From the NCBI RefSeq assembly GCF_030553075.1, contig NZ_CP130701.1:3286001-3350000 (forward strand): a stretch of 64,000 nt of DNA, in the 5' to 3' direction. Of the stretch, positions 1-64,000 are shown piece after piece. The notes beneath the pieces are model-generated. The model was not told where the DNA came from. It did not search any database and saw only the letters and a list, made by a program, of their open reading frames with translations. The DNA is from Halomonas sp. I5-271120. Lineage in GTDB: Bacteria > Pseudomonadota > Gammaproteobacteria > Pseudomonadales > Halomonadaceae. The stretch's first letter is position 1, and every line of letters begins with the position of its first letter. Both the position numbers and the translations under genes were made by a program.

Positions 1-104
1 ATCCCTTTGGTCGTGCTGGTGTATTTCTTTCTTGTTTACCCACTGCTCTATCGGGTAACACCCGGCAATTGTATCAACGCGCTAACAGCGCAAGGATCGT
101 AAAA

Positions 105-308
105 ATGGCAACTGGCACAGTTAAGTGGTTCAACGACGCTAAAGGCTTCGGCTTCATCGCACCGTCCGACGGCGGCGACGATGTCTTTGCTCACTTCTCC
201 GAAGTTAAAATGGAAGGCTTCAAGTCCCTCCAAGACGGTCAGGAAGTGACCTTCGAAGTGACCCAAGGTCAGAAAGGCCTGCAGGCTTCGAACATCCAGC
301 CGGCGTAA
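105..308 (+). CDS. Cold-shock protein, CspA family
   Basis: A 67-residue single cold-shock domain that binds single-stranded RNA or DNA and is expected to act as a cytoplasmic RNA chaperone. The RNP1 motif KGFGFI and the RNP2-like VFAHFS are both present, and the length is normal for the family. An in-frame codon at 69 exists, but the ATG at 105 is preferred: it has AAGGA about 10 nt upstream and gives the canonical [10 protein letters not shown] start. The gene stands alone with its own terminator. Which Csp paralogue it is, and whether it is cold-inducible, cannot be told from sequence. Confidence 0.97.
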
Positions 309-358
309 CGCCGCTGATCCTGGCATCGCCAGGCATTAGAGGCTTCTAGTCTCTGCAA

Positions 359-385
359 ACAAGGCCCGCGCAATGCGGGCCTTGT
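359..385 (+). terminator. Rho-independent terminator after the csp gene
   Basis: An 11-bp perfect stem, ACAAGGCCCGC / GCGGGCCTTGT, closes a 5-nt loop (GCAAT) 50 bp after the csp stop. The T tract is short, but the stem strength and position make termination likely. It separates the csp unit from the polysaccharide leader. Confidence 0.8.
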
Positions 386-388
386 TGC

Positions 389-852
389 GTCCAGGCCTTG
401 GAATTGAAGAAGACCAAGGTCTATTACTCTGACAGCGGCTCGGACGCGCTGAGCGAGCTCCTCGGCCTAGACTCGCTTGATCTTGTAAGCCATGGCCGGA
501 GGCACTCCTGTGGCTCACAGGCCTTGTCGATTTTACGACCGGGCCTACTAGGCTTTGATCACCGCCAGCCTGAACCAAGTCATTGATAAATAATTATTTA
601 TCTACTTGATCCTGTCATTGGTATCCAAGTAGACCCCCGCCTGCGCGAGCACCGCGATTAGATATCTCACACTCATTCGATGATGAAAATGATGATGTGA
701 AATCCCAATAGTTTTGTAACCTAGTGAAAGCGATCTTCATTTATTGTAACTAAATTCCCTGGATGAAGGTGGCTACCCGACAGGTGGCTTGTGATCCGTT
801 TGGCTGGCCGGGGTGATACAAAAAGATAAGAATATATGGCATTTCGCCAATA
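389..852 (+). other. Untranslated region and leader ahead of the polysaccharide locus
   Basis: No convincing gene is visible between the csp terminator and the wza leader. Short open frames on both strands lack ribosome sites and resemble no known protein. AT-rich patches around 585-610 and 690-760 could hold the promoter of the polysaccharide operon, but I cannot identify a convincing -35/-10 pair. The right end leads into the hairpin and ops element at 853-882, so transcription probably starts somewhere in this interval. Confidence 0.5.
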
Positions 853-882
853 CTGGAAACTGGTTTCAGTGGCGGTAGCGTG
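853..882 (+). promoter_or_regulatory. ops (JUMPstart) element with preceding hairpin
   Basis: The 12-mer GGCGGTAGCGTG at 871-882 is identical to the operon polarity suppressor at the core of JUMPstart sequences. In that family, paused RNA polymerase recruits RfaH through ops, which suppresses termination across long polysaccharide operons. Immediately upstream, 853-869 can fold as CTG-G-AAAC / GTTTCAG with one bulged G. The element ends 25 nt before the wza start chosen here. RfaH itself is not encoded in this window, so dependence on it is inferred. Confidence 0.85.
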
Positions 883-907
883 GTTTTATTTCGCAAGGGA
901 GTACGTA

Positions 908-2074
908 ATGGAAGAAATATTCCATGCTGGGGAAGTTCATAAAAGGGCCGTTGGAAAGTCTTATATTTCCATCAGTCTTTCTCTGTTGCTGTCAGTTATT
1001 ATCTTGGCTTCCCAAGGCTGTGCCTTTGCGCCAGGAGGACATATAAGCTATGAGACTGACTCCCCTCCTATAGATGACTTAGTCGATATTAAGGCCATTA
1101 CGCCTGAGCTCGTGGCGGCCTATCGGAAAGATATCAATGGCGACATTGCTAGCTTGGTTCCACCTGAGATTCAGCAAGAGCTCGATGACTATCAATACCT
1201 CGTCGGGCCAGGGGATATTCTGAGTATCATTGTTTATGATCATCCGGAACTTACCATTCCGGCCGGCGCCGAGCGCAGCGCTGCGGAAACCGGGAATACC
1301 GTACATCCGAACGGGACAATTTTCTATCCTTATATCGGTAGCGTTCGTGTTGCAGGTAAGTCGTTGGATGAGATTAGGCGGCTTATTACTACCAACCTGT
1401 CTAATTACATCAATGATCCACAAGTTGAAGTCAATATCGCCGCCTACCGTTCCAAGAAGGTCTATGTGAGTGGTGCAGTCACTTCGCCAGGAACGTTGCC
1501 GATTACCAGCGTGCCCTTGACGGTGCTTGACGCGATGAGTCAAGTCGGTGGCGCCACCGAGAATGCCAACTGGCACAGTGTGATACTCAATCGGAAGGGC
1601 GGTAAGCAGGAAATCTCCCTGTATGCCTTGTTGCGGCAGGGCGATCAGGCGCAGAACCTGTTATTGAAGGATGGAGATGTTCTCCATGTGTCGACTCTTG
1701 AGAATCAGAATGTCGCCGTGCTCGGTCAGGTACGCACCCCCGGTAATCTAGCCCTCGGCAATGAGCGGATTACATTGACAACGGCCTTGGCAAGAGCTGG
1801 CGGTGTCATTGAAACAACCGCAAAGCCCTCCGGAATATTCGTGATACGGGTGCAGCCTCCAGAGAGTGATAAGCTGGCTACCGTTTATCAGTTAGACATC
1901 AGCAATGCCGCTGCATTGACTATGGGAACTCACTTCCCGCTACAACCAAAAGATGTAGTTTATGTGACGGCTGCGCCACTGGCTCGCTGGAACAATGTTA
2001 TCAGTCTGCTGTTGCCCACGGCTGTGCTTCCTATCACTATATCTGATGCCAACAATGGACTCGAAGGCCTGTAG
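908..2074 (+). CDS. wza: Polysaccharide export outer-membrane lipoprotein, Wza family
   Basis: A 388-residue protein expected to form the outer-membrane translocon for exported polysaccharide. It has a lipoprotein signal peptide with a lipobox-like SQGC (Cys38), the polysaccharide-export domain (VGPGDILSIIVYDHPEL, about residues 98-115), and SLBB-type repeats (KVYVSGAVTSPG and NVAVLGQVRTPG). An ATG at 836 is in frame, but that frame would run through the ops element and lacks a ribosome site. The ATG at 908 has AAGGGAG six nt upstream and puts the signal peptide at the true N-terminus. It is the first gene of the locus and is followed by its usual partner wzc. Confidence 0.94.
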   Translation: MEEIFHAGEVHKRAVGKSYISISLSLLLSVIILASQGCAFAPGGHISYETDSPPIDDLVDIKAITPELVAAYRKDINGDIASLVPPEIQQELDDYQYLVGPGDILSIIVYDHPELTIPAGAERSAAETGNTVHPNGTIFYPYIGSVRVAGKSLDEIRRLITTNLSNYINDPQVEVNIAAYRSKKVYVSGAVTSPGTLPITSVPLTVLDAMSQVGGATENANWHSVILNRKGGKQEISLYALLRQGDQAQNLLLKDGDVLHVSTLENQNVAVLGQVRTPGNLALGNERITLTTALARAGGVIETTAKPSGIFVIRVQPPESDKLATVYQLDISNAAALTMGTHFPLQPKDVVYVTAAPLARWNNVISLLLPTAVLPITISDANNGLEGL

Positions 2075-2226
2075 TCATCAGTTAGCCAGTCTGTCTGGAT
2101 CGTGCTAGTGAACAATCTGTTATTTATTGCTATGGGTTGATGTCTAAACAACATGTTTTATACCGTCGATCGGTTTTCTTTGCAGGTATCTATAAGCGAA
2201 GATTAACCAGGCACAAAGGCACCGTT

Positions 2227-4482
2227 ATGACTAAGATGCAGCAGATTCCCAATGTGCCTCATGAAAATACAGATATAGACATTTCCCGCTTGTTAGCCAT
2301 TATGCTGGATAATAAGTGGTTGATATTGTCTGTTGCATTCTTGTTTTTCCTAGGTGGGGCCGTTTATGCTTTCATGTCGACACCCGTGTATAGGGGAGAT
2401 GCGCTGGTTCAGATAGAAAAGCGTTCTTCCGTTAACCCTCTCGGGGACCTAAAAACGGTGATGGGAGAAGAAAAGAAAAGTTCATCTGTAGAAGTTGAAA
2501 TTCTACGCTCCAGGATGGTGTTAGGAAGAGTTGTTGATCAGATGAACCTTGATACTATTGTCGTTCCACATACGCTTCCTCTCGTTGGAAAGTATGTCCA
2601 AAGGAAAAATATATCTCGCCCTAGCACTTCCTCAATACCAGCCCTGAACAAGTTTTTAGAGCGCTATAGTGATTATCTCCCTTTTTCCAATGAGATTGAG
2701 GCCTCTGTATGGGGTGGTGAGAGCATTAACGTTGGGCTTTTCTCGGTTGAAGATGCGCTACGAGGTCGATCTCTGACATTGAAATCCTTGGGGCAAGATG
2801 GCTATCAACTTCTGCTTGGCGATGAACTGCTGGGTAAGGGCGTAGCGGGAGAGAAAGCCAGCTTTATGGAGGGGGCTATAGAACTGCGAGTGGCAGAGAT
2901 GGTGGCACCAGAGGGAGCTGAATTTACGCTGACCAAAGCACTGCGGTCGGTTGCAATACAGTCTCTGGCTTCCAGGCTCTCCGTCGCTGAAACAGGAAGT
3001 GGTTTCGTTGGCAATGCTGGTATGCTCCGCTTGACATTGACGGGTACGGATCGTGAGGAAATACGCCGCTTGCTGGACGCCATCAGTGAAAATTTCTTGA
3101 TGCAGAATGTTGAGCGGCAGTCGGCACAAGTAGATCAGAGTCTGGCATTTATTGACGAACAGGCACCGGAGCTCCGTACCCAGTTATCCAGTGCCGAAGA
3201 CAAGTTGAATGAATATCGTGTCAAGATGGATAGCGTAGATCTTGACTCGGAGTCTCAGTCAGTCATTGCTCAATTGATTGATGTGGAGAAAAAGTTGAGC
3301 GAAGTGGAGTTTCAAGAAGCAGAGATGGCGCAGCGTTTCACTCGGAATCATCCTGCTTACCAAGCGTTGATTCGGCAAAAAAGCTTCCTGAGGAATGAGC
3401 GAGATCGGCTTAATGCGCGTGTTGAGAAGATGCCCGCCGCTCAGCAGGAAGTTGTCAGGCTGACCAGGGATGTGGAAGTCACGCAAGCGATATATGTAAA
3501 CCTTATAAATCGATACCAGGAGTTGCGTTTGGCAAAGGCCGGTACAATTGGCAATGTCCGTATTATCGATTCTGCTCAGGTTAGCCCAAGCCCGATTACG
3601 CCGAAGAAAATGTTAATTATAATGTCCGCCACTTTACTCGGTGCGACCTTGTCCATCGGTGTGGTATTGCTGCGTGCCTTTGTCAATAGAGGGGTAGAGG
3701 TTCCCGAGCAGCTAGAAAGTATCGGCCTGCCAGTTTATGCTACCGTGCCCTTATCGGATGATCAGTTGAAGTTGGTGAGAAAAAGCAGAAGCCATTCTCG
3801 AAATGGAAATGTGATCAAAGGTATTCTTTCAGCCGAAAGCCCAACGGATATTGCAATCGAGGCGCTCAGAGGACTTCGAACTAGCTTGCACTTTGCCATG
3901 ATGGAGTCAAAAAATAAATGCATTATGATATGCGGACCAAGCCCTGAAGTTGGCAAGAGTTTTGTGGCGATGAATCTGGCAGCTGTTTGTGCTCAAGCAG
4001 GTAATAGGGTCTTGCTTATCGACGCCGACATGCGGAAAGGGAATATTCACAAAGCATTCGGCGGGCATTCGGCAGAGGGGCTTTCAGATTTCCTGTCAGG
4101 GAAGGTTGAATGGAAGAAGTTGGTTCGTGATACGAGTATTGAAGGACTTTCTTATGTTTCTCGGGGCTTAGTGCCGCCCAATCCTTCAGAGCTTTTAATG
4201 CAGGACAGGTTTGGTAGTTTTCTGGAGGATGCTGGCAAAGATTACGATCTGATTGTCATTGACACGCCACCCGTTCTAGCTGTTACAGATAGTGTGATAG
4301 TGGGCAAGAAGACAGGGACTTCCCTCATGGTTGCGCGTTATAGGCATAACTCACCAAAGGAGATAAAGCTGGCGTTGCGTCGATTCGAGACCTCTGGCGT
4401 AGAAGTGCGAGGGTTTATTCTTAATGCGCTGGAGGGAAAGGCTAGGATTAACTACGGCTATTATAATTACGCCTATAAATAA
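2227..4482 (+). CDS. wzc: Polysaccharide copolymerase and tyrosine autokinase, Wzc family
   Basis: A 751-residue inner-membrane protein that controls polymer length and export with Wza. The order is an N-terminal Wzz domain, a first membrane helix (WLILSVAFLFFLGG), a long periplasmic coiled-coil segment, a second membrane helix (MLIIMSATLLGATLSIG), then the BY-kinase domain. Kinase motifs are Walker A GPSPEVGKS, Walker A' LLIDADMRKG and Walker B DLIVIDTPPVL. The protein ends in a tyrosine cluster, NYGYYNYAYK, the autophosphorylation tail typical of the family. An in-frame ATG at 2137 exists, but the ATG at 2227 has AAAGG seven nt upstream. No Wzb-type phosphatase gene lies beside it. Confidence 0.95.
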   Translation: MTKMQQIPNVPHENTDIDISRLLAIMLDNKWLILSVAFLFFLGGAVYAFMSTPVYRGDALVQIEKRSSVNPLGDLKTVMGEEKKSSSVEVEILRSRMVLGRVVDQMNLDTIVVPHTLPLVGKYVQRKNISRPSTSSIPALNKFLERYSDYLPFSNEIEASVWGGESINVGLFSVEDALRGRSLTLKSLGQDGYQLLLGDELLGKGVAGEKASFMEGAIELRVAEMVAPEGAEFTLTKALRSVAIQSLASRLSVAETGSGFVGNAGMLRLTLTGTDREEIRRLLDAISENFLMQNVERQSAQVDQSLAFIDEQAPELRTQLSSAEDKLNEYRVKMDSVDLDSESQSVIAQLIDVEKKLSEVEFQEAEMAQRFTRNHPAYQALIRQKSFLRNERDRLNARVEKMPAAQQEVVRLTRDVEVTQAIYVNLINRYQELRLAKAGTIGNVRIIDSAQVSPSPITPKKMLIIMSATLLGATLSIGVVLLRAFVNRGVEVPEQLESIGLPVYATVPLSDDQLKLVRKSRSHSRNGNVIKGILSAESPTDIAIEALRGLRTSLHFAMMESKNKCIMICGPSPEVGKSFVAMNLAAVCAQAGNRVLLIDADMRKGNIHKAFGGHSAEGLSDFLSGKVEWKKLVRDTSIEGLSYVSRGLVPPNPSELLMQDRFGSFLEDAGKDYDLIVIDTPPVLAVTDSVIVGKKTGTSLMVARYRHNSPKEIKLALRRFETSGVEVRGFILNALEGKARINYGYYNYAYK

Positions 4483-4621
4483 AGTGTTTTTAAGGAATCT
4501 AATTTCTTGCCGGCTCCAAATGATAGTGTCCTGCATGATCACGTTGGAAAGTTTGGGTGGGGTGTGACGTTTTTTGTATAAGTGTCATACGGTGAATTCC
4601 TGGAAGATAGTGATAATTAAA

Positions 4622-5632
4622 ATGAATCTAAAAGGAAAGAAAGTTCTCGTCACAGGTGCGGATGGCTTTATCGGCTCTCATCTTGTAGAAGCTTTGGTAA
4701 GTCAGGGATGTTCCGTTCGAGCCTTTGTGATGTATAACTCCTTCAGCTCCTGGGGATGGCTTGACCATTGTGAGCCCGGTGTTCGCAATGACCTGGATAT
4801 ATTTGCTGGAGATATACGAGACCCGAATGGTGTTCGCCAGGCCATGAAAGGGTGTGACGTCGTCTTCCATCTTGCTGCCCTCATCGCCATTCCCTACTCC
4901 TACCACTCGCCCGATACTTACATCGATACCAATATAAAGGGCACATTGAACGTTGTGCAGGCAGCGCGGGATTTGGACGTGGCGAAGGTCGTGCATACGT
5001 CTACCAGCGAAGTGTATGGAACGGCACGTTACGTACCCATTGACGAAGAGCACCCTCTGCAAGGGCAGTCACCTTATTCCGCGTCGAAGATCGGGGCTGA
5101 CCAACTTGCGTTGTCGTTCCAGCGTTCGTTCTCTACGCCAGTGGCGCTGATTCGTCCGTTCAATACCTATGGACCACGCCAATCGGCCAGGGCTGTGATT
5201 CCCACCATTATCACTCAGCTCGCATCCGGCGCGCGCCGACTGAGCCTCGGTGCATTGCACCCGACCCGAGATTTCAGTTTTGTCTCCGACACTGTGGCCG
5301 GCTTCATGCGCGTGGCGGAGTGCGATGCTGCCGTGGGTGAAGTGATTAATGTCGGCAGCGGCTTTGAAATCAGCATCGGGGATACCGCCGGCCTGATTGC
5401 CGAGCTGATGGGCTGTGAGATTGACATCGGCATCGATGAGCAGCGGTTGCGTCCTCAAAATAGTGAGGTGGAGCGGCTCTGGGCAAGCACTGAGAAAGCC
5501 CACCGATTGCTTGGGCACCAACCCGAGCATGGAGGCTTGGATGGATTGCGTCGTGGACTAGAGAAGACCATCGCCTGGTTCACCGAGAGTGAGAACCTGA
5601 GCCATTACAAAGCGCACCTCTATAACATTTAG
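4622..5632 (+). CDS. legB: NAD-dependent sugar 4,6-dehydratase, LegB type
   Basis: A 336-residue extended SDR expected to convert NDP-GlcNAc (GDP-linked in the Campylobacter pathway) to the 4-keto-6-deoxy sugar, the first committed step toward legionaminic acid. The cofactor motif TGADGFIGSH is at the N-terminus, the YSASK catalytic Tyr/Lys is near residue 160, and RPFNTYGPRQ follows. The stretch VMYNSFSSWGWLD is characteristic of the LegB subgroup. The ATG at 4622 has no good ribosome site. An in-frame GTG at 4610, with GGAAG four nt upstream, could be the real start. The gene heads the nonulosonic-acid cassette, 139 bp after wzc. Confidence 0.88.
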   Translation: MNLKGKKVLVTGADGFIGSHLVEALVSQGCSVRAFVMYNSFSSWGWLDHCEPGVRNDLDIFAGDIRDPNGVRQAMKGCDVVFHLAALIAIPYSYHSPDTYIDTNIKGTLNVVQAARDLDVAKVVHTSTSEVYGTARYVPIDEEHPLQGQSPYSASKIGADQLALSFQRSFSTPVALIRPFNTYGPRQSARAVIPTIITQLASGARRLSLGALHPTRDFSFVSDTVAGFMRVAECDAAVGEVINVGSGFEISIGDTAGLIAELMGCEIDIGIDEQRLRPQNSEVERLWASTEKAHRLLGHQPEHGGLDGLRRGLEKTIAWFTESENLSHYKAHLYNI

Positions 5633-5732
5633 GCGCTGTCTGGAAACTGCCTGAGCTCGCCGACGTTTCAGACAAGGTTAGCACCGATATCAAGCGCACT
5701 GCTGTTGTGCTGTTGAATAGCCAGGAGAGCCA

Positions 5733-6359
5733 GTGAGTGAATTTTTCGTAGTCGGGGGCGGTGGCCACGCCCGGGTGTTGATTCATGGGCTTCTGAAGTT
5801 GGGGCATCAGGTCTATGGCTATACGGCATTGCACGATGAAGGAAGACTGATGGGCGCTCGTTATCTGGGCACCGACTTGTCATTTCATGAAATTGAGACT
5901 CATCGATCTGCATCTGCGGTACTTGGGATGGGGAAGGTATCGGTAGAAGGGCCACGGCTCGCAAGCTTCGAGCAATACCGGGCCCGTGGTTTCAGCTTTC
6001 CGGCCATTTATATGGTGGGCGCTACTGTGCATGACGATGTTCGTGCCGGAGCCGGGACCGTCGTTCTGGATGGAGCTGTGGTCGTCACCGGTAGTCGCCT
6101 GGGTCAGGCCTGTATCGTCAATACCCGTGCCACGGTCGACCACGACTGCGAGCTGGGTAATGACGTTCATGTTGCTCCGGGCGCCACCCTCAGCGGCGGT
6201 GTTGTGATCGGTGATCACTGCATGATCGGAGCGGGCGCCACCATCATTCACTCCGTTCGGGTATGTGCGGGGTGTTTGATTGGTGCCGGCGCTACCTTGA
6301 CTCGCGACATAACCACTCCGGGAACTTATGTCGGCGTTCCAGCCAGGAGAATCTCATGA
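5733..6359 (+). CDS. legH: Sugar N-acetyltransferase, NeuD/PglD/LegH-like
   Basis: A 208-residue acetyl-CoA-dependent transferase. The N-terminus carries the nucleotide-sugar-binding motif FVVGGGGHARVL. The C-terminal half is a left-handed beta-helix of hexapeptide repeats (VHDDVRAGAGTVVLDGAVVV and later turns). In the legionaminic acid route LegH acetylates the 4-amino group that LegC adds. PglD does the same in bacillosamine synthesis, and NeuD O-acetylates sialic acid, so the substrate is inferred from its place between LegB and LegI. The start is GTG, with GGAGAG eight nt upstream. It overlaps legI by 4 nt (ATGA). Confidence 0.82.
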   Translation: MSEFFVVGGGGHARVLIHGLLKLGHQVYGYTALHDEGRLMGARYLGTDLSFHEIETHRSASAVLGMGKVSVEGPRLASFEQYRARGFSFPAIYMVGATVHDDVRAGAGTVVLDGAVVVTGSRLGQACIVNTRATVDHDCELGNDVHVAPGATLSGGVVIGDHCMIGAGATIIHSVRVCAGCLIGAGATLTRDITTPGTYVGVPARRIS

Positions 6360-7375
6360 GCGCTTCACCTTCCACCTTCGTGATCGCTGAGGCCGGGGTG
6401 AATCACAATGGCTCCTTGGACATGGCCATCGAACTTGTCGATACCGCCAAGCAGTGTGGGGCCGATGCCGTCAAGTTCCAGACCTTCAAGGCTGATCGCC
6501 TGGTGACTCGCAATGCCGCTAAGGCGGCCTATCAGCATCAGGCCGTGCCGGGGTCGAACTCCCAGTATGCGATGCTGAAGGCCTTGGAGTTGACGGATGA
6601 CGACTTCCGGCATCTTCATTCCCACTGCTTGGACATCGGCATCGAGTTCCTGTCCAGTCCCTTCGACGCCAGCAGTGCCATCTTCCTGGACGCGCTAGGC
6701 ATGCGTCTGTTCAAGGTTCCCTCTGGGGAGATTACGAACCTGCCTCTCCTGAAGTGCATCGGAGGCTTCGGCAAGCCGGTAATCCTGTCGACCGGCATGT
6801 GTTACTTGGCGGAGGTCGAGGTTGCCCTGAACCTCTTGAAAGAGGCCGGGGCGGGGGACATCACGGTACTGCACTGCGTCACCGAATATCCGGCTCCCTA
6901 TGCTGAGATTAACCTGCTGGCGATGAACACTCTCGCGAGTGCCTTTGGTGTCAGCGTGGGCTACTCCGATCATACGGCAGGTAATGAAATTCCTATCGCT
7001 GCCGTGGCCATGGGCGCCCGTGTGATCGAGAAGCACTTCACTCTGGATACCACCTTGTCGGGCCCCGACCATGCAGCTTCCCTGGCACCGGCGGATTTCC
7101 GCCAGATGGTTCAAGCCATTCGTCATGTCGAAAGCGCCCGTGGCGACGGCCGCAAGTGTCCGGCCCCTTGCGAGCGTCCCAATCTCGATGTAGTCCGCAA
7201 GAGCATCGCGACGGAGTGTCCGATTGCCGAGGGGGAAGTCATCACCCTGGAACACTTGGCATTGAAGCGGCCGGGGAGTGGGCTTGCGCCCAGCCAACTC
7301 GAGATGGTCGTGGGGCGCCGTGCGTCTCGCACCATCGCTGCCGATGAACTCCTCGGCTGGGGAGACCTGGTGTGA
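6356..7375 (+). CDS. legI: Legionaminic acid synthase, NeuB family
   Basis: A 339-residue synthase that condenses phosphoenolpyruvate with a hexosamine (2,4-diacetamido-2,4,6-trideoxymannose for LegI) to form a nine-carbon nonulosonic acid. It has the NeuB barrel (IAEAGVNHNGS, KFQTFKADRL, FKVPSGEI, LHCVTEYPAP, GYSDHT, EKHFTLD), then a C-terminal SAF domain (about residues 275-339). Length is normal. The ATG at 6356 overlaps the stop of the previous gene and has AGGAGA upstream; longer in-frame starts would overlap the acetyltransferase. Legionaminic rather than sialic or pseudaminic acid is inferred from the neighbours LegB, PtmE and LegF. Confidence 0.92.
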   Translation: MSASPSTFVIAEAGVNHNGSLDMAIELVDTAKQCGADAVKFQTFKADRLVTRNAAKAAYQHQAVPGSNSQYAMLKALELTDDDFRHLHSHCLDIGIEFLSSPFDASSAIFLDALGMRLFKVPSGEITNLPLLKCIGGFGKPVILSTGMCYLAEVEVALNLLKEAGAGDITVLHCVTEYPAPYAEINLLAMNTLASAFGVSVGYSDHTAGNEIPIAAVAMGARVIEKHFTLDTTLSGPDHAASLAPADFRQMVQAIRHVESARGDGRKCPAPCERPNLDVVRKSIATECPIAEGEVITLEHLALKRPGSGLAPSQLEMVVGRRASRTIAADELLGWGDLV

Positions 7376-8568
7376 GCAGTCGACGTATATGGGTCCTATC
7401 GACCACTCGTGCCGACTATGGCCTGCTTTATTGGCTGTTACGCGAGATCGACGAGGACCCCGAGCTGGAGCTGATGCTGACGGTCAGCGGGTCCCACCTG
7501 TCGACCGAATTTGGTGAGACCGTTCGCGAGATTGAGCGCGATGGTTTCCGTATTCATCGCCGTCTTGAGGTACTGCTGTCTTCTGATAGCCGCACGGCGA
7601 TGGTCAAAGCGATGGGACTGACCATGCTGTCCTGTGCCGAGTCCTTGGCGGAGGATCGCCCTGATCTGCTGGTGTTATTGGGAGACCGGTTCGAGATCGT
7701 ACCGGTAGCACTCGCCGCGGTGGCGCACGGTATTCCTCTGGTGCACCTGCACGGTGGCGAAACCAGCCGTGGTGCCCTCGATGAGTACTTCCGTCACGCT
7801 GTCACCAAACTTGCCAATATCCATTTTCCTGCGACCGAGGTGTATAGGCGCCGCATCATTCAGATGGGAGAGGACCCGGCATGGGTGTTCAACTACGGTG
7901 CGCCGGGCCTGGATCACCTTCATCGCAGTGAGCCGGTTAGCCGCGATGCCTTGGAAGAGGTCCTCGGCATATCGCTGGACCGGCCAACGGCCATCGCGAC
8001 CTTTCATCCCGCCACCAGCGATATGACGGCCGGCTGCAGGTCACAGGTAGCAAATCTGCTGGAGGCACTCGAGGCGTGTGACAACCTCCAGGTGGTTTTC
8101 TCCAAGGCCAATGCCGATATCCAGGGGCGGGATATCAATCTAGCGCTGGCTCGCTGGTGTGCAGATCATCCTGATCGCAGTCGCCTTTTCGACAACCTTG
8201 GACCACTGGTTTACCAGGGGTGCCTTCGCCATCTCGACCTGATGTTGGGTAACTCCTCAAGTGGTCTCGTTGAAGCGCCGTCTTTTGGGCTTCCTGTGGT
8301 GAATATCGGGTCTCGCCAGGAAGGTCGCTTAGCCGCCGCCAATGTCATATCAGTGGACAATCGAGTCGACGAGATTCGTCGGGGCATTGCCCTTGCCCTG
8401 AGCCCCGAATTTCGAGCGCAACTCATCCATCTGCAAAATCCCTATGATCGCTACGGCGATGGTTGGACCTCGCGACGGATAAAAGAAACCTTGAAGGTTG
8501 TTCCTCTTGATACCGGGGTGACCAAAAAAGGATTTATCGATGCCGCTATGGCAGCCGGGAACGAATGA
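7372..8568 (+). CDS. legG: NDP-sugar 2-epimerase (hydrolysing), NeuC/LegG type
   Basis: A 398-residue enzyme of the GT-B-fold 2-epimerase family. It removes the nucleotide and inverts C2, giving the free 2,4-diacetamido-mannose that LegI uses. Signatures are STTRADYGLLYWLL at the N-terminus, LLGDRFEIVPVALAA, HLHGGETSRGALDEYFRH and GNSSSGLVEAPSFGLPVVNIGSRQ. The GTG start overlaps the legI stop by 4 nt (GTGA), showing tight translational coupling. The order legI-legG-ptmE matches the Campylobacter jejuni flagellar ptm locus. Confidence 0.93.
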   Translation: MSSRRIWVLSTTRADYGLLYWLLREIDEDPELELMLTVSGSHLSTEFGETVREIERDGFRIHRRLEVLLSSDSRTAMVKAMGLTMLSCAESLAEDRPDLLVLLGDRFEIVPVALAAVAHGIPLVHLHGGETSRGALDEYFRHAVTKLANIHFPATEVYRRRIIQMGEDPAWVFNYGAPGLDHLHRSEPVSRDALEEVLGISLDRPTAIATFHPATSDMTAGCRSQVANLLEALEACDNLQVVFSKANADIQGRDINLALARWCADHPDRSRLFDNLGPLVYQGCLRHLDLMLGNSSSGLVEAPSFGLPVVNIGSRQEGRLAAANVISVDNRVDEIRRGIALALSPEFRAQLIHLQNPYDRYGDGWTSRRIKETLKVVPLDTGVTKKGFIDAAMAAGNE

Positions 8569-8582
8569 GGGGAGGTTATACG

Positions 8583-9641
8583 ATGTTCGACTCACTTTTG
8601 ATTGATGAGCATCGCAAGGTCCTTGCGGCGTTACACCAACTGGAAGAGACCCGGCGTAAGATTCTCTACGTCACCAATGAGGAAGGCCAGTTGCGTGGGA
8701 CACTAACAGATGGTGACGTGCGGCGTTGGATTCTGGGTGGTGGAGACCTGGAAGGGCAGGTCGGCGATGTGTGCAATCACATTCCCTATTCTGCGCGTGA
8801 AGGCTATCGAATGGCTGATATCGAAAGTGCCATGTCGACGCACAAGATCACATCGGTGCCAGTGCTGGATGACGATAATTGCATCATCGATGTTTTATTC
8901 TGGGAAGACCTCTTCCAAAAGGAAGGTAGCATCAAGAAGCAGGAGCCCCTCGCGTTACCGGTTGTCGTCATGGCCGGTGGGAAAGGCTCTCGGCTTGCTC
9001 CTTTCACCAGCGTATTGCCCAAGCCGCTGATTCCGGTCGGAGAAAAGACCGCTATCGAGATGATCATCGACTCATTCGTCCAGTGTGGTGTCGATGATTT
9101 TTATCTGTCGGTCAATTACAAGTCGAAGTTGATTCAGGCCTATTTCGAGGAACTTGAACCGTCCTATCGCATTAGCTATATCCATGAGGAAAAGCCACTG
9201 GGGACGGGGGGTGGCTTGCATGCACTGATTGGTCGCTTTGAAGGCGATCTTATCGTGACCAATTGCGATGTCATTATCAAGGCTGACTACCATGCCCTGA
9301 TGGCACATCACGGCCAGGAGAATAACGACATCACCATGGTTGTGTCACTGCGCCATTACGATATTCCTTATGGCATCTGTGACATTGTCGATAACGGCCA
9401 GCTCTGCGAGATGCGGGAAAAGCCCCATTACAACTTCCTGGTTAACACCGGACTTTATGTGCTCAAGTCCTCGGTTCTCAATCTGATTCCCGAGAATCAG
9501 TTTTACCACCTCACCGATTTGATCCAGGACGTCAAAGAGCGGGGTGGACGTGTCGGCGTTTACCCCATTAGCGACAAGGCCTGGTTGGATACCGGTGAAT
9601 GGCAACAGTACTGCGAAACCATGGCGCAGCTACGCGCTTGA
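8583..9641 (+). CDS. ptmE: CBS-domain sugar-1-phosphate nucleotidyltransferase, PtmE-like
   Basis: A 352-residue protein with two N-terminal CBS domains (about residues 1-120), then a nucleotidyltransferase domain starting VVVMAGGKGSRLAPFTSVL and continuing LPKPLIPVGEK. C. jejuni PtmE has this layout and makes GDP-glucosamine from GlcN-1-P and GTP, feeding the GDP-linked legionaminic acid pathway. Its place between legG and legF supports the same role here. The ATG at 8583 follows GGGGAGG at good spacing, 14 nt after the legG stop. The CBS pair suggests adenine-nucleotide sensing, which is inference. Confidence 0.88.
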   Translation: MFDSLLIDEHRKVLAALHQLEETRRKILYVTNEEGQLRGTLTDGDVRRWILGGGDLEGQVGDVCNHIPYSAREGYRMADIESAMSTHKITSVPVLDDDNCIIDVLFWEDLFQKEGSIKKQEPLALPVVVMAGGKGSRLAPFTSVLPKPLIPVGEKTAIEMIIDSFVQCGVDDFYLSVNYKSKLIQAYFEELEPSYRISYIHEEKPLGTGGGLHALIGRFEGDLIVTNCDVIIKADYHALMAHHGQENNDITMVVSLRHYDIPYGICDIVDNGQLCEMREKPHYNFLVNTGLYVLKSSVLNLIPENQFYHLTDLIQDVKERGGRVGVYPISDKAWLDTGEWQQYCETMAQLRA

Positions 9642-9690
9642 TGCCTCTCCGTGACAGCCTCTGCATGTCCTTTGTTTGAAGGTGAACGCA

Positions 9691-10407
9691 ATGATTGAAA
9701 GCCAACGCGTCGTGGCCATGATCCCGGCTCGCGGCGGCAGCAAGACCATCCCTGGGAAGAACCTACGTGATCTCAATGGCAGGCCATTGATTGCCTGGAC
9801 CATTGAGTTGGCCTTGAGCCTCGAGGAAGTGGATCGGGTCATTGTATCCACGGACAGCGAAGAAATTGCCGCCGTTGCACGCCAATATGGCGCTGAGGCC
9901 GTTTCTCGCCCTCCCGAGTTGGCAACTGATACCGCCTTGGTCCTGGATGCTGTGCGTGATCTCGCGCATCGCCTTCATCAAGAAGGTGAGGACGCGGCCT
10001 ATGCACTCCTATTGGAGCCGACGGCACCCCTGCGCCGCGGTATCGATGTGCAGTCCTGCCTGCAACGCTTACATCAAGATGGGTTGGACTCGGTGGCAAC
10101 GTTCAAGCTTGCCGACCTGAACCCGCACCGGGCTTGGCGCATCCATGACGGGATGCCGGAAACCTTCGTAGAGGGCAGCGTGCCCTGGTTACCGCGGCAG
10201 CAATTGCCGGAGGCCTTTCAGCTCAGCGGCGAGGTTTATGCCTTCCGCCTCGACACGCTCGCAAAAGCGACGCGGGGCATGCTGTTCGGGCGGACCGGGG
10301 CTGTGATTGTCGATGGAAGGGCATCATTGGACATCGATAACGAACAGGATTTTCTTATCGCGGAATTCATCACCAGGGAGAGCCAGGATGAACAGATCTC
10401 TGCATGA
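9691..10407 (+). CDS. legF: CMP-legionaminic acid synthetase, LegF/NeuA family
   Basis: A 238-residue acylneuraminate cytidylyltransferase that activates the nonulosonic acid with CTP for transfer. It shows the [19 protein letters not shown]-binding motif at the N-terminus, [13 protein letters not shown], and [10 protein letters not shown]. Length fits LegF/PtmB. The ATG at 9691 has GAAGGTGA upstream at good spacing, so an in-frame TTG at 9676 is unlikely. It overlaps the next gene by 20 nt, as expected in a compact cassette. Confidence 0.92.
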
Positions 10408-11185
10408 CTTACTCAATCTTGAGGGACGCACTGCACTAATCAGTGGTGGTGCCGGTCATCTTGGGCTCGCCATGGGTGAGGCGCTTGCCGAGCTAGGGGC
10501 CAACGTAGTGATTGCCAGCCGTGATGCCGAACGGTGCAAGGCGATCGCGGCTGGGTGGTGTGATCGTTGGCCAGCCGCGCAGCACCGGGGAATCGCACTC
10601 GATGTTACCGACCGGGAGTCGGTAGCCCGCTGCGTAGAGTATTTGCAAGACACTTGCGGCGGTCTGAATATCCTGGTCAACAATGCCTGGTCGGGCCGCA
10701 AGAACAGCTGGCAGAGCATTGATGAAGATGACTGGTACTACGATGTGGACATCAGTCTGAATTCAGTATTCCGGATGGTGAAACAGTGCCACCCCCTGCT
10801 AAAAGCCAGTGCTGGCAGCATCATCAACATCTCGTCCATGTATGGTCATGTGGCTCCCGACTACCGCCTTTATGAAGGCACTGACCATGCCAACCCGCCC
10901 AGCTATGGCGCGGCCAAGGCCGGTGTCCTGCAATTCACTCGCTACCTGGCCAGTTTTCTCTCGCCTGATGCCATACGTGTCAACGCAATCAGTCCGGGGG
11001 CCTTCCCGCATGCCATAACCCAGGATAACCAGGCCTTCATGGAGCGCTTGAAGAGCAAGGCCCCCGCAGGTCGCCTAGGAGAGCCAGAGGATCTGAAGGG
11101 AGTCGTAGCGCTGCTGGCAAGTGATGCCGGTGCTTACATGACGGGACAGAACCTGTGTGTCGACGGTGGCTGGGCGATCTGGTGA
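10388..11185 (+). CDS. ptmA: Short-chain dehydrogenase, PtmA-like
   Basis: A 265-residue classical SDR. It has the cofactor motif SGGAGHLG near residue 20, NNAWSG, the catalytic ISSMYG serine, and YGAAKAG as the YxxxK pair. The C-terminus VDGGWAIW is typical. In C. jejuni, ptmA sits directly after ptmB (legF) in the legionaminic acid locus, as here. The exact reaction is not something I can assign from sequence. The start is the ATG at 10388, six nt after GGGAG, inside the end of legF. A second SDR of the same kind lies 2.2 kb downstream. Confidence 0.8.
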
Positions 11186-11232
11186 ATCGGTGCATCAAGG
11201 GTGAGCCACGAGAAGGGAAGGTGGGAGACGCG

Positions 11233-12432
11233 ATGAAAGTATGTCTGGTCAACGATACCTCCGATGACCCGAATTGGGGCGCTCGAGCGACCTCTTTGGC
11301 GCTTCGCGAGCTGATTCATGAAGCAGGCGGGCAGGTCGAATCGACGCTGTATCAGTACCGTATTGGCATTGCGCAGACGGAGGATATTGCGTCAGTTCGA
11401 GACGCTGAGGTTCTATCAGGGCAGGTGGAAGATGTCGCGCCGAGCCGTTGGCAAGAGTTTGAGTCTAGAGCCCGCGAGGTCATGGATGGCGTCATCTTTC
11501 CGGAAATATATACCGCTCTGGCCATTAGTGACGTCGTGCTAGTCAGCGGCGAAGGCTGCATCTATGACTGTACCCGGCAAAGTCGCATGATCTACTTCAT
11601 CGCCTATCTGGCAAAGCGCTTTTTCGGCAAGCCAACGGCGATAGTAAACCACAGTATTGTGATGAACGACCCGGTATTGAGGGAAATCGCCGACCATGTC
11701 TATCCGTTGTTGGATGACATCGTGTTTCGCGAGCCAGACTCGGCGTTGGCCTGTTCCCGCGGGCTGGGTCGCGTAGCGTCTGATGCCGCCTATCTGTACC
11801 AACCACAAGGCACAGAATGGTGGTCTCGGCTGGGATCACCTCAGGAATCGTCTCAGGATGAGAACGAAGGCGATATCTTGCGCGGTGGAGCCTTCGATCC
11901 GCAGGCTCCTTATGCCTGCATCGGTGGAGGTTCGGTGTATTTTCGTGGACTCAAGCCGGGGTTCGATGCGGTACCGAGCTTCAGCAAACTATGTCGAGCG
12001 CTGCAGGCATGTGTCGGGCAGGTCATTCTTACCGCTTCATCGGGCAAGGATCTGCGCATCATGGAGCCCGTTGCTGAACGCCTCGACCTGCCTTTGGCCG
12101 GTGTCAATTTGCCTATCCAATCGGCGGTAAATCTGATGGGGAATGCCCAGGTTTACATTGGCGCTCGCTGGCATCCCAGCATCTTTGCACATAGCGGCGG
12201 TACACCGGTCATCGCCCTGAATCGGCATACTGTCAAAATGGATGCCTTTCTCAAGCAGGCGGACATGCAGCAGAGCGCCTTCGATCCATTCGCGATCGAG
12301 GATCAGTTTGACGATCTGATGGCAGAGGTCAAAGCACACCTGCAGGCGGGAGAAGGGCTCAGAAGACGCTTGCGCAGCAGGGCGCTTCGGCTCGCCGGTA
12401 TGGCGCGTGAGAACGTGCGTCTCCTGACCTAA
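11233..12432 (+). CDS. Polysaccharide pyruvyltransferase-family protein
   Basis: A 399-residue protein of the CsaB/WcaK/AmsJ family, members of which add pyruvate ketals from phosphoenolpyruvate or act as related transferases. Supporting motifs are an N-terminal DDPNWGARATSLALREL, the glycine-rich CIGGGSVYF, and IGARWHPSIFAHSGGTPVIAL near residue 310, which carries the family's Arg-x-His. The ATG at 11233 follows GGGAG. It interrupts what would otherwise be a continuous ptmA and ptmF-like series, so it may modify the nonulosonic acid or a neighbouring residue; that is inference. No membrane segment is seen. Confidence 0.75.
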   Translation: MKVCLVNDTSDDPNWGARATSLALRELIHEAGGQVESTLYQYRIGIAQTEDIASVRDAEVLSGQVEDVAPSRWQEFESRAREVMDGVIFPEIYTALAISDVVLVSGEGCIYDCTRQSRMIYFIAYLAKRFFGKPTAIVNHSIVMNDPVLREIADHVYPLLDDIVFREPDSALACSRGLGRVASDAAYLYQPQGTEWWSRLGSPQESSQDENEGDILRGGAFDPQAPYACIGGGSVYFRGLKPGFDAVPSFSKLCRALQACVGQVILTASSGKDLRIMEPVAERLDLPLAGVNLPIQSAVNLMGNAQVYIGARWHPSIFAHSGGTPVIALNRHTVKMDAFLKQADMQQSAFDPFAIEDQFDDLMAEVKAHLQAGEGLRRRLRSRALRLAGMARENVRLLT

Positions 12433-12497
12433 GTCCATTCTGTCTATTGAATCTCGTGATACCCAACTCCTGCCCTTAATTTAGAGGCTTACGCTCC

Positions 12498-13427
12498 ATG
12501 GTCACGCGTGTCGGCATGCTGGGAATGAGTGATGGTAACGGCCATCCGTTCTCTTTCTCCGCGATTATCAATGGTTACTCAGACAATGGGATGCGTCATT
12601 CCGGCTGGCCAGGCATCTATGACTACGTACGTCGCCGCCATGGATCGGAATTCGGCGTGGGCGATCTGCGCGTCACCCATGCCTGGACCCAGGACGCCGA
12701 ACAGACGGCGGCCCTATGCAGGGCCACAAGCATTTCGCATGCCGTCTCGTCACCCACCGATATGCTCGGTGTAGTAGACGCGGTGATCATCGCTCGGGAC
12801 GATCATGCCTCCCACCGCCCCCTGGCCATGCCCTTTCTGGAAGCCGGTATACCCGTATTTATCGATAAACCTCTGACACTGGATCTCGACGAGTTGCGCT
12901 GGTTCACGCCTTACCTTGAGAGCGGCTTGCTTATGTCCTGCTCGGGAATGCGCTATGCCAAGGAATTGGACGCATGGCGAGCAGGACAGATCGATCATGG
13001 CGAGATGAGACTGGTTCGCGGAACCATCGTCAACGATTGGGAGCGCTATGGCGTGCATCTTCTGGACGCCATCCTACCGTTGATGCCATCACGTCCGATA
13101 TCAGTAAGCGCCCTGCCGGCCGCCCATGACTCCTTGATCGTGGTGATGGGGGACGGTGTGCCGGTCCACATAGATGCACTCGGACAGGTGCCGGCGATGT
13201 TTCGCGTAGAACTGATGAGTAGCCACCATATCAGCTGTTTCGATATTACTGACAACTTCTCGATGTTTCGCCGCACGCTCTGGGCTTTCTGGCGGCAGAT
13301 AGTAGATGGACATCCCGCGATTCCCGCTGTGGAGACAGTCGACGTCATTCGTACATTGATCGCTGGAAAATTAGCGCTTCAGAACCGAAAGGAGGTGTCA
13401 TTAGGTGGATTCGACAACCTTTTATGA
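12498..13427 (+). CDS. Gfo/Idh/MocA-family oxidoreductase
   Basis: A 309-residue NAD(P)-dependent oxidoreductase. The N-terminal Rossmann region is atypical, with GMLGMSDGNGHPFS where GxGxxG is usual. VVDAVIIARDDHASH and FIDKPLTLDLDEL follow (the DKP replaces the common EKP) and support the family call. The C-terminal domain is shorter than in typical sugar dehydrogenases. A Gfo/Idh-like gene (ptmF) occurs in Campylobacter legionaminic acid loci, so a role in the same pathway is plausible but unproven. It overlaps the next SDR gene by 23 nt. Confidence 0.72.
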   Translation: MVTRVGMLGMSDGNGHPFSFSAIINGYSDNGMRHSGWPGIYDYVRRRHGSEFGVGDLRVTHAWTQDAEQTAALCRATSISHAVSSPTDMLGVVDAVIIARDDHASHRPLAMPFLEAGIPVFIDKPLTLDLDELRWFTPYLESGLLMSCSGMRYAKELDAWRAGQIDHGEMRLVRGTIVNDWERYGVHLLDAILPLMPSRPISVSALPAAHDSLIVVMGDGVPVHIDALGQVPAMFRVELMSSHHISCFDITDNFSMFRRTLWAFWRQIVDGHPAIPAVETVDVIRTLIAGKLALQNRKEVSLGGFDNLL

Positions 13428-14232
13428 CCTGTTTGATCTCAAGGGACGTGTAGCAATCGTGACAGGTGGACTCGGCATTCTGGGGCAGCATTTCTGCCAA
13501 GCTCTGGCGGAATTTGGTGCCAATGTGGTGGTGGCCGACCTGGATGGAGAGTCTGCGGAGCGATATGCGGCTGAGCTAGGACGGGATACGGGCGTGCGTT
13601 GTATCGGCCTGCCCTGTGATGTCAGCGACGAGGCTTCGGTGGAAGCACTAGTCACTAGCACGTTGGAGCACTTCGGTGCCATCGATATTCTTCACAATAA
13701 TGCGGCCAGCAAGTCCGATGATCTCGGGGCCTTCTTCACACCGGTAGAAGAATACAGTCTGGCGGAATGGAGAAAGATAATGGCCGTTAATCTGGATGGA
13801 GTATTCCTGGTGTCGCGCAGTGTGGGTCGCCGCATGATTGAGCAGGGTAGGGGGGGGAGCATCATCCATACTGGCTCCATCTATGGCCAGTTAGGCAGTG
13901 ACCCACGCATTTATCAGGGGTCTGAATACCTGGGAATCGCCATTAACACGCCGCCTGTCTATGCCGCTTCAAAGGCAGGAGTGTCTGGGCTGGCGCGGTA
14001 TCTGGCCACTAATTGGGCGTCACACGGTATCCGGGTCAACACCCTGATTCCTGGTGGAGTGCAAAGCGGTCAGAACGCGGCATTCGTCGATCGCTACTCC
14101 CAGCGAGTACCGATGGGGCGGATGGGGCAGCCCGACGATCTAGTGGGAGCCCTCATCTTCCTGGCCTCGGACGCCTCGCGATACGTCACCGGTCAGTGCC
14201 TGTATGTCGATGGCGGACTCAGCGCCTGGTAG
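13405..14232 (+). CDS. Second short-chain dehydrogenase, PtmA-like
   Basis: A 275-residue classical SDR with TGGLGILG, HNNAAS, the HTGSIYG serine, and YAASKAG as the catalytic YxxxK. It matches the SDR at 10388-11185 along its whole length (ELGANVV against [15 protein letters not shown] against RVNTLIPG, DGGWAIW against DGGLSAW), so the two are paralogues. The GTG start at 13405 lies eight nt after a near-perfect AAAGGAGGT ribosome site, which decides the start. It overlaps the Gfo/Idh gene and is presumably translated with it. The substrate is unknown. Confidence 0.78.
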   Translation: MDSTTFYDLFDLKGRVAIVTGGLGILGQHFCQALAEFGANVVVADLDGESAERYAAELGRDTGVRCIGLPCDVSDEASVEALVTSTLEHFGAIDILHNNAASKSDDLGAFFTPVEEYSLAEWRKIMAVNLDGVFLVSRSVGRRMIEQGRGGSIIHTGSIYGQLGSDPRIYQGSEYLGIAINTPPVYAASKAGVSGLARYLATNWASHGIRVNTLIPGGVQSGQNAAFVDRYSQRVPMGRMGQPDDLVGALIFLASDASRYVTGQCLYVDGGLSAW

Positions 14233-14284
14233 CTCACAAAAGATATTGATAACAATACATACAGAAGACTAGGTAGCGACGATC

Positions 14285-15280
14285 ATGGCGAATAATCTTA
14301 CCATCGTGATGTATCACTATGTCCGCCCCTTGAAAGAGTCCCGCTATCCCGATCTCAAGGCTCTTGAATCGGAGAATTTTCGTGGCCAGCTTGATTACAT
14401 ACAGCGTCATTACACAGTAGTGAACATGCAAGACGTCATTGCCGCAACCCGCGGTGAGGCCAGGCTGCCGGAGCAAGCCATCCTGCTTACCTTTGACGAT
14501 GGCTATCGGGATCACTACGAGCATGTCTTGCCGCTGCTCGTTGAGCGTGGCGTGCAAGGGAGTTTCTTTCCTCCCGCTTGCGCGGTGCGTGAAGGGCGCG
14601 TGTTGGACGTCAACAAGATTCACTTCACCCTTGCCAGTAGCACCAATCCACAGCGGCTGATCGCCGAGATATTTGCCGTCATGGATGCTCACCGCAATGA
14701 ATACGGTTTGCCCGGCAATGCGGAATGCTTTGATGCCTTTTCAAGAGAAAGCCGCTATGACAGTGCCGACGTGACCTTCATCAAGCGCATCCTACAGAAG
14801 GGACTGCCGGCGCCGATGCGCGGGCCTCTCATTGATCGCCTGTTTCGTCAATTCGTGACCAATGACGAGCGCGACTTTGCCGCAGAGCTGTACATGGATG
14901 ATACCCAGCTGCGTGAATTGCTTGACGCCGGCATGTTCATTGGCAGTCACGGTGATCAGCATCTGTGGCTGAATACGCTTAGTGCCGACGAACAGCGGAG
15001 TGAAGTTGAGACCAGCCTGGAATTCATGGGTGATATTGGTGTGCCACAACATGATTGGGTCATGTGCTATCCCTACGGCGGCTATAACAATGCCCTACTG
15101 GCGCTTTTACGGGAAAAGGGCTGTGCACTGGGGTTGACTGTTGACGTGGGTGTGGCAGATCTAGCTCTAACAGACCCTCTTTGCCTGCCAAGGTTGGACA
15201 CTAACGACTTACCCAGTTCGCTTGATGTCTATTCCGTTCACAGTGCGCCTGCCAGCGATGGCCATCAACTCGAGGCGTAA
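14285..15280 (+). CDS. Polysaccharide deacetylase-family (NodB) protein
   Basis: A 331-residue carbohydrate esterase 4 homology protein. It has LTFDDGYRDHYE (the metal-binding TFDDG), SHGDQHLW (the HxxxH metal site) and MCYPYGGYN (the third NodB motif). Between the first two motifs sits an insertion of about 110 residues (about 105-220) that is not part of the minimal fold. No signal peptide is seen, so it probably acts in the cytoplasm on a precursor or lipid-linked sugar rather than on finished polymer. Its neighbour is a DUF4910 hydrolase, 31 nt downstream. Confidence 0.8.
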   Translation: MANNLTIVMYHYVRPLKESRYPDLKALESENFRGQLDYIQRHYTVVNMQDVIAATRGEARLPEQAILLTFDDGYRDHYEHVLPLLVERGVQGSFFPPACAVREGRVLDVNKIHFTLASSTNPQRLIAEIFAVMDAHRNEYGLPGNAECFDAFSRESRYDSADVTFIKRILQKGLPAPMRGPLIDRLFRQFVTNDERDFAAELYMDDTQLRELLDAGMFIGSHGDQHLWLNTLSADEQRSEVETSLEFMGDIGVPQHDWVMCYPYGGYNNALLALLREKGCALGLTVDVGVADLALTDPLCLPRLDTNDLPSSLDVYSVHSAPASDGHQLEA

Positions 15281-15311
15281 ACTCATATAAGTCGTCGTAA
15301 CAGGACTTCCC

Positions 15312-16601
15312 ATGACTGACATGATGAAACTGCTATCCGACCTGACGCCGCTCAATCGCGTGGTTTGCTCCAGCGACTTTGACGATACCATTCGCTACAT
15401 GCAGGACATTCTGCCATTTCGAGAACATACCTATTCTGCTGATAATAACTATAATGGTTGGGTGATTCCCAATAAATGGGATATCAAAGCCGCTAGAATT
15501 GATTATCAGGGAAAAACGATCTACGAGAGCGGACATCCGCTGGCCGTCATGGCTCTCTCCACCTCTTTCAGTGGCACCGTGGATCGCGAGGAACTGCGGC
15601 GCCACCTCCATTATGATCACCGTTACCCCGATGCTGTCCCTTTCCACTTCCGTCAGCTCTTTCGTAGTTGGCAGCGAGACTGGGGGTTCTGTGTGCCAAA
15701 AACCTTCTACGACGGCCTACAGGAAGGGGAGTACGATGTTCTGATCGAGACTGAAGAGGCGCCGGGAACGCTGCGGGTGATAGATTACACTCTCGAGGGG
15801 AAGTCCCCTGAAACTATCATTTTTGCTGCCAACTTGGACCACCCCGGTGTGGCTAACGACGGCCTATCCGGTGTAGCGGTGGGAGTGTCCCTGTTTGAGG
15901 CATTACGCCGGCGTCAGGAAAAGACCAACTTCAGCTACCGACTGGTACTGGCACCAGGAATCATCGGCAATGAGTATTATCTTGGCCACCTAGCGAGTGC
16001 CGAGAAAGAGCACTTGCTAGAAGGGGTCATGCTGGAAATGCTAGGTTCACCTACCGAGCTTGCCCTTCAGCATTCTCGTCATCGAGAGTCCAATATAGAG
16101 TTAGCAGTGGCCGAGTCGCTAGTAGCGAATGACTGTGAACATCATACTGGCGAATTTGAAAGCGAGTTACTTAACGACGAGTACATCTGGGAAGCCTATG
16201 GCATTCCCATGGCATCATTATCACGCTTCCCGTATCCCGAATATCATACCGATCGCGATAATCTGGACTTAATGCGACCCGAAAGGTTGGAAGAGGCCGT
16301 GAAGGTACTACTGGATGCTGTCGAGACCTTGGAGTCGAGTTCTATCGTGCGCAAGCGTTTCTCAGGAAACATTTGCCTTTCCAACCCCGAGTATGATCTC
16401 TACATTGATCCGGGACAGGTCGCCTTTGGCGATATGCCTGACGAACAGCGCCGTCGCATGCGACTATTGATGGACACAATTCCTACCCTGACTAGGCCTA
16501 CGAGCATCAATATTCTGGCGGAGAGAGTTGGTTTGCCATTAACGATGGTCGAGAATTATCTCGCAAAATGGGTTCGTCATGGACTGCTGGAACTGACCTG
16601 A
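15312..16601 (+). CDS. DUF4910 aminopeptidase-like zinc hydrolase
   Basis: A 429-residue protein of the DUF4910/DUF2172 aminopeptidase-like family, with an M28-type fold expected in the middle. Candidate metal or catalytic residues lie in NLDHPGVANDGLSG (about residues 175-190), IIGNEYYLG, and EYHTDRDNLD. The last 70 residues look like a winged-helix domain (LAERVGLPLTMVENYLAKWV). Such proteins occur in surface-glycan and flagellin-glycosylation clusters, but their reaction is not established to my knowledge. With the NodB protein upstream, removal or exchange of an acyl or aminoacyl group on an amino sugar is a reasonable guess. Confidence 0.7.
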   Translation: MTDMMKLLSDLTPLNRVVCSSDFDDTIRYMQDILPFREHTYSADNNYNGWVIPNKWDIKAARIDYQGKTIYESGHPLAVMALSTSFSGTVDREELRRHLHYDHRYPDAVPFHFRQLFRSWQRDWGFCVPKTFYDGLQEGEYDVLIETEEAPGTLRVIDYTLEGKSPETIIFAANLDHPGVANDGLSGVAVGVSLFEALRRRQEKTNFSYRLVLAPGIIGNEYYLGHLASAEKEHLLEGVMLEMLGSPTELALQHSRHRESNIELAVAESLVANDCEHHTGEFESELLNDEYIWEAYGIPMASLSRFPYPEYHTDRDNLDLMRPERLEEAVKVLLDAVETLESSSIVRKRFSGNICLSNPEYDLYIDPGQVAFGDMPDEQRRRMRLLMDTIPTLTRPTSINILAERVGLPLTMVENYLAKWVRHGLLELT

Positions 16602-16729
16602 TTTTTCTCGCCTTGTCGATAAGTCTTGAGTCTCATCTAAACTATTGATTAGTCACTTGTTTATAGGTGTTTTGCAAGTATCGCTGTATTTTTTAAGTGG
16701 CTTTCAATCCTTTATTGGGAATGAGTAAA

Positions 16730-18535
16730 ATGTTCAAAAGTATAAAAGAACTGTATTCCCTGTTGAACAAAGAGCAGCGAGATAAACTCCTTGTCATGCA
16801 GGTCATGGTAGTTTTTATGTCCTTCTCTGAGCTGGCAGGTGTCATTTCCGTTGGGCCTTTTATGGCCTTGGTTGGTGACATGAGCAGGCTCGAAGGGGAC
16901 TCCATATTGGCTGAAATCTACCGTTCCAGCGGGGCTTCTTCCCCTTCTGATTTTATCTTCTGGCTTGGTATTGGTGTATTATTACTTCTTAGTATTACTA
17001 CGCTGATATCGATAGTTACCACCTGGCAACTCGAAATGTTCGGTCATCGTGTAGGGGCGGAACTTTCGAGTCGTTTGTTTAAACATTACATGTATCAGCC
17101 CTGGCTATTTCACGCTAATGGCAGCAGCAGTCAATTGTCCAAACAAATTGCTCAGGAGTGTCAGCGTATTACGGTATCTGTAATAACTCCTTTGATGAAT
17201 ATGAATGCCAAGGCTGTTATGGCAAGCCTGATGGCGACGGCACTGTTCATTTACGATCCGCTAGTAGCGACAGTCGGCTTGCTAATTTTTATGATCGCCT
17301 ATCTTCTGCTCTACCGTACAGTGCGCCGTCGCTTGATCAACAATGGAACGACAGTATCGGAAACTCAGGCTCTACGATTCAAGTTGATGGCAGAGGGTTT
17401 TGGAGGCATCAAGGATGCACTCCTGTTAGGTCGGCAGCGCGTCTTTACCGAACGTTTCGAAAAAGTGAGCCAGCGTTTTGCCAATGCGCAGGGAGCTACT
17501 CTGGCGATGAGCCAGGTACCCCGCTTTGCGATGGAGTTAGTCGCCTTCGGTGCGGTGATATTCCTCGTGCTTTACCTTTTGGCTGCTCATCAAGGTAACT
17601 TGGGCACCATCCTGCCGGTGCTTTCCGTGTATGCGCTGGCTGGCTTCAAGCTTCTTCCGGCCTTTCAGCAGATCTACTCCAGTGTTTCGCGGGTGCGCGG
17701 TAATCTGGCCGCATTCGAGTCGATGCGAGATGACCTGCACGCCAGTGCAGTGAGCAGTGTTGATCAGGAGCGGTCTGATCCCGAGAAAGCTGGCCGCTGG
17801 GTGCCTCGGCAATCCATTGAATTCCGCGACGTCCACTTTCAATATCCGGGCAAACAAGCGTCTGCCGTAGATGGGCTGACACTGGAGATTACAGCTAATC
17901 AAGTGATCGGCCTTGTCGGAGCCTCCGGCTCTGGGAAGTCGACTGCCATCGACCTGCTTCTAGGGTTGATCGACCCTTCAAGTGGCCAGGTACTCATCGA
18001 TGGGGAGCCCCTGACCACTAAGAATAAACGCGCATGGCAGAACAGTCTGGGTCTGGTGCCTCAAAGCATTTTCCTTTCTGATACGAGCATTCGCGAGAAT
18101 ATTGCTTTTGGGCTTCCGCCGTCTTCAATCAATGACGTGCGCGTAAGACGTGCGGCTAATTTGGCTAATCTCGATGAACTGATATCGGAGCTCCCCGAGG
18201 GACTGGAAACCGATGTGGGCGAACGTGGTGTCCAGCTCTCTGGCGGGCAGCGACAGCGGATCGGCATCGCCCGTGCCTTGTATCATGATGCCGACGTACT
18301 GGTGTTGGATGAAGCAACCAGTGCCTTGGATGGCATCACTGAGGAACTGGTTATGGACGCCATTCATGAGTTTTCAGGCACCAAGACGATCGTCATTATT
18401 GCTCATCGCCTCGCTACCGTGAAGCAGTGCGACTGTATCTATCTGATGAAGGATGGAAGAGTTATTGATCAGGGGCGATTTCAAGACCTGGTAATTCGTA
18501 ACGATACTTTTAAGCGGATGGCGGAACGAGCCTGA
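16730..18535 (+). CDS. ABC transporter, PglK/MsbA-like lipid-linked oligosaccharide flippase
   Basis: A 601-residue half-transporter with an N-terminal membrane domain of about six helices (residues 1-320) fused to an ATPase domain. ATPase motifs are Walker A GLVGASGSGKST, signature [15 protein letters not shown], and Walker B VLVLDEATSALD. In this context it probably flips undecaprenyl-linked oligosaccharide, as PglK does in Campylobacter, since no Wzx-type flippase is visible. The ATG at 16730 has TGGGA nine nt upstream; an ATG at 16721 is too close to it. From here the DNA becomes clearly richer in A and T. Confidence 0.85.
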   Translation: MFKSIKELYSLLNKEQRDKLLVMQVMVVFMSFSELAGVISVGPFMALVGDMSRLEGDSILAEIYRSSGASSPSDFIFWLGIGVLLLLSITTLISIVTTWQLEMFGHRVGAELSSRLFKHYMYQPWLFHANGSSSQLSKQIAQECQRITVSVITPLMNMNAKAVMASLMATALFIYDPLVATVGLLIFMIAYLLLYRTVRRRLINNGTTVSETQALRFKLMAEGFGGIKDALLLGRQRVFTERFEKVSQRFANAQGATLAMSQVPRFAMELVAFGAVIFLVLYLLAAHQGNLGTILPVLSVYALAGFKLLPAFQQIYSSVSRVRGNLAAFESMRDDLHASAVSSVDQERSDPEKAGRWVPRQSIEFRDVHFQYPGKQASAVDGLTLEITANQVIGLVGASGSGKSTAIDLLLGLIDPSSGQVLIDGEPLTTKNKRAWQNSLGLVPQSIFLSDTSIRENIAFGLPPSSINDVRVRRAANLANLDELISELPEGLETDVGERGVQLSGGQRQRIGIARALYHDADVLVLDEATSALDGITEELVMDAIHEFSGTKTIVIIAHRLATVKQCDCIYLMKDGRVIDQGRFQDLVIRNDTFKRMAERA

Positions 18536-18649
18536 GTCGTCTCACTACTGTTTCTCCGGCCATTAAATCCTGCCAGTAGGTGGGGTCGGTAATAAATTGC
18601 CTGCCAGTGAAAGAATACTAGGCCTTCCATAGCTGAGGAGTTTTTCAGG

Positions 18650-20080
18650 ATGAAAAATATTTTTTTCCTGCTTTCCGTGAGTGAGTCTTTTTTTACTAGC
18701 TGTATGGAATTGTTTAAAAAGGATCCTAATAGCAAGAATGTTTACTTGTCTTGCTTTTCATATTGCAACAAAGATGACAGCGATTTATCTGTTTTTGATC
18801 ATGCTGTGTATTTTAAGGATGCTCTTGAATCCAAAAACAAAATAAGTATGGAAGAATGCCTTCGCCAGGCGAAACGGATGGAAAGCGAGTATCATTTCGT
18901 CTTGTCTAGTTTGATCCATGCGGAGCGAAACTTCGATCGCTTTGATAAACAGGATGTATTTCGAATCGCTATTTCAATGGCACTAAAGGTAGAAGAGATA
19001 CATTCTTTAAAGCCAATTGAAATGGTAGTATCAGAAGGGCTGGATGACTTCTTAAGTATGTTCCTATATTTCTTCTCCAAAAAGAATGATATACCTTTCA
19101 GGTATCCCGTCCGGAGCAGGATAGGTACGGGACTGTATCTGTCTGATGGCCCAGACGGCCATGTCGTCACGGCAAGCTTGCGCAACAAAGGGAAGTCTAT
19201 GCTTGAGGCCGATGCCTATATAGAAGGTTATTTAAAGGAGAAGATTCAGCCATCATATATGGTCGCGAATAGGCGGTTCTTCAAGGTAGCCAGTAAGCAA
19301 GATTTCCTCACCTTGGGAAAGATGCTCATTCGAAAAGATAGAAAAACAACCTTTCACGCATACCAGGATCCCTTTAGTGCCGTGAAGAAGAGGGTGGTTA
19401 GGATAATCAATGCATCAAGATATGCTTCATGCCTGAGCAAGAACGAAGCTGATATTGAAAAACTTTCAGAGATAGGGTTGAAGTATTTTATTTATCCTCT
19501 GCATTTTCACCCAGAAGCATCAACGCTTGTAAAAGGACGTTGGATAAATAACCAGCTGCAGATTATTGAGTTTATCTCAAAGTCATTACCTGCAGATTGC
19601 GTTTTGCTTGTAAAAGAACATAAGGTATCTATTGGTAGGAGAGAAAGAAGTTTTTATGACGAAGTTGTCAAGCACCATAATGTGATGCTGATTAGCCACA
19701 AGCTGAATCCTCATGATCTGATAAAGCGTTCCTGCGGAGTGGTAACCATATCCTCTAGCATGGGGTTAGAAGCAATATTTCATGATAAAGCCGTTATATG
19801 TTTCGGCGATGTTTTTTACAATCAGGTAAACGGAGTGGTAAATGCGAGAAATATCGCCAAAATGAATGAGTATGTGTTGGAAGCCCTGAGTTTCAAAGGG
19901 TACTCACAAGGTGATGTTAGATGTCTTATATATGACATAATCACCTCGTCAGTTTTTCCGGAGAAAGATTTTAGTCCACACAAATATGCAGAGGAACACT
20001 GTGAAGTCTTCCTGGATTTACTCGCAGCGGATATTGATTTTGTCATCAACGATAAAGCGTTGAGGAAAAATGTAGCATAG
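18650..20080 (+). CDS. Capsule-synthesis-type (KpsC/KpsS-like) glycosyltransferase
   Basis: A 476-residue protein. Its C-terminal half matches the pattern of capsule polysaccharide synthesis proteins: YFIYPLHFHPEAST, LVKEHK, RSFYDEV, DLIKRSCGVVTISSSMGLEA, and KAVICFGDVFY (about residues 275-390). Characterised members with this fold (KpsC, KpsS) transfer Kdo from CMP-Kdo. Because this locus makes another CMP-activated nonulosonate, the protein is a candidate legionaminic acid transferase. The N-terminal 250 residues are not recognised. The start is supported by GAGGAG upstream. Base composition is AT-rich, unlike the legionaminic acid cassette. Confidence 0.62.
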   Translation: MKNIFFLLSVSESFFTSCMELFKKDPNSKNVYLSCFSYCNKDDSDLSVFDHAVYFKDALESKNKISMEECLRQAKRMESEYHFVLSSLIHAERNFDRFDKQDVFRIAISMALKVEEIHSLKPIEMVVSEGLDDFLSMFLYFFSKKNDIPFRYPVRSRIGTGLYLSDGPDGHVVTASLRNKGKSMLEADAYIEGYLKEKIQPSYMVANRRFFKVASKQDFLTLGKMLIRKDRKTTFHAYQDPFSAVKKRVVRIINASRYASCLSKNEADIEKLSEIGLKYFIYPLHFHPEASTLVKGRWINNQLQIIEFISKSLPADCVLLVKEHKVSIGRRERSFYDEVVKHHNVMLISHKLNPHDLIKRSCGVVTISSSMGLEAIFHDKAVICFGDVFYNQVNGVVNARNIAKMNEYVLEALSFKGYSQGDVRCLIYDIITSSVFPEKDFSPHKYAEEHCEVFLDLLAADIDFVINDKALRKNVA

Positions 20081-20190
20081 CCTTCATCTGTTGGTTTTGG
20101 GTTTTTACGGCTTTATTATTGGTAATTATATCTAATAATTTTCCTCAGAATAAATTTCATATCGATTATTTTTCCCGGCGGGAGATTTAA

Positions 20191-21975
20191 ATGTGCGGCA
20201 TCTTTTTTTGCAAAATACTTGATGATGCGGGTTGCGGCCCTGCCAATCTGGATGTGCTGTTTTCCAGCTCTCTTGAAAAAATGAGGTACCGCGGGGAAGA
20301 TAACGTCGCTGTAAGAAAAATAAATGGGCTTTACTTTGGTCATTCTCGTCTGGCGATAAATGGTTTGAATCCGGGCTCCAATCAGCCTGTAGTAACTGAT
20401 GACTACGCTCTGATATTTAATGGTGAATATTATAATTATAAAGAAAATTATGCGCATAAGGGGTCGGATACTCTGGCGCTATTCGATCATTTATTGGAAA
20501 AGCCGAATGCCCATTCTTCCGTGAATGGTCCATATGCCTATGCATGGTACGATATAAAAAATGGAAAAGTGGTTTTTCGTAGAGATGTTTTTGGCGAAAA
20601 GCCACTTTATTACTATAAAGATGCGAATATTTTTCTGGTGTCATCCACTCTTAAATCCATTTTGTTTTTTGTCAAAGGGATCGGTGGTAGGGTGCAGCTG
20701 AATATTGATGCTTTACGCTGTGACTATGTGTTAAATGGTTTTATTAGAGAGCCTGAAACCGTTTGGCAAGGCATATATGAGATCCCACCTAACCATTCAC
20801 TTGTTTTAAATGGAATAGATATCTCCTTGAAGAAGGAAAGTTTCTCTTTTCCATCCGATTTGGGACCTGTAGTAGCTGAAAGTTATTTGAAATACTCGTT
20901 AATCACTAGGGATGTTGATGCTGCGTTATTGCTAAGCTCAGGAGTGGACTCTAGTTACCTTCTGGTCAAGTCGATTGAAGCGGGCGCCGGATTGTCACTG
21001 GTAACTTATGGAGGAGGTGATGGGGACGGCGAAGTTAGTGAAGTTGAGAATAACCTATCTTTTATAGACTTAAAAGAAGCTGGTTGTGAGTTCTCACCAC
21101 TCCAGAAAGTTAGTGAAGGTCATCCAGGCTTTATCAGCGAAGAAATCGCATTTTATGCAGGGGTTATGGAGCAACCCACCTCCGATGGTCTCCAGGTTCA
21201 CAGGATTTTGCAGCATTTAAAAAGTGAGTTTCCTCACCTTAAGGTAGTATATTCTGGTTTGGGCGGTGACGAGATATTCGGAGGCTATCCTTCTTTCAAA
21301 AATTACCAGCTGATAAATATATTAGCCAGTATTCCTAATTCATTTCTCCTTGTTCCAAAGATGAGAAGGTTTTTAGAGGGAAGAAAAATACTGGGTGAGT
21401 GGGGAGTCATGGCATACTATTTTCTCTATAGGGCTGATTCCTGTTTCGTAAAAAAAGAGCACAAGGACACATTGAGAGAGTCTTATAGACGATTTAAGAA
21501 AGGCGTTTATGAGTCGGTGCCATCAGAGCTTATGGAGCGATACAAGGGCTGCTCTAGTATGCAGCTAAAGTTGCTTGAGACGTTTGATTACTGCAAGAAC
21601 CAGTTGCTGAGGGATATGGATAATATCTCCATGCATCATGGCGTTGAAGCAAGAGTTCCTCTACTTAATCCGCACCTGATTATGCAGCCTGTAGACAATA
21701 AAAAGGGCCTGAAAGAATACGTTGAAGCTAGGGCGAAAATATCTTTTGGAAAGAAAAAAGGATTTTCTATTCTAGATCATGATTGTTTAGAAATATATAA
21801 AAATTCTTTGAGTAGCAATCAGGAGGTTCTTAATGCAGTCTTTGGGGAAAAAGTCTGCAATATAAATTGTCTTCTGGATATTGGTGCGATGAGAAAATTC
21901 TCCTTTATCGCTGAATGGTTGAAGGTGAATGTTGCAGTTTGTGAGGTTGATGGAGAAACGTTGGTTGCAAGATAA
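20191..21975 (+). CDS. Asparagine-synthase-like amidotransferase
   Basis: A 594-residue protein with an N-terminal class II glutamine amidotransferase domain (nucleophile Cys2 in MCGIFF, then RYRGEDN, GHSRLAI and FNGEYYNY). The synthetase domain follows, with the PP-loop LLSSGVDSSYL near residue 250 and SGLGGDEIFGGYP. Members of this family in O-antigen and EPS loci (WbpS-like) are linked to amidation of uronic acids. The TviB-type dehydrogenase in the same locus would provide such a uronic acid. Amino-sugar or aspartate amidation are alternatives. GGGAG precedes the start. The gene is AT-rich. Confidence 0.78.
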   Translation: MCGIFFCKILDDAGCGPANLDVLFSSSLEKMRYRGEDNVAVRKINGLYFGHSRLAINGLNPGSNQPVVTDDYALIFNGEYYNYKENYAHKGSDTLALFDHLLEKPNAHSSVNGPYAYAWYDIKNGKVVFRRDVFGEKPLYYYKDANIFLVSSTLKSILFFVKGIGGRVQLNIDALRCDYVLNGFIREPETVWQGIYEIPPNHSLVLNGIDISLKKESFSFPSDLGPVVAESYLKYSLITRDVDAALLLSSGVDSSYLLVKSIEAGAGLSLVTYGGGDGDGEVSEVENNLSFIDLKEAGCEFSPLQKVSEGHPGFISEEIAFYAGVMEQPTSDGLQVHRILQHLKSEFPHLKVVYSGLGGDEIFGGYPSFKNYQLINILASIPNSFLLVPKMRRFLEGRKILGEWGVMAYYFLYRADSCFVKKEHKDTLRESYRRFKKGVYESVPSELMERYKGCSSMQLKLLETFDYCKNQLLRDMDNISMHHGVEARVPLLNPHLIMQPVDNKKGLKEYVEARAKISFGKKKGFSILDHDCLEIYKNSLSSNQEVLNAVFGEKVCNINCLLDIGAMRKFSFIAEWLKVNVAVCEVDGETLVAR

Positions 21976-22117
21976 AGTTGAGTGATTTATTTGAAACTAA
22001 TAAGAAGATTTCTGAAATTTGCTCTAGTGCCTTAAGCTTTTCCTTGAAGTCGGTTTAGGATGGTAGCCATCTCATGTATGGATGCCGTTAACATAAGAGC
22101 ATGTCGAGAATAAAATT

Positions 22118-22927
22118 ATGTATGATGTGCGCACCCCTCTTGTCAGTTTTTATATGACGGTAAGGAATGGTTTTCCATTTCTTCCTAAAGCCATTGAAAG
22201 TATTAAGAATCAGACATATTTAAACTGGGAAGCTGTGATCGTTGATGATGGCTCAAGCGATGACTCTGTGAAATACTTGCGTGAAGTCGAGAGGCAGGAT
22301 TCACGCTTCAGGATTATTGCAACAGAGGGGGTTGGCCGTGGTAAAGCATTAAATATGGCAATTGAAAATGCGCGCGGCGTATATGTTGCGAACCTGGATG
22401 CTGATGACTTGGCACATCCCCAACGTATTGATATCCAGGTTAGCATCCTGATAGCTACAGGAGCCCTATTTTTATATAGTGATGCCGAGTTTGTGTATGA
22501 TGATGGCTTTGCTGACTGGACGCCCATATCCGGGCCATTTAATAACCATTTGGATGATGTGTCGATGGAGTTGATGAAGAGAAATCCAGTCAGCCATATA
22601 AGTGTCATTAGTCAAAGAAAGAGTATTCTGGAAGTAGGTGGTTATAGCCAAACAAGAAAATCGCAACTTGATTATGAGCTTTGGTTTAGGCTTGTAAAGC
22701 ATGGCATTAAGTTGCAGAAAATGGGGTACGCTCTTGTAGCTAAGAGGATCCATACTGGCCAGTCTTTCGAGAATAAGCGTCGAATGAAATATCTTTTTTC
22801 TAGTACAGCTCTCCAAAATAAAATAATCACGGAGATGCAGGGCGGGATACGGTATCGGATATATCCTGCTTTAAGACTTCTGTACGGATTGCTACCTCAG
22901 AAGTTGCGGGTTCATATCAGGCAGTAG
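22118..22927 (+). CDS. Glycosyltransferase family 2
   Basis: A 269-residue GT-A-fold inverting glycosyltransferase. VSFYMTVRNGFPFLPKAIES begins the nucleotide-binding domain, AVIVDDGSSDDS binds the nucleotide, and ANLDADDLAHP contains the DxD metal motif near residue 95. No membrane anchor is obvious, so it likely works at the inner face of the inner membrane. Donor and acceptor cannot be assigned. It is AT-rich and separated by 142 bp from the amidotransferase gene and 107 bp from the polymerase gene. Confidence 0.87.
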   Translation: MYDVRTPLVSFYMTVRNGFPFLPKAIESIKNQTYLNWEAVIVDDGSSDDSVKYLREVERQDSRFRIIATEGVGRGKALNMAIENARGVYVANLDADDLAHPQRIDIQVSILIATGALFLYSDAEFVYDDGFADWTPISGPFNNHLDDVSMELMKRNPVSHISVISQRKSILEVGGYSQTRKSQLDYELWFRLVKHGIKLQKMGYALVAKRIHTGQSFENKRRMKYLFSSTALQNKIITEMQGGIRYRIYPALRLLYGLLPQKLRVHIRQ

Positions 22928-23034
22928 TGTTAATTCCAATAACTCCCTTTTTGCCTCTCATAGAAATGAAATTTAGGTTCTATCTTTAGGTTCTTTCCAG
23001 GGAATGAAGGTTTGTCAGATAGGTAGGTGGAAAA

Positions 23035-24138
23035 ATGATTTGGTTAATTTGGTTCACATTGGTTTTTGCTAGTGTTTTAAGCCCTCTGTATGTTTATCCT
23101 AGTGGAAGCGCTCAGCCTACTGACTATGTTTTTTTGGCCCTCGTTTGCTTGGTTTATGTTCATGCTCTAGCCACTTCTAGGGAGCTCCCTCTGGCTAAGA
23201 TTCCGATTTACTGGGGTCTGCTGGCATTCTGGGTATTTGTACATTGCCTGGTTTCATCTTTAGTTCTCCAGTCCTCCGATTTTTATAGAACAATGGCGTT
23301 CTGGGTTTATAATACTGCAGTGGCATCCTGTTTTTTGTATTTGCTTGGGATGGGGCCTAAGAGCAAAATTTATATTGAATGGGGCATTTGCCTGGGTCTA
23401 ATAACCTCTGGGGTTGGTGTAATCCTTTCACTAGGTGTAGAAGGTCGTGCGGTTGGTTTCTTTAATAATCCCAATCAGCTCGCCTTCTTTTCCTTGTTAG
23501 GAATCTCTTCCTTGTTGGTTCTTGCCAGGATGAGATTGCTCGTCAAGCCTCTTGTTATTTTAGCCGTTTTGTCTGGCATTTTAGGTATCTTTGCGGCTGC
23601 ATCATTAGCAGCAATCGCAGGCTTCTTCTTGGTGGTGGTGGGGTACTTGTTGGCGAATTTACAACCAAAACAGCTTTTCCGTTTTTCGGTTATCCTTTCG
23701 CTGCTTTTCATGACCTCGTTGCTGGTTGATGATAAAGCTGTGACTAGAATATCTGAAAATATTTATAGTAGGTCGGTTGTGGCAGAGGGGAAATTTGATT
23801 CTATAGGAGAAGAGAGGAATTATGATCGCATTTTGGCTTTTCCAGAATATACTCTTGTAGGAGCAGGTGAAGGCCATCTTGATCGATTTTATCCATATGA
23901 TAAAAACGAAATACATTCAAGCCTTGGTAATTTGTTGTTTGCATATGGGGTTCCTGGTATCGCGTTATTTATGGCTCTTCTTTATTCCGTTTTGCGTAGT
24001 TCTCCACCACCCATCTGGTTCGTCGTATCAGGGCCCATTGTTTACTCATTGACCCATATGGGCCTGAGAACGACATTGTTTTGGATCTTCTTGGCTATAG
24101 TTTGGTCAGAATATGGCGCAAAGAAAAGCTATGCTTGA
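23035..24138 (+). CDS. Wzy-like polysaccharide polymerase
   Basis: A 367-residue protein made almost entirely of hydrophobic segments, about nine to ten, with a soluble loop near residues 235-300 (ISENIYSRSVVAEGKFDSIG to FYPYDKNEIHSS). The motif GAGEGHLD followed by EIHSSLGNLLFAYGVPG resembles the O-antigen ligase/polymerase (Wzy_C) region. Low conservation is normal for Wzy, so the call rests on topology, this motif and context. It probably polymerises repeat units on the periplasmic side. Strongly AT-rich. Confidence 0.72.
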   Translation: MIWLIWFTLVFASVLSPLYVYPSGSAQPTDYVFLALVCLVYVHALATSRELPLAKIPIYWGLLAFWVFVHCLVSSLVLQSSDFYRTMAFWVYNTAVASCFLYLLGMGPKSKIYIEWGICLGLITSGVGVILSLGVEGRAVGFFNNPNQLAFFSLLGISSLLVLARMRLLVKPLVILAVLSGILGIFAAASLAAIAGFFLVVVGYLLANLQPKQLFRFSVILSLLFMTSLLVDDKAVTRISENIYSRSVVAEGKFDSIGEERNYDRILAFPEYTLVGAGEGHLDRFYPYDKNEIHSSLGNLLFAYGVPGIALFMALLYSVLRSSPPPIWFVVSGPIVYSLTHMGLRTTLFWIFLAIVWSEYGAKKSYA

Positions 24139-24322
24139 ATTCAGGATTTTAAATCGAGTTATTTTTTCATGTGGTAGTCTATGTTGGCTTGTGTCGTAAA
24201 TTTTTTTATTTATTATCCATAGTTACCTGATCTTGGTTGTTGTTCCTGCTACATGCCCGCCTAGCTTCTGCATACTCGGCATAATTAACTACAATCGCTA
24301 CGAACAAAGGGCAGGGGGGAAG

Positions 24323-25534
24323 ATGAAACGATTCCTGATGATTGCCAGTTTTCCTGATTCCCTCGTCACTTTCCGTGGCCAACTGCTCGATGCATTGCGC
24401 GAAAATGGATATGAGGTGCATGTCGCATGCCCTGACATTCGTACGGGCAGTGCGGTTCGTGAGCATTTGGAGTCCAGGGGGATCATCGTTCATGACATCC
24501 CGATGCAACGCACGGGGATAAACCCGTTGGCCGACCTCAAGACACTCGGCAATCTCTACCGCCTGATGCGCAGTATTCAGCCAGATGTTGTCATGGGTTA
24601 CACCATTAAACCGGTGATCTATGGAACCCTCAGTGCTTGGCTGTGCCAAGTCCCCAGGCGGTTCGTGTTGGTCACTGGGCTGGGCTATGCATTCAGTTCA
24701 GGCCAGTCGATAAAAATGATAAGCAAGCGGAAGGGGTTGCTGATGATCGTGCGGTTCCTGTATCGGTTGTCACTGGCTGGGGCCCACAAGGTGTTCTTCC
24801 AGAACCACGATGACCAGGAACTCTTCCGCCAACTGAAAATTCTCCCAGTGAAGACACCCTCGCATGTCGTCAACGGCTCGGGAGTCGACTTGGTCCAGTA
24901 CGCTGTGGCGCCACAGGCAAAGGGGCCGGTGAGATTCCTGCTGATCGCTCGCCTGCTTGGGGACAAGGGTGTACGCGAGTATGTTAAGGCTGCCCGACAG
25001 GTACGCCAGGACAATCCAGAGGTGGCTTTCTCCTTGGCCGGTTGGATCGATGACAACCCAGATGCCATATCTCAGCAGGAACTAGATACTTGGATCGCTG
25101 ACGGCACGGTCGATTATCTTGGGTGTCTCGATGATGTGCGACCCGCTATCGCCGCTTGTCATGTTTATGTATTACCCTCTTATCGCGAAGGTACACCTCG
25201 TACGGTACTTGAAGCCATGGCCATGGGCAGAGCCATCATTACCAGCGACGCACCTGGGTGTCGTGACACAGTTACTGATGGGAGTAACGGTCTCCTAGTT
25301 GCGGTTCGTAATGCCACTCTGCTAGCCGATGCCATGCAGCAGCTCATCGGTCGTCCTGATCTGATAAATACAATGGGAAGAATATCGCGAGAGATTGCAG
25401 AGACAAAGTACGACGTACATAAAGTCAACGAAGATCTTCTTATTCAAATGGGACTTCTCTTACGAACCTGTAACCACCTGGGCGCTGCTGAGGTTGAAAA
25501 ACTTCAAGGTTTTTATGGTGAGAATAGTCTTTGA
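24323..25534 (+). CDS. Glycosyltransferase family 4
   Basis: A 403-residue GT-B retaining glycosyltransferase. The N-terminus MKRFLMIASFPDSLVTFRGQ and GYTIKPVIYG belong to a subgroup found in O-antigen and N-glycan loci (PglA-like). The donor domain shows GSGVDLVQY, LIARLLGDKGV and the EX7E motif PSYREGTPRTVLEAMAMGR near residue 290. The ATG at 24323 follows a purine run (GGGGGGA). It is more GC-rich than the genes on either side, so it probably has a different origin from them. Confidence 0.86.
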   Translation: MKRFLMIASFPDSLVTFRGQLLDALRENGYEVHVACPDIRTGSAVREHLESRGIIVHDIPMQRTGINPLADLKTLGNLYRLMRSIQPDVVMGYTIKPVIYGTLSAWLCQVPRRFVLVTGLGYAFSSGQSIKMISKRKGLLMIVRFLYRLSLAGAHKVFFQNHDDQELFRQLKILPVKTPSHVVNGSGVDLVQYAVAPQAKGPVRFLLIARLLGDKGVREYVKAARQVRQDNPEVAFSLAGWIDDNPDAISQQELDTWIADGTVDYLGCLDDVRPAIAACHVYVLPSYREGTPRTVLEAMAMGRAIITSDAPGCRDTVTDGSNGLLVAVRNATLLADAMQQLIGRPDLINTMGRISREIAETKYDVHKVNEDLLIQMGLLLRTCNHLGAAEVEKLQGFYGENSL

Positions 25535-25906
25535 TGGCATTGCCCTGCCTCTGCTTGAGAAAGTCGACGAAAAAATGATTAATAAGGAAAAATCACACCG
25601 GAAGCGAAGTTTTAGGGTGTTGTCCTGTATTTTACGCACGATCTGATATTTAACGCCGTATGGCTGAGTGAAAGCATTTTAAACTTCTCATATGCGAGGT
25701 TGCTTCGGTGGTCTCATGTGAACTATATTTCAAATCAACCTCTCTCTCGAAGACTGCTTCATTTTTCATTACACATTACATGTGAGTTAGGACTGTGGCC
25801 CTATGACTGTTAAGGAAAGAGGAGACTATTGATCTGCTACTTCAAAGAGCCAACTTTGATGAGGCCTTTCGTTATTGAATGAATCTCCTGAATAAAAGGT
25901 GGTAGT
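25535..25906 (+). other. Gene-free AT-rich spacer
   Basis: 372 bp between the GT4 gene and the acyltransferase gene without a supported gene. A reading frame overlapping the end of the GT4 gene has no ribosome site and no recognisable product. The region could hold an internal promoter, or be the scar of a past gene replacement, since composition changes on both sides. No terminator, insertion sequence or repeat was recognised. Confidence 0.5.
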
Positions 25907-26797
25907 ATGATTGATAATCAATATGCAATGTTTTTGCAGAGTTCTGGCGAAGAAGTATTTCTTTCCAATAATATTTTTTGGCATAAGTACAATGGTTTTA
26001 TTGTTCCAGCTTATCTGCCGCATGTCACACCGACGATCGATGAATTCACTGCAAAAAAAGCAATGAAATATTCGAAGTCGCCCTTCGCGAGATGGAATAG
26101 CAGTTTTGGTCAAAATGATGAAGCAAGTTGGTGGTATGTTGTGCGTCAGGCACCTTATTCAATGCAACAATGCAGCAAAAAAACACGCAGCAACATTCGC
26201 CGGGCTATAAAGAATCTTATTGTTAGGCCGGTTTCTCTAGACGAAATGCAAGAGCAGGGGTATGCAGTCTGTGAAGCTGCTGTGGTACGGTATGGAAATT
26301 CAGCCTTCCTTCCTAGTCGCGCTGAATTTTCTCGCAGGCTTACGGCTGCAGGCGCATTTTATGGAACTGTAGAGTATGTTGGTGTCTTCGTAGAAGAGAA
26401 AATGATCGCCTTTTCCGAAAACCATATTCAAGATAATGCAGTGTTTTGGGAGAGTATCTGGTATGATCCTGAGTACTTAAGGCTTGGCTCCAGCTATGCG
26501 TTAATTAATTTTATGTTAGAATATTATTTAAATACAAGAAATATGAAGCATGTTTCTGATGGTTGTCGTTCGATATACCATGAAACTAATTTCCAAGACT
26601 TTCTTATTCGTAGGTTTGGTTTTGAGAAGTTTTATTCAAAGCTTGAGCTGGTTTACTCTCCTTGGTTTTATTTTATCGTCTCTCTTTTATACCCTTTTCG
26701 TTGTGTACTTGACGCATTGCGTGCTTGTCGTGCTCCGATTCTCGCCAAGGGGCGTGCTGTTTTATGCCAAGAAGAAATAAGGCGGTCTTTTTTGTAG
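25907..26797 (+). CDS. FemAB/GNAT-like acyltransferase
   Basis: A 296-residue protein with the look of a GNAT/FemAB-type acyltransferase. A basic motif SKKTRSNIRRAIKN near residue 90 is followed by a mixed alpha/beta region (VGVFVEEKMIAFSENHI, WYDPEYLRLGSSYALINFML) that resembles the acyl-CoA or aminoacyl-tRNA binding core. A C-terminal hydrophobic stretch (SPWFYFIVSLLYPF) may bind the membrane. It could acylate or aminoacylate an amino sugar of the repeat unit. The family call is from pattern only. The position just before the initiating transferase and aminotransferase fits an amino-sugar role. Confidence 0.5.
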   Translation: MIDNQYAMFLQSSGEEVFLSNNIFWHKYNGFIVPAYLPHVTPTIDEFTAKKAMKYSKSPFARWNSSFGQNDEASWWYVVRQAPYSMQQCSKKTRSNIRRAIKNLIVRPVSLDEMQEQGYAVCEAAVVRYGNSAFLPSRAEFSRRLTAAGAFYGTVEYVGVFVEEKMIAFSENHIQDNAVFWESIWYDPEYLRLGSSYALINFMLEYYLNTRNMKHVSDGCRSIYHETNFQDFLIRRFGFEKFYSKLELVYSPWFYFIVSLLYPFRCVLDALRACRAPILAKGRAVLCQEEIRRSFL

Positions 26798-26865
26798 TTC
26801 TTAACTTTTTTGTGTCTTATTTTTGGGTGCATATTCACATGGGTATATCGCAAGAGCACCAAAGG

Positions 26866-27444
26866 ATGTTAAAGCGCTTATTTGATGTAACTCTGTCCTT
26901 AGCTGGTTTGCTTTTGTTGAGTGAGCTGATCTTGCTGTTTTATCTTTTCTCGTGCCTGGATACAAGAAGCAATGGCATTTTCAGGCAAAGGAGGATAGGG
27001 CGACATGGGAAAATATTTCACTTATACAAGATAAAGACAATGAAAAGAATCTCTGGATTTGACTCTACTGTCACGACAGCCAAAGACCCCCGCATTACAC
27101 GTTTTGGGAGATGGCTCAGGAAGACAAAGGTTGATGAGCTTCCTCAGTTGTGGAACGTCTTTGTCGGAGACATGAGTTTTGTGGGACCTCGGCCAGATGT
27201 TCCAGGGTTCGCCAATACGCTGACTGGGGAAAAGGCAATTATATTGAGCGTTCGTCCCGGTATTACAGGTCCTGCGACGTTGAAATACCGAGACGAAGAA
27301 TCACTCCTGGCTGACAAGAGTGATCCTGAGCGTTATAATCGTGAAGTAATCTATCCAGATAAAGTCATGATAAATATGGATTATGTCCAAAATTGGACAT
27401 TTATTTATGACTTGAAGATTATCTTCAGGACCTTATGTGGGTGA
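26866..27444 (+). CDS. Initiating phosphoglycosyl transferase, PglC-like
   Basis: A 192-residue monotopic sugar transferase of the bacterial sugar transferase family. One N-terminal re-entrant hydrophobic segment (LFDVTLSLAGLLLLSELILL) is followed by RQRRIGRHGKIFHLYKIKTM, RKTKVDELPQLWNV, the catalytic-type GDMSFVGPRPDV, and VRPGITGPATLKYRDEE. It should move a sugar phosphate, probably from a UDP-linked diamino sugar, to undecaprenyl phosphate and so start the repeat unit. The ATG at 26866 gives the usual M-x-K-R-x-F-D start and has AAGAG nine nt upstream; an in-frame ATG at 26839 lacks any ribosome site. Confidence 0.9.
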   Translation: MLKRLFDVTLSLAGLLLLSELILLFYLFSCLDTRSNGIFRQRRIGRHGKIFHLYKIKTMKRISGFDSTVTTAKDPRITRFGRWLRKTKVDELPQLWNVFVGDMSFVGPRPDVPGFANTLTGEKAIILSVRPGITGPATLKYRDEESLLADKSDPERYNREVIYPDKVMINMDYVQNWTFIYDLKIIFRTLCG

Positions 27445-27471
27445 GTTACTTAGTGATGTGAAGGTGAAATT

Positions 27472-28644
27472 ATGACTACTCCCTCATTTTCTCCCTGGCC
27501 TGCTTTCACTGACGAAGAAGCCGATATCGTCAGGCAGGTGATACTTTCCAACAAGGTGAACTACTGGACCGGTAATGAAGGGCGTTTATTCGAAAGCGAG
27601 TTTGCTCGCTTTGCGGGTACCGAATACGCCGTTGCTGTTTCCAACGGCACCACGGCCCTGGACCTGGCGATGAAGGCGCTGGGAATCGGTGTGGGCGATG
27701 AAGTGGTGGTCACTTCTCGAACCTTCATGGCGTCGGTGTCCTCCATCGTCACCGCTGGTGCAGTGCCTGTCTTCGCGGATGTCGATCGCGACTCTCAGAA
27801 CATTACGCCTAACACCGTCGTGCCTTTGATTACGTCGCGCACCAAAGCCATTATCGCGGTGCACTTGGCTGGCTGGCCCTGTGACATGGACGGTCTGATG
27901 TCGCTCGCAGAAAGCCGCGGTCTCTATTTGATCGAGGACTGTGCTCAAGCGCATGGGGCTACCTGGCGCGCGCGCAGTGTTGGTGGGATCGGGCATGTCG
28001 GCGCCTGGTCCTTCTGTCAGGACAAGATCATGTCTACCGGCGGGGAGGGGGGCATGGTCACCACCAATGACCGGTCTCTGTGGCAACGGATGTGGGCCTA
28101 CAAGGATCATGGCAAGAGTTGGGAGGCGGTCTACGAGCGGGAGCATCCGCCGGGTTTTCGCTGGCTGCATGAATCCTTCGGCACCAACTGGCGCCTGACC
28201 GAGATGCAGGCGGCCATTGGCCGGCTGCAGCTGCGCCGGATGCCGGACTGGACACGGCAGCGTCGTGACAATCTGGAGCGGATTTGGCAGGCGGCGAGAG
28301 CCTGTGGCCTGCGGGTGCCTGAGTTGCCAGGGCATGTCGGACACGCCGCTTACAAGGCCTATGTGTTTATTGATCCGCTGTCGCTGCGGCCAGGGTGGGA
28401 TCGTGATCGGATCATCGACGAAATACAACAGCGGGGAGTTCCGTGTCTGGGGGGGAGTTGTTCCGAGGTGTATCGCGAAAAGGCCTTCGATGACACGGGG
28501 TGGCGGCCAGCTCATGCCTTGCCGGTTGCAGCCGAACTGGGGAAGACCAGCATCATGTTTCTGGTCCATCCTACGTTGACCCCGGAGGAGATCGAACGCA
28601 CTTGCCTGGCGTTACAGGAGGTAATGGCTCTAGCTGCGGGCTGA
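27472..28644 (+). CDS. DegT/DnrJ/EryC1/StrS PLP-dependent aminotransferase
   Basis: A 390-residue sugar aminotransferase. Family signatures are AVSNGTTALDLAMKALGIG, EVVVTSRTFMASVSS, LIEDCAQAHGA, and SFCQDKIMSTGGEGGM, which contains the PLP-binding lysine. It should aminate the 4-keto group of a 4-keto-6-deoxy HexNAc. Being next to the PglC-like gene suggests it makes the diamino sugar that starts the repeat unit (PglE role). It is also the only candidate in this window for the LegC step. AAGGTG precedes the ATG. It is GC-rich again, unlike the preceding 10 kb, and is the last gene of the rightward run. Confidence 0.87.
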   Translation: MTTPSFSPWPAFTDEEADIVRQVILSNKVNYWTGNEGRLFESEFARFAGTEYAVAVSNGTTALDLAMKALGIGVGDEVVVTSRTFMASVSSIVTAGAVPVFADVDRDSQNITPNTVVPLITSRTKAIIAVHLAGWPCDMDGLMSLAESRGLYLIEDCAQAHGATWRARSVGGIGHVGAWSFCQDKIMSTGGEGGMVTTNDRSLWQRMWAYKDHGKSWEAVYEREHPPGFRWLHESFGTNWRLTEMQAAIGRLQLRRMPDWTRQRRDNLERIWQAARACGLRVPELPGHVGHAAYKAYVFIDPLSLRPGWDRDRIIDEIQQRGVPCLGGSCSEVYREKAFDDTGWRPAHALPVAAELGKTSIMFLVHPTLTPEEIERTCLALQEVMALAAG

Positions 28645-28685
28645 TCTTTGCAGAGCGCAGATATACGAGGCCAGCATATACATGA

Positions 28686-28727
28686 AACGCCCCCGACCGA
28701 GAGATACCTTGGCCGGGGGCGTTGTTT
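28686..28727. terminator. Strong bidirectional terminator closing the main polysaccharide run
   Basis: The arms AACGCCCCCG (28686-28695) and CGGGGGCGTT (28714-28723) are perfect complements around an 18-nt loop and are followed by GTTTT. It sits between the aminotransferase stop and the stop of the opposite-strand dehydrogenase gene, so it can end transcription from both sides. It marks the right boundary of the ops-controlled run. Confidence 0.88.
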
Positions 28728-28754
28728 TATGTTCTGGATTCAAGTGTGTCCGGG

Positions 28755-30041
28755 TTAGAGGCGTAAGTCGGCCTCGCCATTCCCCAGCAGGTACTTCAGA
28801 TCGAACAGCACGTGGTTGGGTTTGCCCCAGGAGCGTATACGGTCAATGCCATAGTCGCGGAATTCATCGTGGGCGACTGCCAGTATCATCGCATCATAGC
28901 TCCCTTCATCCGGCCGCTCGACGGGGCGGATCGCATAGGCACGCTGGGCTTCGTCACGATCGGCATGAGGGTCTAGGACATCAACCATGACATTGAAGTC
29001 CCCCAGTTCGCGAATGATATCGGTGACACGTGTATTGCGCAGGTCCGGGCAGTTCTCCTTGAACGTCAGGCCCAGGATCAGCACCCGTGCGCCTTGCACG
29101 TGGATCCTTTCCTTAATCATCTGCTTGACCAACTGGCCAGCCACATAGGCGCCCATACCATCATTGATACGTCGGCCTGACAGGATGACTTCCGGGTGAT
29201 AGCCCACCTGTTGGGCCTTGTGCGTCAGATAATAGGGGTCGACACCGATGCAGTGCCCGCCCACTAACCCTGGCCGGAAGGGAAGAAAATTCCACTTGGT
29301 TCCCGCTGCCAGCAGGACTTCTTCGGTATCAATTCCCAAGCGGCTAAAGATCATGGCCAGCTCGTTGATCAGTGCGATGTTCACATCGCGCTGAGTGTTC
29401 TCGATGACCTTGGCGGCCTCCGCGACCCTCATTGAACTGGCTTTGAAGGTGCCCGCCACAATGACCGATGCATAGAGGGCGTCGACGAAGGTTGCCGCAA
29501 CGGGAGTCGAGCCTGAGGTCACCTTCCTGATCGAGGTGACACGATGTTCCTTGTCGCCTGGATTGATGCGCTCTGGGCTATAGCCGGCGAAAAAGTCGCG
29601 ATTGAAGACCAGCCCCGAGCCTTGTTCGATGACAGGAATGCATTCCTCTTCGGTGGCGCCCGGATAGACGGTCGACTCATAGATGACGACATTGCCTGGC
29701 GAAATGACGTGAGCCACCGTCTGGCTGGCCTTGCGCAAGGGCGTCAGATCCGGGCAGTGCTGTGCGTCGATCGGTGTTGGAACCGTGACTATATAGACAT
29801 TGCATTCCTGCAGTCGCTCGACATCATCACTGAAGTCGAGCTGTTTTGCGCATCTGAGCTCATCGAATGAGACTTCTCGGGTGGTGTCGATGCCATCGGT
29901 GAGCTGCAGGATGCGATGGGTATTGATGTCGAAGCCCAGCGTCGGGTAACGCTTGCCGAATTCCACGGCCAGAGGCAAGCCCACATAGCCCAGTCCAATC
30001 ACGCCAATACGAATAGAGTCCAACTTCAGGGTCAGGTCCAT
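28755..30041 (-). CDS. tviB: UDP-N-acetylglucosamine 6-dehydrogenase, TviB/WbpA type
   Basis: A 428-residue nucleotide-sugar dehydrogenase that oxidises UDP-GlcNAc (or UDP-GalNAc) at C6 to the uronic acid with two NAD+. It has [17 protein letters not shown] at the N-terminus, [28 protein letters not shown], and the catalytic cysteine in [12 protein letters not shown]. The C-terminal domain [16 protein letters not shown] is complete. It is 21 bp after the WbpM-type gene and probably in the same transcript. Its product is a likely substrate for the asparagine-synthase-like amidotransferase in the main run. Confidence 0.93.
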
Positions 30042-30062
30042 GATCCATTGTCCTTGTGATAA

Positions 30063-32117
30063 TCAGAAGTGGCTGTCCTTGGCCAGGGCCGCGGTCGAGA
30101 GGTTGAGTTGAGCTGACAGCACCTTTGGGGCTATTGATGATGGGGTGGCGGCTCTTTGGCTTACTTGATGCCTTTCCCTGTCAACGACTGGAGCCTCATT
30201 GGGCTGATGTGTCTTTGCATCCCCGTATTGTTGAAGCCAAAGTAGGTCGGAAATAGGGTGGTTGGGGTGGTAAGCGATGGGGGCTTCCAGCAACAGTTGT
30301 CTGATAGCTTCGTGCTGGACCTTGGCTACAGCGTTATGCAAACGACGAAGGTATTCTTCTAGGCGCGGCCATTCCCAGCTGGTTTCCCATGCAGTCATGA
30401 TGCGTGGATGTGCCGTCGATGTGGTGTTGGTGCCGACCAGCAGCTCCTCATAGAGCTTTTCTCCTGGGCGCAGGCCGCTATAGTGGATAGCGATGTCGCC
30501 ATCTGCGCTGTCCTCGGTGATCAACTCCAATCCCGAGAGGCGGACCATTTGCTTTGCCAAATCGGCAATTTTGATCGGTTCACCCATGTCCAGAACAAAC
30601 ACATTACCCCCGCTACCCATTGCACCTGCCTGAATCACCAATTGAGCGGCTTCGGGGATGGTCATGAAGTAGCGCGTTATATTGGGGTGGGTCACCGTAA
30701 TCGGTCCGCCATCGCGTATCTGGCGCCTGAACAAAGGCACAACGGATCCGGATGAGCCCAGGACATTGCCAAATCTGACCATGCAAAAACGCGTCTTGAC
30801 CTGCTCACTGGACAGGGCCTGGCAGATGAGCTCTGCAAGGCGCTTAGTCGTGCCCATGACATTGGTGGGCCGCACGGCCTTGTCTGTCGAGATCAAAACG
30901 AAGGTTTCAACGCCGCAATCGATAGCCGCCTGCGCGGTCTTCAGCGTGCCGAAAACATTATTACGGATGCCTTCGGCCATGTTGTGTTCCACCATCGGCA
31001 CGTGCTTGTAGGCAGCGGCATGATAGAGCGTCTGCACACCAAAGCTGCGCATGAAAAGCGTGAGACGTGGACGGTGCTGGACGGACACCAGCAGTGCCTT
31101 GATGGAAATATCGAGATGATGGCGTTCAGCAAGTGCCTTGATTTCTTGCTCCACCTGGTAAAGGGCATACTCACAGACATCCAGCAGCAGCAGCTGGCGC
31201 GGCTGCTGAAGTAGAATCTGCCGGCTCAGCTCGGAACCTATCGAGCCGCCTGCTCCAGTCACCATCACGACCTTGCCCAGGATGTTGGCCTGCATCAGTA
31301 ACGGCTGCGGTGGCACGGGATCGCGTCCCAGCAGATCCTCGACGGTCACGTTGCGGATGTCGTTGATTCTCGCGCGTCCGGCGACGATGTCGGCCGTACC
31401 CGGCACGGTTTGCACGGGGATCATCAGTGGCTCTAGAGCATTCAGGATGGCCCGTCTCCTCGCCCTAGTCGCGCTGGGAATCGCCAATAGGATCTGCTCT
31501 ACGCCGTAGTCATTGATAAGCTGGCCCACCTGCGCCGGGGAGTACACTTCCAGTCCCTCGACATTTGTGCCATGCATACCTCGCCAGTCATCCACGAAGG
31601 CCACCGGGACATGTTGATCGCTATGTTTCAGTGAATTGACCAGGTGGGCCCCGGCGGCTCCGGCGCCGTATATCACGACACGTGTTCGGTTCTTGATGCT
31701 TGCCCTTCTGTAGGCTGAGCGAAGCAGGTAACGGATACCGCCAATACTCACGAATGCCAGCAGGAAAAAGACCACGGAAATGGTGATGGGAGATGGCGTC
31801 CCCAATGCGAAACTGACGGCGATAAGTGTCAGCGTCGTAGCGACCAGTCCTTGCACGATGGTTTTTAGGGCGCGTTGATTAATATATCGAATGACCGCGC
31901 GATAAAACCCTAGTCTGACGAAATAGTAGATACTGATGGGGAGGGTAATAAAGAATGCCAGCCAGGTTTCCCTATCCAGTACCTTGTCCCAATGTTCGAA
32001 CTTTATCAGCATCGCCAACAAGAAGCTCAGCGTCAGGGAGGTAGAGTCAACCAATACCTGGATGAGTCGCTTGTATACACGAGGCAACCTGAAAATGTAA
32101 TCAATTGATTTATACAT
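30063..32117 (-). CDS. Membrane-bound UDP-HexNAc 4,6-dehydratase, WbpM/FlaA1/PglF family
   Basis: A 684-residue protein with four N-terminal membrane helices (residues 10-130), a CoA-binding-like domain (VVIYGAGAAGAHLVNSL), and the catalytic SDR domain (MVTGAGGSIGSELSRQIL, YHAAAYKHVPMVEHN, VLISTDKAVRPTNVMGTTKR). It converts UDP-GlcNAc to the 4-keto-6-deoxy sugar used for QuiNAc, bacillosamine and related residues. A longer frame starts at 32171, but the ATG at 32117 has AAGGTGA upstream and gives the usual short N-terminus before the first helix. The last 60 residues are a variable polar tail. Confidence 0.92.
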   Translation of the reverse strand: MYKSIDYIFRLPRVYKRLIQVLVDSTSLTLSFLLAMLIKFEHWDKVLDRETWLAFFITLPISIYYFVRLGFYRAVIRYINQRALKTIVQGLVATTLTLIAVSFALGTPSPITISVVFFLLAFVSIGGIRYLLRSAYRRASIKNRTRVVIYGAGAAGAHLVNSLKHSDQHVPVAFVDDWRGMHGTNVEGLEVYSPAQVGQLINDYGVEQILLAIPSATRARRRAILNALEPLMIPVQTVPGTADIVAGRARINDIRNVTVEDLLGRDPVPPQPLLMQANILGKVVMVTGAGGSIGSELSRQILLQQPRQLLLLDVCEYALYQVEQEIKALAERHHLDISIKALLVSVQHRPRLTLFMRSFGVQTLYHAAAYKHVPMVEHNMAEGIRNNVFGTLKTAQAAIDCGVETFVLISTDKAVRPTNVMGTTKRLAELICQALSSEQVKTRFCMVRFGNVLGSSGSVVPLFRRQIRDGGPITVTHPNITRYFMTIPEAAQLVIQAGAMGSGGNVFVLDMGEPIKIADLAKQMVRLSGLELITEDSADGDIAIHYSGLRPGEKLYEELLVGTNTTSTAHPRIMTAWETSWEWPRLEEYLRRLHNAVAKVQHEAIRQLLLEAPIAYHPNHPISDLLWLQQYGDAKTHQPNEAPVVDRERHQVSQRAATPSSIAPKVLSAQLNLSTAALAKDSHF

Positions 32118-32615
32118 TATTTCACCTTCATCCCTGTGTCTTAATGCGATCATCTTTTTTGCGGGTCGCACTTTTATAATTATGTTGTTAATTATCCGGT
32201 AGCAGGCTACACAAAAGACTCCCTCCGGGTGTCTGCTGCTGCATGAGCCTCTCGAGGCGTATTGTTTTGTGTTGCGATGTTAACTTATGTTGTATTATGA
32301 TAAATGACGTAAGCAATCTTCCCAAGATGGTTTTTCTAGTCTATCGCGGGATGAGAAAGCAGCGATTAGCAGTAGGGTGCTAATGATGTAAGTATTGTAA
32401 ATTCGGCCGTTGGTGAGCCTCCGCATAATCGTTCGTGGCATGAAAAGGCATTAGAAGATTAATCTTTTTATAATGTTTTCTTTCCGTGACAGCTCATTTC
32501 TTGGTTGGCGGGAGGTTCTTTGTCAGGTTGTCTGACCAGTGCCTCAAGTTAGGCTTGGAAGCGCCTGTCATACCACATTATCAGGGTTATAACGGTCCTC
32601 ATCAGGGGAGTTAAG
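32118..32615. other. Divergent intergenic region
   Basis: 498 bp, AT-rich, between the leftward WbpM-type gene and the rightward epimerase gene. No gene is supported. A perfect TATAAT at 32469-32474 on the plus strand could be a -10 box for the epimerase unit, but no good -35 lies at normal spacing. A second possible pair (TTGCGA at 32272, TATGAT at 32297, 19-bp spacer) is weaker. No ops element was found here, in contrast to the region before wza. Confidence 0.45.
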
Positions 32616-33623
32616 ATGAAACTATTGATCACAGGCATGGCAGGTTTCATTGGCTTTTCGTTAGCTAGGCAGCTTTCCGGGAGGGGGCACACGATCATCG
32701 GGATCGATAACCTCAATGATTATTACGATGTGTCACTCAAGCAGGCACGACTGAATGTTCTGGCGGAGTATGAGGATATTCATTTCGTCAGACTGGACCT
32801 CTGTGATCGGGAGGGCATGACGGGACTGTTTTCACAGCATAGCTTTGACAGGGTCATCCATCTCGCCGCCCAGGCAGGGGTGCGCTATTCGCTGGACAAC
32901 CCTCATGCCTATGTCGATGCCAACCTGATGGGGTATCTCAATGTGCTTGAGTGCTGCCGGCATCATGAAGTGGAGCACCTCGTTTATGCCTCATCCAGCT
33001 CAGTCTATGGCATGAACGAAACGGTACCGTTTTCTACTCGGGACAGTGTCGACCACCCGGTCAGTCTCTATGCGGCAACCAAAAAGGCCAACGAACTGAT
33101 GGCACATACCTACTCCCATCTTTATGACCTGCCCACCACGGGCTTACGGTTTTTCACGGTCTATGGGCCATGGGGACGACCGGACATGGCGATGTTCATG
33201 TTCACCAAAGCGATCCTGGAAGGGCAGCCGATCGACGTCTACAACCATGGGGATATGTCACGCGACTTCACCTACATCGACGATATCGTCGAGAGCATCA
33301 TGCGCATTGTCGAGGTTGTGCCACAGCGTGACAGTGACTGGCAACCTTCTCAGGCCGGGCCGGAGAGCAGTAGCGCCCCCTATGCTCTTTACAACATTGG
33401 GCATGGAAGCCCCGTCAGATTGATGGACTTTATCCATGCGCTTGAAGGGGCGATCGGCAAGCGAGCCGAATGCAATTTTCTTCCCATGCAGCCTGGTGAT
33501 GTACCGCATACCTTTGCCGACACCGAGGCGCTCTATCAGGTGATCAGTTATCAGCCACGAGTAGACGTATGGGAAGGGGCCAAGCGGTTCGTCGCTTGGT
33601 ATCGCGATTATCATCGGGTTTGA
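32616..33623 (+). CDS. UDP-glucuronate 4-epimerase, CapI type
   Basis: A 335-residue extended SDR that interconverts UDP-GlcA and UDP-GalA. Motifs are ITGMAGFIGFSLARQL, IDNLNDYYDVSLKQARL (a hallmark of the uronate epimerase group), HLAAQAGVRYSLDNPHAY, YASSSSVYG, YAATKKANE as YxxxK, and the C-terminal RDFTYIDDIVE. GGGGAG precedes the ATG. UDP-glucose dehydrogenase, 1.5 kb downstream, would supply its substrate, so the unit looks dedicated to GlcA/GalA supply. Confidence 0.93.
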   Translation: MKLLITGMAGFIGFSLARQLSGRGHTIIGIDNLNDYYDVSLKQARLNVLAEYEDIHFVRLDLCDREGMTGLFSQHSFDRVIHLAAQAGVRYSLDNPHAYVDANLMGYLNVLECCRHHEVEHLVYASSSSVYGMNETVPFSTRDSVDHPVSLYAATKKANELMAHTYSHLYDLPTTGLRFFTVYGPWGRPDMAMFMFTKAILEGQPIDVYNHGDMSRDFTYIDDIVESIMRIVEVVPQRDSDWQPSQAGPESSSAPYALYNIGHGSPVRLMDFIHALEGAIGKRAECNFLPMQPGDVPHTFADTEALYQVISYQPRVDVWEGAKRFVAWYRDYHRV

Positions 33624-33660
33624 CGTGTGTCATCCCTTCTTCTGAAGGCAGGTTGGGTCG

Positions 33661-35001
33661 ATGACCACCGAGATGTGGCACCGGCTCAATAGCCGGCTAT
33701 TGTTTGCTTTTCTGGCGATGTTGATTGTGGTGCCCGGAGGGTATGCGCTGGTGCCACTGCTGTGTCTGATAGCAGCGTTAGCGGGAGCCTTGGCGGCAGG
33801 CTGGCGAACCCCACGACTGGACTGGGAAGACGGGTTGTGGTGCCTGGCGCTGCTGGTCTTCGCTGCCAGTTGGCTAGGCGATGTCGTCCGGACCCTTAAA
33901 TGGCCGGAATCCGCCACGGGGAATGGCATAGGGCTGCCGCTGTGGCCCATTTTGGGCGCTGTTTTGCTGATATGGTTACGCTGTCATGGCCCGGCAGCGC
34001 GTCATTGGTGGCTGGGTCTTTCGAGCGGCGCCTTGGCAGCAGGCTTGATTGCGCTGTTTGAAAGACTGGTCCTTTTGTACTCACGTGCCAGCAATGACAT
34101 GAATGCTATTCCGTTTGGCAATCTGGCCTTGCTGCTTGGCTTTCTCTCCTGGCTGGCAACACTTTGGTGGATGTACCGGCTACCTCAGCCTCGGCGCTTC
34201 TACCACCGTTACTGTCTCTGGCTATCTGCGGCTGGCGGCACGGCTGGCCTGTTGGCATCGTTGCTATCCGGCACACGTGGTGGCTGGTTGGCCGTGCCAT
34301 TACTCGCGTTGATGCTCTATGTGGCCTGGCGCCAGATGCCCATGAAAGAACGCCCACGGCCGGTTGCGCGATATCTAGGATGTGGTGCTCTACTTTTGGT
34401 CGTCATGCTGGTGGCTATCCCTGAAACGGGGGTCAGTCACCGCCTGGTCGCAGCCGTCGCCGACGCCCAAGAATACTGGCAGGGCGAAGATCGTGATGGA
34501 TCTGTCGGCCTTCGTTTAGAGATGTGGCGCGGCGGTTTGCAGCTCTTTGCAGAGCGCCCGTGGATAGGATGGGGGGAGGGACGCCTGGAATCCGAGCGTG
34601 ATGCCTTGGTGACGCGCCATATCCTGCATCCCGGCGTCAGTTACTATGATCAGTTGCACAGCGACATTATCGATACGGCGGCTAGAAGGGGAATGCTGGG
34701 GCTCTTGGGGTTGGCACTTCTTTATGGCGTGCCTCTGTACCTGTTCTCTCTACGGCTTGGTGCCAGCTCTCCAGGGGTGAGGGTCTTGGCCATGGCGGGC
34801 TTGATGACGCCTTTGGCGTTCATTGTCTTTGGGCTGTCGCAATCCATGCTGCGAGATGTGCACGGCCTGAGCGGTTACCTTGGCCTCAGTATCGGTTGCT
34901 GGGTAATTCTGAAGCGGGAAGAGCAGCGTGCGCTATGCCAGGAAGGTGGCCGTGCCGGCCGGGGTTACGTTGCCGACGCTTTTGTCGGCAAGCCGCGATG
35001 A
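33661..35001 (+). CDS. O-antigen ligase/polymerase-like membrane protein (Wzy_C)
   Basis: A 446-residue polytopic protein with about eleven to twelve hydrophobic segments and one larger periplasmic loop (about residues 265-330). The loop region RLEMWRGGLQLFAERPWIGWGEGRLES, given here only as its two ends RLEMWRGG and WIGWGEGRLE, is the typical Wzy_C signature, with HSDIIDTAARRGMLG following. It may ligate glycan to lipid A core or another acceptor, or polymerise repeat units. It is the second such protein here and is GC-rich, unlike the one at 23035, so the two probably differ in origin and role. Confidence 0.82.
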   Translation: MTTEMWHRLNSRLLFAFLAMLIVVPGGYALVPLLCLIAALAGALAAGWRTPRLDWEDGLWCLALLVFAASWLGDVVRTLKWPESATGNGIGLPLWPILGAVLLIWLRCHGPAARHWWLGLSSGALAAGLIALFERLVLLYSRASNDMNAIPFGNLALLLGFLSWLATLWWMYRLPQPRRFYHRYCLWLSAAGGTAGLLASLLSGTRGGWLAVPLLALMLYVAWRQMPMKERPRPVARYLGCGALLLVVMLVAIPETGVSHRLVAAVADAQEYWQGEDRDGSVGLRLEMWRGGLQLFAERPWIGWGEGRLESERDALVTRHILHPGVSYYDQLHSDIIDTAARRGMLGLLGLALLYGVPLYLFSLRLGASSPGVRVLAMAGLMTPLAFIVFGLSQSMLRDVHGLSGYLGLSIGCWVILKREEQRALCQEGGRAGRGYVADAFVGKPR

Positions 35002-35162
35002 GTGCCATTATCATGGTCCTCGTCATGCTGGCGGTCGGCCACCATACCCATTCTGCCTTTGCATGTGTAACATCCCTGCCCGAAACGGCATGTGCCTGGG
35101 CGTAAGCGATTAGGCGCGGGTTGCCAGGGGCTTACAGGTTATTTATTGGCAGGAGTAGCGAC

Positions 35163-36509
35163 ATGAAAATCACCATTTTCGGCACAGGATACGTGGGCCT
35201 GGTCACCGGAACCTGCCTGGCCGATGTGGGGCATGACGTCATCTGCATGGACGTGGATGCCGACAAGATTGCTCGCCTGCATGAGGGCGAGATTCCGATC
35301 TACGAGCCGGGTCTCGAGTCCATGGTGACGGCCAACGTGGCGGCAGGGCGGCTGCGTTTCACCACCGATCCTGCTGCCGCGGTGGCGCATGGCGAGTTGC
35401 AGTTCATCGCTGTCGGTACGCCGCCTGACGAAGACGGCAGCGCCGATCTCAAGTACGTGCTGGCGGTGGCCAGGACCATCGGCGAGCACATGGACGAGCA
35501 CAAGGTCATCGTCGACAAGTCCACCGTGCCGGTAGGCACCGCCGACCGCGTCCGTGGCGCTGTCGCCAGCACGCTTGCCGAGCGTGGCGTGGAAATCGAC
35601 TTCGATGTCTGCTCCAACCCGGAATTCCTCAAGGAAGGCGCAGCCATCGAGGACTTCAGTGGTGGCGCCCGCATCGTGGTCGGGACCGATTCCGAGCGCG
35701 TCAAAGCGCTGATGCGCGAGTGCTACGGGCCCTATAACCGCAACCATGAAAAGATGATGTTCATGGACGTGCGCGCCGCCGAGCTGACCAAGTATGCTGC
35801 CAACGCCATGCTGGCGACCAAGATCAGCTTCATGAACGAGATCGCCAACCTGGCCGAGCGGCTGGGCGCCGATGTCGAACAGGTGCGCCAGGGCATCGGC
35901 AGCGATCCGCGTATCGGCTATCACTTCATCTATCCGGGCTGCGGTTACGGCGGTTCCTGTTTCCCCAAGGACGTGCAGGCGCTGGCGCGGACCGCCAGCG
36001 AGGTCGACTACCCGGCCGAACTGCTCAATGCCGTCGAGAACGTCAATCGTCGCCAGAAGAGCACCCTGTTCGCCAAGCTCAATCAGGCCTTCGACGGTGA
36101 CCTGGCCGGCAAGACGATCGCCCTGTGGGGACTATCCTTCAAGCCCAACACCGATGACATGCGCGATGCCCCGAGCCGCGACGTCATGGAAGCGCTGTGG
36201 GCTGCCGGCGCCAGGGTTCAGGCCTATGACCCGGAGGCCATGAAGGAATGTCGGCGTCTCTATGGGGATCGCGATGACCTGGTGCTGGTGGCCGATCGCA
36301 TTCAGGCCGTGAAGGGCGCGGATGCGCTGGTGATCTGTACCGAGTGGAAGGAATTCCGCATTCTCGACTTCGACTGGCTCAAGGCTCAGCTCGCCATGCC
36401 GGTGGTGGTCGATGGGCGTAACCTTTTCTCGCCGAAGGCCGTCAAGGATGCGGGCCTGATGTACTACGCTGTGGGGCGTGGTGACTCTCTGGCCTCTGCT
36501 TCGGCATGA
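35163..36509 (+). CDS. ugd: UDP-glucose 6-dehydrogenase
   Basis: A 448-residue enzyme oxidising UDP-glucose to UDP-glucuronate with NAD+. It shows [21 protein letters not shown] (cofactor binding), [45 protein letters not shown], and the catalytic cysteine in [16 protein letters not shown]. Length and domains are complete. The ATG at 35163 follows AGGAG; a longer frame from 35121 is not favoured. Codon use is that of the GC-rich core. It overlaps the start of the broken GT4 gene by 4 nt (ATGA). Confidence 0.97.
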
Positions 36510-37662
36510 GTGCTGGGAGTTCCAGAGCTCGACGGGCGGCAATCGCGATTCGGCAGGTGGAAAAATCCACGGGTGCCAGTCGCGTTGCCCTGGCACAGGC
36601 AAAGCTCCTCAACGACTTGGGGTTCGATGTGTCACTGCTGGTCGAGCGTGGCAATGCTGGGGTCGTGACAGACCATGGAGCTTCAGTCGTCAAGCTGTGG
36701 CGCTGGCCATTCAAGGGCGCTTTTCGGCGATTCTGGTTCAATCGACGTGTGCAGTCCTGGTGTCGCCGGAATCGTCCTGACGTCTTGTTGAGCCATGGCG
36801 ATTGCGAAACGGCGGATACCCTCTATTTGCATAACTGCGTCCACTTGGCCGAGCAATATATCCGCGGGCGCGAGCTTCCCGCGCAACATGAGGTCGCCTC
36901 GATACATGACCATGTGCTTGGTGGCGGGAAGTTTCGTCAAGTGGTCGTTAATTCGCGCTTGATGGGCAATGAACTATCGCATCGCTATGGCATCGCTATG
37001 GCATCGATCCTGCCAAGATCGAGGTCAGCTATCCGGGATACGATCCTCAGCAGTTCAATGTGCAGCGCGCCCGTGCCGACCGAATGTCTACGCGTGATGC
37101 GCTTGGCGTGGCCAAGGATGAAAAGCTGATTGGTCTCGTCACCTCGGGCAATTTTGCTAAGCGAAATGTCATGGGTTTCGTCGAGATGGCAGCTGAACTC
37201 CAACGCCGAGCTCCGGGGTGCTACCGTTTCCTGGTGGTTGGAAAAGACAAGGCGGCGGAATACCAGCAGCAAGCCCAGGATGCGGGAGTCGCCGAGCGCA
37301 TCATTTGGCGTTCGACCATGCCTGACGTCGAGACTGTTTTTGGCGCCTTGGACTTGTTCGTTCTACCAGCCCACATTGAAGAGTTTGGATTGGTGGTGGC
37401 GGAGGCCATGGCCTGCGCGACGCCTGTGCTGGTTTCCGATCGTGTTGGGGCATCCGAGCTGCTGGCGGATACGTATCCTGATTTGGTGATGAATCACGAG
37501 GCGTCCAGTGCCGAATGGGCGGGCCGGATGGGTATGCTGCTCGATCAAGAAGAGACGGCCATCGGTGGGGAGCTTGCCAATTACGTCCAGCAATACTCCT
37601 ACATCGCGCAGCGCGAAAAACTCAAGGAGAGTCTGCAACGGCTAGCGATGAAGGTGGTGTGA
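36506..37662 (+). pseudogene. Glycosyltransferase family 4 gene broken by an 11-bp tandem duplication
   Basis: The first frame (from the ATG at 36506, overlapping the ugd stop) encodes a GT4 N-terminal domain (STGASRVALAQAKLLNDLGF, HGDCETADTLYLHN, VVVNSRLMGNELSHRYGI), then runs in the wrong frame to 37129. The second frame, open to 37662, carries the donor domain (LIGLVTSGNFAKRN, FLVVGKDKAAEYQ) and the EX7E-type HIEEFGLVVAEAMAC. Removing one of two identical 11-bp copies at 36979-37000 joins them as SHRYGIDPAKIEVSYPGYDP, a typical GT4 junction, giving 381 residues. So the gene is intact apart from this duplication: a recent mutation, a reversible switch, or a sequencing error. Confidence 0.9.
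36979..37007 (+). repeat. 11-bp tandem duplication causing the frameshift
   Basis: GCATCGCTATG occurs at 36979-36989 and again at 36990-37000, followed by a partial third copy GCATCG at 37001. The extra 11 bp shifts the frame by +2. Slippage or recombination between the copies would restore the glycosyltransferase frame exactly. Confidence 0.95.
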
Positions 37663-37750
37663 GCTGCGAAGGCGGTGTGAGCCGCGTGAAACATCAAGCA
37701 AGACTTGCGACGCCTCATCTGGCCTTGACGCACGATGTCGCGCAGGACAT

Positions 37751-37785
37751 CAGGCTCACCGACAGGGAAGGCAATGGTGAGCCTG
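37751..37785. terminator. Inverted repeat between convergent genes, probable terminator
   Basis: CAGGCTCACC (37751-37760) and GGTGAGCCTG (37776-37785) are perfect complements around a 15-nt loop. They lie between the end of the GT4 gene and the stop of the opposite-strand DUF4399 gene. The following plus-strand AATAGGGTTATT is only partly T-rich, so termination is likely but not certain. Confidence 0.6.
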
Positions 37786-37792
37786 AATAGGG

Positions 37793-38206
37793 TTATTCGA
37801 CCACGGTTACCGTGATGGTGCTTGACCAGTCAGGGCCATAAGATTGGTGTTCGCCATCGGCGAATTGAAGCGTCAGGGTGTGTTCGCCCGGAGGCAGGCT
37901 GAGTTCGTGGCTGGTTTGACCGCCGCCGAAGTGGATATGGCTGTCATCGGCGGGAATGACCTCGCCCTTGGCCACCGGCCCGGCATCAATGATCAGGTGA
38001 TGATGGCCGGTGCCTTCCTCCATGGTACCCGCGGGCTTCACCTGCATGCCCATGACCTCCATTTCCACCTGTATCGGGTTTGATACTTCGGCACCGTCCT
38101 CCGGCGTCGCAAAACCGACTCCCTCCATGGCGATGGCCGGCATGGCGAGCATCGTCAGCGCTAGCGCAGTTAACCAGCGGCCGGCACTTTGCGTCAGCAT
38201 CTTCAT
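37793..38206 (-). CDS. DUF4399 periplasmic protein
   Basis: A 137-residue protein with a clear Sec signal peptide (WLTALALTMLAMPAIAM, cleavage near residue 26) and a DUF4399 domain. The domain shows GVGFATPEDGAEVSNPIQV, GHHHLIID, HIHFGGGQTSHEL, and LPPGEHTLTLQFADGEHQSY. The histidine-rich strands suggest metal binding, but the function of the family is not established. It stands alone between the polysaccharide region and the thiamine genes. Confidence 0.85.
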   Translation of the reverse strand: MKMLTQSAGRWLTALALTMLAMPAIAMEGVGFATPEDGAEVSNPIQVEMEVMGMQVKPAGTMEEGTGHHHLIIDAGPVAKGEVIPADDSHIHFGGGQTSHELSLPPGEHTLTLQFADGEHQSYGPDWSSTITVTVVE

Positions 38207-38406
38207 TTCCGCGTCTCCCAGTTTCGGTCTATGTGACCTGACGTATCACGCCAGGCCAAGCAGCGTTTCTGCCTGCACTCAGCGTAGCCGTTCCATGAGA
38301 AAAGGATGAGGTTTCACCGTATTTGCTCAAGAAGATAAACATCCAAGGTTGGAAAGCCGCAGGACGCAGGGCACAGGTGAGAGCTTCGCCAGTGGCCTTT
38401 GCCGGG

Positions 38407-39048
38407 CTATGAAAGCGGCTGGCCAAATGCCGTGGCGGCAGCTTGCGGATCGGGTTGACCGCAGATCGCGGAGATCACCGCCAGCCCATGAGCGCCCGAT
38501 TGCCGGATGGCCTCGACATGGCTCGCGCTCAAGCCGCCGATGGCGACACTCGGCAGCGGGCTTGATGCCGCTAATTCGGTGAGACCGCCAATGCCGAGCG
38601 GCGGCGCATGATCCTGCTTGCTTGCGGTGGCAAACACCGGGCCTATACCAAGATAATCCAGTCCTTGCGGATCGAGAGCGGCGAGCTGGGTGCTGTTTTC
38701 CACCGAGAGCCCCAGGATAGCATTGGGCCCCAATTTGCGGCGTGCTTCGGCCACGGCGCCGTCCTCCTGGCCGATGTGCAGGCCGTCGGCCCCGGCGGCA
38801 ATGGCGACGTCTAGACGGTCATTGATGATCAGCGGGACGCCGGTGCCGTGCAGTGCGGTCATGAGTCGTCGAGCCTGATCGATGAGCTCAGCATCGCTTG
38901 CTGTCTTGTCACGCAGCTGAACCATCGTCACGCCGCCGCGCACGGCGGCAAGCACGGTATCGATGAGCCCTTTCTTTGCGCAAAGCGCAGCATCGGTCAC
39001 CAGGTACAAGGTCAGGTCGAATGCCTTGGATGGGCTGTGGTTACACAT
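38407..39048 (-). CDS. thiE: Thiamine-phosphate synthase
   Basis: A 213-residue enzyme that joins HMP pyrophosphate and thiazole phosphate to thiamine monophosphate. Barrel motifs are LYLVTDAALC, VTMVQLRDK, PLIINDRLDVA, GLHIGQED, LGIGPVFAT, and SVAIGGLSASHV. The ATG at 39048 has GGAGG nine nt upstream and overlaps the thiM stop by 8 nt; a much longer in-frame start at 39204 would lie inside thiM and is rejected. It is co-transcribed with thiM and so under the TPP riboswitch upstream. Confidence 0.95.
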   Translation of the reverse strand: MCNHSPSKAFDLTLYLVTDAALCAKKGLIDTVLAAVRGGVTMVQLRDKTASDAELIDQARRLMTALHGTGVPLIINDRLDVAIAAGADGLHIGQEDGAVAEARRKLGPNAILGLSVENSTQLAALDPQGLDYLGIGPVFATASKQDHAPPLGIGGLTELAASSPLPSVAIGGLSASHVEAIRQSGAHGLAVISAICGQPDPQAAATAFGQPLS

Positions 39049-39841
39049 GGCGGACCTCCGGGTGGCGATCCTCAAGTGCTGACGCGTCGAGTCCATAGAG
39101 AGCGTCGATAAAGGCGACCGAGAAGCTGCCGGGACCTCTGGCTTCCTGGCCGGCCAGTTCGCCGGCCCTGGCATAGCAGGCAAGTGCCGCGACGGTCGCC
39201 ACAAAGGGATCCTCGGCCTCGGCGATGAAAGCGGCGACGACCCCGGTCAGCGAACAGCCAAGGGTTGTGACCTTGGGCATCAGCGGATGGCCGCCCTCGA
39301 CCCATACCAGGCGCTGGCCGTCAGTGACGAGATCCTGCTCGCCGGTGACGGCGACCACGGCGCCGGTTTTTCGGGCCAGTTGCAGCGCCGCGTCGTGGGC
39401 GCTGTCGGCGGCATCGGTGCTGTCGACGCCTCGGCCGCTCGCGCTTTCGGTCGCCAGGGCAATGATCTCGGAGGCATTGCCGCGTATCACCGTGGGTGAC
39501 AGGGCAATCAGCTGGCGGGCGGTCTTGCGGCGATAGGCGGTGGCACCTACCGCGACCGGATCCAGCACCCAGGGCGTGCCGGCTGCTCGGGCGGCGCTAG
39601 CCGTCTCGAGCATGGCCTCGACCCAGTGCGGTGATAGCGTGCCGATATTGATGGTCAGGGCGCGGGCCAGCCCGGCGAACTCGGCGGCTTCCTCTCGCGC
39701 ATGCACCATGGCCGGCGACGCGCCGATGGCGAGCAGCACATTGGCCATGGCATTCATGGCGACGAAGTTGGTGATGTTGTGGATCAGCGGCGCCGTCTCG
39801 CGGACTCGCGTCAGATGGGCAGTGGGGTCAATCGTGATCAT
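39041..39841 (-). CDS. thiM: Hydroxyethylthiazole kinase
   Basis: A 266-residue ribokinase-fold enzyme that phosphorylates the thiazole alcohol for salvage into thiamine. Motifs are HNITNFVAMNAMANVLLAIG near the N-terminus, WVLDPVAVGA, VIRGNASEI, VAVTGEQDLV, and the catalytic-region TLGCSLTGVVAAF. The start is decided by AGGAGG five nt upstream, itself part of a small hairpin in the riboswitch platform. It precedes thiE in the same transcript. Together they form a salvage pair; no de novo thi genes are in this window. Confidence 0.95.
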   Translation of the reverse strand: MITIDPTAHLTRVRETAPLIHNITNFVAMNAMANVLLAIGASPAMVHAREEAAEFAGLARALTINIGTLSPHWVEAMLETASAARAAGTPWVLDPVAVGATAYRRKTARQLIALSPTVIRGNASEIIALATESASGRGVDSTDAADSAHDAALQLARKTGAVVAVTGEQDLVTDGQRLVWVEGGHPLMPKVTTLGCSLTGVVAAFIAEAEDPFVATVAALACYARAGELAGQEARGPGSFSVAFIDALYGLDASALEDRHPEVRHV

Positions 39842-39845
39842 CGTG

Positions 39846-39975
39846 CCTCCTGAGCGGAGGCGTTCGTGTGGCAGGCGTCGGGCGCGCCCACCACACGACT
39901 CCCTCCGCCGGCATTATCCGGGTCAGGTTCGAAGGGTGCCTCTCAGCCGGCGAGTGCCGGCGCCCCTGTCGTCAG
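39846..39975 (-). promoter_or_regulatory. TPP riboswitch with ribosome-site hairpin upstream of thiM
   Basis: On the minus strand, 39900-39975 contains the thi-box consensus in order: GGGGCGCC, CTGAGAGGCACCCTTCGAA, CCTGA, GGATAATGCCGGCGGAGGGA. The downstream platform has a hairpin CGTGTGG / CCACACG (39865-39897) and a short one, CCTCCGCTCAGGAGG (39846-39860), whose right arm is the thiM ribosome site. This points to translational control: TPP binding should favour hiding of the ribosome site. No transcription-terminator T run is seen. Confidence 0.95.
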
Positions 39976-40023
39976 TGTGCACACTATCTCTGCCGATCGG
40001 CTGGCTGTAAAGCCCAGCCAGCA

Positions 40024-41637
40024 TCAGCCGGTTACCGGCGCTAGGCCGGCGGCGTCGACCAGCGCTCGAGTGTAGGGCGTTTGAGGCACGCCCAGTACCT
40101 GCTCGCTTGAGCCTTCCTCGACCACGTCGCCATCCTTCATCACCATGACCCGGTGGGCCATGGCGCGCACCACCGCCAGGTCATGGCTGATGAACAGGTA
40201 GCTCAGGCCTCGCCGGGCCTGCAAATCCCTGAGCAGCTCGACCAGTTGTTTCTGCACGGTACGGTCCAGCGCCGATGTAGGTTCATCCAGCACTACCAGC
40301 TCCGGCTCGAGAATGATGGCCCGGGCCACGGCAATGCGCTGGCGCTGGCCACCGGAGAACTCATGGGGATAGCGCGAGGCGCAGTCGGCGGGCAGCCCGA
40401 CCTCGAGCAGCGTCGCCTGGACGCGCCGTTCGACCTCGGCGTCATCGAGCTCGGGATGATGAAAACGCAGCCCTTCGCTGATGATCTTGGCCACCGGCAG
40501 GCGCGGCGACAGCGAGCCATAGGGGTCCTGGAAGACGATCTGGAAGCGTCGACGCTGCTGGCGCAGCGCCTTGCCGCTGAGCGTATCCAGCCGCTCCTCG
40601 GCGAAGTCGATTTCGCCATCACTGGCCGTCAGGCGCAGCAGCGCCATGGCTAAGGTGGTCTTGCCGGAACCGGACTCTCCGACGATGCCCAGGGTCTCGC
40701 CGCGGCGAAGGGTCAGGTCGAGCGGCTGCACCGCCACGAAGGGCGGCGGGTTCCGAGAGAAAAGGCGCTTGGGGCGCGAAAAGGCTACCCGTAAGGCTCG
40801 CGCCGCCATCAGCACAGGGGGGCTGCCGATGGGACGTGGCCGGCCCTGTGGCTCGGCATTCAGTAGCGTGCGGGTGTAGTGGCTCTGCGGATCACGAAAG
40901 ACGCGTTCTACCGGACCGGTTTCCTGCTCGCGGCCGTGATAGAGCACGCAGACCCGATCGGCATGGCGGCGCACCAGGTTCAGGTCATGGGTGATCAGCA
41001 GCATGCCCATGCCGTGGCGCTCGCGAAGCTCTCTGAGCAGGGCCAGGATGTCCTGCTGCACGGTGACATCGAGTGCCGTCGTCGGCTCATCGGCGATCAG
41101 CAGCTCCGGTTCATTGGCGATCGCCATGGCGATCATCACTCGCTGGCGCTGGCCGCCTGACAGCTGGTGGGGCCAGGCATCCAGCAGTTCGTCCGGCCGT
41201 GGCAGCTTGACCTGGATAAGCAACTCCCTGGCCCTGGCGCGGGCGGCCTTACCACTGAGGCCCTGATGCAGGCGCAGGGTCTCGCCGATCTGTTTCTCGA
41301 CGGTATGCAGCGGGTTCAGCGAGGTCATGGGCTCCTGAAAAACGAAGCCAACTCGACTGCCAAGCAAGCCCTGCCAGTCGCGCCTTTTTAGCGTCGCCAG
41401 ATCGGTATCACCCAGCTGGCGCTGCCCGGTGACGCTGGCATTGTCAGGCAGCAGGTTCATGGCCCCCAGGGCGCTGACCGACTTGCCTGAGCCGGATTCG
41501 CCAACCAGGGCCAGCGCTTCGCCGGCATGGATATGCAGTGACAGCGAATCCACTACCCTCTCGCCGTCGAAGCCGATGGTCAGATCGTCCAGGCGCAGCA
41601 GCGGTCGGTTATGAGAGTGCGGGGGCGTTTCAGGCAT
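40024..41637 (-). CDS. yejF: Peptide ABC transporter ATP-binding protein YejF
   Basis: A 537-residue fusion of two ATPase domains. The first has [28 protein letters not shown] and ADEPTTALD; the second has [29 protein letters not shown] and [10 protein letters not shown]. It drives uptake by the YejABEF system, which in enterobacteria imports oligopeptides and microcin C. The ATG at 41637 has AGGAG upstream and overlaps the yejE stop by 8 nt; longer frames would run back into yejE. Confidence 0.94.
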
Positions 41638-42748
41638 CGTCCGTGCTCCTGGCGGCGTCATGCGTGGTCGCAGACGTAGTCGAGGCGAGTGCCTTGGGGC
41701 TGGTCTGGATATGGCGCGGATCGAACGCATCGCGCAGCCCTTCGCCAATAAATACCAGCAGCGAGAGCATCAGCGACAGGCTCACGAAAGCGGTGATGCC
41801 GAGCCATGGCGCCTGCAGGTTGTTCTTGCCCTGGGCTACCAGTTCGCCAAGCGACGGCGAGCCTGGCGGCAGGCCGAAGCCCAGGAAATCCAGAGCGGTC
41901 AGGGTGGTGATGGCACCAGTGAACAGGAAGGGGATGAAGGTCAGGGTGGCGACCATGGCATTGGGCAGCACATGACGCCACATGATCAGGTGCGAGGGCA
42001 GGCCCATGGCCTTGGCAGCGCGCACATATTCGAGGTTGCGCGCGCGCAGAAATTCGGCGCGCACCACGTCGACCAGGCCCAGCCAGGAGAACAGCAGCAT
42101 GATGCCGAGCAGCCACCACAGGTTGGGCTGCACCAGACTTGCCAGAATGATCAGCAGGAATAGCACCGGCAGCCCCGACCAGATCTCGATCAGCCGCTGG
42201 CCGATCAAATCAACTTTGCCGCCAAAGTAACCCTGTACGCCGCCGATCACCACGCCCATGGTCAGCGAACCAACGGTCAGCACCAGGGCGAAGACCACCG
42301 ACAGGCGGAAGCCATAGATCACCCGGGCCAGCACATCGCGGCCCTGGTCGTCGGTACCCAGCCAATGACGCCCGTCGGGCGAGGAAGGCGCCGGCCGGCT
42401 GAGCTCCATGTCCAGCGTCTGGTAGGAGAAGGGGATCGGTGGCCACAGCATCCAGCCATCGTCCTCGATGGCGTCGCGCACATAGGGGTCACGGTAGTCG
42501 GTGGCGGTGGGCAGAAAACCGCCGAACTCGGTCTCTGGGTAGTCGACGAGCAGCGGCACATACCAGTCGCCCTGATACTGCATCACCAGCGGTTTGTCAT
42601 TGGCGATCAGTTCGGCGCCGAGGCTCAAGATGAACATGAACAGAAACAGCCACAGCGACAGCCGGGCCCGGCGGTTGCCGTGGAAAACGGCCAGGCGACG
42701 GCGCGTGATCGGCGATAGGGACTGATAAAAGTGTGTGAAGATGCGCAT
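41630..42748 (-). CDS. yejE: Peptide ABC transporter permease YejE
   Basis: A 372-residue permease of the DppC/OppC class, with an N-terminal helix (LWLFLFMFILSLGAELIAN), a long periplasmic insert carrying GRHWLGTDDQGRDVLARVIYG, and the binding-protein-dependent permease domain with about five more helices. EYVRAAKAMGLPSHLIMWRH is the coupling loop that contacts the ATPase. The ATG at 42748 shares one base with the yejB stop (TGATG), so the upstream in-frame start inside yejB is not favoured. Confidence 0.94.
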   Translation of the reverse strand: MRIFTHFYQSLSPITRRRLAVFHGNRRARLSLWLFLFMFILSLGAELIANDKPLVMQYQGDWYVPLLVDYPETEFGGFLPTATDYRDPYVRDAIEDDGWMLWPPIPFSYQTLDMELSRPAPSSPDGRHWLGTDDQGRDVLARVIYGFRLSVVFALVLTVGSLTMGVVIGGVQGYFGGKVDLIGQRLIEIWSGLPVLFLLIILASLVQPNLWWLLGIMLLFSWLGLVDVVRAEFLRARNLEYVRAAKAMGLPSHLIMWRHVLPNAMVATLTFIPFLFTGAITTLTALDFLGFGLPPGSPSLGELVAQGKNNLQAPWLGITAFVSLSLMLSLLVFIGEGLRDAFDPRHIQTSPKALASTTSATTHDAARSTDDA

Positions 42749-43818
42749 CAGGCCTCCCTCGTCGCAAAGTCGATGCGCGGGTCGACCCACACGTAGGTCA
42801 AGTCGGAGATCAGTTTAAGGACCAGGCCGATCAGGGTGTAAAGGTAGAGAGTGCCGAAGATCACCGGGTAATCACGCTGCATCACCGCCTCGAAGCCGAG
42901 CAGCCCGAGGCCGTTGAGCGAGAAGATGACCTCGATCAGCAGTGAGCCGGTGAAGAAGATGCCGATCAGCGCCGAGGGCAGCCCGGCGATGATGATCAGC
43001 ATGGCGTTGCGGAAGACGTGGCCGTAGAGCACCTGATGATCGCCGGCGCCCTTGGCTCGGGCGGTCAGCACGTACTGCTTGTGAATCTCGTCGAGGAAGC
43101 TGTTCTTGGTCAGCATGGTCAGGGTGGCGAAGCTGCCGATGGCCGAGGCCAGCACCGGCAACGAGATATGCCAGAAGTAGTCCTTGATCTTGCCCCAGGC
43201 CGAGAGGGTGTCGAAGTCCGGTGACGTCAGGCCGCGCAGCGGGAAGACATCGAAGTAGCTGCCGCCGGCAAAGAGCACGATCAGCAGGATCGCGAACAGG
43301 AAGCCGGGAATGGCATAGCCGACGATCACCAGGCCTGACGTCCAGACATCGAAGGGCGAGCCGTGACGCAGGGCCTTGCGCACCCCCAGCGGGATCGAGA
43401 TCAGATAGACCAGCAGCGTCGTCCATAGCCCCAGCGATATCGACACCGGCAGGCGCTCGACCATCAGGTCGACCACCGGCCGGTCGCGGAAGAAGCTCTC
43501 GCCGAAATCGAAGGTGGCGTAGTCGTGGAGCATGTCTAAAAACCGCTCATGAGCGGGTTTGTCGAAGCCGAATTGCTCCTCGAGCTGGGCGATGAAGCGC
43601 TCCTCGACGCCCCGCGAGCCGCGGGACTCGCCCTTGACGCTATCGCCACCGCCGCCATCGAGGCGGGTGCTGGCCGAACTGTCCAGGCCCTGGCTGCGTG
43701 CCAGCATCTGGTCGATGGGGCCGCCAGGGGCAGCCTGCACAATGATGAAGTTGAGCAGCAGGATCCCCAGCAGGGTAGGGATCATCAGCAGCAGGCGGCG
43801 AAGGACATAGGAAGCCAC
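42748..43818 (-). CDS. yejB: Peptide ABC transporter permease YejB
   Basis: A 356-residue permease of the DppB/OppB class with six helices, starting [21 protein letters not shown] hydrophilic periplasmic segment (about residues 35-105, rich in Ser, Gly and Glu) is typical of Yej[21 protein letters not shown] is the ATPase contact loop. It is separated from yejA by a 294-bp spacer with a hairpin and short repeats, and coupled to yejE by TGATG. Confidence 0.94.
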
Positions 43819-43876
43819 GAAGAGTCCTTTTCAGCGTTCCAGCAATAATGTCTGTGAAGCGACCCTGATCGCGTAT

Positions 43877-43897
43877 GACCGGCCTTTATCGCCGGTC
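43877..43897 (-). other. Intercistronic hairpin between yejA and yejB
   Basis: GACCGGC and GCCGGTC (7-bp perfect stem, 7-nt loop) lie 60 bp before yejB in the yejA-yejB spacer. There is no T run on the minus strand, so it is more likely to stabilise the upstream binding-protein mRNA, or lower permease expression by processing, than to act as a full terminator. The rest of the 43819-44112 spacer holds no gene. Confidence 0.5.
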
Positions 43898-43967
43898 TTG
43901 TTTGATCAGACCGCGGAAATGGGGACGACGGGCCATATCAATGCAACGTCTTCAGCCCGCACCAGAA

Positions 43968-44023
43968 GCTAAGCATCAGGGGCTAAGCATCAGGGCCTAA
44001 GCAACAGAGCTTAAGTCAGAGAA
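43968..44023. repeat. 14-bp minisatellite in the yejA-yejB spacer
   Basis: GCTAAGCATCAGGG is repeated exactly at 43968-43981 and 43982-43995. Two decayed copies follow (CCTAAGCAACAGAG, CTTAAGTCAGAGAA). It does not encode protein in either gene and may vary in copy number between strains. Confidence 0.8.
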
Positions 44024-44112
44024 CCTAGGTACCAGCATGTAAGCTCCCGTCTTTATTTACGCACTCATCTTCAGGCACAAACTGTCCGGCCTGGCCCAGG
44101 GGGCAGTCTAGG

Positions 44113-45978
44113 TCAGCGGCTGCGCTGTCGCTTGCGGATTTCGGCCTCCCGTTCCGGGTCGACCCACCAGGCAGACAGGTCCAGATTGTACTCTGGAAAC
44201 GGCTGGGGATAGTCGAACATATCCCACAGCGCGATGCGCGTCTTGTCGAGATACCACTGAGGCACCACATAGAATCCATGGCGCAGTACGCGGTCCAGGG
44301 CGCGGGCGGCGGTATTCAGCTCTTCGCGGCTGTCGGCGCGAATCAGTGTCTCGACCAGCGAATCAATGGCCGGGTTTTCCAGGCCGATGAGGTTGCGACT
44401 CTGGGGCTTGTTGGCATAGGCACTGGTCCAGTATTCACGCTGCTCGTTGCCGGGATTGTTCGACTGCGGGAAGCTGCCGACAATCATGTCGTAATCGAAG
44501 TTACGCAGGCGGTTCAGGTACTGGTTGACGTCGACGATGCGGATGTCGCCTTGCACTCCTAGCCGGGCCAGGTTGCGCAGCAGTGGTTGGACGACCCGCT
44601 CGAACTGGGTGTCGTAGAGGAGCACGTCTAGGCTCAGCGGCTCGCCGGTTTCCACCTGCGTCATCACCCCTTCACGCACTACATAGCCGGCCTCGTTGAG
44701 CAGCTCCAGGGCCTTGGCCAGACGCGGGCGCAGCTTTTCAGGTTCTTCAAGCGGCAGCGGGGTCTCGAAAACTGATGCGGGCAGTTGATCCCTGAGGGGC
44801 TCAAGAAGCGCGAGCTCGTCCTCGGAGGGCAGACCGCTGGCCGCCATGGGCGAGTTCTCGAAGAAGCTTTCGGTGCGCTCATAGGCACCATAGAACAGAT
44901 TGTCGTTGAGCCAGGAGAAGTCGAAGGCCAGATTGATGGCCTCTCGGACCCGGGGATCCTTGAAGGTTTCACGGCGCAGGTTCATCACATAGGCCTGCAT
45001 GCCCGAGGGTTGGCCATCGTATATGTTCAGCTGCTTGACGAGGCCGTTCTCGGCAGCCGGGAAGTCATAGGCGGTGGCCCACTGGCGAGCACTGGACTCG
45101 ATGCGCATGTCCAGGTTGCCGGCCTTGAAGGCCTCTAGGGCAACGGTCTGATCCCGATAATAGTCATAGACCAGCTCGTCGATATTGTGACGACCCTGGT
45201 TCACAGACAGGTCCTTGCCCCAATAGTCCTCGACTCGCTCATAGACAATGCGTCGGCCCGGCTGTACCTCGCTGATTCGATATGGCCCCGAGCCCAGCAG
45301 CGGGTCCAGCGTGGTGGCGGTGAAGTCGCGATCGGCCCAGTAATGTTCGGGCAGGATCGGCAGTTGACCAATGATCAACGGCAGTTCGCGGGAATTATTG
45401 GGCGCGAACTCGAAGCGCACGGTGTCGCCATCCAGCGCTCGCACCTTGGTCACGTCTTCGTAGTAGCCCGCATAGAAGGGCTGGCCCTTCTCAGTCAGCG
45501 TCTCGAAACTGAACACCACGTCGCTGGCCTCGACCGGCTCGCCGTCATGAAAGCGCGCTTCGGGGCGCAGGTCGAACTCGATCCAGCGGCGCTGTGGGTC
45601 AAGACGGATGCCCTCGGCCAGCAGCCCATAGCTCGAGAAGGTCTCGTTGGGGTTGCTCTCGAGCAGGGTGTCATAGATCTGGTTCAGGCCGGCGGCGGGC
45701 GTTCCTCGCACGATGAAGGGATTGGTGGAGTCGAAGCTGCCGCCGATCGCGGCCCGCAACAGGCTGCCCCCCTTGGGTGCCTCGGGATTGACGTAGGAAA
45801 AATGGCTGAAATCCGCGGGCAGGGCGGGCTCCCCATAAAGCGCCAGGCCATGCACGGTAGCTACCTTGGGCGATGCCAGTGCGACGGCGGGAAGGACCAG
45901 GCCAGCCATGGCGATCCAGGGGGCCGTGAAGCGGCAGCGAGATGATCGGGTGCGAGGGGGAAGAGCAGCAGTGGTCAT
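44113..45978 (-). CDS. yejA: Periplasmic peptide-binding protein YejA
   Basis: A 621-residue extracellular solute-binding protein, family 5. An N-terminal signal region (FTAPWIAMAGLVLPAVALA, cleavage near residue 36) is followed by HGLALYGEPALPADFSHFSYVNP, GTPAAGLNQIYDTLLE, RFHDGEPVEASDVVFSFETL, and EFAPNNSRELPLIIGQLPILP, all typical of YejA rather than OppA. Length is normal. It is the first gene of yejABEF and presents peptides to the YejBE channel. Confidence 0.95.
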   Translation of the reverse strand: MTTAALPPRTRSSRCRFTAPWIAMAGLVLPAVALASPKVATVHGLALYGEPALPADFSHFSYVNPEAPKGGSLLRAAIGGSFDSTNPFIVRGTPAAGLNQIYDTLLESNPNETFSSYGLLAEGIRLDPQRRWIEFDLRPEARFHDGEPVEASDVVFSFETLTEKGQPFYAGYYEDVTKVRALDGDTVRFEFAPNNSRELPLIIGQLPILPEHYWADRDFTATTLDPLLGSGPYRISEVQPGRRIVYERVEDYWGKDLSVNQGRHNIDELVYDYYRDQTVALEAFKAGNLDMRIESSARQWATAYDFPAAENGLVKQLNIYDGQPSGMQAYVMNLRRETFKDPRVREAINLAFDFSWLNDNLFYGAYERTESFFENSPMAASGLPSEDELALLEPLRDQLPASVFETPLPLEEPEKLRPRLAKALELLNEAGYVVREGVMTQVETGEPLSLDVLLYDTQFERVVQPLLRNLARLGVQGDIRIVDVNQYLNRLRNFDYDMIVGSFPQSNNPGNEQREYWTSAYANKPQSRNLIGLENPAIDSLVETLIRADSREELNTAARALDRVLRHGFYVVPQWYLDKTRIALWDMFDYPQPFPEYNLDLSAWWVDPEREAEIRKRQRSR

Positions 45979-46186
45979 CGGTGACGTCCTTGAATCCGGT
46001 CAGGCGGCTCACCTCTAATGACGTGAGCCCAGCCGCTAAAGTGTCAGCCGGCGCGCTACTTGTAAACTCTATTGAGCCCCACCACGCCCCTTGCCCCAGG
46101 GGGCGAGGGGCCGGTCAGCCAAAGAGGCTTTTCCGGTGTGGCCTCATCAGCACTCAGGCCGTGTCTAGCTGGGGATCAGCCAACGC

Positions 46187-47362
46187 CTAGTTGGAGGCAA
46201 GAATCGTCTGATTGGGAATGTAAAGCGTCTGACCGGCGCGGATCATGTCACCATTGAGGCCGTTGCGTTGGCGAAGGGACGCCAGGCTGACGTTGTGCTG
46301 GTCGGCGATGACCGAAAGATTGTCGCCACGGCGAACCACATAGCGGACGGTGCCGGTGGAAACGCCATCCAGGTTGGCCAGCAGGGTATCCTTGGCGTCA
46401 GCAGGTACTACCAGCTCTGGCGTGTAAGCTGGATCAACGAAGCCATCCAGGTGGCCCGGGTTGAGCGATTTCAGGCGGCGCACGCTGACGTCGGCCATCT
46501 TCGCGAGGCGCTCGAGACTCAGCGGCACGTCGACCTCGACCGCGGCGACGGTAGGCGTATTGTTGATGGTCGGCAGAGACAGCGCATAGCGATCGGGATC
46601 ATTGATGATCGCCGAGATCGCCAGCAGTTTGGGCACATAGTTCATGGTTTCGCCCGGCAGGCGCAGGTGCCAATAGTCGGTCGGCTCGCCCCGGCTCGCT
46701 GCGTCACGGCGGGCTCGATTGACCGTGCCGGCACCCGCATTGTAAGCCGCCAACGAGAGCTCCATATCGCCCTCATACCACTGTGCGGCCTGCCCTTCGA
46801 GGTAGTCCAGCGCCGCTTCGGTGGCGGCGATCACGTCCAGGCGGCCGTCATAGCCGCGGGTGCGGGTCAGCCCGAGGGCGTCACCAGTACGCGGCATGAA
46901 CTGCCAAAGGCCGGATGCACCCCGATGGCTGCGTGCCTTGGGATCGTAGGCACTCTCGATGAAGGGCAGGAGCGCGATCTCGCCGGGCAGACCACGAGCT
47001 TCCACGCGACTGGTGATCCAGTGCATCCACGGCCGCGAGCGTTCGATGATGTCGGCGATGCTCTCGGGATGTTCCTGATAATGATCGATCCACTCCTGTA
47101 CGCGGGGGTGATCGATCTGATCCTGCCAGGCAAAGCGCTGGCGCAGGACGTCCCAGAATCCCGGTGGCTCGAGGACCAGGGCATCCCAGAAGGTCGAGTG
47201 CGGCTGGTCGAGAGCTTGAAGGCCCTGGCGTTCTCCGCTGGCTGCCTGGCCTGGGTGAAAAGTGCTGGCTTTGGCGGTGACGGCAGCCAGCGTCATGCTG
47301 CTGATGAAAAGCGTACCGGCCAGGCAAATGGCCCGGCGCCGTGCAGTGATATAGGTTGACAT
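46187..47362 (-). CDS. mltD: Lytic murein transglycosylase MltD with LysM
   Basis: A 391-residue peptidoglycan-cleaving enzyme. It has a signal peptide (ICLAGTLFISSMTLAAVTAKA), an SLT domain with catalytic glutamate in LPFIESAYDP, ASGLWQFMPRTGDALGL and LSLAAYNAGAGTVNRA, then LysM-like repeats. The last, YVVRRGDNLSVIADQHNVS, is complete and binds glycan. A lipobox is not evident, unlike E. coli MltD. It lies 69 bp after gloB on the same strand, an order common in gammaproteobacteria. Confidence 0.93.
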   Translation of the reverse strand: MSTYITARRRAICLAGTLFISSMTLAAVTAKASTFHPGQAASGERQGLQALDQPHSTFWDALVLEPPGFWDVLRQRFAWQDQIDHPRVQEWIDHYQEHPESIADIIERSRPWMHWITSRVEARGLPGEIALLPFIESAYDPKARSHRGASGLWQFMPRTGDALGLTRTRGYDGRLDVIAATEAALDYLEGQAAQWYEGDMELSLAAYNAGAGTVNRARRDAASRGEPTDYWHLRLPGETMNYVPKLLAISAIINDPDRYALSLPTINNTPTVAAVEVDVPLSLERLAKMADVSVRRLKSLNPGHLDGFVDPAYTPELVVPADAKDTLLANLDGVSTGTVRYVVRRGDNLSVIADQHNVSLASLRQRNGLNGDMIRAGQTLYIPNQTILASN

Positions 47363-47430
47363 AGAAGTAGGGGTCCTCGAGGGCGCTAGAGTGCTGCGTC
47401 CAGGGGCAATGGAATCAGGATCGGGATGAC

Positions 47431-48198
47431 TTAAAAGGCATCCTTCCAGGCGCGCAACGTGGTAAAGGTGGCGAGGGGGGTGTCGGCATCACCTTGTGAG
47501 CCGGCAGCCCGCTGAACGCCGGGCTGGTCGCTGCGCAGGAAGGGGTTGACCTGCAGTTCGCGGGCCATGTTGCTGGGAAGCGTCGGGCGCTCCAGCTCAC
47601 GGGCGCGTTGACAGTCGCGCTGATAGGCATCCAGCAGCGTATTGTCTGGATCGGCCGCCTTGGCAAAACGCAGGTTGGCCAGCGTGTATTCGTGAGCAGC
47701 GAACACCAAGGTGTCGCCGGGCAGGGCGGCAAGGCGTGACAGCGAGGCATGCATCTGCTCTGCCGTGCCCTCGAACAGTCGGCCACAGCCCCCTGAGAAC
47801 AGCGTGTCACCACAGAACAGCAGCGGTGGCACACCGGCTGCGAAGAAGGCGATATGATCAAGGGTGTGGCCAGGTACCGCTATCACTTCGAAGCGGCGGC
47901 CCATCACCAAGCATTCGTCGCCGTCGCCCAAGCGCTCGTCGATGCCGTCGATGCGCGGGTTGTCCGGGCCGATCACGCGGGGGTGATAGCGCTCGATCAG
48001 CTCGGGAAGTCCGCCGGTGTGGTCATGGTGATGATGGGTAATCAGGATTGAGGCAAGCGTCAAACCCTCGCGCTCAAGGATCTCGATGACCGGCGCAGCA
48101 TCGCCCGGGTCGACAACCGTCACCTTGTCGCTGGTGTCCTGGCGAAGGAGCCAGATGTAGTTGTCGTTGAAGGCCGGGATCGGTGTCACGCTCAGCAT
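47431..48198 (-). CDS. gloB: Hydroxyacylglutathione hydrolase (glyoxalase II)
   Basis: A 255-residue metallo-beta-lactamase-fold enzyme that hydrolyses S-lactoylglutathione, the second step of methylglyoxal detoxification. It has the metal motif THHHHDHTGGLPELI, VPGHTLDHIAFF, FCGDTLFSGGCGRLFEGTAEQ, and AAHEYTLANLRFA, with the usual C-terminal glutathione-binding domain. It is divergent from the methyltransferase-rnhA-dnaQ group, as in many relatives. Confidence 0.96.
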   Translation of the reverse strand: MLSVTPIPAFNDNYIWLLRQDTSDKVTVVDPGDAAPVIEILEREGLTLASILITHHHHDHTGGLPELIERYHPRVIGPDNPRIDGIDERLGDGDECLVMGRRFEVIAVPGHTLDHIAFFAAGVPPLLFCGDTLFSGGCGRLFEGTAEQMHASLSRLAALPGDTLVFAAHEYTLANLRFAKAADPDNTLLDAYQRDCQRARELERPTLPSNMARELQVNPFLRSDQPGVQRAAGSQGDADTPLATFTTLRAWKDAF

Positions 48199-48640
48199 GG
48201 GGTAGTGTCCTCGGTTATGGCTGCGTCATGTCGGGCGGCGCCTGCTGCTATATTGCTTTCAGCAGTTGCGAACGGGTGGCCAGACGAGCATGGTGACGCT
48301 AGGTGACGTCTTTATGCATTAGCTGTCCCTGCAGTACTATCTCAGTACCATCTGCTCGCGCCATCATCCTGATTGAGCCATGACGCTGTCGGCATGGCGA
48401 TTCTGCCTTGAATCCTGACAGTACCCAGTACGTTAGAGAGCGATGTCTGGTGGCGGCGGCAATCGAACCGGTTCTTGGTGTCAAAAGGACCCTGCGCAAT
48501 ACAGAGGCCGTTCGAGACAGACAGTACGTTCAAAAGGAACGAACTTGCCAGTCTGCCGCCACTCCATGGCAGGCCACTCTGGATAAAGGCTAGGTGGCCG
48601 ACGTCAAAAATAGTCGCTACTTTGGAGGCTTCGGCATAGC
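48199..48640. other. Divergent intergenic region between gloB and the methyltransferase gene
   Basis: 442 bp without a supported gene. Short frames on both strands have no recognisable product or ribosome site. Promoters for both flanking genes must be here, but I see no pair close enough to consensus to name. No RNA gene or repeat was recognised. Confidence 0.45.
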
Positions 48641-49414
48641 GTGTCAAATTCACCAGATCCGATATTGCTGGCACAAATGGTGCGAGATGCCCGCCGTTAC
48701 TGGTCCACTGAGGATGGCCGCGCGCACTGGGCCGCCGAGCGCGCCTGCCTGGGACCGGTGTGCGAGAGGCTATTTGGTGCCCATAGCCTCGAGCTTGGCA
48801 TGGCGCCACGTCTTACCGACATGTGCCCGATCAATCATGCCATGCAGTGGTCGCCGACCCGTGAATTGGCCGAACACCCCTCTACGCTGGTTTGCACGCC
48901 CAACCAGCTTCCCCTGCCGGATGAATCCCTGTCGCTGGTGGTGATTCACCATCTGCTTGAAGTGGTCGATGAGCCCCATCATGTCCTGCAGGAAGCGGCC
49001 AGGGTCACGGCGGATGATGGCCGGTTGCTCATCTTTGGCTGGAGCCCTCAGGGCGTCTCTGGTTGGAGTCGTCTACTGCCGAAAAGACGCCGGCGGTTGC
49101 CGTGGTGCGGACACTGGCGCACCACGGGCCGGCTCAAGGACTGGCTGGCATTTGTCGATTTCGAGATCGAGCGGGTAGACTACTGCGGTTTTCACTGGCC
49201 TGGCGGTGCACCCCGCAATGCCGGTCTCGAGGCCCTGGGGCGGCGCTACAATCTGCCGCTCGGGGATACGTTCATGATACGTGCCCGGCGGCGTTCGCAG
49301 CAGGCAACTGTTCAGCGGCCACGCCTAACACTCGGCTCTTCGCTGGGAGCCGCCGGCATGGGGCGCGCCACTGGCCTGGCACGACAACCCGATAGGATGA
49401 CCGAGGGTGACTGA
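48641..49414 (+). CDS. Class I SAM-dependent methyltransferase
   Basis: A 257-residue methyltransferase-domain protein. [26 protein letters not shown] corresponds to motifs II-III; only [18 protein letters not shown] is cited as the diagnostic part. [19 protein letters not shown] follows the UbiE/Methyltransf_11 pattern. Motif I is degenerate ([14 protein letters not shown]), so the cofactor site is unusual. It is regularly found between gloB and rnhA in gammaproteobacteria; the substrate is unknown. The GTG start has GGAGG 12 nt upstream. It overlaps rnhA by 8 nt. Confidence 0.83.
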
Positions 49415-49868
49415 CACCGCACTGCCCCGCGTAACGATTTATACCGATGGAGCCTGTCGTGGCAATCCTGGCCCGGGAGGGTGGGGGGCTCTCATGAAAA
49501 GCGGTGATCACGAGAAACGCCTCAAGGGGTTCGAAGCCAGAACCACCAATAACCGCATGGAGCTGATGGCGGCTATCATGGCGCTGCGCGAGCTCAAGCG
49601 AGAATGCCGGGTGGAGCTGTGGACCGACTCACAATACCTGCGCAAAGGCATCACCGAGTGGATTCACGGCTGGCAAAAGAAGGGCTGGAAAACGGCCTCT
49701 CGTCAGCCGGTGAAAAACGCCGAACTATGGAAAGAACTGTTGGCCGAGACTCACCGCCATCGCATCGAGTGGCACTGGGTCAAGGGGCATAGCGGCCACC
49801 CTGGCAATGAAGCGGCCGATGCCCTGGCCAATGAAGCCATTGACGAACACCAGGCGTCGCGCGCCTGA
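49407..49868 (+). CDS. rnhA: Ribonuclease HI
   Basis: A 153-residue enzyme that cuts RNA in RNA-DNA hybrids (R-loops, Okazaki primers). The four metal-binding acidic residues are visible in [27 protein letters not shown] and [11 protein letters not shown]; the basic protrusion is [14 protein letters not shown] start, overlapping the methyltransferase stop by 8 nt. Followed by dnaQ, its usual neighbour. Confidence 0.97.
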
Positions 49869-50039
49869 AGTCCGTTCTCCCTCATGCGGCGGCTGCAACG
49901 CCTTTGGCCTCCATCGCTCTTCAGCACCGTTCAGCATTAGCGTCGTTCAGCAGTCTTTAGAACCGACTGCGCTTCATGCCGGCGCGGTTGTCAGCGTCCG
50001 CCGCGACCCAGAAAGCCCGTTCCTAGAAAGAGAGACACC

Positions 50040-50810
50040 ATGCGTCAGATCATTCTTGATACCGAGACCACTGGCATCGACCCTCGTGATGGACATCGCC
50101 TGATCGAGATCGGGGGGGTGGAGATGATCAACCGGCGCCTGACCGGGCGGACCTATCATCAGTTCATCAACCCGCAGCGGGCGATAGAAGAAGAAGCGAT
50201 CGGGATTCACGGCATCACCAATGAGCGGGTAGCCGACGAACCGGTCTTTGCGGCCATCGCCGATGAATTCTGGGCTTTCATCGAAGGTGCCGAACTGGTC
50301 ATTCACAATGCGCCCTTCGATGTTGGCTTCATTGATAATGAGCTTTCGTTGCTCAACGCCAAGCGCAGCGTGACCCTCGGGCCCGTCGCCGAGCATTGCC
50401 GGATCCTCGACACCCTGGTCATGGCGCGCAAGATGCACCCGGGGCAGCGCAATAGCCTCGATGCCTTGTGCAAGCGCTATCAGATCGAAAACGGCCACCG
50501 GGTGCTGCACGGCGCCTTGCTGGACGCTGAGATCCTGGCCGATGTCTATCTGCACATGACCGGTGGGCAAACGGCGCTGACCCTCGATGCGCAGTCCAGC
50601 AATGAGCAAGAAAACTCTCAGCAAAGCAGCGGAATCCGGCGCCTGGATGAACAGCGGCCTCGCCTTGCGGTCTTAGCGCCCAACGACGCCGAGTTGGCAG
50701 CGCATCATGCCAAGCTGGCGGGCATTCGCGAGGCATCAGGAGAGTGTGCCTGGGACAGTTTGCCCGGATGGTTGCCGGCACCTGGCTCTGCCGAAGGCGA
50801 GGCGCACTGA
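50040..50810 (+). CDS. dnaQ: DNA polymerase III epsilon subunit (proofreading exonuclease)
   Basis: A 256-residue 3'-5' exonuclease of the replicative polymerase. Exo I is ILDTETTGIDPRDGHR, Exo II is VIHNAPFDVGFIDNE, and Exo III is HRVLHGALLDAEILADVYLHM without a break, so the active site is complete. The C-terminal 70 residues are the flexible linker and alpha-binding part. It lies 171 bp after rnhA and shares one base with nudC (TGATG). Confidence 0.96.
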   Translation: MRQIILDTETTGIDPRDGHRLIEIGGVEMINRRLTGRTYHQFINPQRAIEEEAIGIHGITNERVADEPVFAAIADEFWAFIEGAELVIHNAPFDVGFIDNELSLLNAKRSVTLGPVAEHCRILDTLVMARKMHPGQRNSLDALCKRYQIENGHRVLHGALLDAEILADVYLHMTGGQTALTLDAQSSNEQENSQQSSGIRRLDEQRPRLAVLAPNDAELAAHHAKLAGIREASGECAWDSLPGWLPAPGSAEGEAH

Positions 50811-51595
50811 TGTTTCAACGTATTCTCCCCAAGGGCGCAACGTCCGGATGGACGCTTCACCTACATCGCGGCCGAATTGCCCCCGGGGTTGATGGCGCCC
50901 CCCTTCAGGGTCCTGGCCCCTGGTCCTCCGAGGCCTTGCCTCTGGGCTACTGGAGCGATGAGCCGGTCGCGCTGGTATTCGATGATGACAATCCTCAGGC
51001 CGCCGAAGACTGGCCTGATGGCCGTGCCTGGCTGGCGAACATGCCTCACGCCTATTTTCCGCTGCTGTCGACCGCGCTGCAGGTCGCCAGCTGGTGGCAG
51101 AATCACCGCTTCTGTGGCCGCTGTGGGAGCCGTGCGCGGCATGTTGCCTGGGAGTTTGCGATGCATTGTGATGCCTGCGGGCACCGCAACTATCCCCGCA
51201 TCTCCCCCTGCATCATCACGCTGGTGACCCATGGTGACGCCATGTTGCTGGGACGCAGTCCGCGTTTCCCGGTGGGGCGTTATTCAACCCTTGCGGGGTT
51301 TATCGAACCGGGGGAGTCGGCAGAAGAGGCCGTGCGGCGCGAGGTCTTTGAAGAGGTGGGGGTCTCGGTCGGGCGCACGAGTTATTTCCGCAGCCAGGCC
51401 TGGCCGTTCCCGCACTCGCTGATGCTAGGGTACTTCGCCGAAGCGGCGAGTCGTGACATTCGTATCGATGATCGGGAAATCGCCGATGCTGCATGGTTCT
51501 TGCCGGAGGAACTGCCTGAATTGCCGCCCACATTTTCCATCTCACGGCAGTTGATCGACACGCATCTCAAATCTGTCTCTGCCCGCGGTCAATGA
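50810..51595 (+). CDS. nudC: NADH pyrophosphatase / RNA decapping Nudix hydrolase
   Basis: A 261-residue Nudix enzyme that cleaves NADH and NAD-capped RNA. It has a zinc ribbon (FCGRCGSRAR with CDACGHRNYPR), the Nudix box GFIEPGESAEEAVRREVFEEVG, of which GESAEEAVRREVFEEVG is diagnostic, and the NudC tail motif SQAWPFPHSLMLGY. The ATG at 50810 overlaps the dnaQ stop by one base; a start at 50744 would lie far inside dnaQ. Confidence 0.94.
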   Translation: MFQRILPKGATSGWTLHLHRGRIAPGVDGAPLQGPGPWSSEALPLGYWSDEPVALVFDDDNPQAAEDWPDGRAWLANMPHAYFPLLSTALQVASWWQNHRFCGRCGSRARHVAWEFAMHCDACGHRNYPRISPCIITLVTHGDAMLLGRSPRFPVGRYSTLAGFIEPGESAEEAVRREVFEEVGVSVGRTSYFRSQAWPFPHSLMLGYFAEAASRDIRIDDREIADAAWFLPEELPELPPTFSISRQLIDTHLKSVSARGQ

Positions 51596-51765
51596 GACAG
51601 GCAGGGTAGGATAGTATTTTGCAGATACACGTTTGCTCAGAGTGCGTCGCAGGCAGGGCTTTTGCGGATAGAGCTGTGTGAGTAAGGCTGTGTGAGTAGC
51701 TCGTCGACAATCCTACGGACGTTGCCATCGGCCCAGGCTGGTGGATGGCAACCCGCTTCACCGGC

Positions 51766-52077
51766 TTAGCGGCTGGGGAATAGGCTATTCAGACGCGTTG
51801 CCAGCATGATGTTGCCGGTGGCTTTGAGCTGGCCGCTCATGAAGGCGCTCATGCCACTAATATCACCGCTCATCACGCCCTTTAGTGTGTCGCTGGACAT
51901 CATCAACGTCACTGACGGGTCTTCATGCTCGCCTTCCTGGATATCCAGGCTGCCACCCTTGACCACCAGGTAGTAGTTGCCCTTGTCGCTGAAATGGAAC
52001 TGGAATACATCGTCCATGCCTTGTGCCGCCTGAGGGTCGAAGCGTGTCTGGAGTTTCTCGAGTACATTGTCGGTCAT
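51766..52077 (-). CDS. SCP2 sterol-binding domain protein
   Basis: A 103-residue single SCP2 domain: VFQFHFSDKGNYYLVVKGG, DPSVTLMMSSDTLKGVMSG, and MSAFMSGQLKATGNIMLATRL. Such small proteins are thought to bind acyl chains or isoprenoid lipids in the cytoplasm. Length is normal for the stand-alone form. It lies between two plus-strand genes, alone on the minus strand. Confidence 0.9.
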   Translation of the reverse strand: MTDNVLEKLQTRFDPQAAQGMDDVFQFHFSDKGNYYLVVKGGSLDIQEGEHEDPSVTLMMSSDTLKGVMSGDISGMSAFMSGQLKATGNIMLATRLNSLFPSR

Positions 52078-52269
52078 GACGAATCCTATTTATGACGAGT
52101 TCAGCGACGAAAACGGTATGGGCACGGACGGCTACTATAGTGGTTGAGGCTATTTAAAACGAGCGTTCTGATCAAGACTTTATATGTCAACCTAATGAAA
52201 AGCTTTCCCGTGTGCCGGCAGAATGATGGAATCAACTGACTGATAAGACGCGTACTCAAGGAGATCGCA

Positions 52270-53304
52270 GTGAACGAATGGATACAGGACTACGCCCTGT
52301 TCTTTGCTCAGGTCCTGACATTGCTGGCGATGCTGGCGGCTATCATGGTCCTGGTAAGTAAAGGTCGTGGTCAGGGGGATGCGGGCTCACAGCTGCGCGT
52401 CGAGGAGCTCAACCTTCGTCAGCGCAAGCGGGCACGGCGCCTGAAAATGGCGGTGACCGAGCCACAGGGCCGCAAGCGGCTGCTCAAGGGCTTTCGTCGC
52501 GACGATAAGCATGCGCGCAAGAAAAACGGCGAAGAATCCCCCCGCGGCAATGTCTGGGTACTCGACTTCCACGGTGATCTGAAGGCCTCGGGGACGGCGC
52601 GTCTTGCCGAGGAAATCTCCGCCTTGCTGGACGTCGTTGCTGAGGGCGATGAAGTGGTGTTGCGCCTCGAGTCTGCGGGAGGCCTGGTGCATGCCTATGG
52701 TCTCGCTGCCGCGCAGCTGGATCGTTTGCGTGAAGCGGGCGTCCTGACTCGGATCTGCGTCGACAAGGTGGCCGCTAGCGGCGGCTACATGATGGCCTGC
52801 TGCGCAGACCGGTTGCAGGTCGCCCCCTTCGCGGTGCTGGGCTCGATTGGGGTAGTGGCGCAGGTACCCAATGTGCATCGTCTGCTCAAACGCCATGATG
52901 TCGATGTCGAAGTGCTGACCGCCGGCCGCTACAAGCGCACGCTGACGGTGCTGGGCGAGAATACCGAAGAGGGTCGAGACAAGTTTCTTGCCGATATCGA
53001 ACATACCCATGAGCTGTTCAAGCGCCATATCGCCGAACGGCGTCCGTCAATGGATATCGAGCAGCTGGCGACCGGTGAGATATGGTATGGCCGAGAGGCC
53101 GTCGACAAAGGGTTGGCCGATGAGGTCATGACCAGCGATGCGTACCTGCTGGCTCGTATGCAGGACGCACGGGTACTTTCGGTGCGACTGGAAGCGCAGA
53201 AGAGGCTTCCCGAGCGCCTGGGGCTGTCACTCTCGGCGGGCGTGGAGCGCGGTGTCACAAGGCTGCTGGAGGCCGTTGACGCCAGCCGATGGCTCAAGCG
53301 CTAG
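52270..53304 (+). CDS. sohB: Inner-membrane S49 peptidase SohB
   Basis: A 344-residue signal-peptide-peptidase-like protease. One N-terminal membrane helix (ALFFAQVLTLLAMLAAIMVLV) is followed by a basic linker and the S49 domain. The catalytic serine is in KVAASGGYMMACCAD, and the general-base lysine in LTAGRYKRTLTVLGENTEEG is expected near residue 223. It probably removes membrane peptides or damaged membrane proteins. GTG start with a GGAG site upstream. A strong terminator follows at 53395. Confidence 0.94.
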   Translation: MNEWIQDYALFFAQVLTLLAMLAAIMVLVSKGRGQGDAGSQLRVEELNLRQRKRARRLKMAVTEPQGRKRLLKGFRRDDKHARKKNGEESPRGNVWVLDFHGDLKASGTARLAEEISALLDVVAEGDEVVLRLESAGGLVHAYGLAAAQLDRLREAGVLTRICVDKVAASGGYMMACCADRLQVAPFAVLGSIGVVAQVPNVHRLLKRHDVDVEVLTAGRYKRTLTVLGENTEEGRDKFLADIEHTHELFKRHIAERRPSMDIEQLATGEIWYGREAVDKGLADEVMTSDAYLLARMQDARVLSVRLEAQKRLPERLGLSLSAGVERGVTRLLEAVDASRWLKR

Positions 53305-53394
53305 GGCGATGACCTGGGACAGGTGAGCTTGGGCTGGCCTCTCGCACGCACTGGCCAAGTAGCCGCGCCGAGCATATGACCGATGCTGCAAAAG

Positions 53395-53426
53395 AAAACG
53401 CCTCGAAGCTTGGCTCGGGGCGTTTT
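53395..53426. terminator. Bidirectional terminator between sohB and the ArsR gene
   Basis: A 12-bp stem, AAAACGCCTCGA with TCGGGGCGTTTT (one G-T wobble), closes an 8-nt loop. A and T runs at the two ends suit termination on both strands. It separates the convergent sohB and ArsR-type genes. Confidence 0.88.
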
Positions 53427-53454
53427 GCGTTCAACGACAGCTGTGCTTGGTGCT

Positions 53455-53781
53455 TCAGGCAGGGTTGCCCAGGTAAAGCCGACTGATGGCGTCGATGATG
53501 ACCCTCGCCTGGTTGCCCTTTAACGAGTAATAGATGGTCTGTGACGCGCGTCTCGTGGTGACCATGCCTTCGCGGCGAAGAATCGCCAGATGCTGAGAAA
53601 GCGCCGATTGACTGAGGCTCAAGCGGGCGTTGAGCTCGGAAACAGAGAGCTCGGCCCCGTCGAGCAGGCAGAGAATGCGAAGCCGGTTCTCGTTTGCCAT
53701 GGCCTTGAGCAACGAAGTCGCCGCGCTCAAGACGGTGTCGCCGGCTTCGAGCAGTTGAATGGCGGGTTGTCGCGAGCTCAT
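53455..53781 (-). CDS. ArsR-family transcriptional regulator
   Basis: A 108-residue winged-helix repressor: LLKAMANENRLRILCLLDG, LSVSELNARLSLSQSALSQHLAILRR (the recognition helix lies in SQSALSQHLAILR), and EGMVTTRRASQTIYYSL for the wing. No cysteine pair of the classic metal site is present (the single Cys lies in RILCLL), so it is more like the BigR/YgaV or SdpR-type members than ArsR itself. The ligand is unknown. It is divergent from the acyl-CoA synthetase gene across a 487-bp spacer. Confidence 0.88.
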   Translation of the reverse strand: MSSRQPAIQLLEAGDTVLSAATSLLKAMANENRLRILCLLDGAELSVSELNARLSLSQSALSQHLAILRREGMVTTRRASQTIYYSLKGNQARVIIDAISRLYLGNPA

Positions 53782-54268
53782 GAAGTGACCTCCTGGCTGT
53801 GCGGTCCGTGCGCCTGACGGATCGTCAGCGGCGCATGCAGAACACGCAGGTTAGGGTAATGCCGAAAGATCACCTTCCCTGGCTGTTGGACGGCACCAAG
53901 CGTGTCGTTCATCACGATGCTCGTCGGTCAATAACGATGCTGCCTACTGGGCAATCGGACGGATTTTGTCGCTTCATTAAGCGAATCATCAATATGGGTT
54001 TAGTAAAGTTTTATTAACACTGCAAGCATGAATCCCTTAAGGCCAACGCAGTATCAACGTCTACAAGCGGGGCGGCATGCACCAATGACAGCCACCGATA
54101 CCTTGACCGTTGTCAACAATTTTGGCGTAAAGGCGAATGGTTAGCCCATTGTCGCAGAGAAAATCGTGGCAAAACCTCTAGAGTGTCAACAATCGGTTCG
54201 CACAGAGGCCGCATGTGGCTACTTCTCTGTGTACACCCAGGATGCTCATTTCCATTTAAGGTACTGCC
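53782..54268. other. Divergent regulatory spacer upstream of the acyl-CoA synthetase gene
   Basis: 487 bp with no supported gene. The 10-mer TGTCAACAAT occurs twice on the plus strand, at 54111-54120 and 54184-54193. The first sits in a small palindrome (GTTGTCAAC). The spacing of 73 bp is close to seven helical turns, so these may be operator sites. AT-rich DNA near 53985-54020 could carry the ArsR gene's promoter or a promoter for prpE. None of this is certain. Confidence 0.4.
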
Positions 54269-56182
54269 ATGAGCCGCTATCAAGACACCTATCGTCATGC
54301 CATCGATCGCCCCGAGTCTTTCTGGGCAGAACAGTCCCATCGCATTCCCTGGATCACCCCGCCCAAGACGATTCTCGACTATGACGAGCATGGCCATGCG
54401 CGCTGGTTCGTGGATGGCGAGATGAACACGTGCCATGCCGCCCTGGATTATCATGTCGAGCAGGGCCGTGGGCAGCAGGCTGCTGTGCTGTGGGATTCTC
54501 CCGTCACCGGGCAGCGTAGACGTCTTAGCTATCGTGAAATGCGTGATGAGGTGGCAGTGTTTGCCGGTGCGCTGGCCGGGTTAGGAGTCAGCAAAGGCGA
54601 TCGTGTGGTGATTTACATGCCCATGGTCCCCGAAGCCCTCGTAGCCATGTATGCCTGCGCTCGGCTGGGGGCCATCCATTCGGTGGTGTTTGGCGGTTTC
54701 GCCCCTCACGAACTTGCCCTGCGCATCGACGATGCTGAGCCCAAGGTGGTAATAGCCGCCTCCTGCGGCATTGAGATCGACCGGGTCATTCCCTATAAGC
54801 CAATGCTTGATGAAGCGCTGGCGCAGAGCCAGCACCAGCCTGAGGCCTGCGTGATTCTGCAGCGCGATCAGGCCATTGCAAAGCTGGGGGCTCGAGACCA
54901 TGACTGGGCGTCTCTGGTTGCTCAGGCAGAGCCGGCTCCTTGCGTGCCGGTCAAGGCGACCGACCCGTTGTATATACTTTACACATCTGGCACTACCGGC
55001 AAGCCCAAAGGCGTGGTGCGTGATAATGGCGGCCACGCCGTGGCCCTTCACTATTCAATGGACGTCATCTACGACATGGCGCCTGGTGAAGTGTTCTTTT
55101 CGGCCTCTGACGTTGGCTGGGTGGTGGGGCATTCCTACATCGTCTATGCGCCACTGCTGCGTGGCTGCACCACCCTTGTCTATGAAGGCAAGCCGGTGCG
55201 AACGCCCGATGCCGGCGCCTTTTGGCGCTTGATCGCCGAATACGGCGTGAAGACGTTCTTTACCGCACCTACGGCCTTTCGTGCCATCAAGAAAGAAGAC
55301 CCGGACGGCAAGTGGCTAGAGAAATACGACATTTCCTGCCTCAAGTCGCTGTTCCTGGCCGGTGAGCGGCTCGACCCGCCGACGTACTATTGGCTGAATG
55401 ATCTGTTGAAGATTCCCGTGATCGACCACTGGTGGCAGACCGAGACCGGCTGGCCGATTGTCGCCAATCTTCAGGGGCTGGCCCCCATGCCTAGCAAGGC
55501 AGGCTCGGCGACCTTCCCTGTACCCGGCTTCAATGTGCAGGTGCTGGGGCGCGATGGCGACCCGGTCGCGGCGGGACAAGAAGGCAGCGTGGTGATTCGT
55601 GAGCCAATGCCGCCCGGCTGCCTGGTGGGCATATGGGGCGACCCGGTGCGCTTTCAGCATGCCTATATGTCGGCCTTCCCGGGCGCTTATCTGACCGGTG
55701 ATGGCGGCCACTTCGACGATGAAGGGTACCTGTTCATCATGGGGCGCACCGATGACGTCATTAACGTGGCCGGGCATAGGCTTTCCACCGGCGAGATGGA
55801 AGAAGTGCTTGGGGGTCACCCGGCGGTGGCCGAGTGCGCGGTGATCGGCATTCACGATGCGCTCAAGGGGCAGGTGCCGGTAGGCCTCGTCATTCCCAAG
55901 GACGGTTTCGACGGCGATGAGCCGGCCCTCGAGGAGGCGTTGATTGCGCTGGTGCGCGAGCGAATCGGCGCCATTGCCAGCCTCAAGCAGGTGTTGGTGG
56001 TCAATCGTCTGCCCAAGACCCGTTCGGGCAAGATCCTGCGCAAGCTGCTGCGCACCATCGCCGATGGTAAGGAATTCTCGATTCCCTCTACCATCGATGA
56101 TCCGACCAGCCTGCAGGAAGTGCATGACTTGATGTGCGACCGTGACCTGGGGCTGGCCGCGCAGGCCAAGCCACGGGACTAA
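54269..56182 (+). CDS. prpE: Propionyl-CoA (acyl-CoA) synthetase, PrpE type
   Basis: A 637-residue acyl-adenylate-forming enzyme that activates propionate (or another short acid) with ATP and CoA. YILYTSGTTGKPKGVVRDNG is the P-loop, HWWQTETGWPI and LTGDGGHFDDEGYLFIMGRT bind the adenylate, and the catalytic lysine lies in KTRSGKILRKLLR, also the usual acetylation site. The N-terminal SRYQDTYRHAIDRPESFW and the VRDNGGHAVAL variant favour PrpE over AcsA. No prpBCD genes are nearby, so the pathway context is missing. A terminator follows at 56287. Confidence 0.88.
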   Translation: MSRYQDTYRHAIDRPESFWAEQSHRIPWITPPKTILDYDEHGHARWFVDGEMNTCHAALDYHVEQGRGQQAAVLWDSPVTGQRRRLSYREMRDEVAVFAGALAGLGVSKGDRVVIYMPMVPEALVAMYACARLGAIHSVVFGGFAPHELALRIDDAEPKVVIAASCGIEIDRVIPYKPMLDEALAQSQHQPEACVILQRDQAIAKLGARDHDWASLVAQAEPAPCVPVKATDPLYILYTSGTTGKPKGVVRDNGGHAVALHYSMDVIYDMAPGEVFFSASDVGWVVGHSYIVYAPLLRGCTTLVYEGKPVRTPDAGAFWRLIAEYGVKTFFTAPTAFRAIKKEDPDGKWLEKYDISCLKSLFLAGERLDPPTYYWLNDLLKIPVIDHWWQTETGWPIVANLQGLAPMPSKAGSATFPVPGFNVQVLGRDGDPVAAGQEGSVVIREPMPPGCLVGIWGDPVRFQHAYMSAFPGAYLTGDGGHFDDEGYLFIMGRTDDVINVAGHRLSTGEMEEVLGGHPAVAECAVIGIHDALKGQVPVGLVIPKDGFDGDEPALEEALIALVRERIGAIASLKQVLVVNRLPKTRSGKILRKLLRTIADGKEFSIPSTIDDPTSLQEVHDLMCDRDLGLAAQAKPRD

Positions 56183-56286
56183 TAGCCTTGGAAGACACCG
56201 GGTCTCAAGCGAGCCATGGGTGCATGGCGCTGCCTAATCGCCAGTAGGGGCGGTGAGCGCCGCCACGCACCCAAGGCCTGCAAAGC

Positions 56287-56320
56287 AAAAAGGCCGCCCT
56301 CTAGAGAGGGCGGCCTTTTT
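56287..56320. terminator. Strong bidirectional terminator after prpE
   Basis: A 16-bp perfect stem, AAAAAGGCCGCCCTCT / AGAGAGGGCGGCCTTTTT, closes a 2-nt minimal loop, with A and T runs at the ends. It lies between the convergent prpE and nhaC-type genes. Confidence 0.93.
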
Positions 56321-56370
56321 TATGGCATGTCGGCAGATGGGGTGGCTTTTAAATATCCAACAGGCTTGTG

Positions 56371-57975
56371 TCAGGCCGTCGCCTCGCTCTGTCGGCTATT
56401 CAGTTGGCGCTGGTGTTGCCAGGCCACGGCAAGTGAAAGGGTAGCCAGTGTCACGATCAGGGCCAGGAGGTTTGTGCCGCCAAGGCCAAGCGTCAGATAG
56501 CCGGCGAGGGTGGATAACGCCCCCAGGCCGGCATAGGGCAGCTGGGTGAGTACATGATCGATGTGATGGCAGGCAGCGCCGGTGGAGGACAGGATGGTGG
56601 TGTCGGAAATCGGTGAGCAGTGATCGCCGAAAACGGCGCCGGCCAGCACTGCCCCCATCATCGGCAGCAGCATGGCGAGATCCGTGGCGGCGGCCATGTC
56701 GCCGGCGATGGGCAGCATGATGCCAAAGGTGCCCCAACTGGTGCCGGTGGCGAACGCCATGATGCCAGCGAGCACGAACAGCAGCATTGGCAACCATTGG
56801 GCGGCAAGGACACCTTCGACGAGGCTTGCCAGGTAAGCGCCCGTGCCCAGATCCGAGATGATGCCGGTCAACAGCCAGGCCAGTACCAGGGTGTACACCG
56901 CCGGCAACATGCTGTGAATGCCGTGCAGCAGGGCCAATCCCGTGCGACGGCGCACCGACGAGCGAGGCCACAACATGGCGAGGGTGGCGAGCAGCGCCAC
57001 GGCGCCGCCGACCAGCAGCGATCGAGCGACGTCGGTCTGCTCGAAGGCGCCAAGCAGGCTGAAGGTGAGGCCATCGGCATCGAGTGCCGCCGCCCCGGTG
57101 TAGAAGATCATCGCCACGGTGGCCGCTACCAGAATCAGGATCGGCAGCAGCAGGTCACGGGTGCGGCCGCCTTGCGCCTCTTCGATGGTCAGGTTGCCGG
57201 GCGGCTCGCCGCGCGAGGCGTCGAACACCTGGCCTTGGCGGGCCATGTCGGAATGGCGGCGCATGGCGCCGATATCCAGATCCAGCCAGGCGCTGAGCAG
57301 GACCAGCACCAAGGCGCTGATGGCATAGAAATTCAGCGCTGATATTTCCAGAAAGGCCTGCAGCGCCGTGATATCGGTGACTGCATGGGCGGTGAGTACA
57401 CCGCCGACCAGGCTGATGATGTAGGCGCCCCAGCTGGAGATCGGGGTGATCACGCAAACCGGCGCAGCAGTGGAATCGATCAGGTAGGCCAGCTTGGCGC
57501 GGGAGATACCCTGGCGGTCGGTCAGCGGGCGACTGATGTTGCCCACTGCCAGGCTATTGAAGTAGTCATCAATGAAAATGACCGCTCCCAGCACGACCGT
57601 GGTGACCTGAGCGCCACGGCGAGTTCTGACGTGTTCACGTGCCCATTCACCGAAGGCTCTGGTGCCGCCGGACAGGGTGACCAGTGCCACCATGGCGCCC
57701 AGCAGCAGCAGGAAAGCAAGGATGGAAAGGTTCCAGATGTTGGCGTTACCTAGGCCGGTGGCATCGCTCTCGGGCAATGTCCAGAACACGCCGATCAGCC
57801 GTCTGGCAAGGCTTTCAAGGGTCGCCAGCGGCTGGAAGTCATTGAGCAGCAGGGCGCCGACCAGGCTGCCCATCGTCAGCGAGAGCAGTACGCGACGGGT
57901 GATCACTGCCATGCCGATGGCGACCAGCGGTGCCAGCAAGGACAGATACGAGGTGGCGTGTGAGGTCAGTTCCAT
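56371..57975 (-). CDS. nhaC: Na+/H+ antiporter, NhaC family
   Basis: A 534-residue polytopic protein with about twelve membrane segments. The family hallmarks are FIDDYFNSLAVGNISRPLTD (about residue 140), DSTAAPVCVITPISSWGAYI, FATGTSWGTFGIMLPIAGDM, and FGDHCSPISDTTILSSTGA. It probably expels Na+ or exchanges an organic acid for Na+, useful in a halophile. Some relatives are malate/lactate antiporters, so ion-only transport is not certain. It is divergent from the AGCS symporter. Confidence 0.9.
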   Translation of the reverse strand: MELTSHATSYLSLLAPLVAIGMAVITRRVLLSLTMGSLVGALLLNDFQPLATLESLARRLIGVFWTLPESDATGLGNANIWNLSILAFLLLLGAMVALVTLSGGTRAFGEWAREHVRTRRGAQVTTVVLGAVIFIDDYFNSLAVGNISRPLTDRQGISRAKLAYLIDSTAAPVCVITPISSWGAYIISLVGGVLTAHAVTDITALQAFLEISALNFYAISALVLVLLSAWLDLDIGAMRRHSDMARQGQVFDASRGEPPGNLTIEEAQGGRTRDLLLPILILVAATVAMIFYTGAAALDADGLTFSLLGAFEQTDVARSLLVGGAVALLATLAMLWPRSSVRRRTGLALLHGIHSMLPAVYTLVLAWLLTGIISDLGTGAYLASLVEGVLAAQWLPMLLFVLAGIMAFATGTSWGTFGIMLPIAGDMAAATDLAMLLPMMGAVLAGAVFGDHCSPISDTTILSSTGAACHHIDHVLTQLPYAGLGALSTLAGYLTLGLGGTNLLALIVTLATLSLAVAWQHQRQLNSRQSEATA

Positions 57976-58232
57976 GATGATTGATATCGTGTCGGGCGCA
58001 GGGCGCGATTTTTTATAGAAGAGAATGATACAGCGGCACTGGGGCGCGGATTATGCCCGAGTGGCGGGGTGGGAGAAAGACACGAAAGGTAGCCACAGTA
58101 AAAAATAGGGCGGATACGTGAAAGCCTGGCGGATGGGCGACAAGAAACCTCGTTTCATGGAGATACTTGCGCATAAATCCATTCTATGAAGAATGGCGGG
58201 CACCAACACGACACAGGGTGCCCAGCGTTACC

Positions 58233-59729
58233 ATGGATGTTTCATTCTCTGATCTCTTTACCCAACTGGTCAGCGCCGGCAACGGCCTGATCTGGGGCAG
58301 CGTGCTGATCTATCTACTGATCGGTGCCGGTCTGCTGTTCACCATCATGACCGGCGGCGTTCAGTTCCGTTATTTCGGTCACATGTTCAAGCTGCTCAGG
58401 CGCTCTCGTGAAGGCGGCGAAGGCATCTCTTCCTTCCAGGCCCTGTCGACCAGCCTGGCTGCGCGGGTGGGTACTGGCAACCTGGCCGGTGTGGCGGTCG
58501 CGATCTACTTCGGTGGTCCCGGCGCTGTCTTCTGGATGTGGATGACGGCCATCGTCGGCATGTCGACCAGTTTCGTCGAGTCGACCCTGGCACAGGCCTA
58601 TAAGGTCAATCACGGTGACCAGACGTTTCGCGGTGGTCCGGCCTACTATATTGAGCGTGGGCTCGGCTCCCGCTGGCTGGCTACGGCATTCTCGGTGTGC
58701 CTGATCATCGCTTTCGGCCTTGCCTTCAACAGTGTGCAGGCCAACTCCATTGCACTTGCCATGGAGCAGGCCTTTGAAGTGCCGACCTGGATTGTGGGTG
58801 TGGCCCTGGTGGTGGTCGTCACGCCGATCATTTTCGGTGGACTGAAATCGATCGCCAAGGTTGCCGAGCTGATCGTGCCGCTGATGGCGGTGCTGTATCT
58901 CGCTCTGGCCCTGGTCGTGGTGGCAATGAATGCGTCCGAACTGCCGGGTGCGATCATGACCATCCTGCGCAGTGCCTTTGGCATCGAGCAAGCCGCTGGT
59001 GGCGCGGTGGGCTATGCCGTGGCACAGGCCATGATGCAGGGCATCAAGCGCGGCCTGTTCTCCAACGAAGCCGGTATGGGCTCGGCGCCCAATGCCGCTG
59101 CGACCGCCAGCACGACACCGAACCATCCGGCGGCCCAGGGCTTCATCCAGATGCTTGGGGTCTTCCTCGACACTCTGGTGATCTGCACCGCGACGGCGGC
59201 GATCATCATCATCTCCGGCCCGATGATGGACAGCGGTGATTCACCCAACGGCATTCAGCTCACTCAGATGGCGCTGTCTTCTCACGTGGGCGATTGGGGG
59301 GGCATGTTCATCGCTGTGGCCATCCTGCTGTTCGCCTTCACCTCGGTGATTGCCAATTACTCCTATGGCGAGAGCAATATCGAGTATCTGGCCGGTCCGC
59401 GCCGCGCACGTACTGCGGTATTTATTTACCGCCTGGCGGTGTTGGCAATGGTGATGATCGGCTCGGTGAGTAGCCTGAAGGCCATCTGGGGCTTCGCCGA
59501 CCTGTCGATGGGCATGATGGCGCTGATCAACCTGGTGGCGATTCTGCTGTTGTCGCCGCTGGCCGTGGCGCTGTTCAAGGATTACGACCGCCAGATGCGC
59601 GCCGGCGTGGAGCCGGTCTTTGATCCGCGCCGCTTCCCCAAGCTTGCCGGCAAGGTTGATCCCAAGGCTTGGCCCGAGCGCGATGCCTCGGCCACATCCG
59701 AGAGCAACCAGCCCGCTCAGGCGCGCTAA
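58233..59729 (+). CDS. Alanine/glycine:cation symporter (AGCS family)
   Basis: A 498-residue transporter with about eleven membrane segments that takes up alanine or glycine with Na+. Diagnostic motifs are SSFQALSTSLAARVGTGNLAG, of which AARVGTGNLAGVA is the core, GPGAVFWMWMTAIVGMSTSF, FRGGPAYYIERGLG, and KRGLFSNEAGMGSAPNAAAT. The ATG at 58233 matches the family's N-terminus; an upstream TTG at 58167 adds 22 residues unlike relatives. A terminator follows. Confidence 0.93.
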   Translation: MDVSFSDLFTQLVSAGNGLIWGSVLIYLLIGAGLLFTIMTGGVQFRYFGHMFKLLRRSREGGEGISSFQALSTSLAARVGTGNLAGVAVAIYFGGPGAVFWMWMTAIVGMSTSFVESTLAQAYKVNHGDQTFRGGPAYYIERGLGSRWLATAFSVCLIIAFGLAFNSVQANSIALAMEQAFEVPTWIVGVALVVVVTPIIFGGLKSIAKVAELIVPLMAVLYLALALVVVAMNASELPGAIMTILRSAFGIEQAAGGAVGYAVAQAMMQGIKRGLFSNEAGMGSAPNAAATASTTPNHPAAQGFIQMLGVFLDTLVICTATAAIIIISGPMMDSGDSPNGIQLTQMALSSHVGDWGGMFIAVAILLFAFTSVIANYSYGESNIEYLAGPRRARTAVFIYRLAVLAMVMIGSVSSLKAIWGFADLSMGMMALINLVAILLLSPLAVALFKDYDRQMRAGVEPVFDPRRFPKLAGKVDPKAWPERDASATSESNQPAQAR

Positions 59730-59775
59730 GCGCGTTTCACCCCTTCGGGTGAGCGGGTATACTGATCTGCACGAA

Positions 59776-59810
59776 GGGCGCCACGGCTTATGCCGTGGCG
59801 CCCTGTGTTT
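59776..59810 (+). terminator. Terminator after the AGCS symporter gene
   Basis: A 12-bp perfect stem, GGGCGCCACGGC / GCCGTGGCGCCC, with a TTAT loop, followed by TGTGTTT. It is 47 bp after the stop and upstream of yhhQ. Confidence 0.87.
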
Positions 59811-59851
59811 CGAGGGTTCCCTCACCCCTCCGTTTTCCAAAAAGGTGACTG

Positions 59852-60526
59852 ATGTTCACGTTGACCCCCGCCCAAGCCAGCCGCTGCATGGCCATTCTGG
59901 TGGCATTTCATATTACGGTGATTGCCGCCAGCAACTATCTCGTTCAACTGCCTTTCACGCTGTTTGGTTTCCATACCACCTGGGGCGCGTTCAGCTTCCC
60001 GTTCATTTTTCTTGCCACTGATCTGACGGTGCGACTCTTTGGCAAGGGGCCGGCGCGAATGATCATTGCCCGGGTGATGCTACCGGCGCTGCTGGTGTCT
60101 TACGGCGTGTCGGTGATCTTCCCTCAGGGCAGTTTTGCTGGATTCGGGGCTCTGACGGAGTGGAACCTGTTCGTGGGGCGCATTGCCCTGGCGAGTTTCA
60201 TGGCCTATGTGTTGGGCCAGTTGATGGATATTCAGGTCTTCGACCGGTTGCGGCGCCTGCGTGCCTGGTGGGTCGCACCGGCGGTGTCGACGCTGTTTGG
60301 CAATCTGGCGGATACCTTCGCCTTTTTCTCGATCGCCTTCCACGAAAGCCCGGATGCCTTCATGGCCGAAAACTGGCCGGAAATTGCCTGGGTCGATTAC
60401 AGCATCAAGCTCGGCATCAGCCTGCTGTTGTTCCTGCCGCTTTACGGTCTGCTGCTTGGCTGGCTGAGTCGCCGTCTGGTGGCCTGGACGGGGCAACGCG
60501 ATCGCGATCCGGCAATGGCCAGGTGA
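59852..60526 (+). CDS. yhhQ: Queuosine precursor transporter YhhQ family
   Basis: A 224-residue membrane protein with about six helices (AILVAFHITVIAASNYLVQLP, TTWGAFSFPFIFLATDLTVRLFG, NLADTFAFFSIAFHES). The motif FPFIFLATDLTVRLFGK is typical of the VUT/YhhQ family, which imports 7-cyano-7-deazaguanine (preQ0) or preQ1 for tRNA queuosine. AAAGGTGA precedes the ATG. It has its own transcription unit after the AGCS terminator. Confidence 0.92.
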   Translation: MFTLTPAQASRCMAILVAFHITVIAASNYLVQLPFTLFGFHTTWGAFSFPFIFLATDLTVRLFGKGPARMIIARVMLPALLVSYGVSVIFPQGSFAGFGALTEWNLFVGRIALASFMAYVLGQLMDIQVFDRLRRLRAWWVAPAVSTLFGNLADTFAFFSIAFHESPDAFMAENWPEIAWVDYSIKLGISLLLFLPLYGLLLGWLSRRLVAWTGQRDRDPAMAR

Positions 60527-60611
60527 CGCCTGGGACGGTTACCGGCTTTGCTTTATGTCTTTCACGGGCTTTCACTGACGTTCACCGTCCCTCATCGATA
60601 GAGGAGATCTC

Positions 60612-61388
60612 ATGACAGCGGAATTGCATACCCTCGACAGCGGCGGAGAAGGCACGCCGCTGGTGGTCATTCATGGCCTGCTGGGCAGCGCCGACAACTG
60701 GCGTTCTCACGTCAAACAGTGGGAGCGTCGCCACCGAGTGGTGGCGCTGGACCTGCGAAATCACGGACGATCGCCGCATCTGGAAGGCATGGCCTACCAG
60801 GCCATGGCCGAGGATGTGCTGGCGGCGCTGGACCGCCTGGAGATCGCACGCTGTCATCTGTTGGGGCACTCGATGGGTGGCAAGGTTGCCATGAGCCTGG
60901 CGCGCCTGGCGCCTGAGCGCGTTGCCTCGCTGATCATCGCCGACATCGCCCCGGTCACCTACGACCACGGTCACGATGAGATCTTCAAGGCATTGCGCCA
61001 TGTCGAGGCAAGCGACCCGGCCAACCGCCGTGAGGTCGACGCCTTGATGGCCGAGTACATCGACGAAAAAGCGATTCGCATGTTTCTGGCGACCAACCTG
61101 GAGCGTGACGAGGCGGGCGGCATGCGCTGGCGGATCGGGCTCGATCAGATCGAGGCGGGGTATGAAGACATTCGTGGCGAGCCGGCCGGGCAGGGCGCCT
61201 TCGAAGGCCCGAGCCTGCTGCTGCGCGGCGGACGTTCGAATTACGTGACCGATGACCTGGTGCCGGCGGTTAAAGAGGTATTGCCGTCAGCGCAGATTGC
61301 GACCCTGGATGCCGGTCACTGGCTGCATGCCGAGCAACCCACGGCCTTCCAGCGGTCCGTGAGCGAGTTTATCGATTCGCTCGATTAG
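60612..61388 (+). CDS. ybfF: Alpha/beta-hydrolase esterase, YbfF family
   Basis: A 258-residue esterase. The oxyanion-hole motif VIHGLLGSADNW, the substrate-region DLRNHGRSPH, the nucleophile elbow LLGHSMGGKVAM (Ser about 98), an acid in the C-terminal half, and the catalytic histidine in LDAGHWLHAEQP are all present. YbfF hydrolyses short acyl esters in vitro; the natural substrate is unknown. GAGGAGA precedes the ATG. Its stop codon overlaps that of the opposite-strand nuclease gene by 4 nt. Confidence 0.92.
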   Translation: MTAELHTLDSGGEGTPLVVIHGLLGSADNWRSHVKQWERRHRVVALDLRNHGRSPHLEGMAYQAMAEDVLAALDRLEIARCHLLGHSMGGKVAMSLARLAPERVASLIIADIAPVTYDHGHDEIFKALRHVEASDPANRREVDALMAEYIDEKAIRMFLATNLERDEAGGMRWRIGLDQIEAGYEDIRGEPAGQGAFEGPSLLLRGGRSNYVTDDLVPAVKEVLPSAQIATLDAGHWLHAEQPTAFQRSVSEFIDSLD

Positions 61389-62821
61389 TCCTCTCGCGGC
61401 TGAGGGGCATCGTCGCTGTCCAGCCGGTGAATCGTCAGCGATGCACCGGCTTTGTCCCCATCCCTGTGTTTATCCAGGGCGCGGCTGAGGATCTTGTAGG
61501 TGTCGATATCGAAGGCAACCGGCTGGTCGTCGAGTGCTGCAAGAGACGCTTCATCCAGGGTCTCGACGCTGCCCAGATAGCACCAATGATCGACCAGGTG
61601 CCAAGCCAGCGTGCCCTCGGCATTGGCAGCGGTACCCTCGCCGATGGCGACTCGGCCGGGCCAGGGCCAGTGCTGCACCCGTAGCCTTTCCAGGGCCTCC
61701 CGAGCGCGAGCGTCGTGGACGTCTCTGGGTTCTTCGCCGTGGCAGGCGCCACGACAGCGCCCCAGTTGGCTCGAGAAGCAGCGCCCGCGTCCCTTTTCCA
61801 ATCCCAACAGGCGCGGGCAGAGCCCATGGTGCTCGGCGATTTGCTTGAGTGCCTGCCGTGCCTCTTTGGCGGCGCGAAATAGGCCGTACAACGGTACCTG
61901 CGGGTGCGTCGTGATTTCCTCAGCCGCCACCAGCCTCGGCGCCTTCTCGCCTTGCGGCCATTGCCAACCCATCAGCCGGCCTTGGCGACGCAGCCGACGA
62001 TTCATGATAGGAAGCTGGGTCTTGATCAACCGTGCTTCGAGAAGCTGGGCCCCCAGATCGCCCGCCGTCTCGTGCCACTCCAGATCCTGAATCTGCTGGG
62101 TGAGCCGCATCTTGCGGTCCTGACTCAGGTCGTCATGAAAGTGCGACAACACCCGGGCACGCAGATTGACGCTCTTGCCGATATAGAGCGGCAAGCGATT
62201 GTGCCCATAGAACAGATAGACCCCGGGGCGTTCAGGGATCTCCTGCAGTAAACCGGGATCGAGCTGGTTTGGCAGGCTCGGCATACGTCGCTGACCAGCG
62301 ATCAGGGAGGCGAAGTGATCGCCATCCACCTGGTGTTGCCAGTGCTGCCAAAGTGCGAGCAACGCCTCGGCATCGCCTTCGGCTCGATGACGCTGATGGC
62401 CGGTAAGTCCGTGACGTTCGATCAAGGCATCCAGGTTGTGGTGTGGGTGCTCGGGCGCCAGGCGCCGGGACAGCTTGAGGGTGCAGAGCGTCGAGGCACG
62501 AAACGCGATATCAGCGCGAGCGAACTCGTTGCGCAGAAAGCCGTAGTCGAAGCGTATGTTATGCGCGACGAGTTCGGCGTCACCGAGAAAGTCGCGCAAG
62601 GCGTCGGCCAGGTCAGCAAAGCGTGGGGCATCTGCCACCATCGCATCCGAAATGCCGGTCAGGCGCTGGATCTGCGCGGGAATCGGTTGGCCCGGGTTGA
62701 CCAGCTGCACGAACCGCTCCACCACGCTGTCTTCTTCAACCTTCAGGGCGGCGATCTCGGTGATTCTATCCCGAGTGGTGCGTGTCCCGGTGGTTTCCAG
62801 ATCCAGAAAAACCTTGGTCAT
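61385..62821 (-). CDS. DnaQ-like exonuclease fused to a GIY-YIG (UvrC-N/Cho) nuclease domain
   Basis: A 478-residue fusion. Residues 1-170 form a DEDD exonuclease with FLDLETTGTRTTRDRITE, VAHNIRFDYGFLRNEF and HRAEGDAEALLALW. Residues 195-290 form a GIY-YIG domain, GVYLFYGHNRLPLYIGKSVN followed by LRARVLSHF. The rest has a Cys-rich stretch (CFSSQLGRCRGACHG) like UvrC and Cho. Such fusions are annotated as DNA polymerase III epsilon-like or Cho-type proteins and are thought to act in repair. All visible active-site residues are kept. Start and length fit the family. Confidence 0.9.
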   Translation of the reverse strand: MTKVFLDLETTGTRTTRDRITEIAALKVEEDSVVERFVQLVNPGQPIPAQIQRLTGISDAMVADAPRFADLADALRDFLGDAELVAHNIRFDYGFLRNEFARADIAFRASTLCTLKLSRRLAPEHPHHNLDALIERHGLTGHQRHRAEGDAEALLALWQHWQHQVDGDHFASLIAGQRRMPSLPNQLDPGLLQEIPERPGVYLFYGHNRLPLYIGKSVNLRARVLSHFHDDLSQDRKMRLTQQIQDLEWHETAGDLGAQLLEARLIKTQLPIMNRRLRRQGRLMGWQWPQGEKAPRLVAAEEITTHPQVPLYGLFRAAKEARQALKQIAEHHGLCPRLLGLEKGRGRCFSSQLGRCRGACHGEEPRDVHDARAREALERLRVQHWPWPGRVAIGEGTAANAEGTLAWHLVDHWCYLGSVETLDEASLAALDDQPVAFDIDTYKILSRALDKHRDGDKAGASLTIHRLDSDDAPQPRED

Positions 62822-62851
62822 GTGGCCCTGCCTGATGGTGAACGGTAATGC

Positions 62852-64000
62852 TTACGACGAGCCAGGGTTCACGGCGAGGCGTTTTAACGAAGTGATCTCG
62901 TCGATGAATGCCTTTTTCTTCAGGAAGTGTTCAAAACTGGCGTAGCGACTGTCATTCAGCATGGCTGGGCTTGGCGACATGCGCCTAAGGCTTGCCTCCC
63001 AGGCTTGCTGATTGGCGTCGCTCTCAAGGCTTGGCTCCTGATTGACGAGCAGGGCCCAAGCCTCATCCGGGTGGTTGATCATCCAATTGGTGGCCTCCTC
63101 GAGAGCGCCAAGCAAATGGTCGATGTCATCGCGCTTGGCATTCAGGTGGTCCCGGTTGGCGATCAGTACCAGGCCGTCATGCAGCGGCAGGCCGTGCTCC
63201 TCGGGGAGGAAGCGGCGGGTGGGAACGCCTTCCTGGCCGAGCAGCGCCGGTATTACGTTGCGAGGTGCGCCAATTAATGCGTCGACGCTCTTCTCGGCAA
63301 GTGCGCGCACCATGGCAAAGTCGATTTTCTCGAGCGTTACGTCGTTTAACGTCATGCCGTGATGATTCAGCATCGTCGCAAGTACGGGGTTGATGCTGTC
63401 CTGAAAGGCATAGCCTAGGGTCTTGCCCGCCAGGTCAGTGATGTCGGTGATGTCGCTGTCTTCACGGACGATCAGGGAAGAAAGCGGGGTGTCGATCAGG
63501 GTGGCGACACGCACCAGCGGTAGTCCCTTGTCGATCAGCATGTGCAGTTGCGGCTCGCGTCCTACCGCCAGATCGGCACGTCCGGCTGCCACCAGTTTCG
63601 CCGGCACGCTGGGGTCAGCCGGGGTGGTGATGGTCAGCGACACTCCACGACGCTTGAGTTCACCATGCGCCTTTGCAATCAGCAGAGCGGCGTGCTGGGG
63701 CGATGGGTACCAGTCGAGCACCAAGCGCAATTCGCGTGTCGGCGGCGGCTCTATGGGTTCTGGAGACCCCTGCACCACCGAGGGAACTTCGATGACTGTC
63801 TCCGTTGTCTTGGGCTCACTGCCGGAGGCGGCATCTTGTTTGGATGCACTCGGTGAGTCGCCGCTTGCGGCCTCGCCAGGCAAGGATTGCGGAGAGGGTT
63901 GCGGCGACGCTTCTGTCGAGGCTTCGTCTGAAGCCGACGGCGCTTGAGTCTGCGTCTTGTCGTCGGCCGACTGGGCCCAGGCGGGAGCGATCGCCAATGT
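62852..64000 (-). CDS. ABC transporter substrate-binding protein, NMT1/THI5/SsuA-like (5' end beyond window)
   Basis: The gene is open at the right edge. The first visible residues, TLAIAPAWAQS, are the end of a Sec signal peptide with an AWA cleavage site, so the true start lies beyond 64000; the TTG at 63997 is just a leucine codon. After cleavage comes a 60-residue linker rich in Ser, Glu, Pro, Ala and Gln, then the binding domain: LRLVLDWYPSPQHAALLIAK, AGRADLAVGREPQL, LAGKTLGYAFQDSINPVLAT. The DWYPSPQHA motif resembles thiamine-precursor (ThiY) or sulfonate (SsuA) binders; the ligand is not certain. It lies 30 bp upstream of the nuclease gene on the same strand. Confidence 0.85.
   Translation of the reverse strand, partial: TLAIAPAWAQSADDKTQTQAPSASDEASTEASPQPSPQSLPGEAASGDSPSASKQDAASGSEPKTTETVIEVPSVVQGSPEPIEPPPTRELRLVLDWYPSPQHAALLIAKAHGELKRRGVSLTITTPADPSVPAKLVAAGRADLAVGREPQLHMLIDKGLPLVRVATLIDTPLSSLIVREDSDITDITDLAGKTLGYAFQDSINPVLATMLNHHGMTLNDVTLEKIDFAMVRALAEKSVDALIGAPRNVIPALLGQEGVPTRRFLPEEHGLPLHDGLVLIANRDHLNAKRDDIDHLLGALEEATNWMINHPDEAWALLVNQEPSLESDANQQAWEASLRRMSPSPAMLNDSRYASFEHFLKKKAFIDEITSLKRLAVNPGSS

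Follow-up and report, generated by a model that had tools for sequence, protein, structure and literature searches.

The window analysed here is a stretch of 64,000 nucleotides from Halomonas sp. I5-271120 (contig NZ_CP130701.1). It contains a block of five genes, referred to as PT, Gfo, SDR2, NodB and the DUF4910 gene, which are located on one strand directly behind a cassette of the legionaminic acid (Leg) type and overlap or are tightly spaced (Table 1). This arrangement had been described in a sequence-only reading of the same DNA and is borne out by the ORFs, the gaps and the Pfam matches: the gaps from LegF through to the DUF4910 gene are -20, 47, 65, -23, 52 and 31 nt, and every listed Pfam model of the five genes scored over its cut-off, with the exception of one of the five SDR models (those of SDR2 are adh_short_C2/adh_short). 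Since ORFs were called from the earliest start codon, the overlaps in the neighbour-order table are overstated. A break in base composition, which the same reading had placed after the DUF4910 gene, was not found there; the GC content is 51.3% in the DUF4910 gene and still 50.7% in the ABC transporter gene behind it, and the drop to about 40% begins at position 18650. The ABC transporter, likely the flippase of the same locus, is also the next gene after DUF4910 in loci L010-L013.

Table 1 Features of the Leg-type locus in the window
Feature	Position	Strand	Description and evidence
LegB	4574-5632 (start likely about 4637)	+	NAD-dependent 4,6-dehydratase; TIGR04180, 525.9 bits (cut-off 475)
LegH	5733-6359	+	LegH/NeuD-type sugar N-acetyltransferase; TIGR03570, 178 bits (cut-off 160.8)
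LegI	6263-7375	+	NeuB-family NulO synthase; TIGR03569, 461.4 (cut-off 399.65)
LegG	7372-8568	+	Hydrolysing 2-epimerase; TIGR03568, 409.5 (cut-off 235.9)
PtmE-like	8565-9641	+	CBS + nucleotidyltransferase; PF00571, PF00483
LegF	9676-10407	+	CMP-NulO synthetase, core gene 1; CTP_transf_3
PtmA-like SDR	10388-11185	+	Core gene 2
PT	11233-12432	+	WcaK-like GT-B-fold protein, lineage add-on
Gfo	12498-13427	+	Atypical Gfo/Idh/MocA oxidoreductase subfamily, core gene 3
SDR2	13405-14232	+	Second SDR, core gene 4
NodB	14285-15280	+	CE4-type deacetylase
DUF4910 gene	15312-16601	+	M28-like metallohydrolase, divergent subfamily
ABC transporter	16697-18535	+	PglK/MsbA-like; NF050066, 310 bits (below cut-off 1000)
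DegT aminotransferase	27472-28644	+	Pcryo_0638 type; PDB 7L7X, 566.5 bits; LegC model, 175 of 420

The upstream genes had been read as a CMP-legionaminic acid cassette. This holds for LegB, LegI, LegG and LegH, all of which score over NCBIfam equivalog or subfamily cut-offs (the true start of LegI is probably downstream of 6263), but not for the LegC aminotransferase, of which the cassette contains none. The best match to the LegC model (TIGR04181, cut-off 420) in the organism's own genome reached 176 bits, and among the 28 genomes searched the cut-off was exceeded in none of the 12 Halomonadaceae versus 10 of the 16 others. Because of this, Leg is a substrate that we infer. The DegT aminotransferase at 27472 is a candidate stand-in for LegC. 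LegF matches a solved CMP-Neu5Ac synthetase at 3.5e-29 and stays below the cut-off of the PseF model (130.9 versus 205.7).

To describe the distribution of the block, we surveyed 73 Gfo loci. The five genes, which the sequence-only reading had taken for one module, turned out to be a layered set, and the survey rules out the one-unit reading. Gfo and SDR2 are members of an older core, LegF-PtmA-Gfo-SDR2, so PtmA, placed outside the block in that reading, is a core member. SDR2 lies within 1.5 kb of Gfo in 62 of the 73 loci and is the next labelled gene after it in 57 cases; PtmA lies within 3 kb in 52 loci and LegF within 10 kb in 62. These counts take the best match above set bit scores, and the distances the Gfo strand only; the presence table takes neighbours on either strand and LegH without a threshold, so that its LegH zeros are meaningless. 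The combination of Gfo and SDR2 with LegF and PtmA occurs in about 12 phyla, haloarchaea included. Whether the genes might be found mostly without legI/legF had been raised as a test; they are not, as LegI, LegF or LegG lies within 10 kb in 64 of the 73 loci. Seven of the other nine are on cut-off stretches and seven are in NeuB-bearing genomes; only two, L048 and L063, have full flanks. The recurrence of this gene order in other phyla, together with the conservation of catalytic residues described below, argues that the block goes beyond chance.

NeuB was searched in the genomes of 69 of the 73 loci (L071 and L010-L012 were left out) and was found in 66, comprising 46/46 of the first set and 20/23 of the second; the three without a match at 1e-20 (L024, L042 and L044) are all, judging by their titles, metagenome-derived records. 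At 1e-60, 65 of the 69 Gfo genomes matched versus 96 of 249 sampled Pseudomonadota (Fisher p 3e-18, ignoring shared ancestry and phylum); NeuB is common anyway, with 6 of 14 control genomes matching at this threshold. On the other hand, Leg without this Gfo is common, which suggests that Gfo tailors Leg and does not make it: among 149 Campylobacterales, PtmE was matched at 4e-43 or better in 33 and Gfo in one. Two predicted viral contigs carry a similar but smaller set. Gfo had no match in the phage collection and matched 10 plasmid records, three of them with at least 80% query coverage; the best, from a haloarchaeon, is 46.5% identical. SDR searches of phages returned matches that look like generic SDRs.

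The Gfo protein scores 41.5 against PF01408 (cut-off 24), with the GFO_IDH_MocA match covering residues 56-133 only. Its AF2 model (pLDDT 95) has the two-domain Gfo/Idh/MocA fold by Foldseek, and the nearest folds include inositol dehydrogenases, GenD2, KanD2 and GnnA. In a 32-row alignment K124 and H187 are invariant. The GxGxxG dinucleotide loop is missing and GxSxGNGHP stands in its place (loop position from alignment and model), with S11, G13, N14, G15, H16 and P17 invariant in all rows. Identity to PtmF was ruled out: the window Gfo had no HMM match among five Campylobacterales ORFs, of which four are identified as PtmF from where they lie, and both kinds occur together in loci L076 and L057. 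Its identity to the O108 Gfo/Idh is 27.6% over 156 residues; judged by sequence, it falls outside the ElaA/PtmF subfamily. The PtmA proteins form their own clade in the SDR tree, for which 10 of 137 rows were dropped by the length limits, and keep the catalytic Ser-Tyr-Lys in 53/53. SDR2 keeps Y186 and K190 in 51/51 and S152 in 50/51, Thr replacing Ser in L058.

NodB and DUF4910 are an optional accessory pair: both occur in 27 of the 73 loci (26 at the stricter DUF4910 threshold) and just one of them in two. Acetamidino clusters c0, c1 or c4, identified via one named member each, occur in 16 loci, none of which has the pair (p 0.0016 on the 52 full-flank loci). NodB scores 68.8 bits with PF01522 (Polysacc_deac_1), keeps its metal site (D71 and D72 in 28/29, H222 and H226 in 29/29) and, judged from the N-terminus alone, has no evident signal peptide. 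In five haloarchaeal loci a NodB-like deacetylase (112-142 bits, below threshold and uncounted, as is a DUF4910 of 109 bits in L079) stands with formyltransferase-like genes. The DUF4910 protein matches PF16254 (143.6 bits) and also DUF2172 and Peptidase_M28. H177 is kept in 26/28, two members of the subfamily having lost this first ligand, and D183 and H312 in 28/28; from the M28 family, we take these residues to bind metal. The Glu of PETIG is lost in the subfamily (Gly in the window), and an invariant Glu221 is nearby.

The block DUF4910 proteins form their own clade, apart from 29 others. DUF4910 was ruled out as a module marker, because the wider family, which 30 of 398 Pseudomonadota carry if the window's own genome is counted, is mostly in other contexts. 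We compiled 30 independent DUF4910 regions from 28 genomes (G900 left out; the tree takes 29). In the open-licence PMC no paper was found that combines legionaminic acid and DUF4910, or legionaminic acid, short-chain dehydrogenase and polysaccharide deacetylase.

A close PT gene is likewise optional within the range of the pair; it occurs in 11 Gfo loci, ten of them of Halomonadaceae, and PT-like matches of 66-84 bits in the pair loci L027, L029, L031, L033, L034 and L035 were below threshold and uncounted. PT exceeds the PS_pyruv_trans (PF04230) cut-off, yet over residues 292-332 only, corresponding to 41 of 280 model positions. At least 42 homologues were found at 1e-3 among 7995 candidates. 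The AF2 model (pLDDT 91) has a GT-B-like fold, and its best PDB matches are UDP-GlcNAc 2-epimerases.

Among described modules, the epimerisation sets Ela, Aci and Epa come closest. The pathway had been called undescribed; elaABC, aciABCD and epaAB, which follow the same logic, are in fact published, and what stands of that claim is that elaABC and epaAB at least use other subfamilies. In elaABC and the E. coli O61-O108 set (for 8-epilegionaminic acid, 8eLeg), as in the window, a Gfo/Idh, a CMP-NulO synthetase and an SDR directly follow the Leg cassette, and the O61- and O108-type loci read PtmE-Gfo/Idh-LegF-SDR; in a third E. coli Leg locus only PtmE-LegF is present. The O61-type nucleotidyltransferase is 32.6% identical to the window PtmE-like protein. 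Among nine Acinetobacter Leg loci, two have a Gfo/Idh-CMP-synthetase-SDR set, which we infer to be elaABC (L114/L117), and six are without. The window agrees with elaABC in enzyme kind only, not in subfamily: its Gfo is of another subfamily, it has two SDRs versus one (26-32% identical to those of elaABC/O61-O108), its order is LegF-PtmA-Gfo-SDR2, and NodB and DUF4910 are added. An 8eLeg derivative is part of the O108 antigen of E. coli. The O61 antigen bears 8eLeg5Ac7Ac, according to the accessible text of PMC3628348.

The Aci set of Acinetobacter baumannii (aciABCD or aciAECD, for acinetaminic and 8-epiacinetaminic acid), known here by description, has four genes beside the Leg set. The available part of that report states that the genes beside lga decide the epimer and that exchanging AciB (adh_short, 246 aa) for AciE (adh_short_C2, 265 aa) alters it (PMC5595891). 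We liken this swap to an unrelated SDR cluster, c2 (adh_short, median 250 aa), found in 11 of the 73 loci, mostly in the PtmA slot; it is directly behind LegF in eight loci and directly ahead of Gfo in eight. In epaA-epaB a CMP-synthetase domain, a reductase and an SDR, kinds of enzyme also present in the window, epimerise a NulO: after addition of the genes to a strain, NMR showed that the CMP-synthetase/reductase fusion and the SDR make 8-epipseudaminic acid, as described in sections of PMC12053666. Differently from the window, an aldo-keto reductase replaces Gfo/Idh, the substrate is Pse and the genes are from Acinetobacter prophages. The PtmA-LegF-PtmF-PtmE genes of Campylobacter and Plesiomonas have the same enzyme kinds around LegF, as far as the accessible text goes (PMC4481668), and a Helicobacter PtmA (L085) is 53% identical to that of the window; PtmF, however, is a canonical Gfo/Idh without a match to the window Gfo family, and SDR2, NodB and DUF4910 were not found in 4 kb Campylobacterales stretches. 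The acetamidino module (WbuX amidotransferase, HisF2 and HisH) is like NodB-DUF4910 in that it would edit an N-substituent in the same kind of locus; the two have no gene in common.

Taken as a whole, the block would be the tailoring end of a NulO pathway, its extra enzymes probably reshaping the sugar ahead of its building into the cell coat. After the survey, oxidation or epimerisation combined with acyl editing, as in the earlier reading, remains the preferred explanation: (CMP-)Leg would be epimerised by redox steps, with C8 as the probable site, and an N-acyl group would be removed or exchanged. We give this an even chance. LegF, from its family, would convert a Leg-type sugar to the CMP-NulO, and PtmA, Gfo and SDR2 would form an oxidise/reduce relay on that sugar, free or CMP-linked. 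One relay enzyme would turn a side-chain hydroxyl (C8 likeliest, C7 possible) into a ketone and another would return hydride to the opposite face, so that an epimer results, for instance 8-epi-Leg or an isomer of the Aci type. The acetyl at N5 or N7 may be removed or exchanged by NodB and the DUF4910 metallohydrolase, and in some lineages PT may add a further group or be a GT-B transferase. Since the Gfo is of another subfamily and both kinds occur in L076 and L057, the analogy to ElaA/PtmF may not carry the reaction.

Alternatively, PtmA, Gfo and SDR2 could supply the precursor, using a hexose phosphate or a GDP-hexosamine at an early stage instead of the finished sugar; such a role has been suggested for PtmA where Leg is made by the Campylobacter-type route. 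According to the accessible part of PMC4481668, ptmA of Plesiomonas belongs to the opening, GDP-GlcNAc stage of Leg synthesis, and a transposon mutant in this gene no longer had flagella; the phenotype is what a required precursor step would lead one to expect. In the window PtmE is directly upstream of LegF, and PtmE lies within 10 kb in 39 of the 73 Gfo loci (matches of 122 bits in L052 and 26 bits in L078 were below threshold and uncounted). We nevertheless consider this unlikely. Of the 52 full-flank loci, 23 lack a same-strand PtmE of at least 130 bits within 10 kb (29 have one), whereas SDR2 is present in 47 and LegF in 49, and the block genes adjoin the CMP-synthetase, not LegB/LegG. 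Moreover, in plain E. coli and Acinetobacter Leg clusters PtmE stands without any detected Gfo/Idh or SDR; thus precursor synthesis does not always require them.

NodB, DUF4910 and PT could also serve the polymer or another sugar of the repeat unit, with the shared operon as their sole link to the Leg genes; a TviB-type dehydrogenase, a WbpM-like dehydratase and AsnB are in the locus, and 22 of the 30 independent DUF4910 regions lack a LegI-type match (8 have one). This seems quite improbable, because NodB and the own-clade DUF4910 travel together with the Gfo core in their 27 loci, never alongside acetamidino genes, and the block-type NodB is in 0/30 of the other DUF4910 regions.

The three oxidoreductases of the core are one more than epimerisation needs. 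This and the missing glycine loop of Gfo count against the epimerisation reading and speak for a net oxidation, in which the relay would leave a keto, deoxy or dehydrated NulO (e.g. 8-keto or 4-deoxy) to be finished by NodB/DUF4910. GenD2 and KanD2, among the nearest folds of Gfo, produce keto sugars, and so does GnnA, titled a 3-dehydrogenase. Such an outcome is very improbable, however, since neither an aminotransferase nor a dehydratase is a constant part of the core across the surveyed loci, and dedicated sets of SDR, oxidoreductase and CMP-synthetase with known products yield epimers in the available text of PMC5595891 and PMC12053666. The idea that the core makes 4-epi-Leg, taken from Legionella serogroup tables (PMC3694923, in part), was dropped because 4eLeg strains, according to the accessible text of PMC5595891, yielded no Leg genes.

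Returning to epimerisation with acyl editing, it is possible, though doubtful, that the set represents a NulO sub-pathway absent from the literature searched, in which an atypical Gfo/Idh and two SDRs would change the configuration of (CMP-)Leg at one or two side-chain positions and NodB-DUF4910 would swap or remove an N-acyl group, yielding an isomer not yet seen. NulO epimers are surface antigens, and only a few organisms have known enzymes for setting C7/C8 stereochemistry. With its spread over about 12 phyla next to NulO genes, the core would lead one to expect epimerised NulOs in little-studied groups (acidobacteria, haloarchaea, bacilli and halomonads), and it is a ready enzyme set for testing. 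If the non-overlap of NodB-DUF4910 and acetamidino genes holds, it would give a genomic rule for predicting N-substituents.

Five reading frames had been claimed after LegF, coding for a pyruvyltransferase-like protein (PT), an atypical Gfo/Idh/MocA oxidoreductase (Gfo), a second SDR (SDR2), NodB and DUF4910. They are present as described and in the same places, within a wider gene region of the 4.04 Mb source genome; the nearest named match to the Gfo gene is from Onishia taeanensis (99% identity). Of the overlapping or close frames described, the overlaps proved to be those of LegF with PtmA and of Gfo with SDR2, and the other gaps from LegF to DUF4910 are 31-65 nt. Terminator-like matches on both strands of positions 4000-19000 were fewer than expected by chance (6, against a shuffle mean of 13.0); thus there is no sign of a transcriptional break in this stretch. 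The GC content of the five genes (51-57%) resembles that of the LegB-PtmA genes (51-60%), as had been claimed, but the AT-rich break falls one gene later, past the ABC transporter (50.7%), beyond which GC is about 40%. The same locus encodes a Capsule_synth (PF05159) protein, of a family that includes CMP-Kdo transferases, and this is a candidate CMP-nonulosonic acid (NulO) transferase of the locus.

Features of the locus (positions in the window)
Feature	Position	Strand	Content or remark
Wider gene region	836-28644		Wza-/Wzc-like genes, Leg-type cassette, five genes, ABC transporter, glycosyltransferases, initiating sugar transferase, aminotransferase
LegB	4574-5632		
Five genes	11233-16601	+	PT, Gfo, SDR2, NodB, DUF4910
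Capsule_synth protein	18650-20080		PF05159; candidate CMP-NulO transferase
Aminotransferase	27472-28644		Pcryo_0638-type; could replace LegC

LegB, LegI, LegG and LegH of the window pass the cut-offs of curated models, and LegF passes no curated model of its own. LegC was over its cut-off in none of 12 Halomonadaceae genomes, though the window carries LegB; it passed in 10 of 16 other genomes with Gfo. The aminotransferase is very close to Pcryo_0638 (PDB 7L7X, 566 bits), which was shown to act on the same substrate as PglE (PMC8040287), and by this likeness it could stand in for LegC. Since LegC is missing and its replacement is putative, the name legionaminic acid (Leg) for the sugar is used with reserve.

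A search with 32 Gfo sequences yielded 73 genome loci, many of them metagenome bins, from approximately 12 phyla (including Halobacteria, Bacillota, Acidobacteriota, Bacteroidota, Campylobacterota and Pseudomonadota) as counted from record titles, which can err, the near-alike L024 and L025 being filed under two phyla. LegI, LegF or LegG lies within 10 kb of Gfo in 64 of the 73, so the genes do occur with legI/legF, as the sequence-only reading had expected, and not mostly without them. None of the three was found within 10 kb in nine loci (L021, L024, L028, L038, L042, L048, L063, L069 and L081), of which seven have NeuB elsewhere in the genome; full flanks are available for L048 and L063 alone. 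NeuB was detected in all 46 Gfo genomes of the first chosen set, with no match weaker than 1.2e-82, and in 20 of 23 further ones, 66 of 69 combined, and was not found in the genomes of L024, L042 and L044. At 1e-60 it was present in 65 of the 69, compared with 96 in a sample of 249 Pseudomonadota that contains the source genome (Fisher p 3e-18, a raw figure without correction for ancestry or matching by phylum); 6 of 14 control genomes also matched. PtmE is common in 149 Campylobacterales (97 matches at 1e-15, 33 of these at 4e-43 or better), whereas Gfo was found in one of them, and in 6 of 390 genomes of the window's own order, own included. Because Gfo is tied to NulO genes while NulO genes and PtmE often occur without it, we concluded that the LegF-PtmA-Gfo-SDR2 core is a tailoring set outside basic Leg synthesis.

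The five genes had been taken as a single module, which the surveyed loci do not bear out; they fall instead into layers, namely this core, a NodB-DUF4910 pair and PT as an add-on. On the same strand as Gfo, SDR2 lies within 1.5 kb in 62 of the 73 loci, and PtmA within 3 kb in 52; LegF is within 3 kb in 57 loci, rising to 62 when the distance is widened to 10 kb. Counted by neighbouring labelled frames, SDR2 comes next after Gfo 57 times, and the steps from PtmA to Gfo and from LegF to PtmA occur 43 times each. An unrelated adh_short SDR (cluster c2) occurs in 11 loci (L015, L019, L022, L024, L025, L033, L039, L041, L067, L070 and L073); eight loci have it immediately behind LegF, and in eight it immediately precedes Gfo. 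It mostly occupies the PtmA slot, which is reminiscent of the aci system, where exchanging aciB for aciE alters the epimer. NodB and DUF4910 occur together in 27 loci, of seven named phyla by title, and one without the other in 2; the lone NodB of L067 has lost both metal-site aspartates. The close PT is found in 11 loci, all of which also carry the pair. Six further pair loci outside Halomonadaceae (L027, L029, L031, L033, L034 and L035) encode a distant PT-like protein (66-84 bits) upstream of LegH/LegI, and WcaK-like proteins may thus be more widespread in pair loci than the close family shows. Matches at 1e-3 numbered at least 42 for PT and at least 4737 for NodB, in searches limited to about 8000 candidates each, and 2843 of 4388 candidates for Gfo. 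In three Legionella species (L061, L062 and L064) the core lies near another Gfo/Idh gene (c5), with an acetamidino-type gene nearby in two.

The predicted Gfo structure (AF2 pLDDT 95) has a two-domain fold, and among the solved structures closest to it are inositol dehydrogenases, GenD2, KanD2 and GnnA. All 32 aligned rows share K124 (of DKP), H187 and, in place of the glycine loop, an SxGNGHP stretch. Ser-Tyr-Lys is kept in PtmA and SDR2 with one Thr exception, and NodB keeps its metal site. The DUF4910 protein of the window groups with 27 from core loci in a clade of their own (local support 0.977) that excludes 29 evenly sampled ones, and the core-locus protein outside it is L079; the metal ligands are mostly kept, the PETIG glutamate is lost, and L034 and L037 have Arg at H177. 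Of 30 sampled regions around other DUF4910 genes, 8 have NeuB-type genes nearby (L134, L136, L138, L139, L143, L149, L150 and L153), without this NodB or Gfo. PT has a GT-B-like fold, with UDP-GlcNAc 2-epimerases as best matches.

Modules of comparable kind were found elsewhere. LegG matched in 9 of 175 Acinetobacter genomes (genus assigned by DNA likeness): in two loci (L114 and L117) PtmE is followed by a PtmF-type Gfo/Idh, a CMP-synthetase and an SDR, whereas six have the CMP-synthetase alone and one is different. By our own matching, the first two types would correspond to lgaABCDEF/elaABC for 8-epilegionaminic acid (8eLeg) and lgaABCDEFG for Leg, as described in PMC9676051. Among 5426 E. 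coli genomes, 23 match the L114 stretch (with coverage of 80% or more in 15), and a full neuC-neuB pair of that kind is present in 16. In four E. coli loci whose gene order was read, those with annotated O108- and O61-family flippases have PtmE-Gfo/Idh-CMP-synthetase-SDR, L125 has the same order with the SDR split, and strain NT1F31 has PtmE-CMP-synthetase only. The O61 antigen contains 8eLeg5Ac7Ac (passage in PMC3628348), the epimer made is held to be set by genes adjoining lga (PMC5595891), and epaA-epaB gives 8-epi-pseudaminic acid by NMR (excerpt of PMC12053666); on account of these precedents we read the core as an epimerisation set. This reading has its limits: the Gfo of the window differs from the O108 Gfo/Idh (27.6% identity over 156 residues), and an HMM of its family gave no match to Campylobacter PtmF. 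PtmA and SDR2 form the two main clades of an SDR tree (midpoint root; supports 100/99 and 84/80), with the Acinetobacter SDR on the SDR2 side. In L122 and L123, consecutive frames code for an aldo-keto reductase-like protein, Gfo, SDR and LegF; in EpaA the CMP-synthetase and aldo-keto reductase are fused.

At least one of three acetamidino clusters, with one member of each named (c0, WbuX, 392 bits, cut-off 203; c1, AglZ/HisF2, 342 bits, cut-off 310; c4, HisH), occurs in 16 of the 73 Gfo loci, and the NodB-DUF4910 pair in none of the 16. The 52 full-flank loci comprise 20 with the pair, 12 with acetamidino genes and 20 with neither (p 0.0016); since both sets follow lineages, this non-overlap is a lead and not proof. 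In five haloarchaeal loci (L040, L041, L046, L047 and L071), around LegF and Gfo lie formyltransferase-like (c13) genes and one for a NodB-like protein (112-142 bits), c13 directly following Gfo in four; Pfam was run on one NodB-like and two c13 proteins. If these represent a deacetylate-then-formylate arrangement, that would speak for NodB acting on acyl groups.

A smaller set of Gfo, SDR and a DegT-like aminotransferase occurs at about 7959-16399 in two near-alike IMG/VR contigs (L110 and L111), possibly as virus-borne NulO tailoring; L110 also has a frame with a LegF-like match, and a helicase loader and DNA methyltransferases are named there by PHROGs. The records CAKLQF02/CAKLQH02 (L112), labelled 'Acinetobacter phage MD-2021a', are up to 378 kb long, have bacterial housekeeping genes beside prophage-type genes in the stretch read, and look like host assemblies.

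Taken as a whole, the proposal of a sub-pathway holds as an observation and, in outline, as an interpretation, and fails in treating five genes as its unit. Core and pair together would carry out redox epimerisation of the sugar plus N-acyl editing, a mechanism to which, by analogy, we give an even chance. NulO tailoring modules are already known; no description of this gene assembly or of this Gfo subfamily was found in the open-licence PMC literature searched.
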